DNA of 64,000 nt from Rhodopseudomonas sp. AAP120 (lineage in GTDB: Bacteria > Pseudomonadota > Alphaproteobacteria > Rhizobiales > Xanthobacteraceae): NCBI RefSeq assembly GCF_001295845.1, contig NZ_LJIC01000124.1:1-64000 (forward strand), in the 5' to 3' direction. This document shows, one piece after another, positions 1 through 64,000 of the stretch; within the stretch, counting starts at the first letter, position 1, and every line of letters begins with the position of its first letter. The notes beneath the pieces were generated by a model, which did not search any database, was not told where the DNA came from, and saw nothing but the letters and a program-made list of their open reading frames with translations. A program made the translations under genes and the position numbers.

Positions 1-631
1 GCTGGAATGGCTGGCCGACGAAGTCAACGCGCCGAGCGAGCCGGTTGCGGTCAAGCCGTTCGCCGTCGCCGCGCCGACGGCCGCTGCCGGTGACGCGCTG
101 ACGGCCGACATGGTCAACCGCTTGGTCGCATCGCGGCTGCCGGAGCAGGCGATCGTGTGCGACGAGGCGCTGACCTCGTCGGGCTTCTTCGATTATTCCT
201 ACGACGCGGCGCCGCACGATTATCTGCAGATCACCGGCGGGGCGATCGGGATCGGCATTCCGATGGCGGCGGGCGCTGCCGTGGCATGCCCGGGCCGCAA
301 GGTGATCAACCTGCAGGCCGACGGCAGCGGCATGTACACGGTGCAGGGGCTTTGGACCCACGCCCGTGAGAACCTCGACGTGCTGACCATCGTGTTCTCG
401 AACCGCTCCTACGCAACTTTGTGGGGCGAGATGAGCAAGGTTGGCGCACAGACGCCGGGCCGCAACGCGCAGCGCATGCTGCAGCTTGATCAGCCCGAAC
501 TCGACTGGACCAAGATGGCGCAGGGCCTCGGCGTCGAGGCGAGCCGCGCGACCACACTGGCGGAATTCAGCCGGGCGCTCGACGCGGCGCTGACACGGCG
601 TGGCCCTTATCTCATCGAGGCGATGGTCTGA
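1..631 (+). CDS. Thiamine-diphosphate-dependent enzyme, C-terminal part (acetolactate synthase-like)
   Basis: The open frame enters the window at base 2 and ends at 631, so only about 209 C-terminal residues are present. They hold the cofactor-binding domain of ThDP enzymes: a Gly/Ala-rich GGAIGIGIPMAAGAA stretch followed by the metal-binding DGS...N type motif (ADGSGMYTVQGLWTHAREN) and FSNRSYATL. This is the layout of acetolactate synthase large subunits and benzoylformate decarboxylases, which decarboxylate 2-oxo acids or condense them. The substrate cannot be set from this fragment. An ABC importer gene follows 79 bases downstream on the same strand, so enzyme and transporter may share a regulon. 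Family call is firm, exact reaction is open. Confidence 0.85.
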   Translation, partial: LEWLADEVNAPSEPVAVKPFAVAAPTAAAGDALTADMVNRLVASRLPEQAIVCDEALTSSGFFDYSYDAAPHDYLQITGGAIGIGIPMAAGAAVACPGRKVINLQADGSGMYTVQGLWTHARENLDVLTIVFSNRSYATLWGEMSKVGAQTPGRNAQRMLQLDQPELDWTKMAQGLGVEASRATTLAEFSRALDAALTRRGPYLIEAMV

Positions 632-710
632 TGCGGCGATTGTCTTCGTCACGATCAGCGACCTCATGGACGATCGATCAGTTTCAACTTCTTGTAACGC
701 GGGGGATGGC

Positions 711-2300
711 ATGAACAGACGTGAATTCGCCAAATTGGGCCTGATGGCCGGCGCGCTCGGCATCGGCGGCATGCCGCTGGGTATCACGCGCGCGGCGGGC
801 CAGACCAAGGGTGGTACGCTCAACACCATCATCCAGCCGGAGCCGCCGATCCTGGTGACGGCGCTCAACCAGCAGCAGCCGACGCTGACGCTGGGCGGCA
901 AGATCTACGAAAGCCTGCTGCGTTACGATTTCGATCTCAAGCCGATCCCCGGCCTCGCGCAGTCCTGGGAGATCTCGCCCGACAAGCTGACCTACACGTT
1001 CAAGCTGTTCCCCAACATCACCTTCCACGACGGCACACCGCTCACCTCGGAAGACGTGGTGTTCTCGATCACGAAGATTCTGATGGAGAACCACGCCCGG
1101 GCGCGCAACACCTTCTCGCGCATCGAGAAGGCCGAGGCGCCGGATCCACTCACCGTGGTGTTCAAGCTGAAGACGCCGTTTGCGCCATTCCTCACCGCGT
1201 TCGACTGCACCACCGCGCCGATCGTGCCGAAGCACATCTACGACGGCACCGACTATCGCAAGAACCCGGCTAACGCCAAGGCGATCGGCTCGGGCCCGTT
1301 CAAGCTGAAGGAATGGGTACGCGGTTCGCACGTCCATCTGGTCCGGCACGAAGGCTATTATCGTCCGGGCGAGCCGTATCTCGACGAGATCATCTACCGC
1401 GTCATTCCGGACTCCGCTTCGCGCTCGGTGGCGCTGGAGCAGGGGACGGTCCAGCTCACGCAGTGGACCGACGTCGAGCTGTTCGAGGTGCCGCGGCTGT
1501 CGAAGCTGCCGAACCTGACGATGACCACGAAGGGCTACGAATTCTTCGCGCCGCATACCTGGCTCGAATTCAACACCCGCATCGCCCCGATGAACGACAA
1601 GCGCTTCCGCCAGGCGGTGATGTACGCGATCGATCGTAAGGCGCTGCTGAACCGGATCTATTTCGGCCTCGGCAAGGTCGCGACCGGCCCGGTGTCGTCG
1701 AAGACCAAGTTCTACGAGAAGAACGTCAAGAACTACGACTACTCGCCCGACAAGGCGAAGGCGCTGCTCGACGAAATGGGGCTGAAGCCCGGTCCCGACG
1801 GCAAGCGCGTGTCGATTCCGTTTCTGGTGCCGCCTTATGGCGAGACCCATCAGCGGACGTCCGAGTTCCTGCGCCAGTCGCTCTCCCGCGTCGGCATCGA
1901 TCTGCAGCTGCAGGGGATCGATGTCGCCGGCTGGGCCGACAAGTTCAGCAACTGGGATTTCTCCACCACCACGACCACGGTCTATCAGTTCGGCGATCCG
2001 GCACTCGGCGTGTCGCGCAGCTACGTGTCGTCGAACATCCGCAAGGGCATCCTGTTCTCCAACACCTGCGGCTACAACAATCCGGAAGTCGACAGGCTGT
2101 TCGAGGAGGCCGCCGTCGCGACCTCCGACGACAAGCGCCAGGAGGCCTACAGCGCCCTGCAGAAGATCATGGTCGAGGAGGTGCCGGTCGCCTGGCTGCT
2201 CGAAATCGACTATCCGAACTTCATGGACAAGCGGCTGAAGAACGTCGTGACCACCGCGATCGGCGTGCACGACACCTTCGGGACGGTTTCGTTCGGATGA
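711..2300 (+). CDS. ABC transporter substrate-binding protein, family 5 (peptide/opine/nickel type)
   Basis: A 529-residue periplasmic solute-binding protein of the DppA/OppA family. The start at 711 gives a twin-arginine-like leader (MNRREFAKLGLMAGALG), which suggests Tat export; an in-frame ATG at 666 and an earlier frame opening would only add a non-leader tail. A G-rich stretch (GGGGGAT) lies just upstream. Family signatures visible are the early KGGTLN, then LAQSWEISPDKLTYTFKL and FHDGTPLTSEDVVFS, all typical of SBP_bac_5. Its stop overlaps the next gene in ATGA, so it is the first gene of a four-gene importer operon. The ligand (peptide, opine, sugar oligomer or other) cannot be read from sequence. 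Confidence 0.93.
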   Translation: MNRREFAKLGLMAGALGIGGMPLGITRAAGQTKGGTLNTIIQPEPPILVTALNQQQPTLTLGGKIYESLLRYDFDLKPIPGLAQSWEISPDKLTYTFKLFPNITFHDGTPLTSEDVVFSITKILMENHARARNTFSRIEKAEAPDPLTVVFKLKTPFAPFLTAFDCTTAPIVPKHIYDGTDYRKNPANAKAIGSGPFKLKEWVRGSHVHLVRHEGYYRPGEPYLDEIIYRVIPDSASRSVALEQGTVQLTQWTDVELFEVPRLSKLPNLTMTTKGYEFFAPHTWLEFNTRIAPMNDKRFRQAVMYAIDRKALLNRIYFGLGKVATGPVSSKTKFYEKNVKNYDYSPDKAKALLDEMGLKPGPDGKRVSIPFLVPPYGETHQRTSEFLRQSLSRVGIDLQLQGIDVAGWADKFSNWDFSTTTTTVYQFGDPALGVSRSYVSSNIRKGILFSNTCGYNNPEVDRLFEEAAVATSDDKRQEAYSALQKIMVEEVPVAWLLEIDYPNFMDKRLKNVVTTAIGVHDTFGTVSFG

Positions 2301-3319
2301 GGGCGCTGGCGCTGTCCATCACCGGCAACCGCGGCGTGGCGATCGCGATAGCGATCGCCCAGTGGGTGGCGCGGTTCGTCGCGGTGGTCCTGGTGATCGC
2401 CACGTTCAACTTCGTGCTGGTGCATGCGGCGCCCGGCGATCCGGCGCAGGTGATGGCCGGGCAGAGCGGATCGGCCGACGAGCAGATGTTGGCTCAGCTG
2501 CGTGCGGAGTACGGCCTCGACAAGCCGTACCCGGTGCAGCTCGCGATCTACCTGAAACGGATCGTGACGCTGGACCTCGGTTACTCCTATCGGCAGCAGC
2601 GCAGTGTGCTGTCGCTGATTGGCGAGAGGCTGCCGGCGACGTTGCTGCTCACCTGCAGCGCGTTCCTGCTGTCGCTCGCGGCGGGCGTCTCGCTCGGCAC
2701 GCTGGCCGGCGTCCGCGCCGGCAAATGGTCGGATACGGCGCTGACGATCGTGTCGCTGCTGCTCTACGCAATGCCTGTGTTCTGGCTCGGTCTGATGCTG
2801 GTGCTGCTGTTCTCGGTGAAACTCGACTGGCTGCCGGCGTTCGGCTACGTCAGTATCGGCGTGCCGATGACGCCGTTCGAACGTGCTCGGGATATCGCCG
2901 CCCACATGGTGCTGCCGGTGGTGTCGCTCGGTGCGGTGCTGATGGCGATCTACGCGCGGTTGATGCGGTCGGCGATCATCGACGTCGCGCATCAGGATTT
3001 CATCAAGACCGCGCGTGCCAAGGGCCTGAAGCGCGGCCAGATCATCATGCGCCACATGCTGCGCAACGCGGTGCTGCCGGTCGTCACGGTGGCCGGCATG
3101 CAGGCCGGAACGCTGGTCGGCGGCGCGGTGGTGATCGAGACGGTGTTCGCCTGGCCCGGTCTCGGGCGGCTGACCTTCGATGCGGTGTTGCAACGCGACT
3201 ATCCTTTGATGCTCGGCATCTTCCTGGTGATGTCGGTGATCGTCATCCTGCTGAATTTCGTCACCGACACGATCTACCGGATCGTCGATCCGCGCGTGTC
3301 GCTGCGTGCGGCGTCCTGA
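2297..3319 (+). CDS. ABC transporter permease, DppB type
   Basis: A 340-residue inner-membrane permease of the BPD_transp_1 class. The start overlaps the stop of the binding-protein gene (ATGA), implying translational coupling. An N-terminal membrane helix is followed by the periplasmic segment of DppB-type proteins (PGDPAQVMAGQSG, GLDKPYPVQ) and then five further hydrophobic segments. The cytoplasmic coupling loop reads ARAKGLKRGQIIMRHMLRNA around residues 240-260, the EAA motif that docks on the ATPase. It should pair with the DppC-type permease that follows after 12 bases. Confidence 0.93.
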   Translation: MRALALSITGNRGVAIAIAIAQWVARFVAVVLVIATFNFVLVHAAPGDPAQVMAGQSGSADEQMLAQLRAEYGLDKPYPVQLAIYLKRIVTLDLGYSYRQQRSVLSLIGERLPATLLLTCSAFLLSLAAGVSLGTLAGVRAGKWSDTALTIVSLLLYAMPVFWLGLMLVLLFSVKLDWLPAFGYVSIGVPMTPFERARDIAAHMVLPVVSLGAVLMAIYARLMRSAIIDVAHQDFIKTARAKGLKRGQIIMRHMLRNAVLPVVTVAGMQAGTLVGGAVVIETVFAWPGLGRLTFDAVLQRDYPLMLGIFLVMSVIVILLNFVTDTIYRIVDPRVSLRAAS

Positions 3320-3331
3320 GCGGAGGTTGAG

Positions 3332-4171
3332 ATGGATCGGCTGAAGACCTTCCTGAGCCACCCGACCGGCGTGATCGGACTGATCATTCTGTTGGCCGTG
3401 GTGATCCTTGCGATCTGCGCGCCGACGCTGTTTCCCGATGATCCCTGGGAGATGGTGGGGGCTCCTTTCCAGCCGCCGGCCAGCGAAGGACTGCCGCTCG
3501 GCTCGGACATGCTCGGCCGCAACGTCGCGGCGGGCATTGCGTACGGGGCGCGGGTGTCGCTGACGATCGGGGTCGCGTCGACGCTCGCAGCGCTGTGCAT
3601 CGGCGTGACGATCGGCGCGATCGCCGGATATTTCGGCGGCCGGGTCGATGATCTGATGATGCGGATCACCGAGCTGTTCCAGACCATTCCGGGCTTCATC
3701 CTCGCCATCCTGCTGGTCGCGACGATCGGGCCGACACTCACCAACGTCATCATCTCGATCGGCGCGGTGAGCTGGCCGCCGCTGGCGCGGCTGACGCGCG
3801 CTGAATTCCTGCGGCTGCGCGGCCGCGAGTTCGTGCAGGCGGCGGTGTGCCAGGGACAGGCACCGCTGATGGTGGCGCTGCGCCACATCCTGCCCAACGC
3901 GATCTCGCCGATAATCGTCACCGGTTCGCTGACGATCGCGACCGCGATCCTGATCGAAAGCGCGCTGAGCTTCATGGGACTGGGCGATCCCAACCTGATG
4001 TCGTGGGGCCTGATGATCGGCGCGTCGCGCACGGTGATCCGGCAGGCGTGGTGGATGAGCGTGTTTCCCGGCGTCGCCATCCTGCTTACGGTGCTGGCGA
4101 TCAATCTGGTCGGCGAGGGCCTCAACGACACGCTGAACCCGCGCATCGCGCGAAAGGTGCGCAACGCATGA
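3332..4171 (+). CDS. ABC transporter permease, DppC type
   Basis: A 279-residue inner-membrane permease with the DppC signature: an N-terminal helix, the conserved LGSDMLGRNVAAGIAYGAR segment, and the coupling loop around EFVQAAVCQGQAPL...RHILPN. A purine-rich GGAGGTTGAG just before the ATG at 3332 serves as ribosome-binding site. The stop overlaps the ATPase start in ATGA. It forms the heterodimeric channel with the DppB-type permease upstream. Confidence 0.93.
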   Translation: MDRLKTFLSHPTGVIGLIILLAVVILAICAPTLFPDDPWEMVGAPFQPPASEGLPLGSDMLGRNVAAGIAYGARVSLTIGVASTLAALCIGVTIGAIAGYFGGRVDDLMMRITELFQTIPGFILAILLVATIGPTLTNVIISIGAVSWPPLARLTRAEFLRLRGREFVQAAVCQGQAPLMVALRHILPNAISPIIVTGSLTIATAILIESALSFMGLGDPNLMSWGLMIGASRTVIRQAWWMSVFPGVAILLTVLAINLVGEGLNDTLNPRIARKVRNA

Positions 4172-5826
4172 GCGACGAAACCCTGCTGTCCGTCGAGCAT
4201 CTGTCGGTCGAACTGCCGCACGGCGGTGATCGCAGCCACGCCGTCTCCGATGTGTCGCTGAGCGTGGGGCGCAATGAGATCGTCTGCCTGGTCGGCGAGT
4301 CCGGTTCGGGCAAATCGATCACCGCGCATGCCGTGCTCGGCCTGCTGCCGCCGAGCCTCGAGATTGGCGCCGGCACGATCCGGTTTCGTGGTCAGGATCT
4401 CGCCCACGCCGACGAAGACACCATGCGAGGCCTGCGTGGTGGTGCGATCTCGATGATCTTCCAGGAGCCGCTCAGCGCGCTCAATCCGTTGGCGCGGGTC
4501 GGCCAGCAGATCGCCGAGGCGATCCTGGTGCACGCTGCGCCGCGCCCCAGCCGCGCCGAGCTGGATGCACGGGTGCTGGAACTGATCGGGGCGGTCGGCC
4601 TGCCGGACCCGGCGACACTGGTGCGCAGCTATCCGTTCCAGCTCTCCGGCGGACAGCGTCAGCGCGTGATGATCGCGATGGCGATGGCCAACAATCCGGC
4701 GCTGCTGCTCGCCGACGAGCCGACCACCGCGCTCGACGTCACGACTCAAAAACAGATTCTGGCGTTGATCCGCCGCCTGCAGGCCGAGCGCGGCATGGGC
4801 GTGTTGTTCATCACCCACGATTTCGGCGTGGTCGCCGACATCGCCGACCGCGTCGTAGTGATGCGCAACGGTCGCGTGGTCGAGCAGGGCAGCGTCGACG
4901 AAGTTCTGCGGCGCCCGAAGGACGACTACACCAAGGCGCTGATCGCCGCCGTGCCGGGCTCGCGGCCTGCATCGGAGGTCGATCGCAAGATCGAGGGCGA
5001 GCCGCTGCTCGACGCGCACGGCCTCAACAAGACCTTCGTTACCGGGCAGGGGCTGTTCCGCCCCGATCGGACCGTCGTCGCGGTGCGCGACGTCGCGCTC
5101 AGCCTGCGGCCGCGCGAGACGGTCGCAGTGGTCGGCGAGTCCGGCTCCGGCAAATCGACGCTCGGCCGCATCATCATGCGGCTGATCGAGCCCGATGCTG
5201 GCGCGATCGATTTCGCCGGCGCCGACTTCCTGCAGCTCCGCGGCGGCCAGCTGCGGGCGATGCGCCGCAAGGTGCAGATCGTGTTTCAGGATCCGTTCGC
5301 CGCGCTCGATCCACGGCAGAAGGTCGGCGACGCGATCGCGCGCGGGCCGATGGCGTATGGCGTGCCGCCCGCTGAGGCGATGGCTGATGCGAAACGGCTG
5401 CTGGCGCGGGTCGGCCTCGAGGCCAGCGCGGCCGGACGCTATCCGCACGAGTTCTCCGGCGGCCAGCGGCAGCGCATCTGCATCGCGCGGGCGCTGGCGC
5501 TGAAGCCGATGGTGCTGGTCGCGGACGAGGCGGTGTCGGCGCTCGACGTCTCGGTGCAGGCGCAGATCCTGGATCTGCTCGCCGAGCTGCGCGAGGAGAT
5601 GAACCTCGCGATGCTGTTCATCACCCACGATCTGCGGGTCGCCGCGGAGATCGCCGATCGCATCGTGGTGATGCGCAGCGGCGAAATCGTCGAGCAGGGT
5701 GATACCAAGTCGGTGTTCACATCACCGCAGCACGCCTACACCCGCGCCTTGCTGGACGCGATCCCGGGCCGCAGCCTGTTCGCCGGGCCGCAGGCCGCCG
5801 CGACACCGGACATGATGACTGCGTAG
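4168..5826 (+). CDS. ABC transporter ATP-binding protein with two fused nucleotide-binding domains (DppD-DppF fusion)
   Basis: 552 residues carrying two complete ABC ATPase domains. Domain 1 (about residues 5-260) has Walker A GESGSGKS, signature LSGGQRQR and Walker B LLLADEPTTALD. Domain 2 (about 280-540) has GESGSGKST, FSGGQRQR and VLVADEAVSALD. Each is followed by the switch His (FITHD). In E. coli Dpp/Opp these are two proteins; the single-chain form is common in alphaproteobacteria (YejF/GsiA-like). The ATG at 4168 overlaps the permease stop, so the whole importer is one coupled operon. It energises uptake for the genes at 711-4171. Confidence 0.94.
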   Translation: MSDETLLSVEHLSVELPHGGDRSHAVSDVSLSVGRNEIVCLVGESGSGKSITAHAVLGLLPPSLEIGAGTIRFRGQDLAHADEDTMRGLRGGAISMIFQEPLSALNPLARVGQQIAEAILVHAAPRPSRAELDARVLELIGAVGLPDPATLVRSYPFQLSGGQRQRVMIAMAMANNPALLLADEPTTALDVTTQKQILALIRRLQAERGMGVLFITHDFGVVADIADRVVVMRNGRVVEQGSVDEVLRRPKDDYTKALIAAVPGSRPASEVDRKIEGEPLLDAHGLNKTFVTGQGLFRPDRTVVAVRDVALSLRPRETVAVVGESGSGKSTLGRIIMRLIEPDAGAIDFAGADFLQLRGGQLRAMRRKVQIVFQDPFAALDPRQKVGDAIARGPMAYGVPPAEAMADAKRLLARVGLEASAAGRYPHEFSGGQRQRICIARALALKPMVLVADEAVSALDVSVQAQILDLLAELREEMNLAMLFITHDLRVAAEIADRIVVMRSGEIVEQGDTKSVFTSPQHAYTRALLDAIPGRSLFAGPQAAATPDMMTA

Positions 5827-5851
5827 TTGTTTGCTCTGTGAGACAACAGGT

Positions 5852-5874
5852 CGCTGTCAGCTCTGCCGACAGCG
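5852..5874. terminator. Hairpin between convergent genes
   Basis: CGCTGTC and GACAGCG form a perfect 7-bp stem with a 9-base loop, 26 bases after the ATPase stop and before the convergent hydrolase gene. There is no clear U-tract, so it is only a possible terminator or mRNA 3' end stabiliser. Confidence 0.35.
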
Positions 5875-5949
5875 GACGATGTTTGCCCGCGACGGAGCCG
5901 CCGCTCCGACATGTGCGTTTGAACGTCGCGTCATGATCGGGGTGAGGCA

Positions 5950-6858
5950 TCATCGTCGAGCGGGCTGCGATCCTGCGGCCGCCACACTGCAGATCGCTTC
6001 GATCAGGCGTGGGTGGAGTGGCGTCGGCAGGTCATGCCCCATGCCTTCGATCGGCACATAGATCGCATCCGGAATCGACAGCGCCGTGTCGCGGCCGCAG
6101 GCCTCCGGGATCAGCGCGTCGTCGGTGCCGTGAATGACCAATGTCGGCGCCGTGATCGTCTTGAGCCGCGCGCGCCGATCACCGGCGACGGCCATCGCGG
6201 CAATCTGCCGTGACGTGCCGGCCGGATCGTAGCCGCGCGCCGCCTCGTCGAGCAGAACGGCGCGATGTTCGGCTTCGTCGAACGCCGCGGCCGTTCCGGC
6301 AATCCGGCGCGCGAAGGCGAGGCGGGCCGCCAGAAAGCCCTCGGGGTCGACGGTGGGACCGGGCGCAGGCCGCAGCATCAGCGCCATGACGTCCGGCGCC
6401 GCCTGCGGCAGGGCCGGATTGCCGGTACTCGACATGATCGAGGTGAGGGAAACAACCCGGTCGGCGTGCTCGCTTGCGAGGATCTGCGCGATCATGCCGC
6501 CCATCGACCGTCCGACCATGTGGGCCCGCGCGATGCCGAGCGCATCGAGCAGGCCGATCGCGTCCATTGCCATGTCGTCGAGCGTGTAAGGCACGTCGGG
6601 TCGGCGCCCCGCCATCAGCGCGGCTGCAAGCGCTCCGAAGTCCGGCGGAGCCGCCGCGCCGAGATGCGTGGAGCAGCCGGCGTCGCGGTTATCGAAGCGG
6701 ATGACGCGATACCCCCTGGCGGCGAGGTCTTCGCAGAACGGCTTGGTCCAGCGGATCATCTGCGTGCCCAACCCGGCGATCAGCAGAATGACTTCATCGG
6801 TCTCATCGCCGAACGCGTCCCAGGCCAGTTCGATGCCATTGGCCTTCACGAGCGGCAT
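5950..6858 (-). CDS. Alpha/beta hydrolase
   Basis: 302 residues with the alpha/beta-hydrolase catalytic triad in order: nucleophile elbow GRSMGG (about residue 119), acid in GTDDALIP and His in GMGHDLP near the C terminus; the N-terminal LIAGLGTQ supplies the oxyanion hole. The start at 6858 is preceded by GGAAGGAGACC at good spacing; the frame is open further upstream but without family similarity. These proteins are often annotated as esterases or TAP/aclacinomycin-methylesterase-like hydrolases. The substrate is unknown. It is convergent to the ABC operon and downstream of the AraC regulator on the same strand. Confidence 0.88.
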   Translation of the reverse strand: MPLVKANGIELAWDAFGDETDEVILLIAGLGTQMIRWTKPFCEDLAARGYRVIRFDNRDAGCSTHLGAAAPPDFGALAAALMAGRRPDVPYTLDDMAMDAIGLLDALGIARAHMVGRSMGGMIAQILASEHADRVVSLTSIMSSTGNPALPQAAPDVMALMLRPAPGPTVDPEGFLAARLAFARRIAGTAAAFDEAEHRAVLLDEAARGYDPAGTSRQIAAMAVAGDRRARLKTITAPTLVIHGTDDALIPEACGRDTALSIPDAIYVPIEGMGHDLPTPLHPRLIEAICSVAAAGSQPARR

Positions 6859-7016
6859 GGTGTGGTCTCCTTCCAGGAAAAGCACGCTGCTGCGAGGTCG
6901 GCCGCGATTGCGTCCCGCAGCCTGATAGGCCTGCTGAGACGTCCCGTCAATTATATCCGGGTAAAAATAGCTAGGCCCTGATTTAGGACCGCGGCTTCTC
7001 CTCGAGGACGCAGCGG

Positions 7017-8015
7017 CTAGGACGAAACGGTCACGGACTCGCGGCGGAACGCGCCGGGGCTGCGGGCCATCCACTTCTTGAAGGCGCGGTGAAAGGCGCT
7101 CGGCTCGGCAAAGCCGAGGTCGGCGGCGATGTCGCCGACCGGCTTCTGGTTCTCGGCCAGCCAGCGGATCGCGAGCGCGCGGCGGATCTCGTCCTTGATG
7201 GTCTGGTAGGTCTGGCCCTCTGCGCGCAGCCGACGGCGCAGCGTCGAGGCGGGGATCTTCATCTGCTTCGCCAGCGTCTCGAAGTTCGGCCACGCCGTCG
7301 GCGGCCTGGCGCGGAGCGTGGTGCGGATGGCGGCGGTCAGCGTCGCGTCGTGGCGATAGCGCACCAGAATGTTCGCCGGCGCAAGGCGTAGAAACTCCTT
7401 GAGCGCCCGCTCGGTTCGGTTGGTGCGCAGCGACAGAAACCGGGCGTCGAACACCAGCGCGCTTTCCGGCTGACCGAACCGCACCGGCGCTCCGAAGAAC
7501 GATCGATAGTCGGCCGCCACTGCCGGCGGGCCGCAGGCGAAATCGACCCGGCGCAGCGGCAGCCGCCGGCCGACCAGCCAGCAGGCGACGCCGTGCACCA
7601 CGATCCAGAAGGTGCGATAGGCGAAGGCGGAGCGTGGCCCGGCCTTGTCGTAAAGCACGATGCGGGCGAGGTCGCCTTCGACGCGCAATTCGCCCGACGG
7701 ATCGTCCAAGGCGACTTTGAGAAAGCGCAGCGCGCGGTTAAGCGCCTGCTGCAGCGTGCCGGCATTCAGCACCGCGTGGCACAGCAGCGTGAACGAGCCC
7801 GGCCGCATCGGCCGTCCGCCGAGGCCGAAGAATTCGTCGTCCATCGCCGCCGCCACCGCCAGCCACAACGCACCGAACTGCGCGGCGGAGACGCGCTCGC
7901 GCACGGCGTCGGGAAGGCCGGCGGCTTCGAACACCGGCTCGGGCGCGATGCCCGCACGACGCAGACAGTCGGCCACCTCCTCGACAAACAGAGGCGAGAT
8001 CGTGCGCCGCTCCAT
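7017..8015 (-). CDS. AraC-family transcriptional regulator
   Basis: 332 residues. The N-terminal part (about 1-200) resembles the Arabinose_bd/PF12625 ligand-sensing domain of OruR/ArgR-type AraC regulators (SPLFVEEVADCLRRAGI at the start). The C terminus has the two helix-turn-helices: MKIPASTLRRRLRAEG and the conserved VGDIAADLGFAEPSAFHRAFKKWMARSPGAFR split over the second. The ATG at 8015 has GGGAGAGGA upstream, better than a TTG at 8042. It is transcribed away from the acyl-CoA synthetase gene, and a perfect dyad at 8054-8079 lies between them, so it probably controls the fatty/aryl acyl-CoA operon at 8176-12240. Confidence 0.9.
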   Translation of the reverse strand: MERRTISPLFVEEVADCLRRAGIAPEPVFEAAGLPDAVRERVSAAQFGALWLAVAAAMDDEFFGLGGRPMRPGSFTLLCHAVLNAGTLQQALNRALRFLKVALDDPSGELRVEGDLARIVLYDKAGPRSAFAYRTFWIVVHGVACWLVGRRLPLRRVDFACGPPAVAADYRSFFGAPVRFGQPESALVFDARFLSLRTNRTERALKEFLRLAPANILVRYRHDATLTAAIRTTLRARPPTAWPNFETLAKQMKIPASTLRRRLRAEGQTYQTIKDEIRRALAIRWLAENQKPVGDIAADLGFAEPSAFHRAFKKWMARSPGAFRRESVTVSS

Positions 8016-8053
8016 CCGCTGGTCCTCTCCCGGAAGTGGCAAAACCGATCACA

Positions 8054-8079
8054 TTTCTAGGTCATTTTGGTCCTAGAAA
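8054..8079. promoter_or_regulatory. Inverted repeat, candidate operator in the divergent promoter region
   Basis: TTTCTAGG (8054-8061) and CCTAGAAA (8072-8079) are a perfect 8-bp dyad with a 10-base spacer. It sits 39 bases upstream of the AraC gene start and 97 upstream of the acyl-CoA synthetase start. The position suits a regulator site. AraC proteins more often use direct repeats, so a TetR- or MarR-type protein encoded elsewhere is also possible. Confidence 0.45.
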
Positions 8080-8175
8080 GCCACAGGACTCCGCCGCTTA
8101 ATCCGGCCGTGGATCGACGTGCGCCAGACCCTCGTGCCGACAACGAGGGCAAGAGACGACAAGGGAAGAAACACC

Positions 8176-9870
8176 ATGAGCAAAGCCCACGCTGCGGCCG
8201 CAGCCGCTGAGGATTATGCCGACGCCCTGGCGCGGTTTCGCCGCGAGGATCTCGAAGCGCTGTTCGACGGTGACTTTGCGAACGGCATTAACGTTTGCAT
8301 CGAATGCTGCGACCGTCATGTCGCGGGCGGCGGCGTGGCGCTCGATTGGGAAAGCCAGGACGGCCGCACGGCGTCCTTCAGCTTCGCCCAGATGAAGGAC
8401 TATGCGGCGCGCGTCGCGAATCTCCTTGTGGCCCAAGGCGTGAAACCCGGCGATGTGGTCGCCGGCATGTTGCCGCGAACGCCGGAGTTGCTGGCGCTGA
8501 TCCTCGGCACCTGGCGCGCCGGCGCGGTGTATCAGCCGCTGTTCACCGCGTTCGGTCCGAAGGCGATCGAGCATCGCCTGAAGATGAGCGGCGCCAAGCT
8601 GGTCGTCACCGATCCGGCCAACCGCGCCAAGCTCGCCGACGTGGTCGATTGTCCGACCGTGGCGGTCGTGACGCGGCCTGGCGAGAGCGTGCCGCTCGGC
8701 GACCTTGATTTTCATGCCGAGATTGCGTCGAAGTCGGCGACATTCGAGCCGGTGCTGCGCAAGGGCACCGATCTGTTCCTCATGATGTCGACCTCCGGCA
8801 CCACCGGGCTGCCGAAGGGCGTGCCGGTGCCGATCAACGCGCTGCCGGCGTTCTATTCCTACATGCGCGACGCGGTCGACCTGCGCGCCGACGACAGTTT
8901 CTGGAACATCGCCGATCCAGGCTGGGCCTATGGCTTGTACTACGCGGTCACCGGGCCGCTGCTGCTCGGCCATGCCACCACCTTCTACGACGGACCGTTC
9001 ACCGCCGAGAGCACCTACGGCCTGATCAAGCGCCGAGGCATCACCAATCTGGCCGGCGCGCCGACTGCGTATCGGCTGCTGATCGCGGCGGGGCCTGAGG
9101 CGGCCGCGCCGGTGAAGGGCCAGCTTCGCGTCGTCAGCAGCGCCGGCGAGCCGCTCAATCCGGAAGTGATCCGCTGGTTCGCCGAGCATCTCGCCGCGCC
9201 GATCCACGATCACTATGGCCAGACCGAGCTCGGCATGGTGGTCAACAATCACCACCGCCTGCGCCACACCGTGCATCCGGGTTCGGCGGGTCTGGCGATG
9301 CCCGGCTTCCGCGTCGCGGTGCTCGACGAGCAGAGCAACGAGCTGCCGCCGAACGTGCCGGGCATCCTCAGCGTCGATCTCACGCGTTCGCCGCTGATGT
9401 GGTTCTCCGGCTATTGGCAGCAGGAGACGCCGGCGATCGGAGGCGGTTACTACCGCACCGGCGACACCGTCGAGCTGGAGCCGGACGGCTCGATCAGCTT
9501 CGTCGGCCGTGCCGACGATGTCATCACCTCGTCGGGCTATCGGATCGGCCCGTTCGACGTTGAAAGCGCGCTGATCGAGCACGCGGCGGTGGTCGAGGCG
9601 GCGGTGATCGGCAAGCCCGATCCCGAGCGCACCGAAATCGTCAAAGCCTATGTGGTACTCGCCAAGGACGTGACGCCGTCCGAGACGCTGGCCGAGGAGC
9701 TGCGCCAATACGTCAAGAAGCGGCTGTCGGCCCACGCTTATCCGCGCGAGATCGAGTTCCTCGAGCAGTTGCCGAAGACTCCCAGCGGCAAGCTGCAGCG
9801 CTTCATCCTGCGCAAGCGCGAGACCGATCAGTTGCGCGACGGGCAGGGCGCGACGTCCTCGGCGGCCTGA
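8176..9870 (+). CDS. Acyl-CoA synthetase (AMP-forming)
   Basis: 564 residues of the ANL superfamily: activates a carboxylic acid to acyl-AMP and then acyl-CoA. The P-loop motif is STSGTTGLPKGVP (about residues 205-218), A5-type HYGQTELG at about 350, the hinge YYRTGDTVELEPDGS with SFVGRADDVITSSGYRI, and the C-terminal catalytic Lys in KTPSGKLQRF. The start at 8176 has GGGAAGAA upstream; an in-frame GTG at 8119 is less likely. A thiolase and an acyl-CoA dehydrogenase follow on the same strand, so it probably feeds a beta-oxidation-like catabolic route, with chain type unknown. Confidence 0.92.
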   Translation: MSKAHAAAAAAEDYADALARFRREDLEALFDGDFANGINVCIECCDRHVAGGGVALDWESQDGRTASFSFAQMKDYAARVANLLVAQGVKPGDVVAGMLPRTPELLALILGTWRAGAVYQPLFTAFGPKAIEHRLKMSGAKLVVTDPANRAKLADVVDCPTVAVVTRPGESVPLGDLDFHAEIASKSATFEPVLRKGTDLFLMMSTSGTTGLPKGVPVPINALPAFYSYMRDAVDLRADDSFWNIADPGWAYGLYYAVTGPLLLGHATTFYDGPFTAESTYGLIKRRGITNLAGAPTAYRLLIAAGPEAAAPVKGQLRVVSSAGEPLNPEVIRWFAEHLAAPIHDHYGQTELGMVVNNHHRLRHTVHPGSAGLAMPGFRVAVLDEQSNELPPNVPGILSVDLTRSPLMWFSGYWQQETPAIGGGYYRTGDTVELEPDGSISFVGRADDVITSSGYRIGPFDVESALIEHAAVVEAAVIGKPDPERTEIVKAYVVLAKDVTPSETLAEELRQYVKKRLSAHAYPREIEFLEQLPKTPSGKLQRFILRKRETDQLRDGQGATSSAA

Positions 9871-9912
9871 GAAACGAACTCATAAAACAAACCAAACGCA
9901 GGGAGATCTCCC

Positions 9913-11100
9913 ATGACCCACGATCCTATCGTTATCGTCGGCTCCGCGCGCACCCCGATGGGCGGCTTTCAGGGCGAGCTGAAGGATGCCACCGCACCGC
10001 AGCTCGGCTCGGCCGCGATCACCGCCGCGGTCGAGCGCGCCGGGCTGAAGCCGGACGCGATCGACGAAGTCGTGTTCGGCTGCGTGCTGCCGGCCGGTCA
10101 GGGCCAGGCCCCGGCGCGGCAGGCTTCGCTCGGTGCCGGCCTGCCGCTGTCGGCGGGCTGCACAACTATCAACAAGATGTGCGGCTCCGGCATGAAGGCG
10201 ACGATGTTGGCGCATGATCTGCTGATCGCCGGCAGCGCGACCGTCGCGGTCGCCGGCGGCATGGAGAGCATGACCAACGCGCCGTATCTGCTCGACCGCG
10301 CCCGCGGCGGCTATCGCATGGGCCATGGCCGGGTGATCGACCACATGTTCCTCGACGGCCTCGAAGATGCCTACGACAAGGGCCGGCTGATGGGCACCTT
10401 CGCCGAGGACTGCGCGCAGGCCTATCAGTTCACCCGCGAAGCGCAGGACAACTTCGCCATCACCTCGCTGACCCGCGCCCAGACAGCGATCAAGGACGGC
10501 TCGTTCGCCCGCGAGATCACGCCGGTGACGCTGAAGTCCGGCAAGTCGGAAGTAACCGTGACCACCGACGAGCAGCCGCTGAAGGCCAAGCTCGACAAGA
10601 TCCCGACGCTGAAGCCGGCGTTCCGCGAGGGCGGCACGGTAACGGCGGCGAACGCGTCGTCGATCTCCGACGGCGCCGCCGCGCTGGTGCTGATGCGCCG
10701 CTCCGAAGCGGACAAGCGCGGCCTCAAGCCGCTCGCCGCGATCGCCGGCCATTCCACCCACGCGCACGAGCCTGCGCTGTTCGCCACCGCGCCGATCGGC
10801 GCGATCCGCACGCTGAGCGAGCGCACCGGCTGGAAGCTCGCCGACGTCGATCTGTTCGAAGTCAACGAGGCGTTCGCGGTGGTGGCGCTGGCGGCGATGC
10901 ACGATCTCGGCTTGCCGCACGACAAGCTCAACGTCCATGGCGGCGCTTGCGCGCTCGGCCACCCGATCGGCGCCTCCGGCGCGCGCGTACTGGTGACGCT
11001 GCTGGCGGCGCTGGAGAAGTACGACCTCAAGCGCGGCATTGCCTCGCTGTGCATCGGCGGCGGCGAAGCCACCGCGGTCGCGGTCGAGCGGCTGTCGTGA
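9913..11100 (+). CDS. Acetyl-CoA acyltransferase (thiolase)
   Basis: 395 residues, the normal length for biosynthetic/degradative thiolases. Catalytic Cys90 lies in NKMCGSGMKA, the His in GGACALGHPIGASGAR (about residue 350), and the second Cys in SLCIGGGEATA near the end. It cleaves 3-ketoacyl-CoA to acetyl-CoA and a shortened acyl-CoA, or condenses in reverse. AGGGAGATCTCCC precedes the ATG. It is followed after 12 bases by the acyl-CoA dehydrogenase gene. Confidence 0.95.
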   Translation: MTHDPIVIVGSARTPMGGFQGELKDATAPQLGSAAITAAVERAGLKPDAIDEVVFGCVLPAGQGQAPARQASLGAGLPLSAGCTTINKMCGSGMKATMLAHDLLIAGSATVAVAGGMESMTNAPYLLDRARGGYRMGHGRVIDHMFLDGLEDAYDKGRLMGTFAEDCAQAYQFTREAQDNFAITSLTRAQTAIKDGSFAREITPVTLKSGKSEVTVTTDEQPLKAKLDKIPTLKPAFREGGTVTAANASSISDGAAALVLMRRSEADKRGLKPLAAIAGHSTHAHEPALFATAPIGAIRTLSERTGWKLADVDLFEVNEAFAVVALAAMHDLGLPHDKLNVHGGACALGHPIGASGARVLVTLLAALEKYDLKRGIASLCIGGGEATAVAVERLS

Positions 11101-11112
11101 GGTGAGCGCGCC

Positions 11113-12240
11113 ATGATCCTCACCGAACTGCAGACCCAGATCCGCGACACCGCGCGCGACTTCGCGCGTGAACGTCTGGCTCCGACCGCGGCGGCGCGCG
11201 ATGCCGCGCACGCCTTTCCGCGCGCTGAACTCACCGAGATGGGCCAGCTCGGCTTCCTCGGAATGCTGGTGCCGGAAGCCTATGGCGGCTCCGACACCGG
11301 CATGGTGGCCTATACGCTGGCGCTCGAAGAGATCGCCGCCGGCGACGGCGCGTGCTCGACCATCGTCAGCGTGCATTCGTCCGTGGGCTGCATGCCGATC
11401 CTGAAGTTCGGCACCGACGCGCAGAAGCAGCGCTTTCTGCCGAAGCTCGCCAGCGGCGAATGGATCGGCGGTTTCGCGCTGACCGAACCGCAGGCCGGCT
11501 CGGACGCCTCGAACCTGCGCACCACCGCGCGCCGTGACGGCGATCATTACGTCATCAACGGCGCCAAGCAGTTCATCACTTCGGGGCAGAACGGCCAACT
11601 GATCATCCTGTTCGCCGTCACCGATCCGACCGCCGGCAAGAAGGGCATCACCGCCTTCATCGTGCCGACCGATACGCCGGGCTACGAGGTGGTGCGGGTC
11701 GAGGACAAGCTCGGCCAGCATTCGTCCGACACCTGCCAGCTCGCTTTCAACGACATGCGGATTCCCGCTGACCTGCGGCTCGGCGCCGAGGGCGAGGGGC
11801 TGAAGATCGCGCTGTCGAATCTCGAAGGCGGCCGGATCGGCATCGCGTCGCAGGCCGTCGGCATGGCGCGCGCCGCGTTCGAGGCGGCACGTGACTACGC
11901 GCGCGACCGCGTCACATTCGGCAAGCCGATCATCGAGCATCAGGCGGTGGCGTTTCGGCTCGCCGACATGGCGACCCGCATCGCCGCCGCGCGGCAGATG
12001 GTGCTGCACGCCGCCAGCCTGCGCGAGGCTGGGCTGCCGTGCCTGACCGAAGCCTCGATGGCCAAGCTGTTCGCCTCCGAGGTTGCCGAAGCAGTGTGCT
12101 CGTCGGCGATCCAGACGCTCGGCGGTTATGGTTACTTGAAGGACTTTCCGGTCGAGCGGATCTATCGCGACGTTCGCGTCTGCCAGATCTACGAAGGCAC
12201 CAGCGACGTCCAGCGCATCGTGATCTCGCGCAATCTGTAA
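11113..12240 (+). CDS. Acyl-CoA dehydrogenase
   Basis: 375 residues, FAD-dependent, oxidises acyl-CoA to 2-enoyl-CoA with electrons passing to ETF. Signatures are [21 protein letters not shown] and the C-terminal [20 protein letters not shown]. The catalytic base is the Glu of [10 protein letters not shown] near the C terminus, as in short/medium-chain enzymes; this contrasts with the second dehydrogenase at 34434. It completes a three-gene catabolic operon with the synthetase and thiolase; hydratase and 3-hydroxyacyl dehydrogenase are not in this window. Confidence 0.94.
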
Positions 12241-12716
12241 CGGCAATCGAAGGTCGGCGTCGGATCTGCGACCATCGCCTCTCGGCGCCGGCAACCCTGC
12301 GGCCGATGCCGCAGCTCTTCTTAACCCGATGGTGAAAGACGCCCCAGCGGGCTGCCTGAGAATTCGCCGCTCGGTTCTGGGAGTATCACCGGGGCGCCCG
12401 CGCCTTGGCCGGATGGCGGCCTGTATTGATCAGTTGCTCTGACCCGCCTTGAGCAGACTTGCGTAACGCTTATCACAGTTCCGACGCCTGAGCATCCGGT
12501 AGCACCGGTGATCTACCGTCGTGTCGCCGTGCCGTTCATACAAGCCTTTGAATGTGTCGCTCTGCTCGGTGGCAGATGCAGAGAGCGCGTGATGCCAAGC
12601 CCAGCAGAGTTAATCAATTATGTTGATTTTTCGTGGCAATTTTTCGATCTTTGTGGCAAGATGGGTACCGTAATTAGGCGAAGACTTTTTGGAACATCAG
12701 TAAGCGGAGCGTTTTC
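12241..12716. other. Intergenic region with an AT-rich leader
   Basis: No credible gene. The last 120 bases before 12717 turn AT-rich (runs such as TTAATCAATTATGTTGATTTTT), which suits the promoter and leader of the receiver-protein gene. AGCGGAGCG lies just before the ATG. No terminator with a U-tract was recognised after the dehydrogenase gene. Confidence 0.5.
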
Positions 12717-13313
12717 ATGCCGCAGAGATCAATTAATACGGTGATAGTCGAGCCGCAAAGTCTCGTGCGCGACATCCTGTCGTCGCTTCTCGTCCCGCAT
12801 TCGTTCAATATCATCGGCACCTTCGCCACAATTCACAAATTCGACGACGTCCATCGAACCTTGGATGACGTCGATCTGACTATTCTGAGTGGACAGAGTG
12901 TCGACCAGGCGGTGGCCACCGCGGAGGTGATGCTTGCTGCTTGCCCTGGTGGCAAAGTGGTCTTCCTGTTCGATGTGCTTTCTTCTGAAGAGATGCGTCG
13001 CCTCTGCAGTACGCCGATCGATGGCTGCGTGTCGCTGCATGTGTCTCATGACCTGCTGATGAGATCGATCGACCTCGTCGTCGAGGACAATGTTCGACTT
13101 TTTACTCTCGACGAGACCGTTCCTCGTTCGGAACCCAACACGCCGGCTCGGCGGAGTGAATTGGTGATTGATGGAACTCTCGAGTCTGGGAACTGGTCGA
13201 AAGATCGGAGTATGCGTCTGGAGAGCGCCTTCTTCCATGAGGGGAACGTCTTCAGGGACGAGAGCGGGACGAGTAGTTCAGTGATCGGAAAGGGGGGGCA
13301 TCGTCGGCATTGA
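12717..13313 (+). CDS. Receiver-like protein without an HTH output domain (degenerate, paralogue of the next gene)
   Basis: 198 residues. The first ~125 align by eye with the receiver part of the next gene (shared INTVIV/ISTVIV start, [42 protein letters not shown]). By alignment to NarL-type receivers the phospho-acceptor Asp is Ser (DVDLTILSGQ) and one of the two N-terminal acidic residues is missing. There is no LuxR HTH: after residue ~140 the sequence is unrelated and ends after a G7 run at about 13290. No HTH could be found in the bases up to 13480 in any frame. It may be a phosphorylation-independent binding partner of the next protein, or a decaying duplicate. Confidence 0.75.
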   Translation: MPQRSINTVIVEPQSLVRDILSSLLVPHSFNIIGTFATIHKFDDVHRTLDDVDLTILSGQSVDQAVATAEVMLAACPGGKVVFLFDVLSSEEMRRLCSTPIDGCVSLHVSHDLLMRSIDLVVEDNVRLFTLDETVPRSEPNTPARRSELVIDGTLESGNWSKDRSMRLESAFFHEGNVFRDESGTSSSVIGKGGHRRH

Positions 13314-13480
13314 ATTCTGGTGAACTGCTTGGAGTTCGATCTGGCGAATTCGACTGGTTGAGAATGTACGGAGGTGGCGATCGGCCGGTGAGTAGTGGTC
13401 CGTGGCTGCGTGCCATGAAGTTCGATGCTTCATTAGGTCCTCCATCGTGTTGTCGTGCTTGATAGTCGGGCGGGGGTCTT

Positions 13481-14299
13481 ATGCAGACGAGATCGATTTC
13501 AACTGTCATCGTTGGCCCTCACAAGCTGCTGCGAGTCGGCATATCGCATCTGATCGAGGAGTTCCTCTTCAATGTCGTCGCTACATTCGGCTCGATCGAA
13601 GAAGCCGGCCAGAACAGATTAGCCAACCACGATCCTGAGCTGCTGTTGATCTGCATTCAAAGCACCGAACGTGCTTTGAAGGATCTGTCCAAAGTCCGCG
13701 AGCAATGGCCGGCCTGCAAGGTCGTGCTGCTGTTCGATCAGTTGCCTCCCCAACAACTGCAGCAGCTCGGACAGGCATCGATCGACGGTTGCATTCCTCT
13801 TCGAGTGTCCCGGGAATTGCTGGTGCGAACCCTGAAGCTGATTGTGTGGGGCAGCGGGCGCATATTGATTCACGGCGAAGCCTCAACAGATGGCGCGGCC
13901 AAGACCGGAATGCGAAGCGCGCGTGAAGCCGAGCCGCATCAACGGAAGGAGCAGAGCCTCGACGGTCCGGCTGCGATGGTGGATATGGCCGAGCAAGACG
14001 CGAGTGCGGGCGCCGAACAGGAGGATCTCGCCCTGACATTCGATCCTGTCGGATCGACGCTTCCTGCATCCGGTCAGTCGTCACAGTTCCCCATGCTGTC
14101 GGCCCGGGAGGAATCGATCCTTGATGGATTGGTCAGGGGCCTTTCCAACAAGCAGATCGCCCGTGAATGCGGGATCACCGAAGCGACCGTCAAAGTTCAT
14201 ATGAAATCCATCCTTAGGAAGATCCAAGTATCCAATCGAACGCAAGCGGCGATCTGGGCGCTCGATCGAAAAGCCGCTCTCACGTCAGCGATGCGGTAG
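13481..14299 (+). CDS. LuxR-family response-regulator-like transcription factor with atypical receiver
   Basis: 272 residues: receiver-like domain (about 1-125), a linker rich in acidic and Gln residues, and a C-terminal LuxR/GerE HTH ([19 protein letters not shown] then [17 protein letters not shown], about 205-265). The position of the phospho-acceptor Asp holds Cys ([10 protein letters not shown]) and the acidic pair near the N terminus is absent (IVGPHKLL), so aspartyl phosphorylation is unlikely. GGGCGGGGGTC precedes the ATG. Its place at the head of the polysaccharide locus suggests it regulates those genes. Confidence 0.88.
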
Positions 14300-14502
14300 A
14301 ACGAGGGGCGGACGGTGGCGTCGGCAGCCTCGCATGATGGGCGATGATATCGATCTTCGCGGCGCCGGCATCGACCAAAGGACCATCGAGGTCCAGAGCC
14401 AGGCGCGATCCGACTTGAGCATCATACGTCAACCATACGGGGTGGCGTGATGTTGAAGGCGTCGATCGACTTCCATGTGTCTCCTGCCGGTGCGGAACGG
14501 GA

Positions 14503-15513
14503 TCAGGCGCCGGCGTAACCGGCGGGATTCATCGACTGCCAGCGACAGTGGTCGGCGCACATCTGCATCAGCGAGCGGGTCGACTTCCATCCCATGACGG
14601 TCCTGGCCAGCGACGGGTCGGCGTAGCAGGCCGCGACGTCGCCGGTCCGGCGTTCGCCGATCTCGTAGGGCACGGAGCGGCCGCTGACGGCCTCGAAGGT
14701 GCGAATGACCTGCAGCACGCTGCTGCCTTCGCCGGTACCGAGATTGAGGGTGAGGATGCCGGGTTCCTTCAGTTGCCTGAGGGCGCCGAGATGGCCCTCC
14801 GCCAGGTCGCAGACGTGGATGAAGTCCCGCACCCCGGTGCCGTCAGGCGTCGGATAGTCGCTTCCCCACACCGTGAGTTTATCCCGCCGTCCGATGGCGA
14901 CCTGGGCCACGAAGGGCATCAGGTTGTTCGGGACGCCGAGCGGATCCTCGCCGATCAGTCCGCTCTCGTGGGCGCCAACCGGATTGAAGTAGCGCAAGAT
15001 GCCGATACGCCAGTCCCCTCGGGAAGCATGCATGTCCCTCAGCATTTCCTCGACGAAGAACTTGGTGCGGCCGTACGGGTTGGTCGGCGCCAATGAGTGC
15101 GACTCGTCGAGCGGAAGGTAGGAGGGGGCGCCGTAAACGGTGGCAGACGAACTGAACACGATGGTCGCGACGCCGGCCCGTTGCATGGCAGCGAGCAGCC
15201 GCATCGATCCGACCACGTTGTTGTCGTAGTAACTCAGGGGCCGCTCGTTGGATTCGCCGACTGCCTTGAGGCCGGCGAGGTGAATGACCGCGGTCACACT
15301 GTAATTCTTCAGAACCTGATAGACCGCCTCTTCGTCGCGGACATCCGCCTGTTGAAAATGGACCTGTCTGCCGCAGATGGAGTGCACGCGCGCCAGCGAC
15401 GCCGGGTTGCTGTTGGACAGATTGTCGAGCACGACCACGTCGAGGCCGGCATCGAGCAGCGCGACCGCAACGTGGGACCCGATGTAGCCTGCGCCTCCGG
15501 TCAGCAAGATCAT
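14503..15513 (-). CDS. galE: UDP-glucose 4-epimerase
   Basis: 336 residues, standard GalE length. The Rossmann motif GGAGYIGS is at residues 6-13, Ser122-124 in FSSSATVYG and the catalytic Tyr147-xxx-Lys151 in NPYGRTK. ILRYFNPVGAHESGLIGEDP and the C-terminal GERRTGDVAACYADP complete the family pattern. It interconverts UDP-glucose and UDP-galactose (or the N-acetyl forms) and supplies donor sugar for the polysaccharide. It is the last gene of a minus-strand operon after the GH5 enzyme and a family 2 glycosyltransferase, with an 11-base gap. Confidence 0.95.
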   Translation of the reverse strand: MILLTGGAGYIGSHVAVALLDAGLDVVVLDNLSNSNPASLARVHSICGRQVHFQQADVRDEEAVYQVLKNYSVTAVIHLAGLKAVGESNERPLSYYDNNVVGSMRLLAAMQRAGVATIVFSSSATVYGAPSYLPLDESHSLAPTNPYGRTKFFVEEMLRDMHASRGDWRIGILRYFNPVGAHESGLIGEDPLGVPNNLMPFVAQVAIGRRDKLTVWGSDYPTPDGTGVRDFIHVCDLAEGHLGALRQLKEPGILTLNLGTGEGSSVLQVIRTFEAVSGRSVPYEIGERRTGDVAACYADPSLARTVMGWKSTRSLMQMCADHCRWQSMNPAGYAGA

Positions 15514-15524
15514 GGGCGTTCTCT

Positions 15525-16535
15525 TCAGCCGGCAGGTCCGACGGGGAGGGGCGCACTCGGTCGCTGGGATGGCGCGACGCCATTGAGCCGGGTCCGGGCG
15601 TAAGCGAAGGCGGTGAGCGCAAGGCCGGCGACAATGGCGCCCGATCGCCCCAAGGCGCCCGCTTCGCCGCGGATCGCTGCGAATAGATTGAGGGCGAGGG
15701 CCCGAGGCAGCACATCGCGGACATAGCGGCTCTCTGGGCCGAGCCCGGCCACGGGGCCGGTCAGCCTCGTCAGCACCGCTTTCGCGGTGCCTTCGACGAG
15801 GCAGCGCTGGACGAAGTATCGCCAGGTGGTGCGCTGAGCCGGCACGCAGTGGCGGACCCGCGCTTCGCGCTGGTACGCCCAGTAGCCGCCGGGGTTGAGC
15901 TGTGCGGTCCGGATGCAGAACTCGGTCTCCTCGCAGCTTTCGGCTTTGCCGCCGATGCGGGCCTTGCCGTTGACCGAGAACCCCAGCTTACGGCGTCCGA
16001 GATCCGAGGTGAACCCGCCGGCGCGGCGCAACACTTCGGTTCGGACCGACATGTTGGCACCCACTGGATTGCGGATGCGGTCCCCGTCAGTGTGCATCCC
16101 CGCATAGGTGCAGCCGACGACCCAGAGGAATTCGTCGGGAAACCAGGACGGGCGCGGCGACCGCCAGAGCGGCTCGACCGGGCCGCCGGCGCCGAGCACG
16201 GCAGGATTCCGATAGGCCTCCAGCAGCGCAGCCAGCCAGCCGGTCTCGGCGACGGCGTCGTCGTCAAGGAAGGCGATGACGGCGCCGGTCGCATGGTTGA
16301 CGCCGGTCATCCGCGCGCCGGACAGGCCGGCGGGTCCGTCGTTGGCGAGCACGGTCACGCCGGCAATCTCATCCGCGGCGCGCCGATGCAGCTGTTCGTT
16401 GTTGTCGATGACGACGATAATTTCACGCGGGCGCGGTGTCTGCCCGCGGACCGATGCCACGGCCCGATTGAGATCGTCCCAGCGATCGACCGTGTGGGCG
16501 CAAATCACGATGGAGGCGTCGATCACATCGCTCAT
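15525..16535 (-). CDS. Glycosyltransferase family 2
   Basis: 336 residues. The N-terminal GT-A fold shows ASIVICAHTVDRWDDL, then the DXD-type metal motif in AFLDDDAVAETGWL (about residues 90-103). The C-terminal third (ALALNLFAAIRGEAGALGRSGAIVAGLALTAFAYA) has hydrophobic stretches that may attach to the membrane. The start overlaps the GH5 gene stop (ATGA on the minus strand). It transfers a sugar from a nucleotide donor, acceptor unknown. Confidence 0.9.
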   Translation of the reverse strand: MSDVIDASIVICAHTVDRWDDLNRAVASVRGQTPRPREIIVVIDNNEQLHRRAADEIAGVTVLANDGPAGLSGARMTGVNHATGAVIAFLDDDAVAETGWLAALLEAYRNPAVLGAGGPVEPLWRSPRPSWFPDEFLWVVGCTYAGMHTDGDRIRNPVGANMSVRTEVLRRAGGFTSDLGRRKLGFSVNGKARIGGKAESCEETEFCIRTAQLNPGGYWAYQREARVRHCVPAQRTTWRYFVQRCLVEGTAKAVLTRLTGPVAGLGPESRYVRDVLPRALALNLFAAIRGEAGALGRSGAIVAGLALTAFAYARTRLNGVAPSQRPSAPLPVGPAG

Positions 16536-17776
16536 GGGGTCTCTCGGCCGGTTGAGGTGGGGCTGATGCCGTTCGCGGCATGGCGCTTCCGAACTGCTGC
16601 GGCTCTGAGCGCTTCCCAGATCGGGCTGCCGTCGTTGCGGATGTCGAACTGATCGTGAAGGTCGACCGGGTAGCGGCCGCTATCTTGCAGCGATACAAGC
16701 CGCCACACCAGCCATCCTGCGCAGTCCGGATCGCGGCTCAACGTGTCGAGCCAACGCGCATAAGCATCTGCGACATTCGGGTTGGATCGTGCGTAGCCGA
16801 ATTCTTCCAAAAGCACGGGCTTTCCGGCGCGCGCGCCGAGACGACAGAACTCGCCGATGACGCGGTCGAACTGGCCGACGGAAAGTGCGTAGTAGAGCGG
16901 GTATCCGTGCCAGGTACCGAAGTCCAGACCTGGTACCGCGAGGTCGGCCATCCGGTCGAGAAAGCCGGCGTGGCCGGATCCGACAAGATGATTAGGATCC
17001 AGCGATTTGATGTAGGCCGACATCTCGGCTGACCAGCCCAGACGCAGCGATTCCGGGGCCGCGTTGCCCTCGTTCATCAACTCCCAGGCCATGATGGCCG
17101 GATCGTCGCGGTAGGCGAGGCCCGTGATCGAATTGATCCGCCCGACCACGTGCTCAACCCACTTCCGATAGTCGGCCTTGGTCCGGGGATCTTCGAAGAA
17201 GAATGTCGACTTGTCCGTGCTGCCGTACCAGGCCCGCATCTGTTGGGCGCCGCCGGTGTAATCCCAAAAGTCGAGAAAGGCCAAGATCAGTTTGAGGTTT
17301 CGCTTCCCGATTTCGGCGAGCAGGAAATCGACTTTTTCCATGCCGTCGGGACCGCCGTTGATCGCCATGGCGCCGGTGACCGGGTCCCAGTACAGCAGAT
17401 AGGTTCCACCCACACGGAGGCTGCTGGCATCCGAGCCGCCGCGCCAAGCCCAAATGGTTGGGTTGCTACCATCCAATGATCCGATCACCGGCTGCAGAAA
17501 GGTGCGAACGACGTTGGCTCCCATGGCCACGGCGTCGTCGAGGACGCGCAGGACCTCCTGGCGGGAGCCGAAGGTCAGATAGTGATTGTTGACTCCGGCG
17601 ACGTAGAAGGGGGCGCCGTCGAGCGTGAATGAGGTGCCGGAGGTCTTCACAAAGTTGGCCGGCGCTCGATCGTCGGCGCCAGACACCTCCACAGCGGCGC
17701 AGAGCAGCGCGAGAGCGACAACCGCCGCTCCGATGCTCCCTCGACGCTCCTTCATCCGGCACCGTTTTGCGTTCAT
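16532..17776 (-). CDS. Glycoside hydrolase family 5, endo-beta-mannanase-like, secreted
   Basis: 414 residues with an N-terminal signal peptide (hydrophobic AAVVALALLCAAVEVSG around residues 17-33). A start seven residues later (Met8) is also possible. The GH5 TIM barrel is visible: FVKTSGTSFTLDGAPFYVAG, acid/base Glu237 in MAWELMNEGNA, and nucleophile Glu325 in PVLLEEFGYA. The N-terminal pattern is that of subfamily 7 mannan endo-1,4-beta-mannosidases. Coupled by ATGA overlap to a glycosyltransferase gene, it probably trims or edits the polysaccharide made here rather than feeding on plant mannan; that is inference. Confidence 0.87.
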   Translation of the reverse strand: MNAKRCRMKERRGSIGAAVVALALLCAAVEVSGADDRAPANFVKTSGTSFTLDGAPFYVAGVNNHYLTFGSRQEVLRVLDDAVAMGANVVRTFLQPVIGSLDGSNPTIWAWRGGSDASSLRVGGTYLLYWDPVTGAMAINGGPDGMEKVDFLLAEIGKRNLKLILAFLDFWDYTGGAQQMRAWYGSTDKSTFFFEDPRTKADYRKWVEHVVGRINSITGLAYRDDPAIMAWELMNEGNAAPESLRLGWSAEMSAYIKSLDPNHLVGSGHAGFLDRMADLAVPGLDFGTWHGYPLYYALSVGQFDRVIGEFCRLGARAGKPVLLEEFGYARSNPNVADAYARWLDTLSRDPDCAGWLVWRLVSLQDSGRYPVDLHDQFDIRNDGSPIWEALRAAAVRKRHAANGISPTSTGRETP

Positions 17777-18125
17777 GCGCCGAACTGACTACGGCCGAGG
17801 CCGCATTGCCAGCTGTCCAGAGGAGCTACCCCCATCGAAAGCCGCGTTGTGGGGCTCTCTTGCGGCATAGAACCGGCGGTGCATGCAGATAAGGTGGAAC
17901 TAGCAGCCCCGGCGTGCGGCGGTGTTCAGCAATCCGCTCGCCGATGTGAGCTTGCTCTTTGCGGCCAGCCTCCGCTCCCGTCCGCGTTCCCGCCTGGGGC
18001 CGGAGGTCCCCTGGCCAGAGGATACTTCGTCGGAGGGACGGCATTCCGGCTCCCCTTTAGATCATTATGCCCGCGATGGTTTCTGATCCAGTATTCGCCG
18101 CGGACCGAACGGGCACCCTTGGCGC
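17777..18125. other. Divergent intergenic region
   Basis: About 350 bases between the GH5 operon (minus) and the gene at 18126 (plus). It must hold both promoters. No repeat, RNA gene or sure operator was recognised. Confidence 0.5.
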
Positions 18126-19685
18126 ATGCAGATCTGCCTCAATCTAGACCGGTCGCGACTGTTTCGTTGGCAGGCATGGCTGGCGGAGGCTCTTGCCGCT
18201 GTACCGGGCCGAGAGGTTTCGCGCACATTCGCCGGGCAATCCCGTCCGCTTCCGCCCGGGGTGTTGCTGCTGCTCGACCTCGAGAGGTCGATTTACCGGC
18301 TCGACCGCAAGGGCGCCACGGAGCGAGCGGAGGCTGCCATCCTGGCGCTGTCGCCGCGATCGACCGAGTTGCCCGACGTGGTGATTGATCTCGCCGGTGA
18401 CGGAGCGCCGCCGTCTGGACGACGTACACTTACGCCGACGTTCAACGGTGTTCCGGGTGAGATCGGCGTCATGGCCGCGCTGACCGCGGAGCGGGACATT
18501 CTGATCGAACTACACGACACGGCGCGCCCGCAACGGCCGTGGACGGCGCGACCTGCGAGCCCCGACCGTGAAGTTTTCGCCGCCACGCTCGATGCGGCCT
18601 TGTCGTGCACTGTTGCGCTCGTTCTCAAGGCGATCGACGAGAGGCGGGTGAGCGCGACCGACACGGTTGCGCCGGCGGCACACGCGCCCACCGGGTTCGG
18701 AACTGCGGCGTCGTTGGCCTGGGCGAGCGCGGTGGTCGCCGCTAAGGCAATCCGTCTGCTCGGCATCTTGGCGAAGGGAGCCAAGGAGTGGCGTATCGGC
18801 TGGCGGGGAGATAGCGGCCGCGCCAGCTTGCTCGACCGCGGCGAGGCGGTGTTCCGCGTCCTCACCGGCGGCGTCGGCAGCTATCTTGCAGACCCGTTTC
18901 CATTTCGACACCGGGGCCGCGACTTCATCTTTGTCGAGCAGTATCTGCATTCCAAGAACAAGGGCTGCATCGCCGTCGTGCCGATGGACGAGCAGGGCGT
19001 GGCTGGCCCCGTCGAAATCGTCCTCGAGGAGCCGCATCATCTGTCATATCCGATGGTGTTCGAGCATGCGGGCCAGATCTGGATGATCCCGGAGGCGGGA
19101 GAGTCGGGGAAAGTCACGCTCTACCGCGCGGAGTCCTTTCCCTACGGCTGGAGGCGCGAGGCCGACTTGGCCAGCGGCACGGAGGACTACGACGTCACGC
19201 CGCTTTTGGACGATGCCGGTATCTGGTTTTTCGCGGCCGAGCGGCTGTGGCGGTCCTCGTCATGGGACATCCTGAACATCTACCGGGCCGACAGCCTGAC
19301 CGGCGCCTGGAGCTCGCACAGCGCGGGACCTGTGGTGATCGATGCGGCCCTGAGCCGTCCGGCGGGCGATTTCATCCGGCGGAACGGACAGACGCTCCGA
19401 CCAGTTCAGGACTGCACACGCGGTTACGGTTGCGGATTGACGTTCTGCCGCATCGATGCGCTCGACGCTTTAGACTTCGCCCAGACTCCGGTCGGCCGCA
19501 TCAATGCGGGAGCGCATGGTTGTCATACTTATAACCGGCGTGGCGGCATCGAGGTGGTGGACCTGTTCGGTCGGGTCCCTAACTCCAAGGAGGTAACTCT
19601 TTCGTATGAGCCGCTGTCTGCGGCCTTACCGGGGAGCCGATCCTCCGAGGACTCCGTCGCTGCGGTGGTTGCCGAGGCCGGATGA
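18126..19685 (+). CDS. GINT1-N/beta-propeller-like protein of a polysaccharide locus
   Basis: 519 residues. The C-terminal half (about 240-490) has repeated blades with patterns such as YLADPFPFRHRGRDFIFVEQ, HLSYPMVFEHAGQIWMIPE, WFFAAERLWRSSSWDILNIY and GRINAGAHGCHTYN. These resemble the N-terminal domain of plant glucosamine inositolphosphorylceramide transferase (GINT1) and bacterial relatives, which are fused to formyltransferases or found alone in polysaccharide clusters. The N-terminal ~230 residues hold a segment like the Rossmann part of those proteins (LLLDLERSIYRL, PDVVIDLAGD) with a central hydrophobic stretch (SLAWASAVVAAKAIRLLGILA). Function is not established; it may modify or recognise sugars. 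Similarity is by eye. Confidence 0.7.
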   Translation: MQICLNLDRSRLFRWQAWLAEALAAVPGREVSRTFAGQSRPLPPGVLLLLDLERSIYRLDRKGATERAEAAILALSPRSTELPDVVIDLAGDGAPPSGRRTLTPTFNGVPGEIGVMAALTAERDILIELHDTARPQRPWTARPASPDREVFAATLDAALSCTVALVLKAIDERRVSATDTVAPAAHAPTGFGTAASLAWASAVVAAKAIRLLGILAKGAKEWRIGWRGDSGRASLLDRGEAVFRVLTGGVGSYLADPFPFRHRGRDFIFVEQYLHSKNKGCIAVVPMDEQGVAGPVEIVLEEPHHLSYPMVFEHAGQIWMIPEAGESGKVTLYRAESFPYGWRREADLASGTEDYDVTPLLDDAGIWFFAAERLWRSSSWDILNIYRADSLTGAWSSHSAGPVVIDAALSRPAGDFIRRNGQTLRPVQDCTRGYGCGLTFCRIDALDALDFAQTPVGRINAGAHGCHTYNRRGGIEVVDLFGRVPNSKEVTLSYEPLSAALPGSRSSEDSVAAVVAEAG

Positions 19686-19697
19686 TCGCGGCGCCTG

Positions 19698-20912
19698 TCA
19701 CTCGGAGCGGTTCCTGAGCTCAGCGAGTGCACGCTTGCCCCGGCGAACCATCAGTTCGACGCGGCGCTCGATGGTATCGCGGCCGACCACGATCCGTTTC
19801 AGGGTGCGCTTGGCGTTGCCCAGGCGCGACTTGTGAGCGGCCGATCCCGCCATGAAGTCATAGCCCCGCTCCCCGCGTGACAAACCGTCTTCGATCGCCA
19901 GAACGTGGCTCAGCAGACCGGGCTTCAGCTTGGCGTCCTCTTGGTACAGGAAGCCGCTTTGGTACTGAAGGATCTCACCGTCCTGAATGAAGTTGTAAAG
20001 CACCCCGATGGTTTGGTCGCCGACCGTGGTCCGGGAGATCCGGACCGCGCCGGTGGGGACGCCGCGTGCGATCAGGTCCTCGTGAAAAGGGCGGAAGGCC
20101 GGATTGGCGAAGGCTCCCTTGCGTCCCCAGCGAGCATTGTGAAGTTCGGCCAAATCCGAGAAGGCGGCGAGCGCTTCCGGTACGGTGTCCACGACGCGGT
20201 GGGCGACCGGCCCGCGTTCCTCATAAAGCCGTGAGGTGCGGCTGACCGCCTGGCGCGTATTGCGACCCAGCGAGGCGCGATAGTCTTTGCCGAGGCGGCG
20301 TACTTCGTCGAAATCGACCCAATGCGCGGTATCGACGTTGGTGACGTCGGCAAGCAGTCCAGCGTCGGCGGCGGCGCAATCGGCCGCGGCGGCAAGATCC
20401 GCGGTGATCCCGGACAGCACCAGCTGATCGGATCGGCCCAGATGGCCGATGACGCGATCGACACATTCCATGAAGACGGCATCGCCCGCTGAGCGGTCGG
20501 CCACGATGCCGTTGTATTCGATAGCAAGGCGGTCGAAACGCAGGTCACCGGTCTCGTGAAGAAACCACCTCGCGCGGGGGCGAAACGCCAGGCGCCACGT
20601 CTTGCGACGGCAGAGCACGGCCATCCCGACGGTCTGACCGGACATCACGGCGGTGACGAGATGCGGTTCGGCATCTTTTGGCAGGTGCGCCAGCCATGTT
20701 CCGATCCACAGCCACGACCTGAAGAAGGATGGAGCCGCGCGCGCTTCCAGATCGCGCCATGCGGCTCCGGTCGTGGCGAGGTCGCGCAACGGCTCGATCC
20801 GCACCTCTATGGTGCGGGAGCGCTCGACGCCGTCGGACGTGATCACACGCAACAATGGCTGCGATGGCTGCCGCGACCGGGCGGGTATGCTCGATATCGA
20901 CATCTGCGACAT
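19698..20912 (-). CDS. CelD/BcsL-family GNAT acyltransferase
   Basis: 404 residues of the Acetyltransf_6 (PF13480) type: central LFFRSW-like entry PSFFRSWLWIGTWLAHL, then SLGRNTRQAVSRTSRLYEERG and the C-terminal acceptor part IGVLYNFIQDGEILQYQSGF...GLLSHVLAIEDGLSRGERGYDFMAG. Such proteins lie in cellulose and exopolysaccharide clusters and are thought to acylate the glycan or its lipid-linked precursor. It converges on the gene at 18126 with a 12-base gap and diverges from the glycosyltransferase operon at 21212. Confidence 0.85.
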   Translation of the reverse strand: MSQMSISSIPARSRQPSQPLLRVITSDGVERSRTIEVRIEPLRDLATTGAAWRDLEARAAPSFFRSWLWIGTWLAHLPKDAEPHLVTAVMSGQTVGMAVLCRRKTWRLAFRPRARWFLHETGDLRFDRLAIEYNGIVADRSAGDAVFMECVDRVIGHLGRSDQLVLSGITADLAAAADCAAADAGLLADVTNVDTAHWVDFDEVRRLGKDYRASLGRNTRQAVSRTSRLYEERGPVAHRVVDTVPEALAAFSDLAELHNARWGRKGAFANPAFRPFHEDLIARGVPTGAVRISRTTVGDQTIGVLYNFIQDGEILQYQSGFLYQEDAKLKPGLLSHVLAIEDGLSRGERGYDFMAGSAAHKSRLGNAKRTLKRIVVGRDTIERRVELMVRRGKRALAELRNRSE

Positions 20913-21211
20913 TACCAGCTCCGGGGTTTCGACGGCCGAATAGCCGGCGTCGTATGGCGTTTCGCCGCCAGCCTATCGAAACCTTGTGACCGGAGGCGCG
21001 GAGAGTGAAGCTCCCCGTGAGGCTACCGCCCGGATAATCGGTGTAGTCTATCGTGATTACTCCATTGGGCAGCCGGCCGGTGGCGATGCCGGGAGGCCCA
21101 GCACCACGGCACCCCGCTAGTGCTAACTGGCTACCCACTCATTGCTCTTTCAACGTCGCCGAGCTTCGAGGAACCTCCAGCCATTCGACTTTGGCAAGGA
21201 GAAACGCAACC

Positions 21212-22018
21212 ATGAACGCTCCGGTGCCCCATCCTGTTACCGAGGCCGTCCTGGCCGACTCCGCTGGGATCCGCAATTCGTCGCCAATCAATTTCAGTCT
21301 GCCACCCACATTGTCGCTGCCGCGCGTCAGTTTCATCGTTCCGACGCTCAACGAGGCGAAGAACCTGCCGCATCTGCTGCCCAGAATCCCGGCCTGGGCC
21401 CATGAGGTCATTATCATCGACGGGAGATCGACCGACGATACCGTCACAGTCGCGCGTAATCTGCGCTCGGACGTCAAGATCGTCATGGAGCCGAGGAGGG
21501 GGAAGGGGGCCGCGCTGCAGGCCGGCTTCCGTGCCGCCACCGGCGATATCATCGTGATGCTCGACGCCGATGGCTCGATGGATCCCGACGAGGCCATCCT
21601 GTTTGTCGGCGGGCTGATGGCCGGCGCCGACATGGTGAAAGGCTCCCGGTTCTTGCAGGGCGCCGGCACGGACGACATGTCGCTGATCCGGATGCTCGGC
21701 AACTGGGGCCTGACCACGACCGTGCGGCTGTTGTACGGCTGCGCCTTCTCCGATCTTTGCTACGGCTACATGGCCTTCTGGACGCGGCACGTCGAGACGC
21801 TGAAGTGCGACTGCGACGGGTTCGAGATCGAAACGCTGATCAACGTGCGGGCTCTGAAGAACCGGCTCAAGATTGTCGAAGTGGCCAGCTTCGAAGCGCC
21901 GCGCATCAGCGGCCTCAGCAATCTGCGCGCGCTCCCGGATGGTTGGCGGGTTCTGAAGACGATTTTGCGTGAGCGGCTTCTCGGGCAGGTGTCCCCGGTC
22001 GGCTACGGCGTGCCATAG
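21212..22018 (+). CDS. Glycosyltransferase family 2 (dolichyl/polyprenyl-phosphate sugar synthase-like)
   Basis: 268 residues, first gene of a seven-gene plus-strand operon. The GT-A core is clear: RVSFIVPTLNEAKNLPHLLPRI, VIIIDGRSTDDTV, GKGAALQAGFRAATGDIIVMLDADGSMDP (DXD), as in DPM1-type enzymes that load a sugar on polyprenyl phosphate. The start at 21212 has AAGGAG upstream at 12 bases; earlier in-frame codons give no family similarity. The lipid-linked sugar it makes may feed the GT-C-like membrane protein at 23242. Confidence 0.9.
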   Translation: MNAPVPHPVTEAVLADSAGIRNSSPINFSLPPTLSLPRVSFIVPTLNEAKNLPHLLPRIPAWAHEVIIIDGRSTDDTVTVARNLRSDVKIVMEPRRGKGAALQAGFRAATGDIIVMLDADGSMDPDEAILFVGGLMAGADMVKGSRFLQGAGTDDMSLIRMLGNWGLTTTVRLLYGCAFSDLCYGYMAFWTRHVETLKCDCDGFEIETLINVRALKNRLKIVEVASFEAPRISGLSNLRALPDGWRVLKTILRERLLGQVSPVGYGVP

Positions 22019-22090
22019 GTCGGAGACACGCCGCATCGCACCGAAGCCAAACTAACCAGCAAGTGACAGGTCTGAAGCGGTGATCGTTCG

Positions 22091-23245
22091 ATGCGAATTC
22101 TGATGGTTGCCGCGCGCTGCCACCCGTTCATGGGCGGCATCGAAACTCACATCCGCGAGGTTGGCCCGCGACTGCAGTCGCGTGGCCACACCGTCGAGGT
22201 GCTCACCACCGATCCGTCCGGAGAACTCCCGGTCGAGGAAGATGTGGCGGGCATGTGGGTGCGGCGGGTCCGGGCCTGGCCGAAGAACCTCGACCTCTAC
22301 CTGGCTCCAGGGATTTACTCGGCGATCCGCGAGGGGGCCTGGGATCTCATCCACTTCCAGGGCTACAGCACCTTCGTGGTGCCGATCGGTCTATTCGCCA
22401 CCGTCCGTGGTGACCTGCCGTTCGTGCTGACCTTCCATAGCGGTGGGCACTCGTCGCGCCTGCGCAACGCGGTCCGTGGCACGCAACGAGCGATGTTGCG
22501 TCCACTGATATCGCGCGCTGACCGGCTGATCGGCGTGTCCCAATTCGAGGCCGACTTCTTCAGCGCGCGGATGGGGGTGCCGCGCGAGCGGTTCGCGGTG
22601 ATTCCGAACGGGGCCGCGATGCCTACGCCCAGCCCCGGCGTCCGGGTCGATCCCAACCTGATCGTCTCGGGCGGTAGGCTGGAGCGCTACAAGGGGCACT
22701 ACAAGGCCATTGCGGCCATGCCCGAGGTCATTCAGCGGCTTCCGCAGGCCCGGCTTCACATTGCCGGGGCCGGTCCCTACGAAGACGCGCTGCGCCGTCA
22801 GGTGCGCAAGCTCGGCCTCGACGATCGCGTCACGATCGGCGCGATCCCGGGGGGCAATCGGCAGCAGATGGCGGACCTGCTCGCCAGCGCAGGCCTGTTC
22901 GTGTTGTTCAGCGAGTACGAGGCGCATCCGGTCGCCGTGATGGAAGCCCTCGCGCTGCGGCGCCCGGTGCTGGTCAGCGACACTTCGGGGCTCGCCGAAC
23001 TCGCCGCCAAGGGGCTGTGCCGGGCCATCCCGTGCCACGCCGACGCCGCCGAGACCGCTGCGGCGATCTGCAGGGAGATGACGACCCACCGTACGTTTCC
23101 CGACCTCGCACTTCCGGACTGGGACGACTGCGCGGACGCGCTGATCGACGTTTATCGTGGTGTGATGAGTGCTCGAGCCGCCGCACGAGGCTCGTCCGGC
23201 GACCGCCGGCTGCCGCTTGTGCCGCGGGCAGAGCCGCGCCGATGA
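22091..23245 (+). CDS. Glycosyltransferase family 4
   Basis: 384 residues, GT-B fold. N-terminal MRILMVAARCHPFMGGIETH (glycine-rich acceptor loop), middle IVSGGRLERYKGH, and the C-terminal nucleotide-sugar site LFVLFSEYEAHPVAVMEALALRRPVLVS with the EX7E pair. Retaining transferases of this type add sugars to lipid-linked oligosaccharides in the cytoplasm. The stop overlaps the next start in ATGA. Confidence 0.93.
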   Translation: MRILMVAARCHPFMGGIETHIREVGPRLQSRGHTVEVLTTDPSGELPVEEDVAGMWVRRVRAWPKNLDLYLAPGIYSAIREGAWDLIHFQGYSTFVVPIGLFATVRGDLPFVLTFHSGGHSSRLRNAVRGTQRAMLRPLISRADRLIGVSQFEADFFSARMGVPRERFAVIPNGAAMPTPSPGVRVDPNLIVSGGRLERYKGHYKAIAAMPEVIQRLPQARLHIAGAGPYEDALRRQVRKLGLDDRVTIGAIPGGNRQQMADLLASAGLFVLFSEYEAHPVAVMEALALRRPVLVSDTSGLAELAAKGLCRAIPCHADAAETAAAICREMTTHRTFPDLALPDWDDCADALIDVYRGVMSARAAARGSSGDRRLPLVPRAEPRR

Positions 23246-25212
23246 ACGCCGGCGACGTCACCACGACAGCCTGGGCGGCGCCGGTCAGGAATGGCGTGCG
23301 TCAAATCATGGCCGCGATCGGGCCAGATGTTCGTGGCGATCCAGCCGAGGTCCGGCTGCAACCGACGAACCCTGGCGCCGTCGCGCTGCTGTTCCTGATC
23401 ATCTCCGCCGCAGTGCTGCTCGTGGTGCTGGGGCAGGGCGCGGGCCGACGGGGCGAGGCGTGGGCGCCGCTGCTGTTCTGGTTCGGCATCGTCCTCATGG
23501 TCGTTCCGATCAGTTATCGCATCGCATGGCCCGACGTTTCGCGCAGCGAACGCCTGGTTCTGCTGGTGCTGCTGGTCGAGGCGATGTTTTTTTGCAAAGC
23601 GATCTATTCGCCGACCAGCTTCGCGCCGCATGACGAATATTTGCACTGGGTCGCGGCCGACGATCTGATGACGGCCAGGCGTCTGTTCCTGTCCAATCCG
23701 CTGCTCGAGGTCGGTTCGACCTATCTCGCCTTGGAAATACTCGCGACGTCGCTCGCCGACCTCACCCGCCTGTCGCTGTTCGCGTCCGCGATGGTGCTGC
23801 TGTCTGTGCTCAAGGGCACCTTCATCGTCGCGCTGTTCCTGCTCTACGAAAGGATCACCGACTCGGCGCGAATTGCTGCGGTCGGCTCGCTCGCCTACAT
23901 GGGCTGCTCGACCTTCTTCCTCTTCGAGGCGATGTTCTCCTACGAGAGCCTCGGCATCGTGCTGTGCGCGTTGGCGTTCGCGATCGAGGCAGCGTCGCGG
24001 AATTCGTCCGGGCCGCAGAGGACCAAGGCGCTGACCGTGGTCGGCCTATTACTTGCCGGCATCGCCGTCACGCACCATCTCTCGGCCGTCTATGCGGCGA
24101 TCTATCTCGGAGCGGTAGCGGTCCTCGATTTGATCCGGCGGGGCGGAACTCGGCAAGAGATCAAGCTGGTCGTTGGTGCGGGCATAGCGGTCGCTCTTCC
24201 GCTGCTCTGGATGGAGCTCCGCGGCACTCACCTGAGCGCCTATCTGGGGCCTGTGATCGAGAGCGGCATCAAGACGTTGCTGGTGAAGCTGCATGGCGCG
24301 CCGACGCGGCCGCTCGATGCGCTCGCCGAGGCGACGGCGCCGTCGCAACCGATCGTCACGCGGATGATCACGCTACTCGGCGTGATGCTGACGGCGGTCG
24401 GGCTGGCGACCGGATTCTTCCGGTCGCTGGCGCTTTCGTCGGCCGTGGCGAGCCGGCGCGGCTGGCGGTCTGTTCGCGATGTGCTGGCTCGGCATTGGGA
24501 TGACAGCCGCATCGTGCTTCTGACGCTGCTGGCCTTCGGGTTTCCGCTTTCGGTGGTTTTCCGCCTCAGCATCGGCGGCTGGGAAATCGGCAATCGGATG
24601 GGGACCCTGGCGTTCTTCGGCGTCGGGCTGGTGGTCGCGGTCGGCATTGTCCATTTCTGGCAGGGCGTGAGGCCGCGTGGATGGCGACTGGCAGCACCGC
24701 CTCTCGCTCTCAGCGTGATCGTGCTGAGCGGCATCACCAGCGCCTCGCTCGATCTGATCCGAGGGCCGTATCGGGTGGCGGCGGATGCGCAATCGGTCGA
24801 GGCGATGGCGGTCGGCACTGCGCGCTGGACCAAGGAGTGGATGGGCCCCGGTAACCGTTTTACGTCCGACCGCGTCAATCGTCTTCTGCTCGCCGGATAC
24901 GGGCGCCAGGACGTACGGCTCGATATCGCTCCGGGCGTCAACTCGGCGCGCGTGTTCGCGAGTGCAACGCTATCGGCCGACGATTTCTGGGCGCTGGCGA
25001 AGAGCGACGTCGACTTCCTGCTGGTCGATATGCGCCTCACCGTCGATCCGCCAGTGCTCGGCTTCTACTTCGAGCCATGGGAGCCCCGGACCGGCAAGCC
25101 GATCGCAGCGGATGCGTTGCGCAAGTTCGAAGACATCGAGGGCGTCGGGCGCATCTACGACAACGGCTTCATCCGGATCTACGACATGAGGGGGATGCAT
25201 GTTCGCCCCTAG
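23242..25212 (+). CDS. Polytopic membrane protein, GT-C glycosyltransferase-like
   Basis: 656 residues with at least ten hydrophobic segments between about residues 45 and 520, and a soluble C-terminal domain (about 530-656). After the third membrane helix comes SFAPHDEYLHWVAADDL, an acidic motif in a first large loop as in GT-C enzymes that use polyprenyl-phosphate sugars. The start at 23242 overlaps the preceding stop (ATGA). It could be the transferase that uses the product of the gene at 21212, or a Wzy-like polymerase; no Wzy is otherwise evident in this locus. Family assignment is tentative. Confidence 0.7.
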   Translation: MNAGDVTTTAWAAPVRNGVRQIMAAIGPDVRGDPAEVRLQPTNPGAVALLFLIISAAVLLVVLGQGAGRRGEAWAPLLFWFGIVLMVVPISYRIAWPDVSRSERLVLLVLLVEAMFFCKAIYSPTSFAPHDEYLHWVAADDLMTARRLFLSNPLLEVGSTYLALEILATSLADLTRLSLFASAMVLLSVLKGTFIVALFLLYERITDSARIAAVGSLAYMGCSTFFLFEAMFSYESLGIVLCALAFAIEAASRNSSGPQRTKALTVVGLLLAGIAVTHHLSAVYAAIYLGAVAVLDLIRRGGTRQEIKLVVGAGIAVALPLLWMELRGTHLSAYLGPVIESGIKTLLVKLHGAPTRPLDALAEATAPSQPIVTRMITLLGVMLTAVGLATGFFRSLALSSAVASRRGWRSVRDVLARHWDDSRIVLLTLLAFGFPLSVVFRLSIGGWEIGNRMGTLAFFGVGLVVAVGIVHFWQGVRPRGWRLAAPPLALSVIVLSGITSASLDLIRGPYRVAADAQSVEAMAVGTARWTKEWMGPGNRFTSDRVNRLLLAGYGRQDVRLDIAPGVNSARVFASATLSADDFWALAKSDVDFLLVDMRLTVDPPVLGFYFEPWEPRTGKPIAADALRKFEDIEGVGRIYDNGFIRIYDMRGMHVRP

Positions 25213-25960
25213 CAACCGCGACCTTCTATTGTGCTGCCTGTTGGCCAACCTGGCTGTGCACGCCGTCGCGATGACGGACAACGCGGTGCTTCGGACCCTC
25301 CTGTGCCTTCCGCTGGCCATGTTCGTCTGCGGTCACACGTTGATCCGAGCGATCGGAATCCTAGCGACCTCCATGGCCGAGCATTTGGCCTACGCGATCG
25401 GCGCGAGCCTTGTGGTCGGAATCGCCGGCGGCCTAGTGCTCAACGCGGTGGGCGCGCTGTCTCCGCTCGGCTGGGCGGCGTGGTTCTGGCTGGTCGTAGT
25501 CGGGTCGTCGTTGACGGCGATCCGCGGCGGGCGAGAGGCCGCTTCGCAGGCCGATCCATTCCGGGACTTTTCAAACAGCGTACGGCCGTGGCACGTTGGA
25601 GCGGTCGTCCTGTCTCTGCTGATTGCGACCGGAGGCTATGCGCTGGCGGTGCGGGACGAAGCGGCGCAGCAACAGTTCAAATACACCGAGTTGTGGTTGC
25701 TACCAGCCGATGACGGCGGGCGTCTGAAAGTCGGCGTGCGCAGCGGCGAGGAGACGAGCCAGCGGTTCGACCTCGAGGTTGTCCTGGACGGCCGTGCGCT
25801 TGCCGCCTTCCGCTCGCTCGAGATCGCGCCCGGCGAGACCTGGGCGCAAGAACTTGTGGTCACGCCCGGGGCGACGCCGCGACTTGCGGTGGCGAGGCTG
25901 TACCGGCCTGACGACAACCGCCTCTACCGCCGCGTCTCGGCACTGCTCGCGCGAAGCTGA
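25199..25960 (+). CDS. Membrane protein resembling DUF1616
   Basis: 253 residues, overlapping the previous gene by 14 bases. Four or five N-terminal membrane helices (about residues 5-150) are followed by an exported beta-rich domain with FKYTELWLLPADDGG, LKVGVRSGEE, FDLEVVLDG and LEIAPGETW. That pattern is reminiscent of DUF1616 proteins, best known from archaea, where they sit next to glycosylation genes. Function unknown. Close coupling to the GT-C-like gene suggests they act together. Confidence 0.65.
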   Translation: MFAPSNRDLLLCCLLANLAVHAVAMTDNAVLRTLLCLPLAMFVCGHTLIRAIGILATSMAEHLAYAIGASLVVGIAGGLVLNAVGALSPLGWAAWFWLVVVGSSLTAIRGGREAASQADPFRDFSNSVRPWHVGAVVLSLLIATGGYALAVRDEAAQQQFKYTELWLLPADDGGRLKVGVRSGEETSQRFDLEVVLDGRALAAFRSLEIAPGETWAQELVVTPGATPRLAVARLYRPDDNRLYRRVSALLARS

Positions 25961-25977
25961 ACCGCAATGGAGCATCC

Positions 25978-27249
25978 ATGCGCATCCTGCTGCTATCGCA
26001 GTTCTACCCTCCGGTAATCGGCGGGGAGGAACGGCACGTCCGTAATCTCGGCGCCGCGCTGGCGCAACGCGGGCACCAGGTCGCCGTCGGCACTTCAGTG
26101 CATCACGGCTCGCCCGATACCGAGATGGACGGCAATGTCCGGGTTCACCGTCTTCGCGGAACGCTGCAGCGGTTCGCCGGTCTGCATGCCGACGCGGACC
26201 GGCCGCACGCGCCGCCATTCCCGGATCCCGGACTGGCACTCGCGCTCAAGCGACTGATCGCGGCGGAGCAGCCGGACGTCATCCATGCCCACAACTGGAT
26301 CTACGCCTCACTGCTGCCGCTCAAGGCCCTTGGTGGCCCGCCGCTGGTGATCACCATGCATGATTACGGGCTGTCTTGCGCCAAGAAGAACTTCATGCAC
26401 CTGGGGCAACAGCTGTGCGATGGCGGTGGACTCTCGAAATGCCTCGGCTGCGCGAGCCGGCACTACGGCGCCGTGAAAGCGACGGCGACCACGCTCGGCA
26501 ATTGGGCGTCCGGGTTTGCTGCACGACGGATCGTCGACCGCTTCATCCCGGTGAGTCATGCAGTGGCGCGCCACACCGGCTTGATCGGCGGTCGCGCGCC
26601 CTTCGAGGTGATTCCGAACTTCGTGCCCGACGATGTCGGCGTGCTCGGCGCCGAGGAGACCTGCCTGCGTGATTTGCCGGAAGGCGAGTTCATCCTGTTC
26701 GTCGGCGATATGATGCGACTGAAGGGAATTCACGTTCTGGCGGAGGCGTATGCGCGGTTGCGACGGGCTCCGCCTTTGGTGCTGATCGGCCGCTCCGCGC
26801 CCGACACGCCGCGGGACTTTCCGCCGAACGTTCGGGTCATGGGGACGTGGCCGCATTCAGCGATCATGCATGCCTGGCGACGGTCGCTGATCGGTGTGCT
26901 GCCTTCGGTCGGTCCGGAGGCCTGTGCGACGGTCGTGATGGAGGCGATGGCCTCGGGGAAGGCCGTGGTGGCGAGCGATATCGGCGGGATGCCCGACCTG
27001 ATCGACCCGGAGGAGACCGGATTGCTGGTACCTCCCGGCGATGTCGCAGCGCTCGCGACGGCGATGCAGCGGCTGATCGACGACCGCATGCTTCTGAACC
27101 GGCTGGCGACGACGGCCGCGGCGCGGGTCGAACGTCTTAAGGCCAGCGCTGTCGTCCCCAGAATCGAGCAGGTGTATCGGGACGTCTTGCAGAAGGCGTC
27201 GCGCGGCGTGCGGGTGCTGGAAGCTACGGAGGGCGCGCCTTGCCCCTAG
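25978..27249 (+). CDS. Glycosyltransferase family 4
   Basis: 423 residues, GT-B fold: MRILLLSQFYPPVIGGEERH at the N terminus and ILFVGDMMRLKGIHVLAEAY plus GPEACATVVMEAMASGKAVVASDIGG in the donor domain (E of the EX7E motif). Between them a Cys-rich insert (SCAKKNFMHLGQQLCDGGGLSKCLGCASRH), seen in a subset of GT4 enzymes with a structural metal site. ATGGAGCATCC precedes the ATG. It overlaps the flippase gene by 10 bases. Confidence 0.93.
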   Translation: MRILLLSQFYPPVIGGEERHVRNLGAALAQRGHQVAVGTSVHHGSPDTEMDGNVRVHRLRGTLQRFAGLHADADRPHAPPFPDPGLALALKRLIAAEQPDVIHAHNWIYASLLPLKALGGPPLVITMHDYGLSCAKKNFMHLGQQLCDGGGLSKCLGCASRHYGAVKATATTLGNWASGFAARRIVDRFIPVSHAVARHTGLIGGRAPFEVIPNFVPDDVGVLGAEETCLRDLPEGEFILFVGDMMRLKGIHVLAEAYARLRRAPPLVLIGRSAPDTPRDFPPNVRVMGTWPHSAIMHAWRRSLIGVLPSVGPEACATVVMEAMASGKAVVASDIGGMPDLIDPEETGLLVPPGDVAALATAMQRLIDDRMLLNRLATTAAARVERLKASAVVPRIEQVYRDVLQKASRGVRVLEATEGAPCP

Positions 27250-28669
27250 AGAGCTCGAGATCGCTCGCCGGTGTGGGGGAGGCGGTCAGGAAGAGCGCGG
27301 CGCTGCTTCGGAATTCCGGAGCGCTGATGCTCGCGACGGTGGTCACTGCCGGCTTGGGGTTCGGCTACTGGTGGTTGGCGGCGAGATTTTTTCCGCCCGA
27401 GGTCATCGGCCGGGCCGCCGCGTTGCTATCGGTGATGGGGCTGTTGGGACTGCTGGGCGACTCCGGCCTCGGGACATTGTTGGTCGGAGAGCTCTCCCGG
27501 TACCGAGGAAGGGTCTCCGGGTTGGTCAGCGCGGCGACACTTGTCGCCATGGCGCTGGCCGTCGTGCTCGGAATGGTCTTCGTCCATGCGGAGCCGCTGT
27601 TTGGGCAGGCCAACCTGATCGCGAGCCGGCATATGATGCTGCTGTTCATCTTCGGCAGCGCTCTCACCGCGTTCACGATGGTGGTCAGCCAAGGACTGCT
27701 CGGCGCTCTGAACGGCACTGCCAGGATGCTTCAGCAGGTGGTGTTCTCCATGCTGAAGCTCGGCCTGATCGGCATAGCCGCTGTGGTCGGGGCGACCAAC
27801 GAGATCGCCATTCTGACGACCTGGATTGCAGGCGCCATAGCTTCCTGGATTCTGGTCGATCGCATGACCGGTGGTGCGGTACGCGGTCTGCTCGGCCGCC
27901 CGGATTTCCCTCTGCTGCACGCGCTTCGGCACAAGGTCCTCGACCACTACGCGCTCGACGTCGCCCTGCAGGCACCGGGGCTGATCGTGCCGTTTCTGGT
28001 GGTGGTGATACTGACCCCGACCACCAATGCGGCCTTCGCCGTGGTCTGGATGCTGATCGCCACGGCCGCAGCGATCCCGGCCGTGATGGCGACGGTGTTG
28101 TTTCCGGTGGTGCGCGCAAGTCCCAAACAGTCACGGCATAATTTCGCAGTGTCGCTGGGCGCATCGCTGCTGTTCTCGACCGCCTGCGCGATGTTCGTCC
28201 TGGTCTACTCGCGGGAGATCCTGGCCGCTTTCAATCCGGCCTATCCGGACATCGCCGGCTCCAGCTTGCGATTTCTGGGCTTCAGTCTGCTCGGATCGAC
28301 GCTCAAATTTCATGCGTGCACGCTGGCGCGGTTGAACGACGCCATGCGCCGATCATCGCCGTGGTTCCTGCTCGGAGGAATCCTGGAGCTCTGTTTCGCG
28401 GTGGCCGGCGCAAGTTCGGCGGCCTCGAAGGCCTGGTCGTGGGCTGGACCGTCGCCGTTAGCATCGAGGGGACGGGCATGGTGCTGTATGCGGCCTACGC
28501 CGCCTTTTCCGGACGGGCACCCCGGCCGGCGAGGTCGGATGTGCAGCCGCCGCCTCGCTCGACGCTCGACAAGGCTCAAGGCAAGCGAGTGCCGCCATTC
28601 GAGAGTCCCGCTGCGTGCGAGCCGCCGTCAGGCGGCATCTACCTCACTGCGAAAGGAGCCGACACATGA
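27240..28669 (+). CDS. Wzx-type polysaccharide flippase, with a one-base frameshift near its end
   Basis: A membrane protein of the MOP/polysaccharide-transport family: about eleven hydrophobic segments from SGALMLATVVTAGLGFGYWW onward. TTG start at 27240 with GGAGGG just upstream. As read, the frame changes character after LCFAVAG (about 28405): it becomes Arg/Ser/Pro-rich and runs to 28751, overlapping the next gene. The alternative frame reads RKFGGLEGLVVGWTVAV then EGTGMVLYAAYAAF, a proper last helix, and ends at 28669 in ATGA with the methyltransferase start. Loss of one base near 28405-28410 explains this; the repaired protein is about 476 residues. It would flip lipid-linked repeat units. 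Mutation or sequencing error cannot be told apart here. Confidence 0.85.
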
Positions 28670-29454
28670 CCACGAGCCCGCTGCCGATCGCCCAGACCAG
28701 ATTCGCGCCACGCTATCGCCATCCCGGCGGCTCGACCGCATTCGGGACTAATCTCGCCTACCGCCTCGGCAAGCTGAAAGATCTTGGGCTGCTCGAGGGA
28801 GTCTGGCTCGACTGCGGCTGCGCGGACGGTGGCTACACCGAGGCCCTGGTGGCCGCCGGCGCCGCCAGGGCGATCGGGGTCGATCCCGAACAATCCCGCA
28901 TCGACGAGGCTTTGCACCGCAGGCACGCCGCGCTGGAGCGGGGCGATCGCCGCGCTCAGCGCACGGACTATCTCTGCTGCACCGACAATTTCCCGCTGCC
29001 CGATGCGTCGGTCGATGCGGCTCTGATGAACGAGGTTCTTGAGCATGTTGCCGACGAGGGGGCGACGCTGCGCGAGATCCGTCGGGTGCTGCGCCCGGGC
29101 GGCCGACTGGTGGTGATCAGCCCGAACCGCTGGTTTCCCTTTGAAGGCCACGGCATGCGGTTCATGGGCCGCGATTTCGGGTTTCCGATCCCGCTGCTCC
29201 CCTGGTTGCCCTATTGGATGGCCACGAAGGTGATGTCGGCTCGCAATTACTGGCCGCACGAACTGCGCGATACGGTGGCCGCCGCCGGCTTCGATATCGA
29301 GAAGGTGGATTACGTGCTGCCGGTGTTCGAGCTCTATCAGTGGATGCCGGCATCTGCGATCTCGGCCTATCGCCGCTTGATGCCGATCATCGAACGCTCC
29401 CCGCTGCGCAGGTTCGGAGTTTCGACCATGATCGTGGCCAGGCGCCCCGCCTGA
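28666..29454 (+). CDS. SAM-dependent methyltransferase (class I)
   Basis: 262 residues. Motif I is VWLDCGCADGGYTEALVAAGA, then IGVDPEQSRIDEA, NFPLPDASVDAALMNEVLEHV and IRRVLRPGGRLVVISPN, the Methyltransf_11 pattern. The start at 28666 has AAAGGAG at ideal spacing. As last gene of the operon it may methylate a sugar or cap the chain end. A 10-bp-stem hairpin lies 230 bases downstream. Confidence 0.92.
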   Translation: MTTSPLPIAQTRFAPRYRHPGGSTAFGTNLAYRLGKLKDLGLLEGVWLDCGCADGGYTEALVAAGAARAIGVDPEQSRIDEALHRRHAALERGDRRAQRTDYLCCTDNFPLPDASVDAALMNEVLEHVADEGATLREIRRVLRPGGRLVVISPNRWFPFEGHGMRFMGRDFGFPIPLLPWLPYWMATKVMSARNYWPHELRDTVAAAGFDIEKVDYVLPVFELYQWMPASAISAYRRLMPIIERSPLRRFGVSTMIVARRPA

Positions 29455-29683
29455 CGGCAACGCCTCGCCGAGACGTAGTTCGCGCCGCGTAGCAGGCATC
29501 CCGTGCCGGTCAGGCTTCTCATCGCCTGCCGCGAATTCTGCTGCCGCGATCGGCGTGCGCCGACCATTTCGGGATGCGGTGGAGGCGCAGCAAAATGTGT
29601 TGGGCGCCGTCGATCTCATGTTCGTCGCGGCCCCGCCTGTGAGACAGCTTGAAACAGCGGGATCTGCTACTCTTGAAGCACAA

Positions 29684-29717
29684 AGGAAGGCTTCCGGGGG
29701 GCACCGAAAGCCTTCCT
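29684..29717. terminator. Strong hairpin between convergent operons
   Basis: AGGAAGGCTT (29684-29693) pairs fully with AAGCCTTCCT (29708-29717) around a 14-base loop. It lies between the methyltransferase stop (29454) and the convergent export gene stop (29778). No clean U-tract follows on either strand, so a bidirectional terminator is likely but not proven. The remaining bases of the 29455-29777 gap show nothing else. Confidence 0.55.
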
Positions 29718-29777
29718 GATGCGTGGTCCTACTTGATATGTTTGTCCAAGTCTGTCGGACGATCCCGCGGTCGTGGT

Positions 29778-31316
29778 TCAGTCCCGCGCGACCTTTTTGT
29801 CGGTGGAGCGCAATCCGATCGGCACCGCCGGCGTCGTCGGGGCCTGCGGCGGGGCTGGCGCGAGAATGGCCGGCTCCCCCTGGATGGCGTCGCCGGCGCC
29901 GAGCGTAACGCTGACGAGATCGCCCGGCTGTAGCAACGTCATACCGTCGGATTCGATGGTGATCGGCCCCTTCGACGACTGCCGCACAATGCTGTAGTTG
30001 ATATTGTTGGCGCGCTTGGTGAAGGAGACCTGGGATCGGATGGACGGCAAGCTGCCCAGGATGCCTTCACTGGTGCGGAACTCGCGTTCGTTTTCGGAGA
30101 GCTGTCGCTCGATGGCGTCGATCTCCACCGCCAGATCGTTCTTCAGATCGGACTGAATCTTGAGGGCGTCGGCTTGCATCCCGGTGAGGCGCTGCTTGGC
30201 CATGCCGTATTGATTGAGGGAATCCTGACGGCGCTGCTCGGCATCGGACAGTTCGCCCTGCACCTGACTCAGCACCGCTTTGCTGAGGACGTTGCGCTCC
30301 ACCAGCGCACGCGTGTTGTCGACGCGCTCCTGGCGGGTTTTCACCAGCTGATCGAGAGTTTCTGTGCGGCCGTACAGGTCGAGGTCCTGCTTGGCTGCTT
30401 CGATCGCGCCTGTGATGGCGCGTTGGCGCTCCTGGCGAGCCAACAGCAACGGCTTGCGACGCTCGATCTGCTCCTCCAGCAGACTCCTGGAGTCCGCTGC
30501 GCCGATCATTTCCAGCAGTTGCGGCGGAATCTTGGGGGCGACGCCGTCGCGTTCGGCTTTCAGCACCGCGAGCCTGGCAAGCAGCTTCAGCATCGAGCCG
30601 GCCGCGCCGCTGCGCTTCTGGATTTCGCGGACGGTTTCGATCTTCATGTACGAGTCGTTCGAGCCGCGGTCGAGCCCGCCGGCCAGCGCGACGGCGTGGA
30701 GAACCGTGATGCCGGAAGCGTACTTGAACGACCCGGAATTCTTGACCGGACCGAGCACATAGACCGGCGCGCGATCCAGCGAGACGACGTTGACCATCAA
30801 CTTGTGTCCCAGTGTCCGCTCTGAGCTTTCGGCCACGGACGCCACGAACTGCTGAAGCGATCGGCCAGCCGCGGGGATGGATCCGAGCAGGGGTAGCGCC
30901 ACCGTGCCGTCCTCCTGGACGGCGTATTCGCCGCTCATTTCCGGGCGCTGGACGACGCCACGCATCGCCGACGAAGCGCGGCCCCATTTATCGTCCTCCA
31001 CCGCGATCCGCTCGTAGAAGGCGAGCTTCACCCGATCGCCGATGGCGAATGCGGTGCTGCTACCTGGCTCAGTGGCGAGCGGCGGCTTCGGCTGCTCCGC
31101 CGTCGGCTGACCCGACGCCAGCGCCGCGCTCGAGGTCGCGCGCGCTGTATCGCTGTTGGAGGTGTCCGGCATGGTGGTTGGAGCCGCAGAGGCCGCCGCG
31201 ACGAACTCATTGGCGTTCTTCATCGCCGCGCCTCCCAGCACGGCAGCGCCAGAGACCCCCACCGCGAGGAGGATGGCGGCCGGGCTGACGTGCCCGTCTT
31301 GCTCGAAAATTCCCAT
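29778..31316 (-). CDS. Polysaccharide export protein (Wza/ExoF-like) with coiled coil
   Basis: 512 residues. An N-terminal hydrophobic segment (AAILLAVGVSGAAVLGGAAM) is followed by a Pro/Ala/Ser linker, the Poly_export region (AIGDRVKLAFYER... EYAVQEDGTVALPLLGSIPAAG), an SLBB-like stretch (VYVLGPVKNSGSFKYASGITVLHAVALAGGL), a long coiled coil (about 255-420) and a final beta region (MTLLQPGDLVSV). This order matches ExoF of rhizobial succinoglycan and its relatives, which help move polymer through the periplasm and outer membrane. No lipobox is seen. No Wzc-type kinase neighbours it in this window. Confidence 0.87.
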   Translation of the reverse strand: MGIFEQDGHVSPAAILLAVGVSGAAVLGGAAMKNANEFVAAASAAPTTMPDTSNSDTARATSSAALASGQPTAEQPKPPLATEPGSSTAFAIGDRVKLAFYERIAVEDDKWGRASSAMRGVVQRPEMSGEYAVQEDGTVALPLLGSIPAAGRSLQQFVASVAESSERTLGHKLMVNVVSLDRAPVYVLGPVKNSGSFKYASGITVLHAVALAGGLDRGSNDSYMKIETVREIQKRSGAAGSMLKLLARLAVLKAERDGVAPKIPPQLLEMIGAADSRSLLEEQIERRKPLLLARQERQRAITGAIEAAKQDLDLYGRTETLDQLVKTRQERVDNTRALVERNVLSKAVLSQVQGELSDAEQRRQDSLNQYGMAKQRLTGMQADALKIQSDLKNDLAVEIDAIERQLSENEREFRTSEGILGSLPSIRSQVSFTKRANNINYSIVRQSSKGPITIESDGMTLLQPGDLVSVTLGAGDAIQGEPAILAPAPPQAPTTPAVPIGLRSTDKKVARD

Positions 31317-31794
31317 GGCCTACTGCACTCCGTTCACGATAATGCGGGCCCCACGAAGATGGGGCGACATGCAGGACCGCCATCGTCGTCCTTCGGCGGG
31401 GCAGTCACAACTTCCCTTCGGGAGCACCTCGTTTGCGCCGTGCTCGGAAACGAACCGAGCCGCTTCTAGGAGACCTTCTCGCGACGTCGTCGACCAGCGG
31501 TGGTTTGGGCCTGTCCGCCTTACCGATGCGACGGCAGCTCTTTCGCGGACGATGGCAAAGCGGGGAACGTAATAGCTTGGGACGGCCGGTCCTCGGCCTT
31601 GCTCGTCGCGGCGAGGTTCGAGCCGTTGCAGCCATCTTCTAACTCGATTGGGTAATGCCCGGGTCCTCCATTGGGCTGTAGCAGTCGCCCGGAGGCGCGG
31701 CGCATAGTGGCCGCAATGAAGCAGGGCCGCCATGGTTAGTCCCAACTGCGACGATGCGAATGTTCTCCGCCGCCGGATTCGGCGGGCGCCGGCG
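31317..31794. other. Divergent intergenic region
   Basis: About 480 bases between the export gene (minus) and the coiled-coil gene (plus). Open frames here have no gene-like features. Promoters for both genes are expected; none was recognised with confidence. Confidence 0.45.
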
Positions 31795-32634
31795 ATGAGG
31801 TTCGGCTCGGTGCTGCTGTTATCAGCGGCTTGGCTGGCCGGCGCAGCGCTTGCGGCCGAGCCGGGGGCACCCAGCTCCGGTCCCAGCGATAGCAATTTGG
31901 CCAGGCGATCCCAGCAAGCGGCGAAGGACGTCGTTTCCGAGCCGCTGGCGGTCGAACTTGCCGGTGCTCGGCGCGAAATCGAGCTGCTGAAACATCTCTC
32001 GATCGAACACGAGCGATCCGAACGGCTCGACCAGGAACTCGCCTCGGCGCGGCGCGAGCTCGATACTCAAACGGCTGTCGCTGCCAAAGCCAAGGACGAA
32101 ACCGTCCTGATCAAGACGTCCTACGAAGCGGCTGCGGCCGATCTCAGGCGGGCCGCAGAGAAGGAGCGCGAACGCAGCGAGGCGCTCGCCGCGGATCTGG
32201 CCAAGCTCCGGCTCGAGCTGGACGCCAACCAGGCGCGGGTTGCCCAGGAGGCCAACAAGAAAGCGGCGGAGCTGCGTGGGCAGACGGCAGGCTCTGCTGC
32301 GGCCAGCCCGGGCTCATCCGAAGACAAGGATCGCATCGCGGCTTTGGAGCGCGATCTTGCGGCCACGCGCAGCGACCTCGATAGCCGGACGACGATGCTG
32401 GCAAAGCTTCGCGATGAAGCCGCCGAGCTGAAGAAGATCTCCGAGTCCAAAGCGGCCGATATCAAACAGGCGACGCAGAAGGAGCGCGAACGCGCCGAGG
32501 CGCTTGCCGGCCAAGTCACGAAGCTGCGCGCGGAGCTGCAGGCCGAGCGGGCGCAGGCCAACGAGGCAGCCGAGGAAGCTGCCGAGTTCCGGCGCAAATG
32601 GCGGCGGCTGCAGCGTCGTATCAAAGGGCGTTGA
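31795..32634 (+). CDS. Exported coiled-coil protein of unknown function
   Basis: 279 residues from the ATG at 31795, chosen because it gives a good signal peptide (MRFGSVLLLSAAWLAGAALAAEP); an ATG at 31732 adds 21 residues. The rest is almost wholly charged heptads, Glu/Arg/Ala/Lys-rich, with an internal duplication: KERERSEALAADLAKLRLEL and KERERAEALAGQVTKLRAEL. A Ser/Gly break (TAGSAAASPGSSEDK) separates the halves. No enzyme motif. Placed beside the export protein, it may be a periplasmic scaffold for polysaccharide transport; this is inference. Confidence 0.75.
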   Translation: MRFGSVLLLSAAWLAGAALAAEPGAPSSGPSDSNLARRSQQAAKDVVSEPLAVELAGARREIELLKHLSIEHERSERLDQELASARRELDTQTAVAAKAKDETVLIKTSYEAAAADLRRAAEKERERSEALAADLAKLRLELDANQARVAQEANKKAAELRGQTAGSAAASPGSSEDKDRIAALERDLAATRSDLDSRTTMLAKLRDEAAELKKISESKAADIKQATQKERERAEALAGQVTKLRAELQAERAQANEAAEEAAEFRRKWRRLQRRIKGR

Positions 32635-32700
32635 CGCCAATGGATCGCACCGCTCGAGACCAACGTGACGTGACGCAGGGGCAGGGCGCAGCCGCGGCGA

Positions 32701-34392
32701 TCAGGTAAGCGCCTGCTGGTGCACGCCCATGACGGCACGCCCCGAGGGATCTGCCATTGCGGCGAAGCTGGCGTCCCAGGCGATTGCCGCCGGCGATGAG
32801 CAGGCGATCGACTTGCCGCCCGGCACCGTTTCGGCCGCGGCCTGCGTCGGAAAGAAAAGCTGGAACAGATGGCGGTAGTAATACGCCTCCTTGGTTTGCG
32901 GCGGATTGTGCCCGAACCGCTTGTCGGCTGCGGCCATGACGCGGTCGCTGACCTGCGCTTCGGCGTGCGCCTTCAAGCCGTCGATCCAGCCGTATCCGAC
33001 ACCATCACTGAACTGCTCTTTCTGACGCCACAGGATCGAATCCGGCAGATAGCCTTCGAAAGCTTCGCGCAGGAGCGCCTTCTCGATCCGTCGCGCGCCG
33101 TCCGCGCCCTGGCCGATCATCTTGTGCTTGGCATCGATGCGCATCGCCACATCGAGAAACTCGCGGTCGAGGAAAGGCACCCGTGGCTCTACGCCCCACG
33201 CCATCATCGATTTGTTGGCGCGCAGGCAATCGTAATTGTTGAGCGCGTCGAGCTTTCGCACGAGTTCCTCATGAAATTCGCGGGCATTCGGCGCCTTGTG
33301 GAAATACAAGTAGCCGCCGAAGATCTCGTCGCTGCCTTCGCCCGACAGCACCATCTTCACGCCCATCGCCTTGATCCGGCGCGCCAGCAGAAACATCGGC
33401 GTGGAGGCGCGGATCGTCGTGACGTCGTAGGTTTCGACGTGGCGTATGACGTCCGGCAGTGCGTCCAGGCCTTCTTCGAAAGTGTATTCGAAGCCGTGGT
33501 GGACCGTGTCCAGCGCCGCCGCCGCGATCGCCGCCGCGGCGAGGTCTGGCGAGCCTTTCAGGCCGATGGCGAAAGAATGCAGCCGCGGCCACCACGCTTC
33601 GCTCCGATCACCATCTTCGATGCGGCGGCGTGCGTAGCGCGCGGCCACGGCGGCGACCAGCGATGAATCGAGCCCGCCGGACAGCAGCACGCCGTAGGGT
33701 ACATCGGTCATCAGCTGGCGGTGCACCGCACGTTCGAACGCCTCGCGCAGCGCCACGCGGTCGGCCGCCACGTTCTCGACCGACTTGTAGTCGCGCCAGG
33801 GGCGCACGTAGTAGCGGGTGAGGGTGTCGGTTCCGCTGTCGTACCAATGCCCCGGCGGGAACTGCGCGGCGTCGGCGCAGATATCGACCAAGGCTTTCAA
33901 CTCCGAGGCCACCACCAGGCGGCCATCCTTGTCGTGGCCCCAATACAGCGGCACTACGCCGATCGGATCGCGCGCGATCAGCACGCGCTGCCGACGGGAA
34001 TCCCATAGCGCGAACGCGAAGATTCCATTGATGCGGTTGAGGAAGGAGGCCGGGGTGTCTTCGCGATACAGCGCGTTGATCACCTCGCAGTCCGAACCGG
34101 TCTGGAAGGCGTAAGGCTGGATCAGCTCCGCCTTCAGTTCGAGATGATTGTAGATTTCGCCATTGACCGCCAGCGCCAGGTTGGAGTCTTCGGACAACAG
34201 CGGCTGCGCGCCGCCGGCCGGGTCGACGATCGACAGGCGCTCATGGACCATGATCGCGCCGGCGTCGACGTACACGCCGCTCCAGTCCGGTCCTCGGTGG
34301 CGCTGGCGCCGGGAAAGATCGACGCAGGTTCGGCGCAGGGCCGAATGATCGTCATCGTCCTGCAGGCCGAAAATGCCGAAAATCGAGCACAT
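32701..34392 (-). CDS. asnB: Asparagine synthetase B, glutamine-hydrolysing
   Basis: 563 residues, closely similar by eye to E. coli AsnB across the whole length. Cys2 (MCSIFGIFG) is the glutaminase nucleophile; RHRGPDWSG, HERLSIVD and NGEIYNH follow. The synthetase domain has the PP-loop LLSGGLDSS, ETYDVTTIRASTPM and VLSGEGSDEIFGGYLYFHKAPN. It makes Asn from Asp, Gln and ATP. It is the last gene of a five-gene operon, 41 bases after the dehydrogenase-like gene. The upstream adenylation domain has an Asn-type pocket, so this copy probably supplies that pathway. Confidence 0.95.
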   Translation of the reverse strand: MCSIFGIFGLQDDDDHSALRRTCVDLSRRQRHRGPDWSGVYVDAGAIMVHERLSIVDPAGGAQPLLSEDSNLALAVNGEIYNHLELKAELIQPYAFQTGSDCEVINALYREDTPASFLNRINGIFAFALWDSRRQRVLIARDPIGVVPLYWGHDKDGRLVVASELKALVDICADAAQFPPGHWYDSGTDTLTRYYVRPWRDYKSVENVAADRVALREAFERAVHRQLMTDVPYGVLLSGGLDSSLVAAVAARYARRRIEDGDRSEAWWPRLHSFAIGLKGSPDLAAAAIAAAALDTVHHGFEYTFEEGLDALPDVIRHVETYDVTTIRASTPMFLLARRIKAMGVKMVLSGEGSDEIFGGYLYFHKAPNAREFHEELVRKLDALNNYDCLRANKSMMAWGVEPRVPFLDREFLDVAMRIDAKHKMIGQGADGARRIEKALLREAFEGYLPDSILWRQKEQFSDGVGYGWIDGLKAHAEAQVSDRVMAAADKRFGHNPPQTKEAYYYRHLFQLFFPTQAAAETVPGGKSIACSSPAAIAWDASFAAMADPSGRAVMGVHQQALT

Positions 34393-34433
34393 GACAGAGA
34401 CTCCGGACGCGAAAGGAATCGGGCTTCACGAAC

Positions 34434-35606
34434 TCACATCAGCGATGCGATCACCTCCAGCATCACTTCCGTCGCGCCGCCGGCAATGGACAGCATGCGC
34501 GCGTCGCGTGCGATCCGCTCGATCGCACTCTCGCGCATGACACCCATGGCGCCGTGAAACTGCACGCACGCATAAGCGACCTCGTTGACCAACTCGCCGC
34601 TTAGGGCCTTGAGCATCGAGATCTCTCGCAGGCAGTCGTCATCCCCTGCCATGCGCCAGGCCGTGGCATAGAGGAACTCGCGCGCCGCTTCGACTTTCGC
34701 AGACAGCATCGCGAGACGATGGCGGATCGCCTGCATGTCCCATAGAGCGCCACCAAAGGCCCGGCGGGCCTTCAACCAAACCAGAGTGGTATCGAGCGCG
34801 GCACCGGCCATTCCGAGAGCCATCGCGGCAAGCACGAGGCGCTCGTTCTGCAGGTTGCGCATCATGGCGTAGAAGCCCTGGCCTTCGACGCCGAGCATGT
34901 TCTCTGCGGGGATACGGCAATTATCGAAGACCAGTTCCGCGGTATCGGAGGAACGCCAGCCGTGCTTGTCGAGTTCGCGGGCGACGCTGAGGCCCGGCGT
35001 CTCCTTCTCGACCAGAAACATCGAGATGCCGTTGGCTCCTGCCGAGGCATTGGTCGTCGCCGCGACGCAGTAGAGATCCGCGTGAACGCCGTTCGTGATG
35101 TAGAGTTTGGCTCCATCCAGGACGAAGAAGTCGCCGTCCCGGCGCGCGCGCGTGCGGATCGCCTTGATGTCCGACCCGGCGTCCGGCTCCGTGATCGCCA
35201 CCGCGGTAATGACGGCGCCACTGACGATCTGCGGCATCCAGCGGTCGCGTTGGGCTCGGCTGCCGTCGTGGAAGACGTAGCCGGAAGCCATATCGGTCTG
35301 GACCAGGATCGTATCGGCGACGCCGCCATAGGTGGAGCGACCGAGCTCTTCGGCGAACACGACCGATGCCACCGCGTCCATCTCGGCGCCGCCATATTCG
35401 GCCGGGTAGCGGATGCCGAGGAAGCCGAGTTCGCCCATGCGGCGCAGGATTGGACGCGGAACAAAGCCGTCCTGCTCCCAGCGGTGTGCAGAGGGCTTGA
35501 TCACCTCTTCGACGAAGCGGCGAACCTGATCGCGCAAGGCCTCGTACTCGCCCGCCGCCCAAGGCAGGCCGGGTCCTTGCGGCGATACCCAAGCCTTGTC
35601 CATCAT
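34434..35606 (-). CDS. Acyl-CoA-dehydrogenase-like flavoprotein in an NRPS operon
   Basis: 390 residues; ATG at 35606 (a second ATG is adjacent) after AGAGGGGACA. FAD/substrate signatures ITAVAITEPDAGSDIKAIRTRA and VQFHGAMGVMRESAIERIARD are present. The usual C-terminal base (YEGT) is replaced by IAGGATEVM. A Glu lies instead in NERLVLAAMALGMAG, the position of the base in isovaleryl- and long-chain acyl-CoA dehydrogenases. In this operon the likely substrate is an aminoacyl group on the carrier protein, as with prolyl-carrier oxidases (PltE/RedW type), giving an alpha,beta-unsaturated or imine product. A free acyl-CoA substrate remains possible. Confidence 0.88.
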   Translation of the reverse strand: MMDKAWVSPQGPGLPWAAGEYEALRDQVRRFVEEVIKPSAHRWEQDGFVPRPILRRMGELGFLGIRYPAEYGGAEMDAVASVVFAEELGRSTYGGVADTILVQTDMASGYVFHDGSRAQRDRWMPQIVSGAVITAVAITEPDAGSDIKAIRTRARRDGDFFVLDGAKLYITNGVHADLYCVAATTNASAGANGISMFLVEKETPGLSVARELDKHGWRSSDTAELVFDNCRIPAENMLGVEGQGFYAMMRNLQNERLVLAAMALGMAGAALDTTLVWLKARRAFGGALWDMQAIRHRLAMLSAKVEAAREFLYATAWRMAGDDDCLREISMLKALSGELVNEVAYACVQFHGAMGVMRESAIERIARDARMLSIAGGATEVMLEVIASLM

Positions 35607-35676
35607 TGTCCCCTCTGCAGTGTGTTGAGCACAGAAGTTGTCGTGCCGGGTTCGATTCTCGTGGGCTGTCGGTGAG

Positions 35677-37632
35677 CTAGAGCTCGATCTCCTCCAGTGG
35701 TTCGTTCGACGATGAAGCGGCTGCCGAGGCTGCTGCCCAGCGTAGCGCATCGATCAATTCCGCAAGTCCGGCCAGCGTCGGGCGCTCGAACAGATTGCGA
35801 AGCTGCACGTCGACACCGAAGGCCTTTCGCATCTGGGCCATTGCCCGGGTCACCAGAAGCGACGCCCCGCCGAGTTCGAAGAAGTTGTCGCGGCGTCCGA
35901 TCTGCTGGGCCTTGAGGAGGCCGCCCCACAGCGCGGCGAGCTTTTTCTCGGTCTCGGTCTCCGGGGCCTCGAAATCCTCAGCAGGCTCGTTGTTTTCCGC
36001 AGTCGGTTGCGGAAGCGAAGCGCGGTCGATTTTGCCGTTCGACGTCAGCGGCATTCGTTTGAGGCGGACGTAGTGCGTCGGGATCATCGAGGGCAGCAGT
36101 TCCTCGGCGAGGTGGGCGCGCAGGTCGGCAACGGTCACGGGCGCCGGAGAGACGTAGTAGGCGACGAGGCGTTCGACACCGTCTTCACTCGTCACGGCGA
36201 CGGCGCAGTCCTCGACCTGCGGGTAGCTGAGAAGTCGCGCCTCGATTTCACCCAGCTCGATCCGCGTGCCTCCGATCTTCACCTGATGGTCGGCGCGGCC
36301 GAGAAAATCCAGGCGGCCGTCCGCATTCCAGCGGGCGAGATCGCCGGTCGCATACAGCCGCAGGGTCGAAACCCCGTCTCGCGGATCGGCTGCCGTGCAG
36401 AAGCGTTCCTCGGTCAAGTCGGGGCGGTGGAAGTAACCTCTCGCCAGACCGTCGCCGGCGATGAAGAGCTGCCCGATGACGCCGGGAGATGTGGGGCGAT
36501 GCATCTCGTCGAGGACGTAGATGCCGGTATTGGCGGCCGGAACGCCGATCGGGACCGATCCTGATCGGTCTTCGTCGATGTCGAAGCGATGGATCATGCA
36601 GCCCACCGTCGCTTCGGTCGGTCCGTACTCATTGTAGAGTTCGACCGGATGCGGAATGGCTTTGGTGATGTCGCGGGCCAGTTCGGACTTGAAGTCTTCG
36701 CCACCCACGATGAATTTGCGCAGCCTCGTGGTTGCGGGCGCGCTGTTGCGGATCATCCCGAGATGCGCGGGCGTCAGTTTGATGATGTCGACGGCATTGT
36801 CCTCGACGACCTTGAGCACGACCATGTTCTGCACTCCCGGATCGCCGAGATAGACCACGATGCGGCCGCCGGTGACGAGGGGCGTGAACAGCGTCGTGAC
36901 GGTGAGGTCGAACGCGAGGGAGGAGAAGAGGGGCCAGGCGAGACGTTCGCCGGAGCTATACATCCGGGCGGCCCACCAGATGTAGTTCACCAGACTCCGG
37001 TGTTCGATCACGACGCCCTTGGGCGTGCCGGTGGAGCCGGAGGTGAAGATGATGTAGGCGGGCTCCCCTGGAGCGGCGGCAGACGCCCGGGATGAATCCG
37101 GCTGATTGGAAATCGAGCCGAAATCGGCATCGAGTACAAAGATGTCGGCGAGCTCCGGCGGAATGACGGATCGAAGGCGCGCCTGGGTGATCGTGACCGG
37201 CATCGTCCCGTCGGTCCCGTCGCGAATGTCCTTCAGGATCGTCGCAATTCTGCCCTTCGGCGTCGCCGCGTCCAACGGTACATACGCTGCGCCCGCTTTT
37301 AGAATGCCGAGAATCGCCACGACGACTTCGATCGAGTGCTCCATGAACAGCACCACGATGTGCCCCGGCCCAACACCCGTCGAAGCCAAATAGGCAGTCA
37401 GCTGGTTCGAGCGGGCGTCGAGCTCGCGATACGTCAGCGTGGCGGCGCCGAAGCGGATCGCTTCGTCGTCGGGATGATGCGCCACCTGATCGCGGAACAG
37501 ATCGATGATCGTTTTGTCCGAGGGGAAAGGCGTTGCCGTGGCGTTGTGGTCGATGACCAGCGCCCGATGATCGGTGTCGTTCAGCTGCGCAAGTGCCACT
37601 CCGTCCAGCGCGATCGGTACGACTTTGTTCAT
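35677..37632 (-). CDS. Stand-alone NRPS module: adenylation domain plus peptidyl carrier protein, predicted Asn-activating
   Basis: 651 residues with no condensation domain. The A domain (about 40-545) has IIFTSGSTGTPKGV, YNEYGPTEATVG, YATGDLARWNADGRLDFLGR and Lys534 in SNGKIDR. Pocket positions aligned by hand to GrsA are Asp242, Leu243, Thr246, Lys285, Ile308, Gly310, Glu335, Val343, Gly344, Lys534: DLTKIGEVGK, one change from the known Asn code DLTKLGEVGK. The carrier domain (about 555-632) has Ser591 in DNFFELGGASLL for the phosphopantetheine arm. The tail ends in an acidic NEPLEEIEL peptide, a possible docking strand. AAGAGGAG precedes the ATG. Confidence 0.92.
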   Translation of the reverse strand: MNKVVPIALDGVALAQLNDTDHRALVIDHNATATPFPSDKTIIDLFRDQVAHHPDDEAIRFGAATLTYRELDARSNQLTAYLASTGVGPGHIVVLFMEHSIEVVVAILGILKAGAAYVPLDAATPKGRIATILKDIRDGTDGTMPVTITQARLRSVIPPELADIFVLDADFGSISNQPDSSRASAAAPGEPAYIIFTSGSTGTPKGVVIEHRSLVNYIWWAARMYSSGERLAWPLFSSLAFDLTVTTLFTPLVTGGRIVVYLGDPGVQNMVVLKVVEDNAVDIIKLTPAHLGMIRNSAPATTRLRKFIVGGEDFKSELARDITKAIPHPVELYNEYGPTEATVGCMIHRFDIDEDRSGSVPIGVPAANTGIYVLDEMHRPTSPGVIGQLFIAGDGLARGYFHRPDLTEERFCTAADPRDGVSTLRLYATGDLARWNADGRLDFLGRADHQVKIGGTRIELGEIEARLLSYPQVEDCAVAVTSEDGVERLVAYYVSPAPVTVADLRAHLAEELLPSMIPTHYVRLKRMPLTSNGKIDRASLPQPTAENNEPAEDFEAPETETEKKLAALWGGLLKAQQIGRRDNFFELGGASLLVTRAMAQMRKAFGVDVQLRNLFERPTLAGLAELIDALRWAAASAAASSSNEPLEEIEL

Positions 37633-37668
37633 GCGGCACGCTCCTCTTGCGACACTCGAAGCATCAGA

Positions 37669-38712
37669 TCATCCGGGGCATTCGGCCTTCTGCATCGCTT
37701 GGCGATAAATTGCCGCGATGGCGGGTGCATCCGGCTCCTCCAGCATGCGGAAATCGTCGCAGCCGGGGGGCCCGAAGTAGAACTCGGCATGGGGGATGAC
37801 TTGGAGCCATCGGTGCGGTGCTGCGCCCGACCTGAGCCAGGCCCTGTTCGGAAGGAAAATGCAGACGCGCCGCGCGTAGCGAACTGGCGTGTACCGGCGC
37901 AACGCCGTGATCGCTGTGGATTTGAGTCGTTCCCGGCTCGCCAGCACCGGGTCCACCGCAACGGGCCGTTCGGTCTTGAGAAGCCGGGTGAGCACGGATT
38001 GAACGTGCCCGCGCAGGCTGTCGTAGCCATATTGCAGACGGGCGCCGACGGTAGGCAGCTTGTCGATCTCCCGCGTGATCGTATCGAGGCTTCCCCGGGC
38101 GAGGAAATACAGCCGGCGCGACAATTCCCTGTAGGTGGTCGGATGCAGAGGGCCGAACAGCGCGACGCACGGGATATCTGCTCCGCGTTCGGCCAGGATC
38201 TTCGCCAGTTCCAGAGCGGTCGCCCCGCCTGAGCAGTAGCCGGCAATGACGTAAGGGCCGACGGGCTGATAGTCGACGATCTGTCGGGCGAAATACTCTG
38301 CGATGTCTTCGACGCGGTCCATCGGCTCGCTTTGTCCGTCGAAGCCCGGTGGCTGGAGCGCATAGAACGGCTGATCGTCGCCGAGGTGCCTCGACAGATC
38401 CAGGAACGAGAACGGCGCTCCGATATGCCCCGGTACGGCATAGATCGGCGTTCGCGTTCCGCGAGGCTGCAGGGGAATCACGGCCGGCTGTTGCGCGGCC
38501 GCCGCGGAGGCCATGTTCAAAAACGCGATGATGTCGCCCTTGCGGTCCCGCAACTGGTCGCGAAACTCCGCCGTCAACGCGCCGACCGGCGCGCTGCACC
38601 GCAGTCGATCGCGCTCGACAGAGATCCGGATATCCTTGGCCGCGAGCACTGCGAGCAGATCGGGGATCTGCAGCACGTCGTCGATAAAGGGCCTACCAAT
38701 CCCTTGCTTCAT
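37669..38712 (-). CDS. Thioesterase with N-terminal TubC-type docking domain
   Basis: 347 residues from the ATG at 38712 (GAGGAA upstream; a GTG at 38739 is also in frame). Residues ~16-65 match the TubC_N beta-hairpin docking pattern: LLAVLAAKDIRISVERDRLRCSAP, then ALTAEFRDQLRDRKGDIIAFL. The rest (about 85-340) is an alpha/beta-hydrolase thioesterase with nucleophile Ser161 in AGYCSGGATALELA. It should release, or proofread, the product on the carrier protein. A docking domain on a lone thioesterase is unusual; its partner may be the acidic tail of the adenylation-carrier protein encoded next. Confidence 0.85.
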   Translation of the reverse strand: MKQGIGRPFIDDVLQIPDLLAVLAAKDIRISVERDRLRCSAPVGALTAEFRDQLRDRKGDIIAFLNMASAAAAQQPAVIPLQPRGTRTPIYAVPGHIGAPFSFLDLSRHLGDDQPFYALQPPGFDGQSEPMDRVEDIAEYFARQIVDYQPVGPYVIAGYCSGGATALELAKILAERGADIPCVALFGPLHPTTYRELSRRLYFLARGSLDTITREIDKLPTVGARLQYGYDSLRGHVQSVLTRLLKTERPVAVDPVLASRERLKSTAITALRRYTPVRYARRVCIFLPNRAWLRSGAAPHRWLQVIPHAEFYFGPPGCDDFRMLEEPDAPAIAAIYRQAMQKAECPG

Positions 38713-38769
38713 GGGTTCCTCACAGCCCCCCCGGTGCACCGTACGGCCGTTGCTGCCTCGGCGGATACT

Positions 38770-39405
38770 TCAATTCCGGACTACCACTGTGCCGACATAT
38801 CCGGGCTTGGGTACGAAGCCCGTGACGGTCCAATCCTCTTCATTCCAGAGGGTGGGCTGCCCGAGGCCGCATCCCAGCGCCTTCGACACCGCCTCCAGAC
38901 GAGTCCAGCGCTCGAGGAAGTCCTTCGGCCGGCGCTCCGGCTCGAGCGCCGCGTAGGACTGGTATTCGGACGGTGAAAGACAAAGGGAGGCGATCTGGTC
39001 CGCTTCCGGCACGGGCAGAATGACCTCGATGTCGACTCCGACGTCCCGGTTGTCGGCGAGGGCAATGACCGCGACGTCTGCCGACCGCGAGATGCTGAAG
39101 CGGAGATCGCGGCCGCGCATGCGTTGGGAGAGGCGGGGCTTCCCCAATTCTTCGTATTCGAACTCGACGTCGGAGGGGCAAACGCCCAGCCTGGCGGCAA
39201 GAACGTGACGTAGATGCCCGCGTGTCGCGACAAAGCGGCGTTGGTCCTGCCTTAGCCTCAGCCTGAGGGCGCGAAGGCCTTCTTCTTCGTTGAGACAGAG
39301 GCCGATCTGGTTGACGGTGTCTTGGTCCGCGTCGAGCATGAACGCGAGGACCTGCAAACCGTCGGCCTCGAAAACCAAACTATCAGTTCTGAAATCCGGT
39401 GTCAT
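38770..39405 (-). CDS. 4'-phosphopantetheinyl transferase, Sfp type
   Basis: 211 residues. Mg-binding Asp125 and Glu127 lie in DVGVDIEV; the second motif is RWTRLEAVSKALG (Trp167, Glu171, Lys175); FVATRGHLRHVLA matches the N-lobe pattern. The usual Lys before that Glu is Leu170 here. It moves phosphopantetheine from CoA to carrier Ser residues, most likely Ser591 of the adenylation-carrier protein. It is the first gene of the five-gene operon and lies 57 bases before the thioesterase gene. Confidence 0.88.
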   Translation of the reverse strand: MTPDFRTDSLVFEADGLQVLAFMLDADQDTVNQIGLCLNEEEGLRALRLRLRQDQRRFVATRGHLRHVLAARLGVCPSDVEFEYEELGKPRLSQRMRGRDLRFSISRSADVAVIALADNRDVGVDIEVILPVPEADQIASLCLSPSEYQSYAALEPERRPKDFLERWTRLEAVSKALGCGLGQPTLWNEEDWTVTGFVPKPGYVGTVVVRN

Positions 39406-39542
39406 GATCCCAACGCCTCAACCAGCGGAAGGCTGATTGAATTGAAATCATGACGCGCCTCAATGCCTTATCGTAAGTACCCCGTTATTGCCGACCTCGC
39501 CGTTTGCTCAGCCGAGAGCATGCGCCGGCTACCCCTATCGGG

Positions 39543-40475
39543 TTATCCGGCGGAGCGGCGTTCCAGACTGTGATGTCGGGACGCCTGACCTTCAATTTCA
39601 ACGAACACGACTTCTGGCGGCATGCCGAACCTGACCGGCCACCAGGAGCAGCCGAGGCCGCCCGACACGATCAGGTGCCGCTCGCCCTCGAAGAAGTGGC
39701 CGTAGCAATAAGCCATGCTGAGCTCCGATGGCGCGAACAGCGCACTGCCGAGCACGCGCACCTGGCCGCCATGTGTATGGCCGGCCAGCGTGAGCGAAAC
39801 CCTCTCCGGGACCCGTGGAAAGATATCCGGCTCGTGAACCAGCAGGATCACCGGGGCATCCGGGGGCACAGCCGCCAGCGTGGCTTCGAGATCGTCGACG
39901 CCGCGTTTGACGGTACGTCCCGATGAATAACCAAGAAGCGCCTCCTGTTCGGCCAGTCCGGCAATCCAAAACTCATGACCGTCCTTTGTGAGACGGGCAT
40001 TTTCGTTTTCAAGCACGGCGATGCCGGCCTTCTCCAGCGCCAGCCGAGCCGCAATCGGCCCGCGTCCACGCAGCTGTGCGGTCTTGTCCGCCCACCAATC
40101 GTGATTGCCGAGGATCGCGTAGACGCCGAGAGGTGCGCGTAATCCTCCGAGCGTGGTGGCCCAGTCGCGGTCGGGCACGATTGCGGTGATCTTCTTGTGG
40201 CCGGCCACGTAGTCGCCGAGCAGGACGATCACATCGGCGCCGAGTCGATTGGTGAGTTGAACGATCTGTCCAATCCGCTCGATATCCATCCATGGCTCGC
40301 AAGCGTGAATGTCGGCAATTACAGCGACCTTCAGTTTCAGGCCTGCGGGCCAGGATGCAGGCCTGACGCGATAGCGCGTAACATTCGTCTGCAGCAGCGG
40401 CTCGATTCCGACGCCGTAGGCACCTGTGGCGGTCGCCAACAGCGGCGCCACCAGAAGGCTGCGCCTGCTCAGCAT
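39543..40475 (-). CDS. Metallophosphoesterase, YaeI/YkoQ-like
   Basis: 310 residues. All calcineurin-like motifs are present in order: VIADIHACEPW, VLLGDYVAGHK, LGNHDWWADK, LLVHEPD and LAGHTHGGQV. The N terminus (LLVAPLLATATGAYGVG) is hydrophobic with Arg-Arg before it, so it may be membrane-anchored or exported. Relatives cleave phosphodiester or pyrophosphate bonds in lipids such as UDP-diacylglucosamine. It is separated from the Asn operon by 137 bases and may not belong to it. Confidence 0.9.
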   Translation of the reverse strand: MLSRRSLLVAPLLATATGAYGVGIEPLLQTNVTRYRVRPASWPAGLKLKVAVIADIHACEPWMDIERIGQIVQLTNRLGADVIVLLGDYVAGHKKITAIVPDRDWATTLGGLRAPLGVYAILGNHDWWADKTAQLRGRGPIAARLALEKAGIAVLENENARLTKDGHEFWIAGLAEQEALLGYSSGRTVKRGVDDLEATLAAVPPDAPVILLVHEPDIFPRVPERVSLTLAGHTHGGQVRVLGSALFAPSELSMAYCYGHFFEGERHLIVSGGLGCSWWPVRFGMPPEVVFVEIEGQASRHHSLERRSAG

Positions 40476-40737
40476 TGACGGCCCACTTTCGGCTGCGTTT
40501 CCGCTCGATGCATTTGACCTCTCGCCCTTGGAGCGCCCACTCTATGAAACGCATTGGCGTTGCGACAAGGCCGTGCGATTTCCGTGCGCCAGCCTGTCTC
40601 CGCCAGCTTTGCCGCGCATCATCGCCATTGGATGCGCGAAGCAGTTTTCGGAAATGCGACGAGCCATCCGGTGGCGCGTGCCGCAGCGGAGCTTACCATG
40701 CCGTCGGTGCTGTGCGGACCGGCGACCGGCCATTCGG

Positions 40738-42165
40738 TTAGCGCTCTCGGAGCGTCTCCTGGCGGTACCGCGCCAGAGGTGACAACAGGTAGCTGATGAT
40801 CTTGCGCGAGCCGGTCTTGATCTCGACCGTCACCGCCATGCCAGGCGCGAGCTTCACCAATTTCTCGTCGATCTGCATGTCGGTGCGGGCGAGCGCGACC
40901 CGCGCGATGTATTCCAGATCCTGCCCCCGCTGCTCGATCGCGGCCGAGCCGCTACGGGTGGCGCGGTCGAAGGGGCCGGCGCGCGGCACGTCGCGTGTGA
41001 CGGCGTCGGAGGAAACGCTGACCACTTCGCCGCGCAGCAAGCCGTAACGCGTGAAGTTGAACGTATCGACCTTGACCTCGGCCTCCTGTCCGGGATGGAC
41101 GAACCCGATGTCGCGGTTTGCGACCGTCGCCTCGATCTCCAGCTTGCTCTCGCTCGGCACCACCACGGCAAGCGTCTGGGCCGGGGTCACCACGCCGCCG
41201 ACGGTGTGGACGGCAAGTTGCTGCACCGTGCCGTCGACCGGCGATGTCAGCCGCTGCAGCCGCGTACGCTGTTCGGCCTTGATCGTATCCTGAGCCAGCT
41301 CGTTGGCCTTCTGCTCGGCCTTGGTGAGTGCGTCGTAAATGTTACGGCGATATTCCACCGCGGTCTTTTCACGCGTCTCCTTCAGCAGCGAGATCGCCGC
41401 GTCGATCTCCGTCAGCCGGCTTGTGAGCACCAGGATGTCCTGCTGCAGCCCGACCAGCTCCTGCATCTGGGTCAGATAGACCACCCGCGAGGCCAGCCCC
41501 TTGTCGAGCAGGCCTTTGTGGATATCGATCTTTTCCTGCAACACCGGAATCGTCGCCTGAACCTTGGCGACGCTGGCCGCAATCGTTGCGCGCTCGGCTT
41601 CCTTCTGGGCCTGCTGCCGCCCGACCTCGGCGAGTTTCGAGGTCAATTCGGCGCGCTGGTTGATCAGGAACTGGCGCTGCATCTCGATCTGATCGGGCTG
41701 GGCGCCCGGTGGCGGCCTGAAGCTCGCGAGCGGGTCTTCCTGCAGGGCCGCCCGCAGCCGTGCGACTTCCAGGCCGGCAGCCATCAAGTCGCCCCGCTGG
41801 CGCTCGTGGTCGGCAGCAAGCATCGTCGGGTCGAGTTCGATCAGAACGTCACCGGCCTTCACCACGTGACCGTCTCGGACGTGGATGGCGCGCACGACGC
41901 CGGTCTCGAAAGGTTGGATGAGCTTGGTCCGGCCGCCCGGCACGATCTTGCCGGGGGCTGTCGCCACGATATCGACGCTACCGAGCGATGCCCATGCGAG
42001 TGCGAAGACGAATACCGCGATGATGCTTGCCGCAATCGCCCGCGCGGCCGGCGAGGGCGGGCGCTCGGTGATCTCCAGTGCCGCCGGCAGGAAAGCGATC
42101 TCCTGTTCGCGGCGCCGCAGCTCCGCCCTGCGGAACGGAACGACATTCTGACTAGCGGACCTCAT
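40738..42165 (-). CDS. Type I secretion membrane-fusion protein (HlyD family)
   Basis: 475 residues with ATG at 42165 overlapping the ATPase gene by 14 bases. One membrane helix (AASIIAVFVFALAWASLGS), a lipoyl-like half (GKIVPGGRTKLIQPFETGVVRAIHVRDGHVVKAGDVLIELD), a long coiled coil (about 115-300), the second lipoyl half (RLTSPVDGTVQQLAVHTVGGVV) and the C-terminal HlyD signature region (LAPGMAVTVEIKTGSRKIISYLLSPL). It links the inner-membrane ATPase to a TolC-like outer-membrane channel, which is not encoded in this window. Confidence 0.94.
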   Translation of the reverse strand: MRSASQNVVPFRRAELRRREQEIAFLPAALEITERPPSPAARAIAASIIAVFVFALAWASLGSVDIVATAPGKIVPGGRTKLIQPFETGVVRAIHVRDGHVVKAGDVLIELDPTMLAADHERQRGDLMAAGLEVARLRAALQEDPLASFRPPPGAQPDQIEMQRQFLINQRAELTSKLAEVGRQQAQKEAERATIAASVAKVQATIPVLQEKIDIHKGLLDKGLASRVVYLTQMQELVGLQQDILVLTSRLTEIDAAISLLKETREKTAVEYRRNIYDALTKAEQKANELAQDTIKAEQRTRLQRLTSPVDGTVQQLAVHTVGGVVTPAQTLAVVVPSESKLEIEATVANRDIGFVHPGQEAEVKVDTFNFTRYGLLRGEVVSVSSDAVTRDVPRAGPFDRATRSGSAAIEQRGQDLEYIARVALARTDMQIDEKLVKLAPGMAVTVEIKTGSRKIISYLLSPLARYRQETLRER

Positions 42166-44839
42166 GGAGACCTGCCTGCAGGTAATGCAGCTTCGCGTAG
42201 CGGCCATTGCTCTGGATCAGGTCTTCGTGGGCGCCGTCCTCGACGATCCGGCCGCGCTCGATGGTGATGATGCGGTCGGCGTGGCGCACGGTCGATAGCC
42301 GGTGCGCCACCACGAAGACGGTTCGCCCCTCGGCGATCAACGCCATGTTCCGTTGGATCGCGCGCTCGCTTTCATAGTCGAGTGCGCTGGTGGCTTCGTC
42401 GAAGATCAGAATTCGTGGATCTGTGATCAGGGCCCGGGCGATGGCGACGCGCTGACGCTGTCCTCCGGAAAGGCTGGAGCCCCGCTCGCCGACCACCGTG
42501 TCGTAACCCTCGGGAAGTTCGAGGATGAAGTCGTGAGCTCCGGCGAGCTTCGCCGCCGCGATCACCTTTTCCATCGGCAGGGTCGGATCCGACAGCGCGA
42601 TGTTCTCGCGGATCGTGCTGTTGAACAGGACGTTCTCCTGCAAAACCACTCCCGTCTGGCGCCGCAGCCAGGACAGGTCGACCATCGCAAGATCGACACC
42701 GTCGACCAGCACGCGGCCGCTCTCCGGGACGTAGAGTCGCTGGATCAGCTTGCCGATCGTACTCTTCCCGGATCCCGACGAGCCGACGATACCGACGATC
42801 TGACCGGGCTCGACGGTGAACGACACGTCGTGAAGCACCTGGGGGCCGTCGACGCGGTAGCGGAAATGGACATGTTCGAAAGTCACCTGTCCGCGGATCG
42901 CCGGCAGTGCGGCGCGTCCGGGATGAAAGCCGGGCTCGGGCAAAGTGTTGAGGATGTCGCCGAGCCGATCGACCGACAGCCGGGCCTGGTGAAAATCCTG
43001 CCACATCTGGGCCAGCCGCAGGACCGGGGCACTGACGCGCCCGGCCAGCATGTTGAAGGCGACGAGTTCGCCGACGCTCAGATCCCCATCGATGACCAGC
43101 CGGGCGCCGAAATACAGCGTCGCGGCGGTGACGAGCTTATTGATCGTCTGCACCGCCTCGCTCGCTACGTTGTTCAAGCTGAGCACCCGGAAGCTCGCAG
43201 TCACATAAGCGGCGAGCTGCTCCTCCCATTTTCGCTGCATCTGCGGCTCGACGGCCATTGCTTTCAGGGTTTCGACCCCGGTGACGTTCTCGACCAGGAA
43301 CGCCTGGTTCTCGGCCCCGCGGGAAAATTTCTCGTCGAGTCGTTTGCGGAACAGCGGTGTCGCGATCACCGAGATGGCGATGTAGATCGGCAGCGACGCG
43401 ATCACCAGCCAGGTCAATAGCGGCGCGTAGTAGAACATCACCGCAAGGAAGACGGATGTGAAGAGCAGGTCGATCCCGAGCGTCAGTGCCGAACTTGTCA
43501 GGAAGTTACGGATGTTCTCCAGCTCCCGCACGCGCGCGACCGAATCGCCGACCCGCCGCGCCTGGAAGTAAGCGACCGGGAGAGCCAATAAGTGACGAAA
43601 CAGTCGCGCCCCGAGCTCGACGTCGATCCGATTGGTGGTGTGCGAGAACAGGTAGGTCCGCAGCGTTCCGAGAACCGCCTCGAACAGGGTCAGCCCGATC
43701 AGCCCGATGATCAGGACGTCGAGCGTGCTGATACTACGGTGGACCAGCACCTTGTCGATGACGACCTGGAAGAACAGCGGCGAGACGAGCGCGAAGATCT
43801 GCAGGAAGAACGAGGCCAGCAGGACTTCGCCGAGAAGATATCGGTACTTGTGGACGGCGCCCAGGAACCAAGAGATGTCGAAGCGGCGGGAGAGGTCGGA
43901 TAGCGACGCGCGTCGCGCCATCAGGACGAGGTCGCCGTCCCAAACCGCCTCCAGTTCGACCTGCGTCATCGTCAGCGGTTGGGCGATGGTGGGACGCTGC
44001 ACCAGGATCTTGTCGTCCGAGACTTTGCCGAGGATCAGGAAGCCGCCGTCGCGAAGTACTGCGATGCCGGGCAGGGGAGTGGCGGCTAATCGGGCCCAAT
44101 TGGTCTTCAGCACCCGCGCCTTCAATCCGAAATTGATGGCGCAACGTAGCATATCGGCGACGCCGACCTGACCGGTGCCCAGCTGGTGCCGGATCTGGAC
44201 CGGTTCTGCTGCGATGCCGTGACATCGCAGCAGCGTCACGAGAGCCCGCAAGCCGGCCTCATCGGTATCCGCCGCGCGCTGAACGGTCTCTGATGCGGCA
44301 TGGCGATGCGAGCGCAGGGCCATCCCGCGCCAACGCGCGATGATGCCGGGCACAGATCGCAGCCACGCGGCCACGCTATGCCAGCGCTCGATGATCTGGA
44401 GAGCGGCCTTCGCGTAAAGGTCGGAAAGCCTGAGCATCAGGCGCTCGCCGAACTCCGGAAGTCCAGCCGATACCACGTCGCCGCTCCGGATTTTGTCCAG
44501 CTCGTCGCGTGTCATCCGCTCCGGCCGCGCCGCGGTCGGCCGCAGCACCAGCGCCTCGTCGCCGTCGATCTTGCCGACGAGCAGGAAGCCGCCGTCGCGC
44601 AGGGCGGCGATCAGGGGCATCTGCATGGTAGATAGCCGCTTCCAGCCGGCCTTACACGAGCGCGTCGCCAGCCCCAACGTGGCGGCACAGCGGAGCATGT
44701 CGCGGAGCCCGACGGTGTCGGTGTCGCAGCGCCTGCGAATATCTTCGATCGAGATCTCTCGGCCCTGGGAACGCAGAAACAGCCAGAGGGTCAGCAGCCC
44801 CGTGTCTGGTGGAACGTCGTCTTCGGTCAGCATCGCCAT
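42152..44839 (-). CDS. Type I secretion ABC transporter with two tandem C39-like domains
   Basis: 895 residues, about 170-180 longer than HlyB. Two related C39-peptidase-like domains lie in tandem (about 10-135 and 185-310); compare DMLRCAATLGLATRSCKAGWKRL with DMLRCAINFGLKARVLKTNWARL, and ALRDGGFLLVGKI with VLRDGGFLILGKV. Neither has the catalytic Cys (TGLLTLWLFL, AGLRALVTLL), so both are substrate-binding CLDs as in HlyB, not proteases. Then a six-helix membrane domain (about 325-610) and an ATPase with GSSGSGKST, LSGGQRQR and LIFDEATSALD. It probably exports the GH16 enzyme encoded 119 bases upstream. Confidence 0.94.
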   Translation of the reverse strand: MAMLTEDDVPPDTGLLTLWLFLRSQGREISIEDIRRRCDTDTVGLRDMLRCAATLGLATRSCKAGWKRLSTMQMPLIAALRDGGFLLVGKIDGDEALVLRPTAARPERMTRDELDKIRSGDVVSAGLPEFGERLMLRLSDLYAKAALQIIERWHSVAAWLRSVPGIIARWRGMALRSHRHAASETVQRAADTDEAGLRALVTLLRCHGIAAEPVQIRHQLGTGQVGVADMLRCAINFGLKARVLKTNWARLAATPLPGIAVLRDGGFLILGKVSDDKILVQRPTIAQPLTMTQVELEAVWDGDLVLMARRASLSDLSRRFDISWFLGAVHKYRYLLGEVLLASFFLQIFALVSPLFFQVVIDKVLVHRSISTLDVLIIGLIGLTLFEAVLGTLRTYLFSHTTNRIDVELGARLFRHLLALPVAYFQARRVGDSVARVRELENIRNFLTSSALTLGIDLLFTSVFLAVMFYYAPLLTWLVIASLPIYIAISVIATPLFRKRLDEKFSRGAENQAFLVENVTGVETLKAMAVEPQMQRKWEEQLAAYVTASFRVLSLNNVASEAVQTINKLVTAATLYFGARLVIDGDLSVGELVAFNMLAGRVSAPVLRLAQMWQDFHQARLSVDRLGDILNTLPEPGFHPGRAALPAIRGQVTFEHVHFRYRVDGPQVLHDVSFTVEPGQIVGIVGSSGSGKSTIGKLIQRLYVPESGRVLVDGVDLAMVDLSWLRRQTGVVLQENVLFNSTIRENIALSDPTLPMEKVIAAAKLAGAHDFILELPEGYDTVVGERGSSLSGGQRQRVAIARALITDPRILIFDEATSALDYESERAIQRNMALIAEGRTVFVVAHRLSTVRHADRIITIERGRIVEDGAHEDLIQSNGRYAKLHYLQAGLHEVR

Positions 44840-44958
44840 TGCGATGAGTCCTTTGTGCTCAAGGAGTCAGATCGCGTTCCTATCCGCAGGACGGCCGCCT
44901 TGCGGCCGGCGGGCGAACGTTCCGAGGCCGAGGGCCCCGGAACGCAGTCATCGTCAGG

Positions 44959-46764
44959 CTAGCCGTGCGGACGGGTCAGAATCGATTGATTCAGCCAATG
45001 TCCGACGTTCGAACTGGTCGACGAAGCGAGCGCGCCGAAGTCCGGCCTGCTCTGCAGCCCTCCCGCCAACGCCTGACTCAGCAAGGCGAAGCTCTGGTCA
45101 TGGCTTTGACCGCCGCTGCTGGAAGGCGGAGACCAGCCGCCGGCCGCAACTGGCGGATCCACGACCGTGATCGTCTGGACCGGCGAGGTCGCCGTCGTGC
45201 CCGTAACCGGATCCCTGCCGGTCGCGGTCACCGACAGCGTCGCCGACGACGAGCCCGTGCCGCGATAACTGGATTTCAGCGTCAGACCACTTTCGACTTC
45301 GGCCGCGCTCAGAGTGATGTTGCTGCCTCGGTGCACGTGCCCGAGCCCGTCGGTGATCGTCTCGTAGTGCGGCAATCCCGTGATAGTCACGGACACGACG
45401 TCGTTCTTGTCGGCCGTGGAAACATCGATCCCCAGGTCGATCGTGCCACCTGGTTTGACCGACAGGGTGTTGTCGGCGACGGCGAGGAGGGGCTTGGTCG
45501 GCCCCGATGTCTGAGGCGGCTGGACGACGGGAGGAGTCGCGGGTGACGTATCCACCGACAGCCCGGCAAAGGTCTTCACCGCGCCCGCAAGATTGGCGGC
45601 GAGGCCGCCGGCATCCTTGATGCTTGCGCCATTGGCGAGGCCCACCCCGGTGATCGCGAGCGCCGACGTGCTGCGGTCGGTGGCCGCGACCGTGGTGGAG
45701 AACACCAGTTTGTCGGTCCCGGATCCGCTGACATAGGTGGCGACGCTGCCGTCGTTGAGGCGCAGGGTCGGCTTGCCGGAGACCGTCACAGCCTCGTCGA
45801 AAGCGAGCGTCAGGGCGATCTTGTCTCCGACATGTTCTACGCCGGTGCCCGGCAGAGCCGTGACGGCGGATACGCTCGGTGCCACGTTCACCGGTGTCGT
45901 TGGAGTGTTTGGGGTGTTCGGCGTCGTCCCGGCGGTGACATTGCTGCCCTTGACCGTGTGGCCGCTGCCGGGCTTCTGGTAGAGCTGCACGCTGTCGACC
46001 AGCATGTGGGTGGTCGCTGGCGTCGAACTATCGACCGTCGAATGCCAGCCGGCGGCCTTCGAGTTGGCCCATTGGCTGTCCAATATGAGCTCCATCGGCT
46101 CTTTTGGGATCGGCAGTTGGGCGCTCGTGACTTGCGCCATCTGCTTGCCGTCGAGATACCAAGTGATCGATTTCCCGGGCTGCCAATCGATGGCGTAGGT
46201 GTGAAAGTCGGCCGTCAGGTCGACCCCGGTGTCGATCACGCCGCCGAGGTCGCCGCTCGGCGTGTGCAGGTGCCACTGGAACGCCTGATTAGGCGGGCCC
46301 TTGCCGGTATAGCCGCCTTCCTGGATGTCGATTTCGAAATTATCGCCGGCCGATGAGCCGCTCCCTGGCATGAGCCAGATGCCGGGCCAGGCGCCGTTTC
46401 CGGATGGCTGTTTCATGCTGACCTGGAGCAGGCCGCCGGTGAATTCGAAATTGCCGTAGCTGCTGACCACGCCCGACGTCATCGGATAGGTCATCATGGT
46501 GCCCTGGTTCATGCCGGCGACCTGGGTCTTGCTGGATGTGATGTCGAGCACGCCATCGTGCACCGAGACTTGGCCCGGCATGTCGAATTCGGCCTCGAAT
46601 TGGCCGCCCGGACCGCTACCGCCGTTATGTGAATTCCAGGGCGAGCCGTTCGCCGCCTTGCTGGTGATGTATTTGTGCCATGCGGCATCAAGCGTGTTGC
46701 CGTCGAAGCCTTCCTGGTAGACGAGGTTGTCCGCCGAGTACCCAGCCGGTGTTGATAAAGCCAT
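44959..46764 (-). CDS. GH16 glycanase with Ig-like modules, probable type I secretion substrate
   Basis: 601 residues from the ATG at 46764; an ATG at 46863 and a TTG at 46899 are also in frame. The GH16 domain holds the catalytic EIDIQE (ExDxxE, residues ~144-149) within GIWLMPGSG...DNFEID; this family cuts beta-1,3/1,4 glucans or galactans such as rhizobial exopolysaccharide. A Thr/Pro/Asn linker is followed by two beta-rich modules (VSAVTALPGTGVEHVGDKIALTL; TIDLGIDVSTADKNDV) and a Ser-rich C-terminal tail. There is no signal peptide and no RTX nonapeptide. First in the operon with the exporter, it resembles ExsH/PlyA systems that trim exopolysaccharide. Confidence 0.88.
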   Translation of the reverse strand: MALSTPAGYSADNLVYQEGFDGNTLDAAWHKYITSKAANGSPWNSHNGGSGPGGQFEAEFDMPGQVSVHDGVLDITSSKTQVAGMNQGTMMTYPMTSGVVSSYGNFEFTGGLLQVSMKQPSGNGAWPGIWLMPGSGSSAGDNFEIDIQEGGYTGKGPPNQAFQWHLHTPSGDLGGVIDTGVDLTADFHTYAIDWQPGKSITWYLDGKQMAQVTSAQLPIPKEPMELILDSQWANSKAAGWHSTVDSSTPATTHMLVDSVQLYQKPGSGHTVKGSNVTAGTTPNTPNTPTTPVNVAPSVSAVTALPGTGVEHVGDKIALTLAFDEAVTVSGKPTLRLNDGSVATYVSGSGTDKLVFSTTVAATDRSTSALAITGVGLANGASIKDAGGLAANLAGAVKTFAGLSVDTSPATPPVVQPPQTSGPTKPLLAVADNTLSVKPGGTIDLGIDVSTADKNDVVSVTITGLPHYETITDGLGHVHRGSNITLSAAEVESGLTLKSSYRGTGSSSATLSVTATGRDPVTGTTATSPVQTITVVDPPVAAGGWSPPSSSGGQSHDQSFALLSQALAGGLQSRPDFGALASSTSSNVGHWLNQSILTRPHG

Positions 46765-47709
46765 CGTGCCAGACCCTGTTGATATTGCAGCGTCTTCATC
46801 AGCAGCCTTGCGGTCGCGTCTGAAGTTTGTGCCGCGGTCGCTCGCCCCCGAGCCCGAGCCCATCGCCTCCGAGTGGCTAAGATCGGAGTATGGCGACAAC
46901 GGGTTGCGATTGGGGTGCCTGGGTGCGAAATCGTAACGGTTGTAAGGCGGTTAGTTGGCGAAGTCTGGGCGCGCCAAAAGATGCTACCAATTTCAATGAT
47001 GTATCGTAGTGTGAGTCGTAGACTATCGGCGGACTGGTATTACTACTTAAGACGATGGGATGGTTTTGAAATCAGTCGAGATTCGCCTTTCTTGCACAGG
47101 CAAGGGCGAGTTTGCGCAGCCAGCCACGAACGTGATCGGAATTCGTGTCTTAGACCCCATCTGTTCGTGGTGGATTCGATGTGCTGAACTCGTCATCAGT
47201 ACAGTCGCGGGATCCAAGGCCAGCATAAGGTTTGGTCGAATGCCGTCCGTGGGGACGTGTCCAGGGGAAAGTAGTAGGAATTTCTGCCGTACTGGTCGCG
47301 CAAAGAATCTCGATAGCGACGCAGTAAGCGGCATTTCTAGGATGGCGGCCCCAACTAACCGTTGAACATTGTCGAGCTCATGCCTGAATGGTACGCAAAT
47401 TCCAGGCCAGACACTACGCGTTTGGCGCCGCAACTAATGACAGGCCTTGCGCTCCGTAAGGAACGTCGATGCCCTAGCGCGAACTGATGTGTCTCGAGGG
47501 GCGTGTCCGTTACGGGACCATCGGTGCTTGCCGACGATAAACTAAGGATTCGTAACGCCGGGGAGATCGGCTAGCCCGGCCGAGAGGAGCACCACGTGTC
47601 AGAGCTCCCCGGGCTTAGCCGCCTGACGCCGCCCGCTCATCGCGACACTGTCAGCCGATTACCCTCTCTGTAAACACTGCATGGAAATCTCTGAAACGCC
47701 GAGGCAGAA
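46765..47709. other. Long intergenic region at the island edge
   Basis: No convincing gene in about 900 bases. Base composition shifts from the GC-rich core to a mixed one. CCGGGGAG (47558-47565) and CTCCCCGG (47605-47612) form an 8-bp inverted repeat, with nested CGGCTAGCCCGG and CCGGGCTTAGCCG nearly complementary; this may be a structured RNA end or a remnant of a mobile element. Short open frames here lack codon structure. Confidence 0.4.
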
Positions 47710-48633
47710 TCACTGCACTAGAGAATTGATAAACATACCTAAGTCATTCATGAGATGCGTTGCCTCAATATAGCTTTTGTGATCCGGACGGCTGAAATCT
47801 GCTTCATTACTCGTTATCATCACCGTCGCTGCGAGCACTCCTCCTGGAACGGTCAGCAGTATCGAATCATGGAAGACATTACGCCCTGTCGCTGGCTTGC
47901 TAAAAATGAACTTCTCTGGATCTATAAACTTACCTAATCTTGGGTAGTCTCTTTTGACGCGACTGTTATTCATGTAGTGCAGCAAGCCATCTGGATTTTT
48001 GGCCCTGATCACCGCCTTTATGTGCTCATCAATTGATGACCCCGCAAATTTTTCGCAACCGTAGAGACCTGTGAACGAGTTCTTCAGAAAGCTGAACGAT
48101 GACAGTTCTTCCGCGATCTGACTTTCTGAAATCCGAAAATATGTTTTGCAAACATCAGAAGCCGACGTGACATTTTCTTTCCGCGAGCCATCCGATTGAT
48201 CCATCATGCGTCTGGCAAACCTCGTACTATCCAGTTTGCTCCTCGCTATGTATTCTTGTATTTTTTGGATTCCGACCAGTTCAATTAGGGAGTTAGCCGC
48301 TGTATTGTCGGAGTATGACATCATGAGCAGAATTAAGGCGTTGACATCCAAGTCGATGTTTGAATTTGCATACTTCAGCAATCCGGATCCAGAAACTATC
48401 TTCTCCTTTTGTACAACCACGATTGTTGATGGAGAGATAGTGCTATTCGATAATTGTTCGGCAACAGCCTCCAAAATGTATAGTTTAACCAAACTGGCTG
48501 CCGTTACAGCCTCTTGAGCTCGGTAGTTCAGTGTGATGCTTGGCAATCTAACTTGCGCAAAAACATTGAACTGATTTCCTAGTCTATGTTCGCAGATTGC
48601 GAGCCGGAGGCTATCAGTATCTTGGATGACCAT
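47710..48633 (-). CDS. Serine hydrolase, class A beta-lactamase-like fold
   Basis: 307 residues. The order of motifs fits the beta-lactamase2/PBP-like family: SLVK (in TAASLVKLYI, SxxK), YSDNTAANSL (SDN loop), and KPATGRN as the KTG-type motif. No signal peptide is seen, so it should be cytoplasmic and is unlikely to be a resistance enzyme. Codon use is AT-richer than the core genes. It overlaps the gene at 48614 by 20 bases and ends a three-gene operon. Such folds also act as esterases or acyltransferases in small-molecule pathways. Confidence 0.75.
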   Translation of the reverse strand: MVIQDTDSLRLAICEHRLGNQFNVFAQVRLPSITLNYRAQEAVTAASLVKLYILEAVAEQLSNSTISPSTIVVVQKEKIVSGSGLLKYANSNIDLDVNALILLMMSYSDNTAANSLIELVGIQKIQEYIARSKLDSTRFARRMMDQSDGSRKENVTSASDVCKTYFRISESQIAEELSSFSFLKNSFTGLYGCEKFAGSSIDEHIKAVIRAKNPDGLLHYMNNSRVKRDYPRLGKFIDPEKFIFSKPATGRNVFHDSILLTVPGGVLAATVMITSNEADFSRPDHKSYIEATHLMNDLGMFINSLVQ

Positions 48634-49948
48634 AGCGCTCTACAAGCCTTATCGCTCGTTGAGGATCGAATATCGGATAGCACGCCTTATGAGAGCGATG
48701 CAATATTGACCCTCGAATGTATGCCTCGACCGTTGAGGCGCATTTCACCGCCGATTCTCCAAGTTCATTTAGTCGTGAAAGTTCGAGTAGCGGACTGATA
48801 ATTGCCAGCAGGACGCAGTAGGCCGTCGGACGATCATAATGAGCCTGAAGAAAATGCTCCCCCTTCCGCAGTGGAATATTTGCTGTTTCCTGTGCTTGCG
48901 AAGTAACGGGTTCAAAGAACCTCCAGATTTGTTCGCACGCCTCTTCTATTGAGGCTTCTGCAGCCTGACCAAAGAAGCCGGATAGGATCCCGTTCAGAAA
49001 ATCATACTCACGAAATTTACGATATGAGTAGCCGCTTTCCGGATATGAAACGCTCGGCAAGAAGAAGTAATACCATTGATATATTGCAGATATCAAATTT
49101 CTTAGTACTTCCCATGGGGCTTGATCTGGCGGGATGTCACTAAGGAACTTGGCTGTATCAACGTCAGAGAAGAACAACGGTTCAGCCTGATCCAATTTTA
49201 TCCCCCAGTTATCGGGGCTTCCTGAAAATCTGTACAAGCCGCCAACAATCGAGAAATCTACAATCTGCCTTCCGACCTCGCGGCTAATCCTGCGCATTAT
49301 CTGGAGTCTGTGATCAGGGTTGTTTATGCAAACTGGGCTACCCAAAAGCGTTGAAAGGAAGCTCGGGTCAATATCTTCAACCCTTCTGTGCCAATGAAGA
49401 AAGATGTCGTATGGGGTGTACGTCGCCGCATTGCGCGGGAGTACCGACACGCTGACGCCCATCGCCCTGCCATCCAGCGCCAGTTGAGGATACTCGATAA
49501 CGCCAATAGGCGTATTGCACGGCACGCAACGGCGGCTCAATTGAGCAAAAACGGCCTGATCATTCTTGGCAACATCTAGGAGCATTCCCCCGATAGGTGC
49601 ATCGGTGCTCAGCACAGACATTAGCGAATAGGGGATGAAGGGCGAGGGGTCGACATGAATTATGTCTCGTCTAAAGGACCTTTCCATAGGCTTTTGAGGC
49701 AGAACTTGGGTGGGAACTGGCTCAATTGTCCGCTTCAATCCTGAGAACGAGGAGTTTGGCGGATTATAAAAACCTGCGCCTTTGACTTTATAAATATGCC
49801 CGCCAATTGAGAGAACAAATGTGCGGCCTGGATTTGGATATATATCGGCTGGATGGGCCGTCTCCCAACTCACGAAGCGGCATATCTTTGCTAGATCATC
49901 AGAAGTTAGCTTCGAAACTATTTCACTATTCAGGCGCACACGCAGCAT
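48614..49948 (-). CDS. Unknown protein, possible protein-kinase-like fold
   Basis: 444 residues, not recognised. Near the N terminus GGHIYKVKGAGFYNPP could be a nucleotide loop with a Lys. In the middle SGSPDNWGI is followed by LFFSDVDTAKF, spaced like the catalytic-loop Asn and metal-binding Asp of SelO- or aminoglycoside-kinase-like enzymes. The C-terminal ~180 residues are helical with Trp/Tyr-rich stretches (IYQWYYFFLP). The kinase idea is weak inference from those motifs. AT-rich codon use and overlap with the beta-lactamase-like gene indicate joint transfer. No membrane segment is evident. Confidence 0.65.
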   Translation of the reverse strand: MLRVRLNSEIVSKLTSDDLAKICRFVSWETAHPADIYPNPGRTFVLSIGGHIYKVKGAGFYNPPNSSFSGLKRTIEPVPTQVLPQKPMERSFRRDIIHVDPSPFIPYSLMSVLSTDAPIGGMLLDVAKNDQAVFAQLSRRCVPCNTPIGVIEYPQLALDGRAMGVSVSVLPRNAATYTPYDIFLHWHRRVEDIDPSFLSTLLGSPVCINNPDHRLQIMRRISREVGRQIVDFSIVGGLYRFSGSPDNWGIKLDQAEPLFFSDVDTAKFLSDIPPDQAPWEVLRNLISAIYQWYYFFLPSVSYPESGYSYRKFREYDFLNGILSGFFGQAAEASIEEACEQIWRFFEPVTSQAQETANIPLRKGEHFLQAHYDRPTAYCVLLAIISPLLELSRLNELGESAVKCASTVEAYIRGSILHRSHKACYPIFDPQRAIRLVERYGHPRY

Positions 49949-49972
49949 CGCAACTCCGCATTTCGCAAGGAC

Positions 49973-50896
49973 TCATCTTGAGCCGTAGTTCTGGAGAGTT
50001 CTGTTCTTGATAGTGAAAGAGTTCAGATTTAGCGTGGCAATGGAATGGGCGGTTACATCTCCACCTGTTAATGACGAAAAGCCGAAATTCCTGAGAATCC
50101 TCACCGCTTGCTTGTTTGTGGGCATTGCGAAGATTTTGAAGTCCTTCTTGTGTTTTGGGATTTTCATAATTCTATCGTAGCACAATCGTACGACTTCAGC
50201 GCTGTATGGCTTGAAGAATTTGTTTGAGTCCGATGACCATACAAAGTTTATGTAGCACGAGCTGCATGTGCCGTACGGCGATTTGACGATGTGCTCTTCC
50301 GTCAGGTTGATGCCTATGATCCGGCTGGCCGCGATGTCTTCACTCGACTGCCTCGTCAATGGAAAGATCACAAATATTCCAACAAGGGTCGTGCTGCCAG
50401 GATAGTGACTGACAGTGACCAAGTGAAAACAATTGGAATTCTTCTTCATCATTTCGTGGCGGACAGCGATCGGCACAACTGATGTGTCCACATAATCGGC
50501 GAGATAATGGTACACGATCATCAGATCGTCTAAAGTTTCACATTTCTTGGCGTGAGCTTGCCCTGGTTTTATTCGTCGTTTGTCGGGTAGCAGGGACGCT
50601 AGTATAATAATGGCGCCTACTAGGAAAACGAATCCAACAACCGAGTAAATATGAATGACGGATAGAGATCGGAGGCCGTGCTGTTGCAGAAATAGCAAGA
50701 GTTTATCGGCGGTGCCAAATACCGGAACGACGTCTGTTAGTATTATAGCCAATGAGGCTGTTACAAGTCCAAATCCAACCCGTCGAATACGTTTGAAGAA
50801 CTTCGCAATCCTTAGCATCTGAGCGTCGCTTACATATTCAATTGGGCTAGTGTCATTTCCAAGTAATGCATCGAGTGATTGTTTGTCGAGTATCAT
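49973..50896 (-). CDS. Membrane-anchored GNAT-like acyltransferase
   Basis: 307 residues. Two membrane helices (about 38-58, VGFGLVTASLAIILTDVVPVF; and 80-103, IYSVVGFVFLVGAIIILASLL) precede a cytoplasmic domain (about 120-290). Its end, AMPTNKQAVRILRNFGFSSL, is a typical last GNAT helix-strand; GTCSSCYINFVWSSDS carries the central strand. Substrate unknown. First gene of the AT-rich three-gene operon, 24 bases before the next start. Confidence 0.68.
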   Translation of the reverse strand: MILDKQSLDALLGNDTSPIEYVSDAQMLRIAKFFKRIRRVGFGLVTASLAIILTDVVPVFGTADKLLLFLQQHGLRSLSVIHIYSVVGFVFLVGAIIILASLLPDKRRIKPGQAHAKKCETLDDLMIVYHYLADYVDTSVVPIAVRHEMMKKNSNCFHLVTVSHYPGSTTLVGIFVIFPLTRQSSEDIAASRIIGINLTEEHIVKSPYGTCSSCYINFVWSSDSNKFFKPYSAEVVRLCYDRIMKIPKHKKDFKIFAMPTNKQAVRILRNFGFSSLTGGDVTAHSIATLNLNSFTIKNRTLQNYGSR

Positions 50897-50953
50897 TTAG
50901 GCGATCTGCACAAAGAGATCGGCTATGAATGCCTCGGTAGGCGGTTGGTGTCA

Positions 50954-51062
50954 GGCTGCACAGATAGGTAATTGGCTGATAGCGCGGCGGCGAGCGGGCG
51001 GCGTCAAGCGGCTTGTACAGAGAGGGCAGTTGGCTGACAGTGCCGCGGTGAGGGGGCAGGCG
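50954..51062. repeat. Two imperfect tandem repeats of about 55 bases
   Basis: GGCTGCACAGATAGG then TTGGCTGATAG at 50954 recurs as GGCTTGTACAGAGAGG then TTGGCTGACAG at 51010, followed by similar GC-rich tails. It lies between the AT-rich operon and the IS remnant. It may be a duplication scar. Confidence 0.4.
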
Positions 51063-51186
51063 GCTTCCTTGGCCTCTTGTTTTCCGGCTTTCCTTCCCTC
51101 CTTACTTTGCTGTGACGTGGTCAGGCCTTCGATGAAGGCGGTGGCCGTTCATGCCGCGGCCCTGATGGGACGGCGCTGGCTTCGGT

Positions 51187-51959
51187 CTAGGTCGTGGACT
51201 CAAACCGCATCCACAGGCGTGTGGCCGCGAGTAGAACAGCGGCGAGGAAGTTTCGCGCGGTCTTGTCGTAGCGCGTGGCGATGCGGCGGAAGTGCTTCAA
51301 CTTGTTGAAGAAGTGTTCGATGAGATTGCGTTGTCGTTAGACCGCAGGATCGACCGTGCGTTGGACCTTGCGATCGCGACAGGTCGGAATGTGAGCGCGG
51401 CCGCCGCGATTGCGCACCAGTTCGACCAGCGCTTTCGCATCATACCCGCGATCGGCAACAAGGTCGCCGCCGGGTTTGAGCGCTTCGATCAGCATGGGCG
51501 CGATGGTCTTGTCCGACGACTGGCCTTGCGACAGGACGATGCGCACCGGCAGGCCGGTCTCGTCGACGACGGCATTGATCTTGGTGCTCAGTCCTCCACG
51601 AGAACGGCCGATGGCGTGATCCGGGCCCCCTTTTTTCCGCCGGCGGCGTGCTGGTGAGCGCGGACGATCGAGGAGTCGATCAACTGCAACGACTGCGGTG
51701 ATTTCGCCGCCAGGGTCTCGAAAATCCGCAGCCAGATGCCCTTCTTGGCCCAGCGATTGAAGCGATTGTAGGCCGTCGTGTAGGGGCCGTTGCGCTCCGG
51801 CAGATCCCGCCACGGCGTCCCCGTGCGTAGAACGAAGAAAATGCCGTTCAGCACCTTGCGGTCATCCGGACGAGGTCGGCCGTTCTTCTTGCCTTCGGCG
51901 CCCGGGAGCAGCGGGGCAATGATCGTCCATTCGGCATCCGTAAGGTCGAACCGCGCCAT
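51187..51959 (-). mobile_element. IS5-family transposase (two-frame, frameshifted), with a nonsense codon
   Basis: Frame A starts at 51959 (MARFDLTDAEWTIIAPLLPG, then GTPWRDLPERNGPYTTAYNRF) and continues past the DDE Asp in LQLIDSSIVRAHQHAAGGKK. Frame B takes over with RSRGGLSTKINAV, LVADRGYDA and RNRGGRAHIP, as in IS427-group elements. The shift site is A AAA AAG (minus strand, 51629-51636), a classic -1 slip heptamer. Frame B then meets TAA at 51337-51339 where a Tyr codon is expected; RNLIEHFFNKLKHFRRIATRYDK follows in frame to TAG at 51187. This copy is therefore probably dead. Element ends were not resolved. Confidence 0.85.
51626..51636 (-). promoter_or_regulatory. Programmed -1 frameshift site of the IS5 transposase
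   Basis: On the minus strand the run is six A then five G. Frame A codons GGA AAA AAG give the heptamer A AAA AAG, and slipping one base back joins frame B exactly where the transposase homology continues. This is the same heptamer as in dnaX. Confidence 0.6.
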
Positions 51960-52409
51960 CAAAGCCTTCCTTTTGCCGCCCACGGTCTCGATCCGGCTTT
52001 CGGCTGTAATGAGCCCGCATTCGCGCGCGAGGCGCAGCATGGCATGCTCGACGCGTATGTTGTTCCAGCTATCGTCGGCTCGGTTGAATTTCGCCACCCA
52101 CAGCGCGTCGTCGGCTTGTACGACGGCCTTGGGCCGGGCCCCTCCCATCGAGGTGCGGAGCAGCATCAGATCCTGTACCTGCTGCGCCTGCGGATCGTTC
52201 GGTAGGTCGTCCTTGACCAGAGCGTCCGCCAAGGCTTGCAGTTTCTCGAGATCGATCGTCTGGTTGAATTGGCGCTTGGGCGCCGGTGGTTCGGTGTTGA
52301 GGCCGAAGCCGAGGGCGCCCGCACGGTCGCCGGGTGAGTCCAGCAGGTAATCGAGTTCGCCGAGTGGCGCTTTGCCGGCATGCTTTTCGATGACCCCGTT
52401 AAGCTGTGG
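51960..52409 (-). pseudogene. hipA-like kinase gene fragment, broken by the IS element
   Basis: An open frame of about 150 codons from after a TAG at 52410 down to the transposase start reads as the N-terminal middle of HipA-type Ser/Thr kinases: YLLDSPGDRAGALGFGL, SMGGARPKAVVQADDALWVAKF, NNIRVEHAMLRLARECG and ESRIETVGGK. The expected first ~100 residues are missing at the integrase side and the kinase core is missing past the IS. HipA proteins are toxins of HipBA pairs; no hipB is seen. The gene is a remnant. Confidence 0.8.
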
Positions 52410-52526
52410 CTAACCTTGCGGGCACGCCGGTCTGTGGACCGGTCTTTACATTGAATTCATGGCGCCTCTAGCATCGGTCTGATGCCTTGTTGCTGTATTG
52501 TTGTAAAGCGGAGCCCCGAAAACGCT

Positions 52527-53654
52527 ATGTCGACCTTGATTAAGCGCGGGAAAAATTGGACCGCTACTGCGCGCTTGCCAGACACTTTTCAGGGGCCGGC
52601 AGCCTCGAAATCGATCAGTCAAACGTTCGCAAAGAAGGATGCTGCAAAGCTCTGGCTGAGTTCGACCGAGACGGCCATGAAGCTCGGCAACTGGCGGGAT
52701 CCTCGGCTCGAACCCAAAGCCTATGGGCCGCTTGGGTGGCCTGAAAAGCCCTTTGCAGAGGCGCTGGACGCCTATCGGAGTAAGGTTACGCCTGAGAAGA
52801 AGGGGGCGTCGCAGGAATCCGCAATGCTTCAGATGTTGGGCCGGGAGGACTTCGCCAAAAAGCGCATCCGGGATCTGACCGTAGCCGACTTCGTCGACTT
52901 CCGGGACGCCCGCAACGAGGCTGCGAAGTCGCCATCCACGATCAGGAATAATCTCAATACCATCTCGGCCGTCTACGAGTGGCTGATCCACGAAAAGTCA
53001 GTCGACATCGCCAATCCGATTGCCTCTCTTCGTAAGCGCCGACGAGGCGTGCCCCAGCCCACGGGGCACCGTGAACGGCGGCTCTTCGAAGGCGAGGAAG
53101 AGGCAATTGCGAAGGCCATTGAGGGGCTTTCGGTTGACCCCACCCGTCGGCAGTGGCGCGCACTCTTTCCGCTGCTCCTCGACACTGGAATGCGGCTTGG
53201 AGAGGCAGTCTCAATTGAATGCGCCTGGATCCGACGGGAGTACGGATTTGTCCAAATTCCCGACTCGAAGAACGGCAGCGCGCGGCACGTTGCGCTTTCG
53301 GATCGAGCCTACGCCGGTCTGCTCGAATTGACGGACGGGGAGCCTGCCGACAGCAAGGTGTTCCGCTTCACGGCCTGGGTCGCCAAAGACGCCTGGCGGA
53401 ATGAGATCAGGGTCAGGGCGGGGTGTCAGGACTTGAGGATTCACGACCTACGGCACGAGGCCTTGTCGAGGATGGCGGCGAGGGGAGCCGACCTGAAGAC
53501 GCTGATGCGGCAGAGCGGCCATAAAACCGTGGCCGTGCTGATGAAGTATCTGAACCCCACACCTGCCGAACAAAGGGCGAGGCTGTTTCCGGACGCCGAT
53601 CCACAAGCTGCGGTACTTGAAGGGCGAACGCATGCGAGGAGTGGACGATCCTAG
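52527..53654 (+). CDS. Tyrosine recombinase (phage/island integrase)
   Basis: 375 residues from the ATG at 52527. A SAM-like core-binding domain (about 70-160) precedes the catalytic domain with Arg in LLLDTGMRLGEAV, Lys likely in PDSKNGSARHV, HDLRHEALSR (HxxR) and the C-terminal GHKTVAVLMKYLN supplying His and Tyr. It integrates or excises a mobile island by site-specific recombination. It stands between the broken hipA and the defence genes, in the same direction as the latter. No tRNA gene or att repeat was found beside it. Confidence 0.92.
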   Translation: MSTLIKRGKNWTATARLPDTFQGPAASKSISQTFAKKDAAKLWLSSTETAMKLGNWRDPRLEPKAYGPLGWPEKPFAEALDAYRSKVTPEKKGASQESAMLQMLGREDFAKKRIRDLTVADFVDFRDARNEAAKSPSTIRNNLNTISAVYEWLIHEKSVDIANPIASLRKRRRGVPQPTGHRERRLFEGEEEAIAKAIEGLSVDPTRRQWRALFPLLLDTGMRLGEAVSIECAWIRREYGFVQIPDSKNGSARHVALSDRAYAGLLELTDGEPADSKVFRFTAWVAKDAWRNEIRVRAGCQDLRIHDLRHEALSRMAARGADLKTLMRQSGHKTVAVLMKYLNPTPAEQRARLFPDADPQAAVLEGRTHARSGRS

Positions 53655-53994
53655 TTTATGAAGCCCGAAAAAATAGCTTCGTAGGAGGATGATCGTCTTC
53701 ACCATGTTGACAGTACGTCCATTCTGGGTGCCACCTGAACTTTCGTAAAGAATTTCACCCCTATTGATCTGACCACGCGAAGCGACGGTATCCAAGACAA
53801 CGGCGTTCGATGTTCGGACTCTCGCAAGTGATCTTGGAGCCCCATGTCCGACGGTCTCGGGATCGATACCGCGCAGAGTCCTAGGCGTGCGTCTAGCATC
53901 GGGAAGCCGAGCTAGACCGTCGAGCTGGCAGATGTCGTGCCGTTAGGAGACCAGATGATCACGACGACATTTTGGACCTTCTGGAGCTAAGGCA
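53655..53994. other. Intergenic region upstream of the defence operon
   Basis: About 340 bases with no credible gene. It is more AT-rich than its neighbours and should contain the promoter of the operon at 53995. GGAG lies eight bases before the TTG start. Confidence 0.45.
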
Positions 53995-55224
53995 TTGCGA
54001 CAGGCGGTGAAACGATCCCGAACAAGACGTGCACCGGCGACCGAACCTGCGTTTGGCTGGACCTATCTCTCACGTGAAGCGCTCGCTCGCGCGAAGGCAC
54101 AGATGGATGAAGAGTCCATGGGCGTGCGCGACGAGATCGGCTTCCTTACGATACACCAGCGATACGCCGACTACTTCTTCCCTGGTACGTCGGTGTTGCA
54201 CACACGCGCGCGCTATGCGCTATTCGTGCCTTGGCTGTTCGAGGATCTCGCGGGCTTAATCGGACCGGCTGCGCAGCGCGCCTTGCGTGAACGCGAGAGA
54301 CTGCTCGCAGGACGGCTGAAAGCCGCGGGCGAAGTCCAGGTGATCGGCGGCCGTGTCTTTCCGAACCCCTCAAGTCAACCGCCGTCCACCGTCTACTGGA
54401 ACGCGCTTGCGGTTTGGGGGATCTTGCGTCCGCGATTGGACGGTCGGACGATTTCTCGTGGACAGGCGCATCGTTTACTGAAGACCGTCGGCTCGCCCAC
54501 CGACGACGATGGTCAGCCTCTCCTGAGCTTCGAGCCGCCTTTCGTGCGACTTCCCGATCGTCCGAAGAATTGGCAGAGCGGAGACATCTCGCTTCGTCTG
54601 AAGAAGGCGGAGGCCGGGTTCCTGCGCGAGCGCTTAGCGCAGTTACGCGGTAATGGTGGCCGTCAACTGTCGCTTCTGGCGAGGCTGGTCAGAACCGAGG
54701 CTGCTGCTCCTGCCGAGATGTGGGCCAACGAAACATACGCCATCGCCGGCGCCGATCAGGGCCCGCTCATCCGCGCGCGGCAGGCAGCTAGTCTCGCAGG
54801 CATCGGCCGCGCCGTCTACGACGCGCTGCTGGAGCGGATCGTCGAGATCGATGACAAGCGGCAAGTCTCGGCCCGTTACCGCGAGCATCTCGGGGTTATC
54901 CTCGCGGAGCAGGGTCCGATCGCAGCCGGGCTCGACATAACGGCGCTCGAAGCGGACATTGGGCCTCTGCCGGCGAAATTGCTTGCTGTGGTGATCGCGA
55001 CGAGGGACTGGATTGCTGCGGGATCGGGGAATCCTGCCGCGCTTTCCGACGTCTATACCGCAGCCGAGGCGCGCAAGGGACCGCGCGCGCGGCTTGCGCC
55101 GACCCCCAATGGGCGGGCTCGGCGACTCGAGTGGTCGAGCGATGAACATGGCTTGGCCGGCCCCCTGCATTACCGGTGGCAGCAGGTCAGTACGCTTCTC
55201 GATGATCTGGCGGGTGCCGAATGA
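53995..55224 (+). CDS. DUF6361-family protein, likely Azaca-type defence component
   Basis: 409 residues from a TTG with GGAG upstream. The N terminus carries the DUF6361 pattern: GWTYLSREALARAKAQMD, DEIGFLTIHQRYADYFFPGTSVLHTRARYALFVPWLFEDL. No catalytic motif is visible. The stop overlaps the phospholipase-D-like gene (ATGA). In the Azaca anti-phage system, as I recall it, a DUF6361 protein, a PLD protein and a helicase form the unit, which is the set seen here. The DUF6361 call is by eye. Confidence 0.75.
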   Translation: MRQAVKRSRTRRAPATEPAFGWTYLSREALARAKAQMDEESMGVRDEIGFLTIHQRYADYFFPGTSVLHTRARYALFVPWLFEDLAGLIGPAAQRALRERERLLAGRLKAAGEVQVIGGRVFPNPSSQPPSTVYWNALAVWGILRPRLDGRTISRGQAHRLLKTVGSPTDDDGQPLLSFEPPFVRLPDRPKNWQSGDISLRLKKAEAGFLRERLAQLRGNGGRQLSLLARLVRTEAAAPAEMWANETYAIAGADQGPLIRARQAASLAGIGRAVYDALLERIVEIDDKRQVSARYREHLGVILAEQGPIAAGLDITALEADIGPLPAKLLAVVIATRDWIAAGSGNPAALSDVYTAAEARKGPRARLAPTPNGRARRLEWSSDEHGLAGPLHYRWQQVSTLLDDLAGAE

Positions 55225-57071
55225 GCGGCGCGGTCGACAGTTGGCCAGCTCTTTCGTTTCTGGAAGGCCTGCGTCCCGGCCCTGACGAGAATGTCGAATT
55301 GGCGTTGCTGGCGTCTTACTCGGCAGACCTTGGATCGATCGGCGCAGCTTTGCTCGCCCTCGCCGGCAAGGACAATGAGGCAGGGGGAGGCAGCCCGTCC
55401 GATTTCGCCGATGCCGTTGAGCGTTTGCGCGGCAAGGTGCGGATCATCATCCAGCGCGGCCGGCTTGCGAAGATGCGGCGAACGCCGCGGATCGCGGCGG
55501 TGCTGGACCAATTCGTGCGGGAGGTCGATTTCGACGAAGCTGCCCATAGCTGGCATCCCAAGGCTGCGTTGGTACGAACAGGGAGCGAAGGCGGCGAGAT
55601 CGGGTGGCGGCTCTGGATCGGAAGCCGAAATCTCACCGAGTGCATCAACCGCGACATCGGGCTTCTGTTGGTGTCAGGGGAGAATGGCGGAGGCCCTATC
55701 TCCGGGGCGGGCGATCTGGCACGCGCGTTAGCTGAGCGTGCCGAGCTGAAGGGCGTCCGGCCTGCTTCCCTCGCGACTGCGGTTACGAAGATCCCATGGC
55801 GAGCGCCCGCCGGCGTGCAGGTCGAGCGGATTCGCTGGTCGACTGGGACAGGAGGCTTGCAAGCTCCAGTCCCACCGGCGGGGGTCGATGAAATCGTCGT
55901 CGTGAGCCCGTTCGTCGACAAGAACTTCCTGGCCAGACAAGTATCGAACGGGCCGACGCCGGCAAAGCGCGTGCTGCTAACGACCATGCGCGAGATCGAG
56001 CGGATCGGCCCGTCGCTGCCGTCATTCGACGATTTGCTGGCGCTGGATGCGCCGGACTATCCCATTGGCGATCCGGAGCCGACGCTGGCGCACGCCGTCT
56101 CGGCATCCGAGGCAGATACTGCGAATGACGAGGAGGAAGACATCGGCCGAGGCCTCCACGCCAAATTGCTGTTCGTGCGCGCGGGACGAAAGCGGACCTT
56201 ATGGCTCGGAAGCGCCAACGCCACCATGCGGGCGTGGACGGGCCGCAACGCCGAAGTCACTGCCGAGCTGCACGTCACCGAGGCTCAGGAGAAAGGTCTG
56301 AAGGCGTTGCTCGACTCGGCGCGGATCGTCGAGGCGCCGGACACAGAATATCAGCCCGACGCGGCGTCGTTAGAAGAAGAAGCACTCGGGCGAGCCCGGG
56401 CGCAGGTCGCAGCGCGGTGGGCGAGCACGCTCAGCATCGACGGGGATGAGATCCGTCTTGTCCATAGTTCCGATCTCTACCCCGATGGACCGCATCCCGA
56501 GGAAGCCGACATCTTGCTTGAGGTCGGGGCCTTGCACGGCGAAGTCAAAGCATGGCCGCGGCGACAGACGACGGTGGCACTTGGGCCGACGATTCCTGCC
56601 GAACGAAGCGAGTTCGTGCGCTTGCGTGTCAGTCGCGGTGAGAAGGGGCTCTCCTGGTTGCAGCGCGCCCCTGCCGACCCGCCTTTCGGCGAAGAGCGCG
56701 ATCGTGCGGCCTTCGTGCGATTTCTGGGAGCCAGGGGCTTTCTTCTCTGGCTGGCAGGACTGTTGGCTGACGAAGGTCGCGATGGGGAAGATGACTGGAC
56801 GATCGAGAAGCAACAGGATCGTGCAGCCCCCGGCGTAAATCCAGCGGTTGACTCCGCACTGCCGACGCTGGAGGAGATGCTCGCGGCCTGGTCGCGCGAT
56901 CAGAACAAGTTTCGCGAAATCGAACGCCGCGTTTCACAATATCTGCCGGCGGTACTGGAACAAGCCGGCCAGGAAGACCCGCAAACCGCTGCGATGCTGC
57001 GGCGCTTCGAGGAACTGTGGGGCAAGCTGCGGATCGGCCTCGGCGAAGAGCGTAGGGGGAAGCGTCGGTGA
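55221..57071 (+). CDS. Phospholipase D-like nuclease-family protein, likely Azaca-type defence component
   Basis: 616 residues with two HKD-type motifs: WHPKAALVR...RLWIGSRNLTECINRD (about residues 111-145) and LHAKLLFVRAG...LWLGSANATMRAWTGRNAE (about 312-350). Paired HKD motifs build one PLD active site and in defence proteins usually serve as a nuclease or helicase partner. The C-terminal half (about 390-600) is of unknown type. Start and stop overlap the neighbouring genes (ATGA and GTGA), so it is tightly coupled to the DUF6361 and helicase genes. Confidence 0.85.
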   Translation: MSGAVDSWPALSFLEGLRPGPDENVELALLASYSADLGSIGAALLALAGKDNEAGGGSPSDFADAVERLRGKVRIIIQRGRLAKMRRTPRIAAVLDQFVREVDFDEAAHSWHPKAALVRTGSEGGEIGWRLWIGSRNLTECINRDIGLLLVSGENGGGPISGAGDLARALAERAELKGVRPASLATAVTKIPWRAPAGVQVERIRWSTGTGGLQAPVPPAGVDEIVVVSPFVDKNFLARQVSNGPTPAKRVLLTTMREIERIGPSLPSFDDLLALDAPDYPIGDPEPTLAHAVSASEADTANDEEEDIGRGLHAKLLFVRAGRKRTLWLGSANATMRAWTGRNAEVTAELHVTEAQEKGLKALLDSARIVEAPDTEYQPDAASLEEEALGRARAQVAARWASTLSIDGDEIRLVHSSDLYPDGPHPEEADILLEVGALHGEVKAWPRRQTTVALGPTIPAERSEFVRLRVSRGEKGLSWLQRAPADPPFGEERDRAAFVRFLGARGFLLWLAGLLADEGRDGEDDWTIEKQQDRAAPGVNPAVDSALPTLEEMLAAWSRDQNKFREIERRVSQYLPAVLEQAGQEDPQTAAMLRRFEELWGKLRIGLGEERRGKRR

Positions 57072-60000
57072 GCGCCCCCAAGCCGTTCCAGACAGCGACG
57101 GTTGATGCCGCGCTATCCGCCTTTGCGAATCAAGGCGGGCGCCGACGCTTTCTCGTGGCCGATGAAGTCGGTCTGGGAAAGACCATCGTCGCGAAGGAAG
57201 TCGCGCGCCGTATGTCGGAAGACGGTGAGCAGCCTCTCGTTATCTATTACATCGCCAACGGTCATGCGGTTTCCCATCAGAACAAGGGGCGCGTCGTCAG
57301 CTTCCTAGACGAGCCGGAACGTAAGGCGGCCGTTGCGACGCCAGATCGTCTTTCCCTCATCGCCGTCTCGAAGCGGCCCGACAAGCCGGTTCTGATCTAT
57401 GCGCTGACGCCGGCAACGTCCTTCCCCGGCGCGCGTGCTCGTCTGACCGGCGGAAGAAAAGAGGAGCGAGCATTTCTCAAGGTGCTGCTCGACCGGGCTT
57501 ACCCGGCGTTCGCTCGCGATCTCGATCCGGCCATAATGCGCCTGAGCGTTGGCGATTCTTGGGATTGGCTGGTCGAGGATGCCGAGAGGAAATTCGCCGC
57601 GGCGCCACCGCATCTGATACGGCGGTTTCGCGAAGCGCTGGCGGCTGAATTTGGAGAGCCCGTGCGCGAGAGGCTCGAGCAAGCTCTGTATGGTGACGAG
57701 GAGCGGAAGATGAAGCCGCTCAAACCGACCGCCTTCGTCGGTCATCTTCGTCGGGCCCTGGCGCTGGCGACCCTACGTCATCAGCCGCCCGATTTGGTCA
57801 TTCTGGATGAGTTTCAGCGTTACAGGCAGCTATTGGACGAAAAGGACGCCGACCCGCTCCTCAAGGCCCTGCTGGAGCCGCACGGGTCAGTGGCTCGGCC
57901 AGCCATCCTGCTCCTCAGCGCAACACCCTACCGGCTTCTCAGCACGCGATGGGAGGAAGCCCAGGGCGCGCTCGCGCACGCCGAGTTGCTGGAGTTGATC
58001 GAGTTCCTCGCCGGCTCCGATGTCCGTAACCGCGCAAAGTCTCTGTTTTCTGATTTCGGGGACAAGTTGCGGGACATCGCGGTGCATGCCAAGGCGATCG
58101 ATCCCAGCCTGGAGATCGAGATCAACGAGGCTGCCGGACTCAGGGATGCTCTCCGCGCACTGCTGACACCGGTCATGTCCAGGACAGAGCGGGACAGCGT
58201 CGCCTCAGGCGATCCGTTGGCTGGAACGCAATTCCTTGCGGCGGAGCCGATAGCTGAAGACTTCCAAATCTATCGGCATCTGGCGGACAGCTTTCCCGAG
58301 GATGTGCGATACGAAGCGCTGCCCTATTGGTCGTCCGTCCCACTACCGGCCCAATCCCTGGGGCCTCGGTACGCGGCTTGGAAGCGCGCAGCCATCAAGG
58401 CCGCGCCGAAGCTCACGAAGATGACACTGGAGCGCCGCAACAAGCTGGATGCGCCTGCGAGTTGGCCTGACGCGAAACTCAGGGCGCTCAGCGCCGCGGC
58501 ACCGGCTAAACTTCTATCCCTGCCGTGGGTCGCGCCGTCCCTACCGTGGTGGCCGCTTGCCGGCGGCTGGAAGAACGTAGCCGCCGACCCGAAGCTGCTG
58601 ATGTTCAGCCGCTTTCGAGCGACTCCGCCGAGCGTGGCGGCGCTCCTGAGTTTCGGCGTCGAAGCGTCATGCCTTCCCGGACAGCGCGGTGGCTACGAGA
58701 AAGCCTATCGGCGGCGTCGCTTCAAACTGGCGGCCGTTCCCGGACCGGTCATGGCCGCCTTTCATCCCTCGCCATGGCTCATCCGGCATACGGATCCACT
58801 CGCGAAGGCGGGAGAGACGGTCGGCGCGATCCGCAAGCAGGTGAGGCGGCAGATTCTCGCGGCACTTCCCAAGGGGATCATCGAGAAGGACACGGTGAAG
58901 GCCCGTCGGCGGCACCGATCCATCGGCCGGACTCTTGCCGCGATAGAACGAGCGGCCGGCCTGTCGGAACAGTCTGCCGCGGCCTGGAGCAGCGCCGTCG
59001 GTGAGGATCGCGCAGCCCGGTCTGCTGTCCTCAAATGGCGACAGACGCCGGCGATCGAGCGCCTCTCGCCCGCCGAACTCGATGATCTTGTCGACTATGC
59101 CATGAGCGCGCCAGGCGTGGTGCTCGGCCGGGCGCTATTGCGGCATGACCCGACAACCCTTGATCCGGCACGCTATGGCGAGCTCGTTCAACTGAGTTGG
59201 CAGGGCTTGCGCGGGTATCTCGACAATCCGGTGATCCTGTCGTCCCTGCCCGGCAAGAACGCGGTCGATCAGGTGATGGGCTCCATCGTCGATGGCGGTC
59301 TCGAAAGTGTCTTCGACGAGCATTTCTGGCTTCGCGCGCAGAATCTTCCAGAGGGTGCGGCAGGCCTCGCCAAGGATCTGCAATCTTCGCTAGGCCTGCG
59401 AGCCGGTAGCTTCAGTTTTCACAGTGTGGGCGGGCCAGCGCACAAGATACCGGTACGGTCCCATGTCGCTGTACCGTTCGGCGACGCCGAGGCGGAACCG
59501 GCCGGCAAGGTGAATGGAGCACTCGCGCCATCCGCGCCAGCGCGACCGGACGAAGTCCGCCGGAGCTTCAACACGCCGTTCTGGCCGCACGTCTTGGCAA
59601 CGACGTCGGTGGGACAGGAAGGTCTGGATTTCCATCCCTGGTGTTCGCATGTCGTGCATTGGGATCTATCCTCCAACCCGCTCGACCTCGAGCAGCGCGA
59701 AGGCCGCGTTCAGCGCTATGCCGGGCTGGCGGTGAGGCGGCGACTTGCGACGATGTTGCACGAAAAAGCCGTTGGAGCGGCGTCTGAATCGGGCGGCTCA
59801 CCTTGGCATCACCTGCAGCGCGAGGCGGAAAAGCTGGTCGATGCGAGCGGCCTTCGACCTTGGTGGGTACTTGAGAATGCCGAGATCAGCCGCCACGTGT
59901 TCGAGCGCCCATTTGGCCGGGATGTAAGCCGCTTTGCCCAGCTTCGCGAGCAGCGCATGATCTACCGGCTGGCGTTGGGCCAGCCTAACCAGGAAGACTT

Positions 60001-60160
60001 TATCGAGATTCTTGCGCGCGGCGGCGAGGCGACCCGCTCATTGCTGAGCCCGCTTGTGCTGGATCTCTCCGCTATGGGGCTGCGTCAGGCTCCCGAACTG
60101 GCCGCCCCGGATTGCCGCGACGCCTTTCAGTTCCCCATTCCCCTGGAGGAAGCGGGGTGA
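57068..60160 (+). CDS. SF2 (SNF2/DEAD-like) helicase, likely Azaca-type defence component
   Basis: 1030 residues, GTG start overlapping the previous stop. Helicase lobe 1: ADEVGLGKTIVAKEV (Walker A, about 31-45), LVILDEFQRY (motif II, DEFQ) and ILLLSATPYRL (motif III). A large insert follows (about 300-800). Lobe 2 has ATTSVGQEGLDFHPW (motif V) and NPLDLEQREGRVQRYAG (motif VI arginines). It should translocate on nucleic acid with ATP and direct the PLD partner. It ends 46 bases before the AbiE antitoxin gene. Confidence 0.88.
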   Translation: MSAPKPFQTATVDAALSAFANQGGRRRFLVADEVGLGKTIVAKEVARRMSEDGEQPLVIYYIANGHAVSHQNKGRVVSFLDEPERKAAVATPDRLSLIAVSKRPDKPVLIYALTPATSFPGARARLTGGRKEERAFLKVLLDRAYPAFARDLDPAIMRLSVGDSWDWLVEDAERKFAAAPPHLIRRFREALAAEFGEPVRERLEQALYGDEERKMKPLKPTAFVGHLRRALALATLRHQPPDLVILDEFQRYRQLLDEKDADPLLKALLEPHGSVARPAILLLSATPYRLLSTRWEEAQGALAHAELLELIEFLAGSDVRNRAKSLFSDFGDKLRDIAVHAKAIDPSLEIEINEAAGLRDALRALLTPVMSRTERDSVASGDPLAGTQFLAAEPIAEDFQIYRHLADSFPEDVRYEALPYWSSVPLPAQSLGPRYAAWKRAAIKAAPKLTKMTLERRNKLDAPASWPDAKLRALSAAAPAKLLSLPWVAPSLPWWPLAGGWKNVAADPKLLMFSRFRATPPSVAALLSFGVEASCLPGQRGGYEKAYRRRRFKLAAVPGPVMAAFHPSPWLIRHTDPLAKAGETVGAIRKQVRRQILAALPKGIIEKDTVKARRRHRSIGRTLAAIERAAGLSEQSAAAWSSAVGEDRAARSAVLKWRQTPAIERLSPAELDDLVDYAMSAPGVVLGRALLRHDPTTLDPARYGELVQLSWQGLRGYLDNPVILSSLPGKNAVDQVMGSIVDGGLESVFDEHFWLRAQNLPEGAAGLAKDLQSSLGLRAGSFSFHSVGGPAHKIPVRSHVAVPFGDAEAEPAGKVNGALAPSAPARPDEVRRSFNTPFWPHVLATTSVGQEGLDFHPWCSHVVHWDLSSNPLDLEQREGRVQRYAGLAVRRRLATMLHEKAVGAASESGGSPWHHLQREAEKLVDASGLRPWWVLENAEISRHVFERPFGRDVSRFAQLREQRMIYRLALGQPNQEDFIEILARGGEATRSLLSPLVLDLSAMGLRQAPELAAPDCRDAFQFPIPLEEAG

Positions 60161-60205
60161 TACAAATCCTCGGACAATAGATGCCGTACTCCGAGCCTAC
60201 GTATC

Positions 60206-60823
60206 GTGCCCGAAACCGCGTCCCAGCGCCACATCGCCCATTCTGTTCTGAAAGCGCGCGGTATCGCGCGTCTCGCCGAACTGCGCGCCGCGGGAGTAAC
60301 CGCAGCAACTATGAGTCGCATGGAACGAGATGGAGAGGTGCTGCGGCTTGCGCGTGGGCTTTACCAACTCCCTGATGCGCCGCTCGATGCCCACCATAGT
60401 CTGGCCGAGGCAGCGAAACGGGTGCCCAAGGGTGTGGTCTGCCTCGTCTCGGCCCTCGCGTTTCATCAACTTACCGATCAACTCCCAAGGCAGGTGTGGA
60501 TCGCCATCGGCCAAAAGGATTGGGCTCCCAAGGGCGATGGGGCGCCAGTTCGGCTCGTGCGCTTCACGGATCGCCTCCTTACGGAAGGTGTCGAATCCCA
60601 CACCGTCGAAGGGGTGCCCGTAAAGATTTTTGGGGTCGCCAAGACGGTCGCCGACTGCTTCCGGTATCGCAACAAGATCGGCCTGTCGGTGGCGATCGAG
60701 GGCCTCCAGGAGGCGCTGCGTCAACGCAAGACAACCCCTGGCGAAATCGTCAGGCAAGCCGAGCGAGGAGCGATCGCGACGGTCATTCGACCCTATCTCG
60801 AGGCGCTGACCGCCAATGGCTAA
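60206..60823 (+). CDS. AbiEi-family antitoxin
   Basis: 205 residues from a GTG start. An N-terminal winged helix (ARLAELRAAGVTAATMSRMERDGEVLRLARGLYQL) is followed by the AbiEi C-terminal domain (VCLVSALAFHQLTDQLPRQVW, VKIFGVAKTVADCFRYRNKIG). Type IV antitoxins of this kind repress their own promoter and counter the nucleotidyltransferase toxin. It overlaps that gene by 8 bases. Confidence 0.88.
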   Translation: MPETASQRHIAHSVLKARGIARLAELRAAGVTAATMSRMERDGEVLRLARGLYQLPDAPLDAHHSLAEAAKRVPKGVVCLVSALAFHQLTDQLPRQVWIAIGQKDWAPKGDGAPVRLVRFTDRLLTEGVESHTVEGVPVKIFGVAKTVADCFRYRNKIGLSVAIEGLQEALRQRKTTPGEIVRQAERGAIATVIRPYLEALTANG

Positions 60824-61700
60824 GGAGATCAAGAATATCGGCGCCTCGGTGCGCGCCCGCCTCCTGCAGGTCGCCAAGGCAAGCGGTCAGAGCTTTGATC
60901 TTGTCCTGACGCGCTTTGCGCTTGAACGACTCCTTTTCCGGCTCAGCCAATCACCACATGCGGATCGCTTCGTTCTGAAAGGCGCGATGCTGATGATGAG
61001 CTGGTTTGAGGACCCACATCGCGGCACGCGTGACCTCGATCTGTTGGGGTTTGGCGACCCTGAACCCGAGGCGATGCTCGCGACATTCCGGGACATCCTG
61101 GCGCTCAGCGATGATGATGGTGTGGAATTTGACGTTGACGCTCTTCGCGTTGATCGCATTCGCGAAGAGCTCGAATATGGCGGGCTGAGACTGCGGACAA
61201 CCGCCTCGATCAGCGGCGCCAGGATCAATCTGACGATCGATATCGGCTTCGGCGACGCAATGGAGCCTGGGGCTGAGGTGGTGGACTATCCCTCCATGCT
61301 GGAGTTTCCCGCGCCGCGGCTGCGCGCCTATGCGCGAGAGACCGTGATCGCCGAAAAATTTCAGGCGATGGTCGCGCTCGGACGCGCGAACAGTCGCATG
61401 AAGGATTTCTACGACATCTGGATCCTCAGCAAGTCGTTCGATTTCGCCAGCGACCGACTCACTCGCGCAATCGCCGCAACATTCGCCCGGCGCGAGACAG
61501 CGATCCCTGTCAATCTGCCCGACGCACTAACGCCGGCTTTCGCCAGGGATGAACAAAAGCAGCGACAGTGGAACGCCTTTGTCAGGGACGTTTCAGCAAA
61601 TCCGGGAAGCTTGGAAGATGTCGTAGCCAGCTTGGCCGAATTTCTAATGCCGCACGCTATACAAGCGTGTGCTTCAAATAATAATGGTTCAAAGTTGTAA
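60816..61700 (+). CDS. AbiEii/AbiGii-type nucleotidyltransferase toxin
   Basis: 294 residues. Nucleotidyltransferase motifs: FVLKGAMLMM, RGTRDLDLLGFG (the two metal-binding Asp), INLTIDIGFGD and the late EKFQAMVALGRANSRMKDFYDIW. Members halt growth by modifying tRNA or other targets when phage or stress unbalances the pair. Coupled to the antitoxin by overlap, and followed after 39 bases by the large helicase gene. Confidence 0.9.
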   Translation: MAKEIKNIGASVRARLLQVAKASGQSFDLVLTRFALERLLFRLSQSPHADRFVLKGAMLMMSWFEDPHRGTRDLDLLGFGDPEPEAMLATFRDILALSDDDGVEFDVDALRVDRIREELEYGGLRLRTTASISGARINLTIDIGFGDAMEPGAEVVDYPSMLEFPAPRLRAYARETVIAEKFQAMVALGRANSRMKDFYDIWILSKSFDFASDRLTRAIAATFARRETAIPVNLPDALTPAFARDEQKQRQWNAFVRDVSANPGSLEDVVASLAEFLMPHAIQACASNNNGSKL

Positions 61701-61739
61701 GCTAGGTATCTCTTTGGAGATACCTGAAGAGGGGGCGTC

Positions 61740-64000
61740 GTGGATATATTCGATCTCGATCAAGCGTTGATAGAGCGATACGAAACGTTCGCGCGCTCCT
61801 TCTCGGAGATTCGCGCACCGGAAATCCGTACTCAGGTTGATGCTGCATATAACGAGCAGCGCTTTTGGCCCGAGCCTCTCATTACGATGAACCCGCGCTA
61901 TGAAGAGGCTGATCATTCAATCGATCAACTTATTGCGCAAGATGTACTCGATCCAGCGATTAGCAAGATATTCGCAACCGGCCCAGACCGCACTCCGATC
62001 AAACTTCACCGCCACCAAGAACGGGCTGTCGCGAAAGCCCGCAATGGTGAGAGCTTCATCGTAACAACCGGGACAGGGTCCGGAAAAATCGCTCTGCTTC
62101 TTCTTGCCGATCGTCGATGCAGTCGTGCGCGCGCGGCGCGCAGGCGAGGCGCAGCGGACGCGCGCGATCATCATTTATCCCATGAACGCGTTGGCCAACA
62201 GCCAACTTGAGGAGCTTGAAAAGTTCATCGGCGGCTCAGGGGTCGAAGAGGAGTTACGTCCGACCTTTGGTCGCTATACAGGCCAGGAGAGCGATGCGGA
62301 GCGACAAGCCATCGCCAAGGCCAAGCCCGATATTTTGCTCACGAACTTCATGATGCTCGAACTGCTCATGACGCGTCAGGACGAGCTCGATCGTGCCGTC
62401 ATCGCCAATGCGTACGGCCTGGATTTCCTGGTCCTGGATGAACTGCACACATATCGCGGCCGTCAAGGAGCGGACGTCGCGATGCTGGTGCGTCGCGTCA
62501 AGGACCTCGTCAAAGAACGCAAGCTGCTCTGCATCGGCACCTCGGCGACGATGTCGAGCGCGCAGGATGAGATCGAGCGAGCAAGTGCCGTTGCTCGTGT
62601 CGGCAAGCTCATTTTCGGGGAGGAATTGAGTTCGGCTTCGATCATCGACGAAAATCTTGCCCGGGCGACGGATCCCCGCATCAACAGTGCGAGCCTCGGA
62701 GCATCACTTGTAGATGCTGTCCGGTCGCCAATTCCCACCGGCCTCAGCGACAAGGAGCTGTACGGTAATCCGCTCGCCTGCTGGATCGAGACTGAGATTG
62801 GACTTGCTGAAGGCGAAAAACTGCGCCGTCGCCCCCCGATGACGTTGAGCGACGCCACCTCCAAACTAGCAGTTCAGACGAAGATTCCCTCCGGGGAATG
62901 TAGGACCGCTCTTGCCGGGATGCTGTCTTTGATGGGGCGTCGCGAAGATCTTCGCGGCGGCGTCAGCGACCGTGCATTTCTGGCGTTTAAGCTTCATCGC
63001 TTTATTTCCGGCGCTGGGCATGCCTACGCAACGATCGAACCCACCACCGGCCGGCGTGTCGTGTTGGAAGGGCAGGTCTTCCACCCCTCCGATCCGAATG
63101 CACGCTTATATCCGGTCTTCTTTTGCCGGGAATGTGGCCAAGAACACCATAGCGTGCGCATTGAAAATGCGCTTGATGGTATCCGCGTTCTCGCGCGGGC
63201 CATCGATGAGCCGGCGAGTGAAGACCCAGAACCAGACGGCTCGCGAACCGGCTTCCTAATTCCCGCGGTCAATGCCGATTTCCAGTTCGGAGGCGCTGTC
63301 GCTGACTATCCAGATGATTGGCAGGAAACGACGCCGGCCGGACAAGAGCGCCTTAAAGGAGGGCATCGTGGCAAGCACGAGGGGCAACTCCTCTTTGTGA
63401 AGCCTGATGGGTCGCTCGGCGACGATGGAGTGCCGGCATGGTTCTTCGGCGGCAAATATCGCTTCTGCCCCCATTGCCGCCATCAGCTGCCTCAACAGGC
63501 ACGCGACATCAACAAGCTGGCGGGTCTGTCGGCTGAAGGCCGTAGTTCAGCGACGACGCTCATCGTCTCGACCATCCTGGCGTGGATGGAGGCTGACGGC
63601 ACGCTTGAGGAAAGCACACGGAAGCTTCTGGGCTTTACAGACAATCGGCAGGATGCGGCCCTTCAGGCTGGGCATTTCAATGACTTCATCTTCGTCAGCT
63701 TGCTTCGTGGCGGTATCTTACGAGCCGTGCGGGACGCAGGTACGAAGGGCCTCGCGGACGTTCGGTTCGGGGAGGCTGTCCGCAAGGCGCTAGGTTTCGA
63801 TCTGGAGGAATCTGACCGGCTCTCCGATTGGATGGCCGATCCGCGCGTAAAGGGATTCCACAACCGGCAGGCGGCCGAGGAAGTGCTAACCTCGATCCTG
63901 GCACACCGCGTATGGGCGGATCTTCGGAAGGGCTGGCGTTTCACAAACCCCAATCTCGAAGAAGCCGGCCTCGTCGAGGTGCGGTTTCCTGGACTGGGTG
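61740..64000 (+). CDS. COG1205-type DEAD/DEAH helicase, frameshifted at Walker A, truncated by the window end
   Basis: The GTG at 61740 opens MDIFDLDQALIERYETF...LHRHQERAVAKARNGESFIVTTGTGSGK, then the frame degenerates and stops at 62210. A run of five A at 62084-62088 explains it: with four A the next frame reads KSLCFFLPIVDAV and stays open from 62089 to 64000. That frame has IIIYPMNALANSQLEEL, LTNFMMLELLM, LVLDELHTYRGRQG (motif II), CIGTSATM (motif III), Cys pairs CREC and CPHC (zinc site), and GFTDNRQDAALQAGHFNDF. This is the MrfA/DruE/DrmA-like helicase group. The C terminus is outside. A Druantia- or DISARM-like role is possible but unproven. Confidence 0.85.

Follow-up and report, generated by a model that had tools for sequence, protein, structure and literature searches.

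Results

Gene organization of the locus

The window analyzed here, a 64,000-nucleotide stretch of DNA from Rhodopseudomonas sp. AAP120, contains a head-to-tail run of five genes on the minus strand, assigned by Pfam and NCBIfam domains: a 4′-phosphopantetheinyl transferase of the Sfp-like superfamily (PPTase, 38770..39405; Pfam ACPS 6.5e-14), a fusion of a TubC_N docking domain to a thioesterase (TubC-TE, 37669..38712; Pfam TubC_N 2.8e-15, Thioesterase 2.8e-17), a protein consisting of an adenylation domain, a carrier domain, and a C-terminal tail (A-PCP, 35677..37632; Pfam AMP-binding, AMP-binding_C, PP-binding), a protein of the acyl-CoA-dehydrogenase fold (ACAD, 34434..35606; Pfam Acyl-CoA_dh N, M and 1), and asparagine synthase B (AsnB, 32701..34392; NF006949). 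The gaps between them are, in that order, 57, 36, 70, and 41 bases, in agreement with the five head-to-tail genes and gaps of 36–70 bases given in the earlier note. The ATG starts of TE and ACAD were chosen inside longer open reading frames. All five genes are open and their key residues conserved; a promoter scan returned 0 sigma-70-like sites, and 10 terminator-like sites were observed versus 5.3 expected.

The first four genes keep the same order on one strand in 20/21 relatives, which span five genera, and the cassette of the 21st is interrupted by a contig end; the PPTase lies upstream of the TE in all 21. Chance adjacency is thereby ruled out, and the grouping of A-PCP, flavoprotein (ACAD), and TE proposed earlier is upheld by their linkage in relatives. 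As far as the sequences go, the conserved unit is PPTase, TubC-TE, A-PCP, and ACAD, with AsnB optional. One of the 20 order-keeping relatives (L033) has a frameshifted A-PCP and was excluded from the pocket, tail, and tree counts; the relative at the contig end (L046) was excluded from these and from the TE and ACAD counts. Four Bacillota A domains at 37%–41% (L042–L045), found without the cassette, were left out of the relatives. PLSDB plasmids gave no match at E ≤ 1e-150.

Substrate pocket, carrier tail, and thioesterase

The A-domain pocket is DLTKIGEVGK when the A5 motif is read ungapped (the alignment placed a gap there, showing C as the ninth residue), and this Asn-like pocket is identical in 19/19 readable relatives. 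It differs by one residue from what we take to be an Asn code, and presumably denotes an Asn-type rather than a Gln pocket; the earlier assignment is supported, and the pocket is invariant. After a variable linker, the A-PCP ends in a conserved tail, PLEEIEL in the window (35680..35700, minus strand) and P-R-E-E-[IVL]-E-[LIF] in 19/19 readable relatives, which its conservation makes a candidate short linear motif (SLiM) for TubC_N. The best NCBIfam match of the A-PCP, solanimycin SolG (434.8 of 2200 bits), was rejected as its identity; SolG is predicted to insert Ser, according to the relevant passages of PMC10204066.

In a β-hairpin docking pair, a TubC_N domain on the receiving protein is matched with a short, charged C-terminal motif of its partner. 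TubC_N itself scores 56.6 bits (Pfam cut-off 26) and matches the PDB docking domains of TubC (E 0.00085) and AerJ (E 0.033), and the A-PCP tail may dock to it. Passages of PMC9113145 report β-hairpin/SLiM docking pairs for TE domains also; the likeness here is that of a TubC_N domain plus a conserved partner tail following a variable linker, with putative binding. The fold of the TE matches ordinary NRPS and PKS thioesterases. Its nucleophile site, however, is a cysteine (GYCSG in 21/21 rows), and the usual histidine, three residues before the M of ML, is missing in 21/21 rows. Published Cys thioesterases, as described in parts of PMC11298585, close strained rings and retain a His; SulM and ObiF share the Cys nucleophile with our TE but keep both His and Asp, and our TE is presumably docked rather than fused. 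Since the published enzymes keep the His missing here, the TE might be inactive. Neither this Cys-type site without the usual His nor the conserved carrier tail appears in the earlier note.

ACAD and AsnB

The NERLVL and GGAT motifs of ACAD are present in the window and in 19/19 aligned relatives. The ACAD of L032, skipped by the gene caller and detected by tblastn, was excluded from this residue count, and a window paralogue (11113–12240) entered the alignment and was not counted. Pfam places the protein, previously described as dehydrogenase-like, in the ACAD fold, with putative flavin binding. In the RedW, PigA, and AnaB systems, an A domain and a carrier are combined with an ACAD-fold dehydrogenase that desaturates the carrier-bound amino acid. 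Our ACAD is like these prolyl-carrier dehydrogenases in matching the RedW and PigA models and PDB 4irn; it is unlike them in scoring far under their cut-offs (RedW model NF045652, 234.7 of 650 bits; PigA model, 207.5 of 500 bits) and in accompanying an Asn rather than a Pro pocket. Because of the low RedW score, and because an acryloyl-CoA reductase model scores highest (297.7 of 640, also below cut-off), a carrier-bound substrate is assumed here rather than concluded.

AsnB is clearly asparagine synthase B, at 859.8 bits against the NF006949 cut-off of 499, so that the cell's own asparagine synthetase, as claimed earlier, is confirmed. Its reading frame starts MCSIFG, and the Cys directly after the start Met has a role in asparagine synthase B. 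A housekeeping enzyme is ruled out, as 15/15 genus mates have no AsnB at E ≤ 1e-100. The earlier note had treated AsnB as a fixed fifth member and regarded homologues without it, in other contexts, as evidence against its reading. Such homologues were found in part: E. coli-type AsnB is present in 9/21 carrier genomes and missing in 12/21, and lies co-directionally downstream of ACAD in one relative only, so a fixed place for it is not supported; in the Nitrobacter carrier of the cassette, no TIGR01536 protein reaches E ≤ 1e-60. AsnB is still linked to the cassette, however, since among 248 family genomes it occurs in two, both belonging to the three cassette carriers.

PP-loop insert in the A-PCP of some relatives

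A further feature, absent from the earlier note, is a PP-loop, amidotransferase-like domain of about 340 residues (339–340), which sits within the A domain of 7/20 typed relatives, between what we take to be motifs a8 and a9; the other 13, and the window, have an insert-less A-PCP. In the window, the insertion point falls at A-PCP residues about 476–480 (36193..36207, minus strand, derived by hand from residue numbers), which was located by alignment and by the interruption of the tblastn match from query residue 476 to 482. All inserts (7/7) contain SGGKDS and three CxxC motifs, and these, with the best family match (TIGR03573), liken the domain to WbuX-type N-acetyl sugar amidotransferases; unlike these, it scores under the family cut-off (143.3 vs. 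203.2 bits) and is nested in an NRPS A domain. The reviews of interrupted A domains consulted here do not include a PP-loop domain nested in this way. The predicted structure of a PP-loop-bearing A-PCP (pLDDT 38.1) was set aside.

In a tree with L042 and L045 as outgroup, the window has a long end branch (0.32); the insert is likely the older state, judging from the sequences, and the window a lineage of loss. Relocation of the function to another gene was rejected: among the 15 genomes in which no insert was seen (the window, the 13 insert-less relatives, and the untyped L046), 14 show no match at E ≤ 1e-15, the exception being a 38% fragment match in G061. PP-loop relatives at E ≤ 1e-35 were found in 0/398 phylum genomes, a sample without a positive control. 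Replacement of the domain by AsnB is likewise unsupported, AsnB being present in 8/14 insert-less genomes (window included) versus 1/7 insert-bearing ones (Fisher p 0.16, uncorrected for relatedness).

Genomic neighborhood

Gene calls in the flanks are rough. Polysaccharide or glycanase genes, which the earlier note did not mention, lie near the cassette in at least 7/22 loci (window, L022, L026, L027, with GH16 only, L031, L036, and L038), and none were recognized in the partially annotated L030, L037, and L039. A GNAT-fold (Acetyltransf_6) protein flanks the cassette in the window, L022, L026, L031, L034, and L035. In six Bradyrhizobium stretches (L061–L066), AsnB lies between HlyD and this GNAT-fold protein, and a T1SS transporter is visible beside it in three. 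In L023, L032, L033, and L040, the place of these genes in the flank is taken by one for an enoyl-CoA hydratase; L023, L032, and L040 also have a TRAP transporter there. No gene outside the cassette was found to be common to all loci.

Discussion

What we have described appears, from its sequence, to be a rare four-gene set of some soil and root-nodule bacteria for loading Asn on a carrier, oxidizing it, and releasing a small product. Our best reading, with a probability of about 0.5, is that it would form a split, one-module, indigoidine-like NRPS assembly using Asn. In indigoidine synthesis, as outlined in parts of PMC10989907, the TE cyclises Gln and an Ox domain dehydrogenates. As far as the pertinent passages of PMC10989907 and PMC8949500 describe them, the synthetases (IdgS, IndC, BpsA; A-Ox-T-TE) resemble our system in using one amino-acid amide, one carrier, flavin-type oxidation, and TE release, and in housing a further domain at the a8–a9 position, Ox there and PP-loop in seven relatives here. 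They differ in that our pocket (DLTKIGEVGK) is Asn-like rather than of the Gln type, that the window A-PCP has neither Ox domain nor insert, and that a separate ACAD and a separate, presumably docked TE without the usual His are found here.

Each step of the chemistry that follows is inferred, as are the docking and the nature of the product. The PPTase would convert the carrier to its holo form, and the A domain would activate L-Asn, provided where present by AsnB, and load it onto the PCP of the same protein. ACAD would then remove two hydrogens (α,β) from Asn-S-PCP. The TE, docked via TubC_N on the carrier C-terminal tail, would accept the acyl group on its Cys, and the group would be released when a nucleophile other than water, internal or external, attacks. 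In the simplest case, the product would be either a transferred dehydro-asparaginyl group or 3-aminomaleimide, a five-ring imide that corresponds, for Asn, to the half-unit of indigoidine. The older system would in addition have used its PP-loop domain on the loaded residue, before the domain was lost in the window lineage. Of the earlier reading, the pocket, the linked A-PCP, ACAD, and TE, and the identity of AsnB are supported, and AsnB as a fixed member is not.

A bolder version, which we advance only tentatively, gives the PP-loop domain a defined task: by analogy with WbuX enzymes, it would convert the side-chain amide of carrier-bound Asn to an amidine, ACAD would desaturate this, and the His-less Cys-TE would cyclise it, the domain having been lost in the window lineage and AsnB acquired by some. 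If true, nodule and soil bacteria would make by this route a metabolite of the imino-pyrrolinone or aminomaleimide type. It is also conceivable, though we consider it rather improbable, that the cassette gives an exopolysaccharide an amino-acyl decoration, with the Cys-TE or the neighboring GNAT-fold protein passing loaded, oxidized Asn to a sugar and AsnB being a polysaccharide-locus gene. The polysaccharide and glycanase neighbors, the GNAT-fold protein in six flanks, and the position of AsnB in L061–L066 fit this; the enoyl-CoA hydratase flanks, the three loci without a recognized polysaccharide gene, and the want of any shared non-cassette gene do not.

Dehydro-Asn as a product is plausible in itself; its free release by plain hydrolysis seems less likely because of the active site of the TE. 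The idea, implied by the earlier note, that TE or water frees dehydro-Asn, which falls to 2-oxosuccinamate, agrees with the Asn pocket, the ACAD, and the ordinary fold of the TE, but a Cys nucleophile without His in every row speaks against it, and a free 2-oxo acid amide would scarcely require a carrier; we hold it to be distinctly unlikely. Very unlikely, finally, is that the cassette of the window is only a relic of the PP-loop-bearing form, in decay and without a useful product: its long end branch, the lost insert, and the frameshift in L033 would suit decay, but 13/20 typed relatives are insert-less too, and the five window genes are open with key residues kept.

As the cassette amounts to four proteins and one module, the Asn-derived product of the proposed indigoidine-like assembly could be made and identified in vitro. 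It would add a metabolite to those of nodule bacteria, and the system would supply a natural case of domain gain and loss inside an A domain, useful for NRPS engineering.

Operon layout and genomic setting

The minus strand of the window carries a head-to-tail run of five open reading frames, with intergenic gaps of 57, 36, 70, and 41 bases, and profile searches assign them ACPS (the phosphopantetheinyl transferase, PPTase), TubC_N with Thioesterase (TubC-TE), AMP-binding with PP-binding (A-PCP), the N-terminal, middle, and C-terminal ACAD domains, and Asn_synthase with a glutamine amidotransferase part (AsnB); the layout and the domain assignments in the earlier note are thus borne out. The A-domain pocket read there by hand, DLTKIGEVGK, which we take to be an Asn code, also holds: reading without a gap from GPTE places G at residue 331, while an alignment with a gap after position 330 would give C.

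A metallophosphoesterase gene (39543–40475) immediately precedes the PPTase in the same direction; it is YaeI/LpxG-like below the cut-offs and has no relative around the cassette at the other loci. Also just upstream of the operon are a GH16 glycanase, an ABC transporter with a Peptidase_C39 domain, and HlyD (40738–46899), relatives of which adjoin AsnB in several Bradyrhizobium genomes carrying the operon's first four genes. The G+C content drops to 0.48–0.57 at 46–52 kb (region 46001–54000), left of a phage-type integrase (52482–53654). After the integrase come genes matching PADLOC ZacA, ZacB, and ZacC (53995–60160), an AbiEii-type protein (60816–61700), and a helicase with weak resemblance to DruE that runs off the end of the window (62104–63999), and from its gene content the stretch 52482–63999 reads as a defence island. 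No tRNA gene was found within the 64-kb window.

Distribution of the cassette

The cassette formed by the first four genes is rare. A scan of GTDB species genomes gave 25 loci, although the six peptide patterns used all came from one protein, so that distant relatives may be missed: 21 are close relatives (69–79% identity) in Bradyrhizobium, Mesorhizobium, Tardiphaga, Nitrobacter, and Microvirga, and four are distant Bacillota NRPS modules. The cassette was present in 1 of 397 genomes of the order sample (E ≤ 1e-180), namely the window's own, in 3 of 248 genomes of the family sample, and in none of 15 genus mates (E ≤ 1e-80); the two further family-sample carriers, G630 and G589, look like the already counted MAGs of loci L027 (Tardiphaga) and L030 (Nitrobacter). 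The order PPTase, TubC-TE, A-PCP, ACAD on one strand is kept in 20 of the 21 relatives, including L033 of B. tropiciagri, where the A-PCP is split over two frames (8001–9964), either a pseudogene or a sequencing error; in L046 a contig end falls inside the A-PCP. The proposed five-gene synteny therefore stands for four genes only, AsnB being co-directional behind ACAD in a single relative, L027 (91%).

No gene outside the cassette was found to be common to all loci, the commonest flanking gene being a GalE-like epimerase (7 loci). A second AMP-ligase lies near the cassette in L022 (1546–4161, FadD-like), L023 (14617–16152), L034 (222–1952), L025, L028, L029, L032, and L040.

AsnB and the supply of asparagine

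E. coli-type AsnB (E ≤ 1e-60) occurs in 9 of the 21 relatives' genomes, L027 and eight Bradyrhizobium (57%). In seven it is on the cassette contig, at most about 14 kb from the A-PCP (L022, L025, L027, L028, L029, L034, L046), and in L024 and L033 on another contig. The three examples tested scored 827 (L061, an AsnB stretch of the L025 genome), 838 (L022), and 850.5 bits (L027) against a cut-off of 499. The one further TIGR01536 protein of the window genome was identified as an N-acetylglutaminylglutamine amidotransferase (927.4 bits against a cut-off of 570.1); counting any type, such a protein is present in 21 of 22 carrier genomes, with none found in the Nitrobacter carrier. Among the 248 family genomes AsnB (E ≤ 1e-100) occurs in two, both of them carriers (Fisher p 1e-4, with small numbers and kinship ignored).

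None of the 22 carrier genomes has an AsnRS that reaches the cut-off, compared with 7 of 14 controls. As tRNA-dependent amidation can provide Asn-tRNA without free Asn, translation in the carriers is probably independent of free Asn. The linkage of AsnB, together with the gaps in its distribution, makes it a linked, optional supplier to the cassette; the suggestion that the operon has its own asparagine synthetase survives as linkage, while the absence from 12 of 21 carriers speaks against a dedicated supply.

ACAD, thioesterase, and docking tail

The ACAD has NERLVL, and GGAT at the place of the YEGT of other ACADs, in the window and in 19/19 aligned relatives, a pattern presumably marking the isovaleryl-CoA type of catalytic Glu. 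In the TE, Cys occupies the nucleophile place (GYCSG) in all 21 rows, and the His found in 9f7b three positions ahead of the M in the C-terminal ML is missing in all 21; a His is found two residues earlier in L023, L032, L033, L040, and L041 and two residues later in L026, and a separate His in a PGH motif is invariant. The TE model (pLDDT 73.9) resembles thioesterases from NRPS and PKS systems, with a best E of 6.5e-12 and a TM-score of roughly 0.5 across the query, and another His may lie near the Cys in the fold. SulM and ObiF, described as Cys TEs of β-lactam and β-lactone closure (PMC11298585), share the Cys nucleophile but, unlike the cassette TE, have the His in place.

The C-terminal sequence of the A-PCP is PLEEIEL in the window protein and P-R-E-E-[IVL]-E-[LIF] in 19/19 readable relatives. 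In known pairs, a motif of <15 residues binds a β-hairpin docking domain, and such domains are also reported ahead of TE domains (PMC9113145), which suggests the carrier tail as a candidate partner of TubC_N on the TE.

A PP-loop domain inside the A domain of relatives

Seven relatives (L034–L039, L041) carry an insert of 339–340 residues between a8 and a9 of the A domain, at a site corresponding to residues 476–482 of the window A-PCP. All seven contain SGGKDS and three CxxC motifs. The insert scores 143.3 bits against WbuX N-acetyl sugar amidotransferase (below the cut-off of 203.2) and 19.8 bits against LarE, and matches PDB 8wex_A (E 1.1e-5); over the insert of the L034 protein Pfam has no match at E ≤ 0.001. 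Where no insert was seen (15 genomes), a search of the genome for the domain gave no match in 14 (E ≤ 1e-15).

A tree was built from 20 cassette A-PCPs and two outgroups with the insert columns left out. In it, the four Microvirga rows split off first, all with the insert. It is absent from L026, whose neighbour L035 has it, and from a 12-member clade that includes the window (support 81/92; the window's position inside it is weak). The simplest count would be one early gain and two losses. At the insert site 19–22 linker residues are kept in L022, L027, L030, and L031, and in L022 and L030 these resemble both ends of the insert, the pattern expected from deletion; other insert-less relatives have 4–9 residues and the window none. 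Since the pocket is identical with and without the insert, the target of the inserted domain should be Asn or something made from Asn.

We found no PP-loop in an interrupted A domain in the open-access literature. Two reviews name methyltransferase, oxidase, monooxygenase, and reductase types of insert, and a word search of their accessible text returned no PP-loop or amidotransferase insert.

Proposed chemistry

At least 7 of the 22 loci have polysaccharide or glycanase genes close to the cassette, which keeps alive a role in amino-acyl (sugar) decoration of a polysaccharide; we consider this rather unlikely. We favor nonribosomal chemistry on Asn. Neither dehydroasparagine with nonribosomal peptides nor this gene set in rhizobia was found in the open-access literature. 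The carrier would be converted to its holo form and loaded with Asn, and the bound Asn would be desaturated; the TE would then dock on the carrier, take over the acyl group on its Cys, and release the product. In the synthesis of indigoidine, the TE cyclises Gln and the Ox domain dehydrogenates it (PMC10989907). By analogy, we infer that with Asn the cassette may yield an aminosuccinimide or aminomaleimide.
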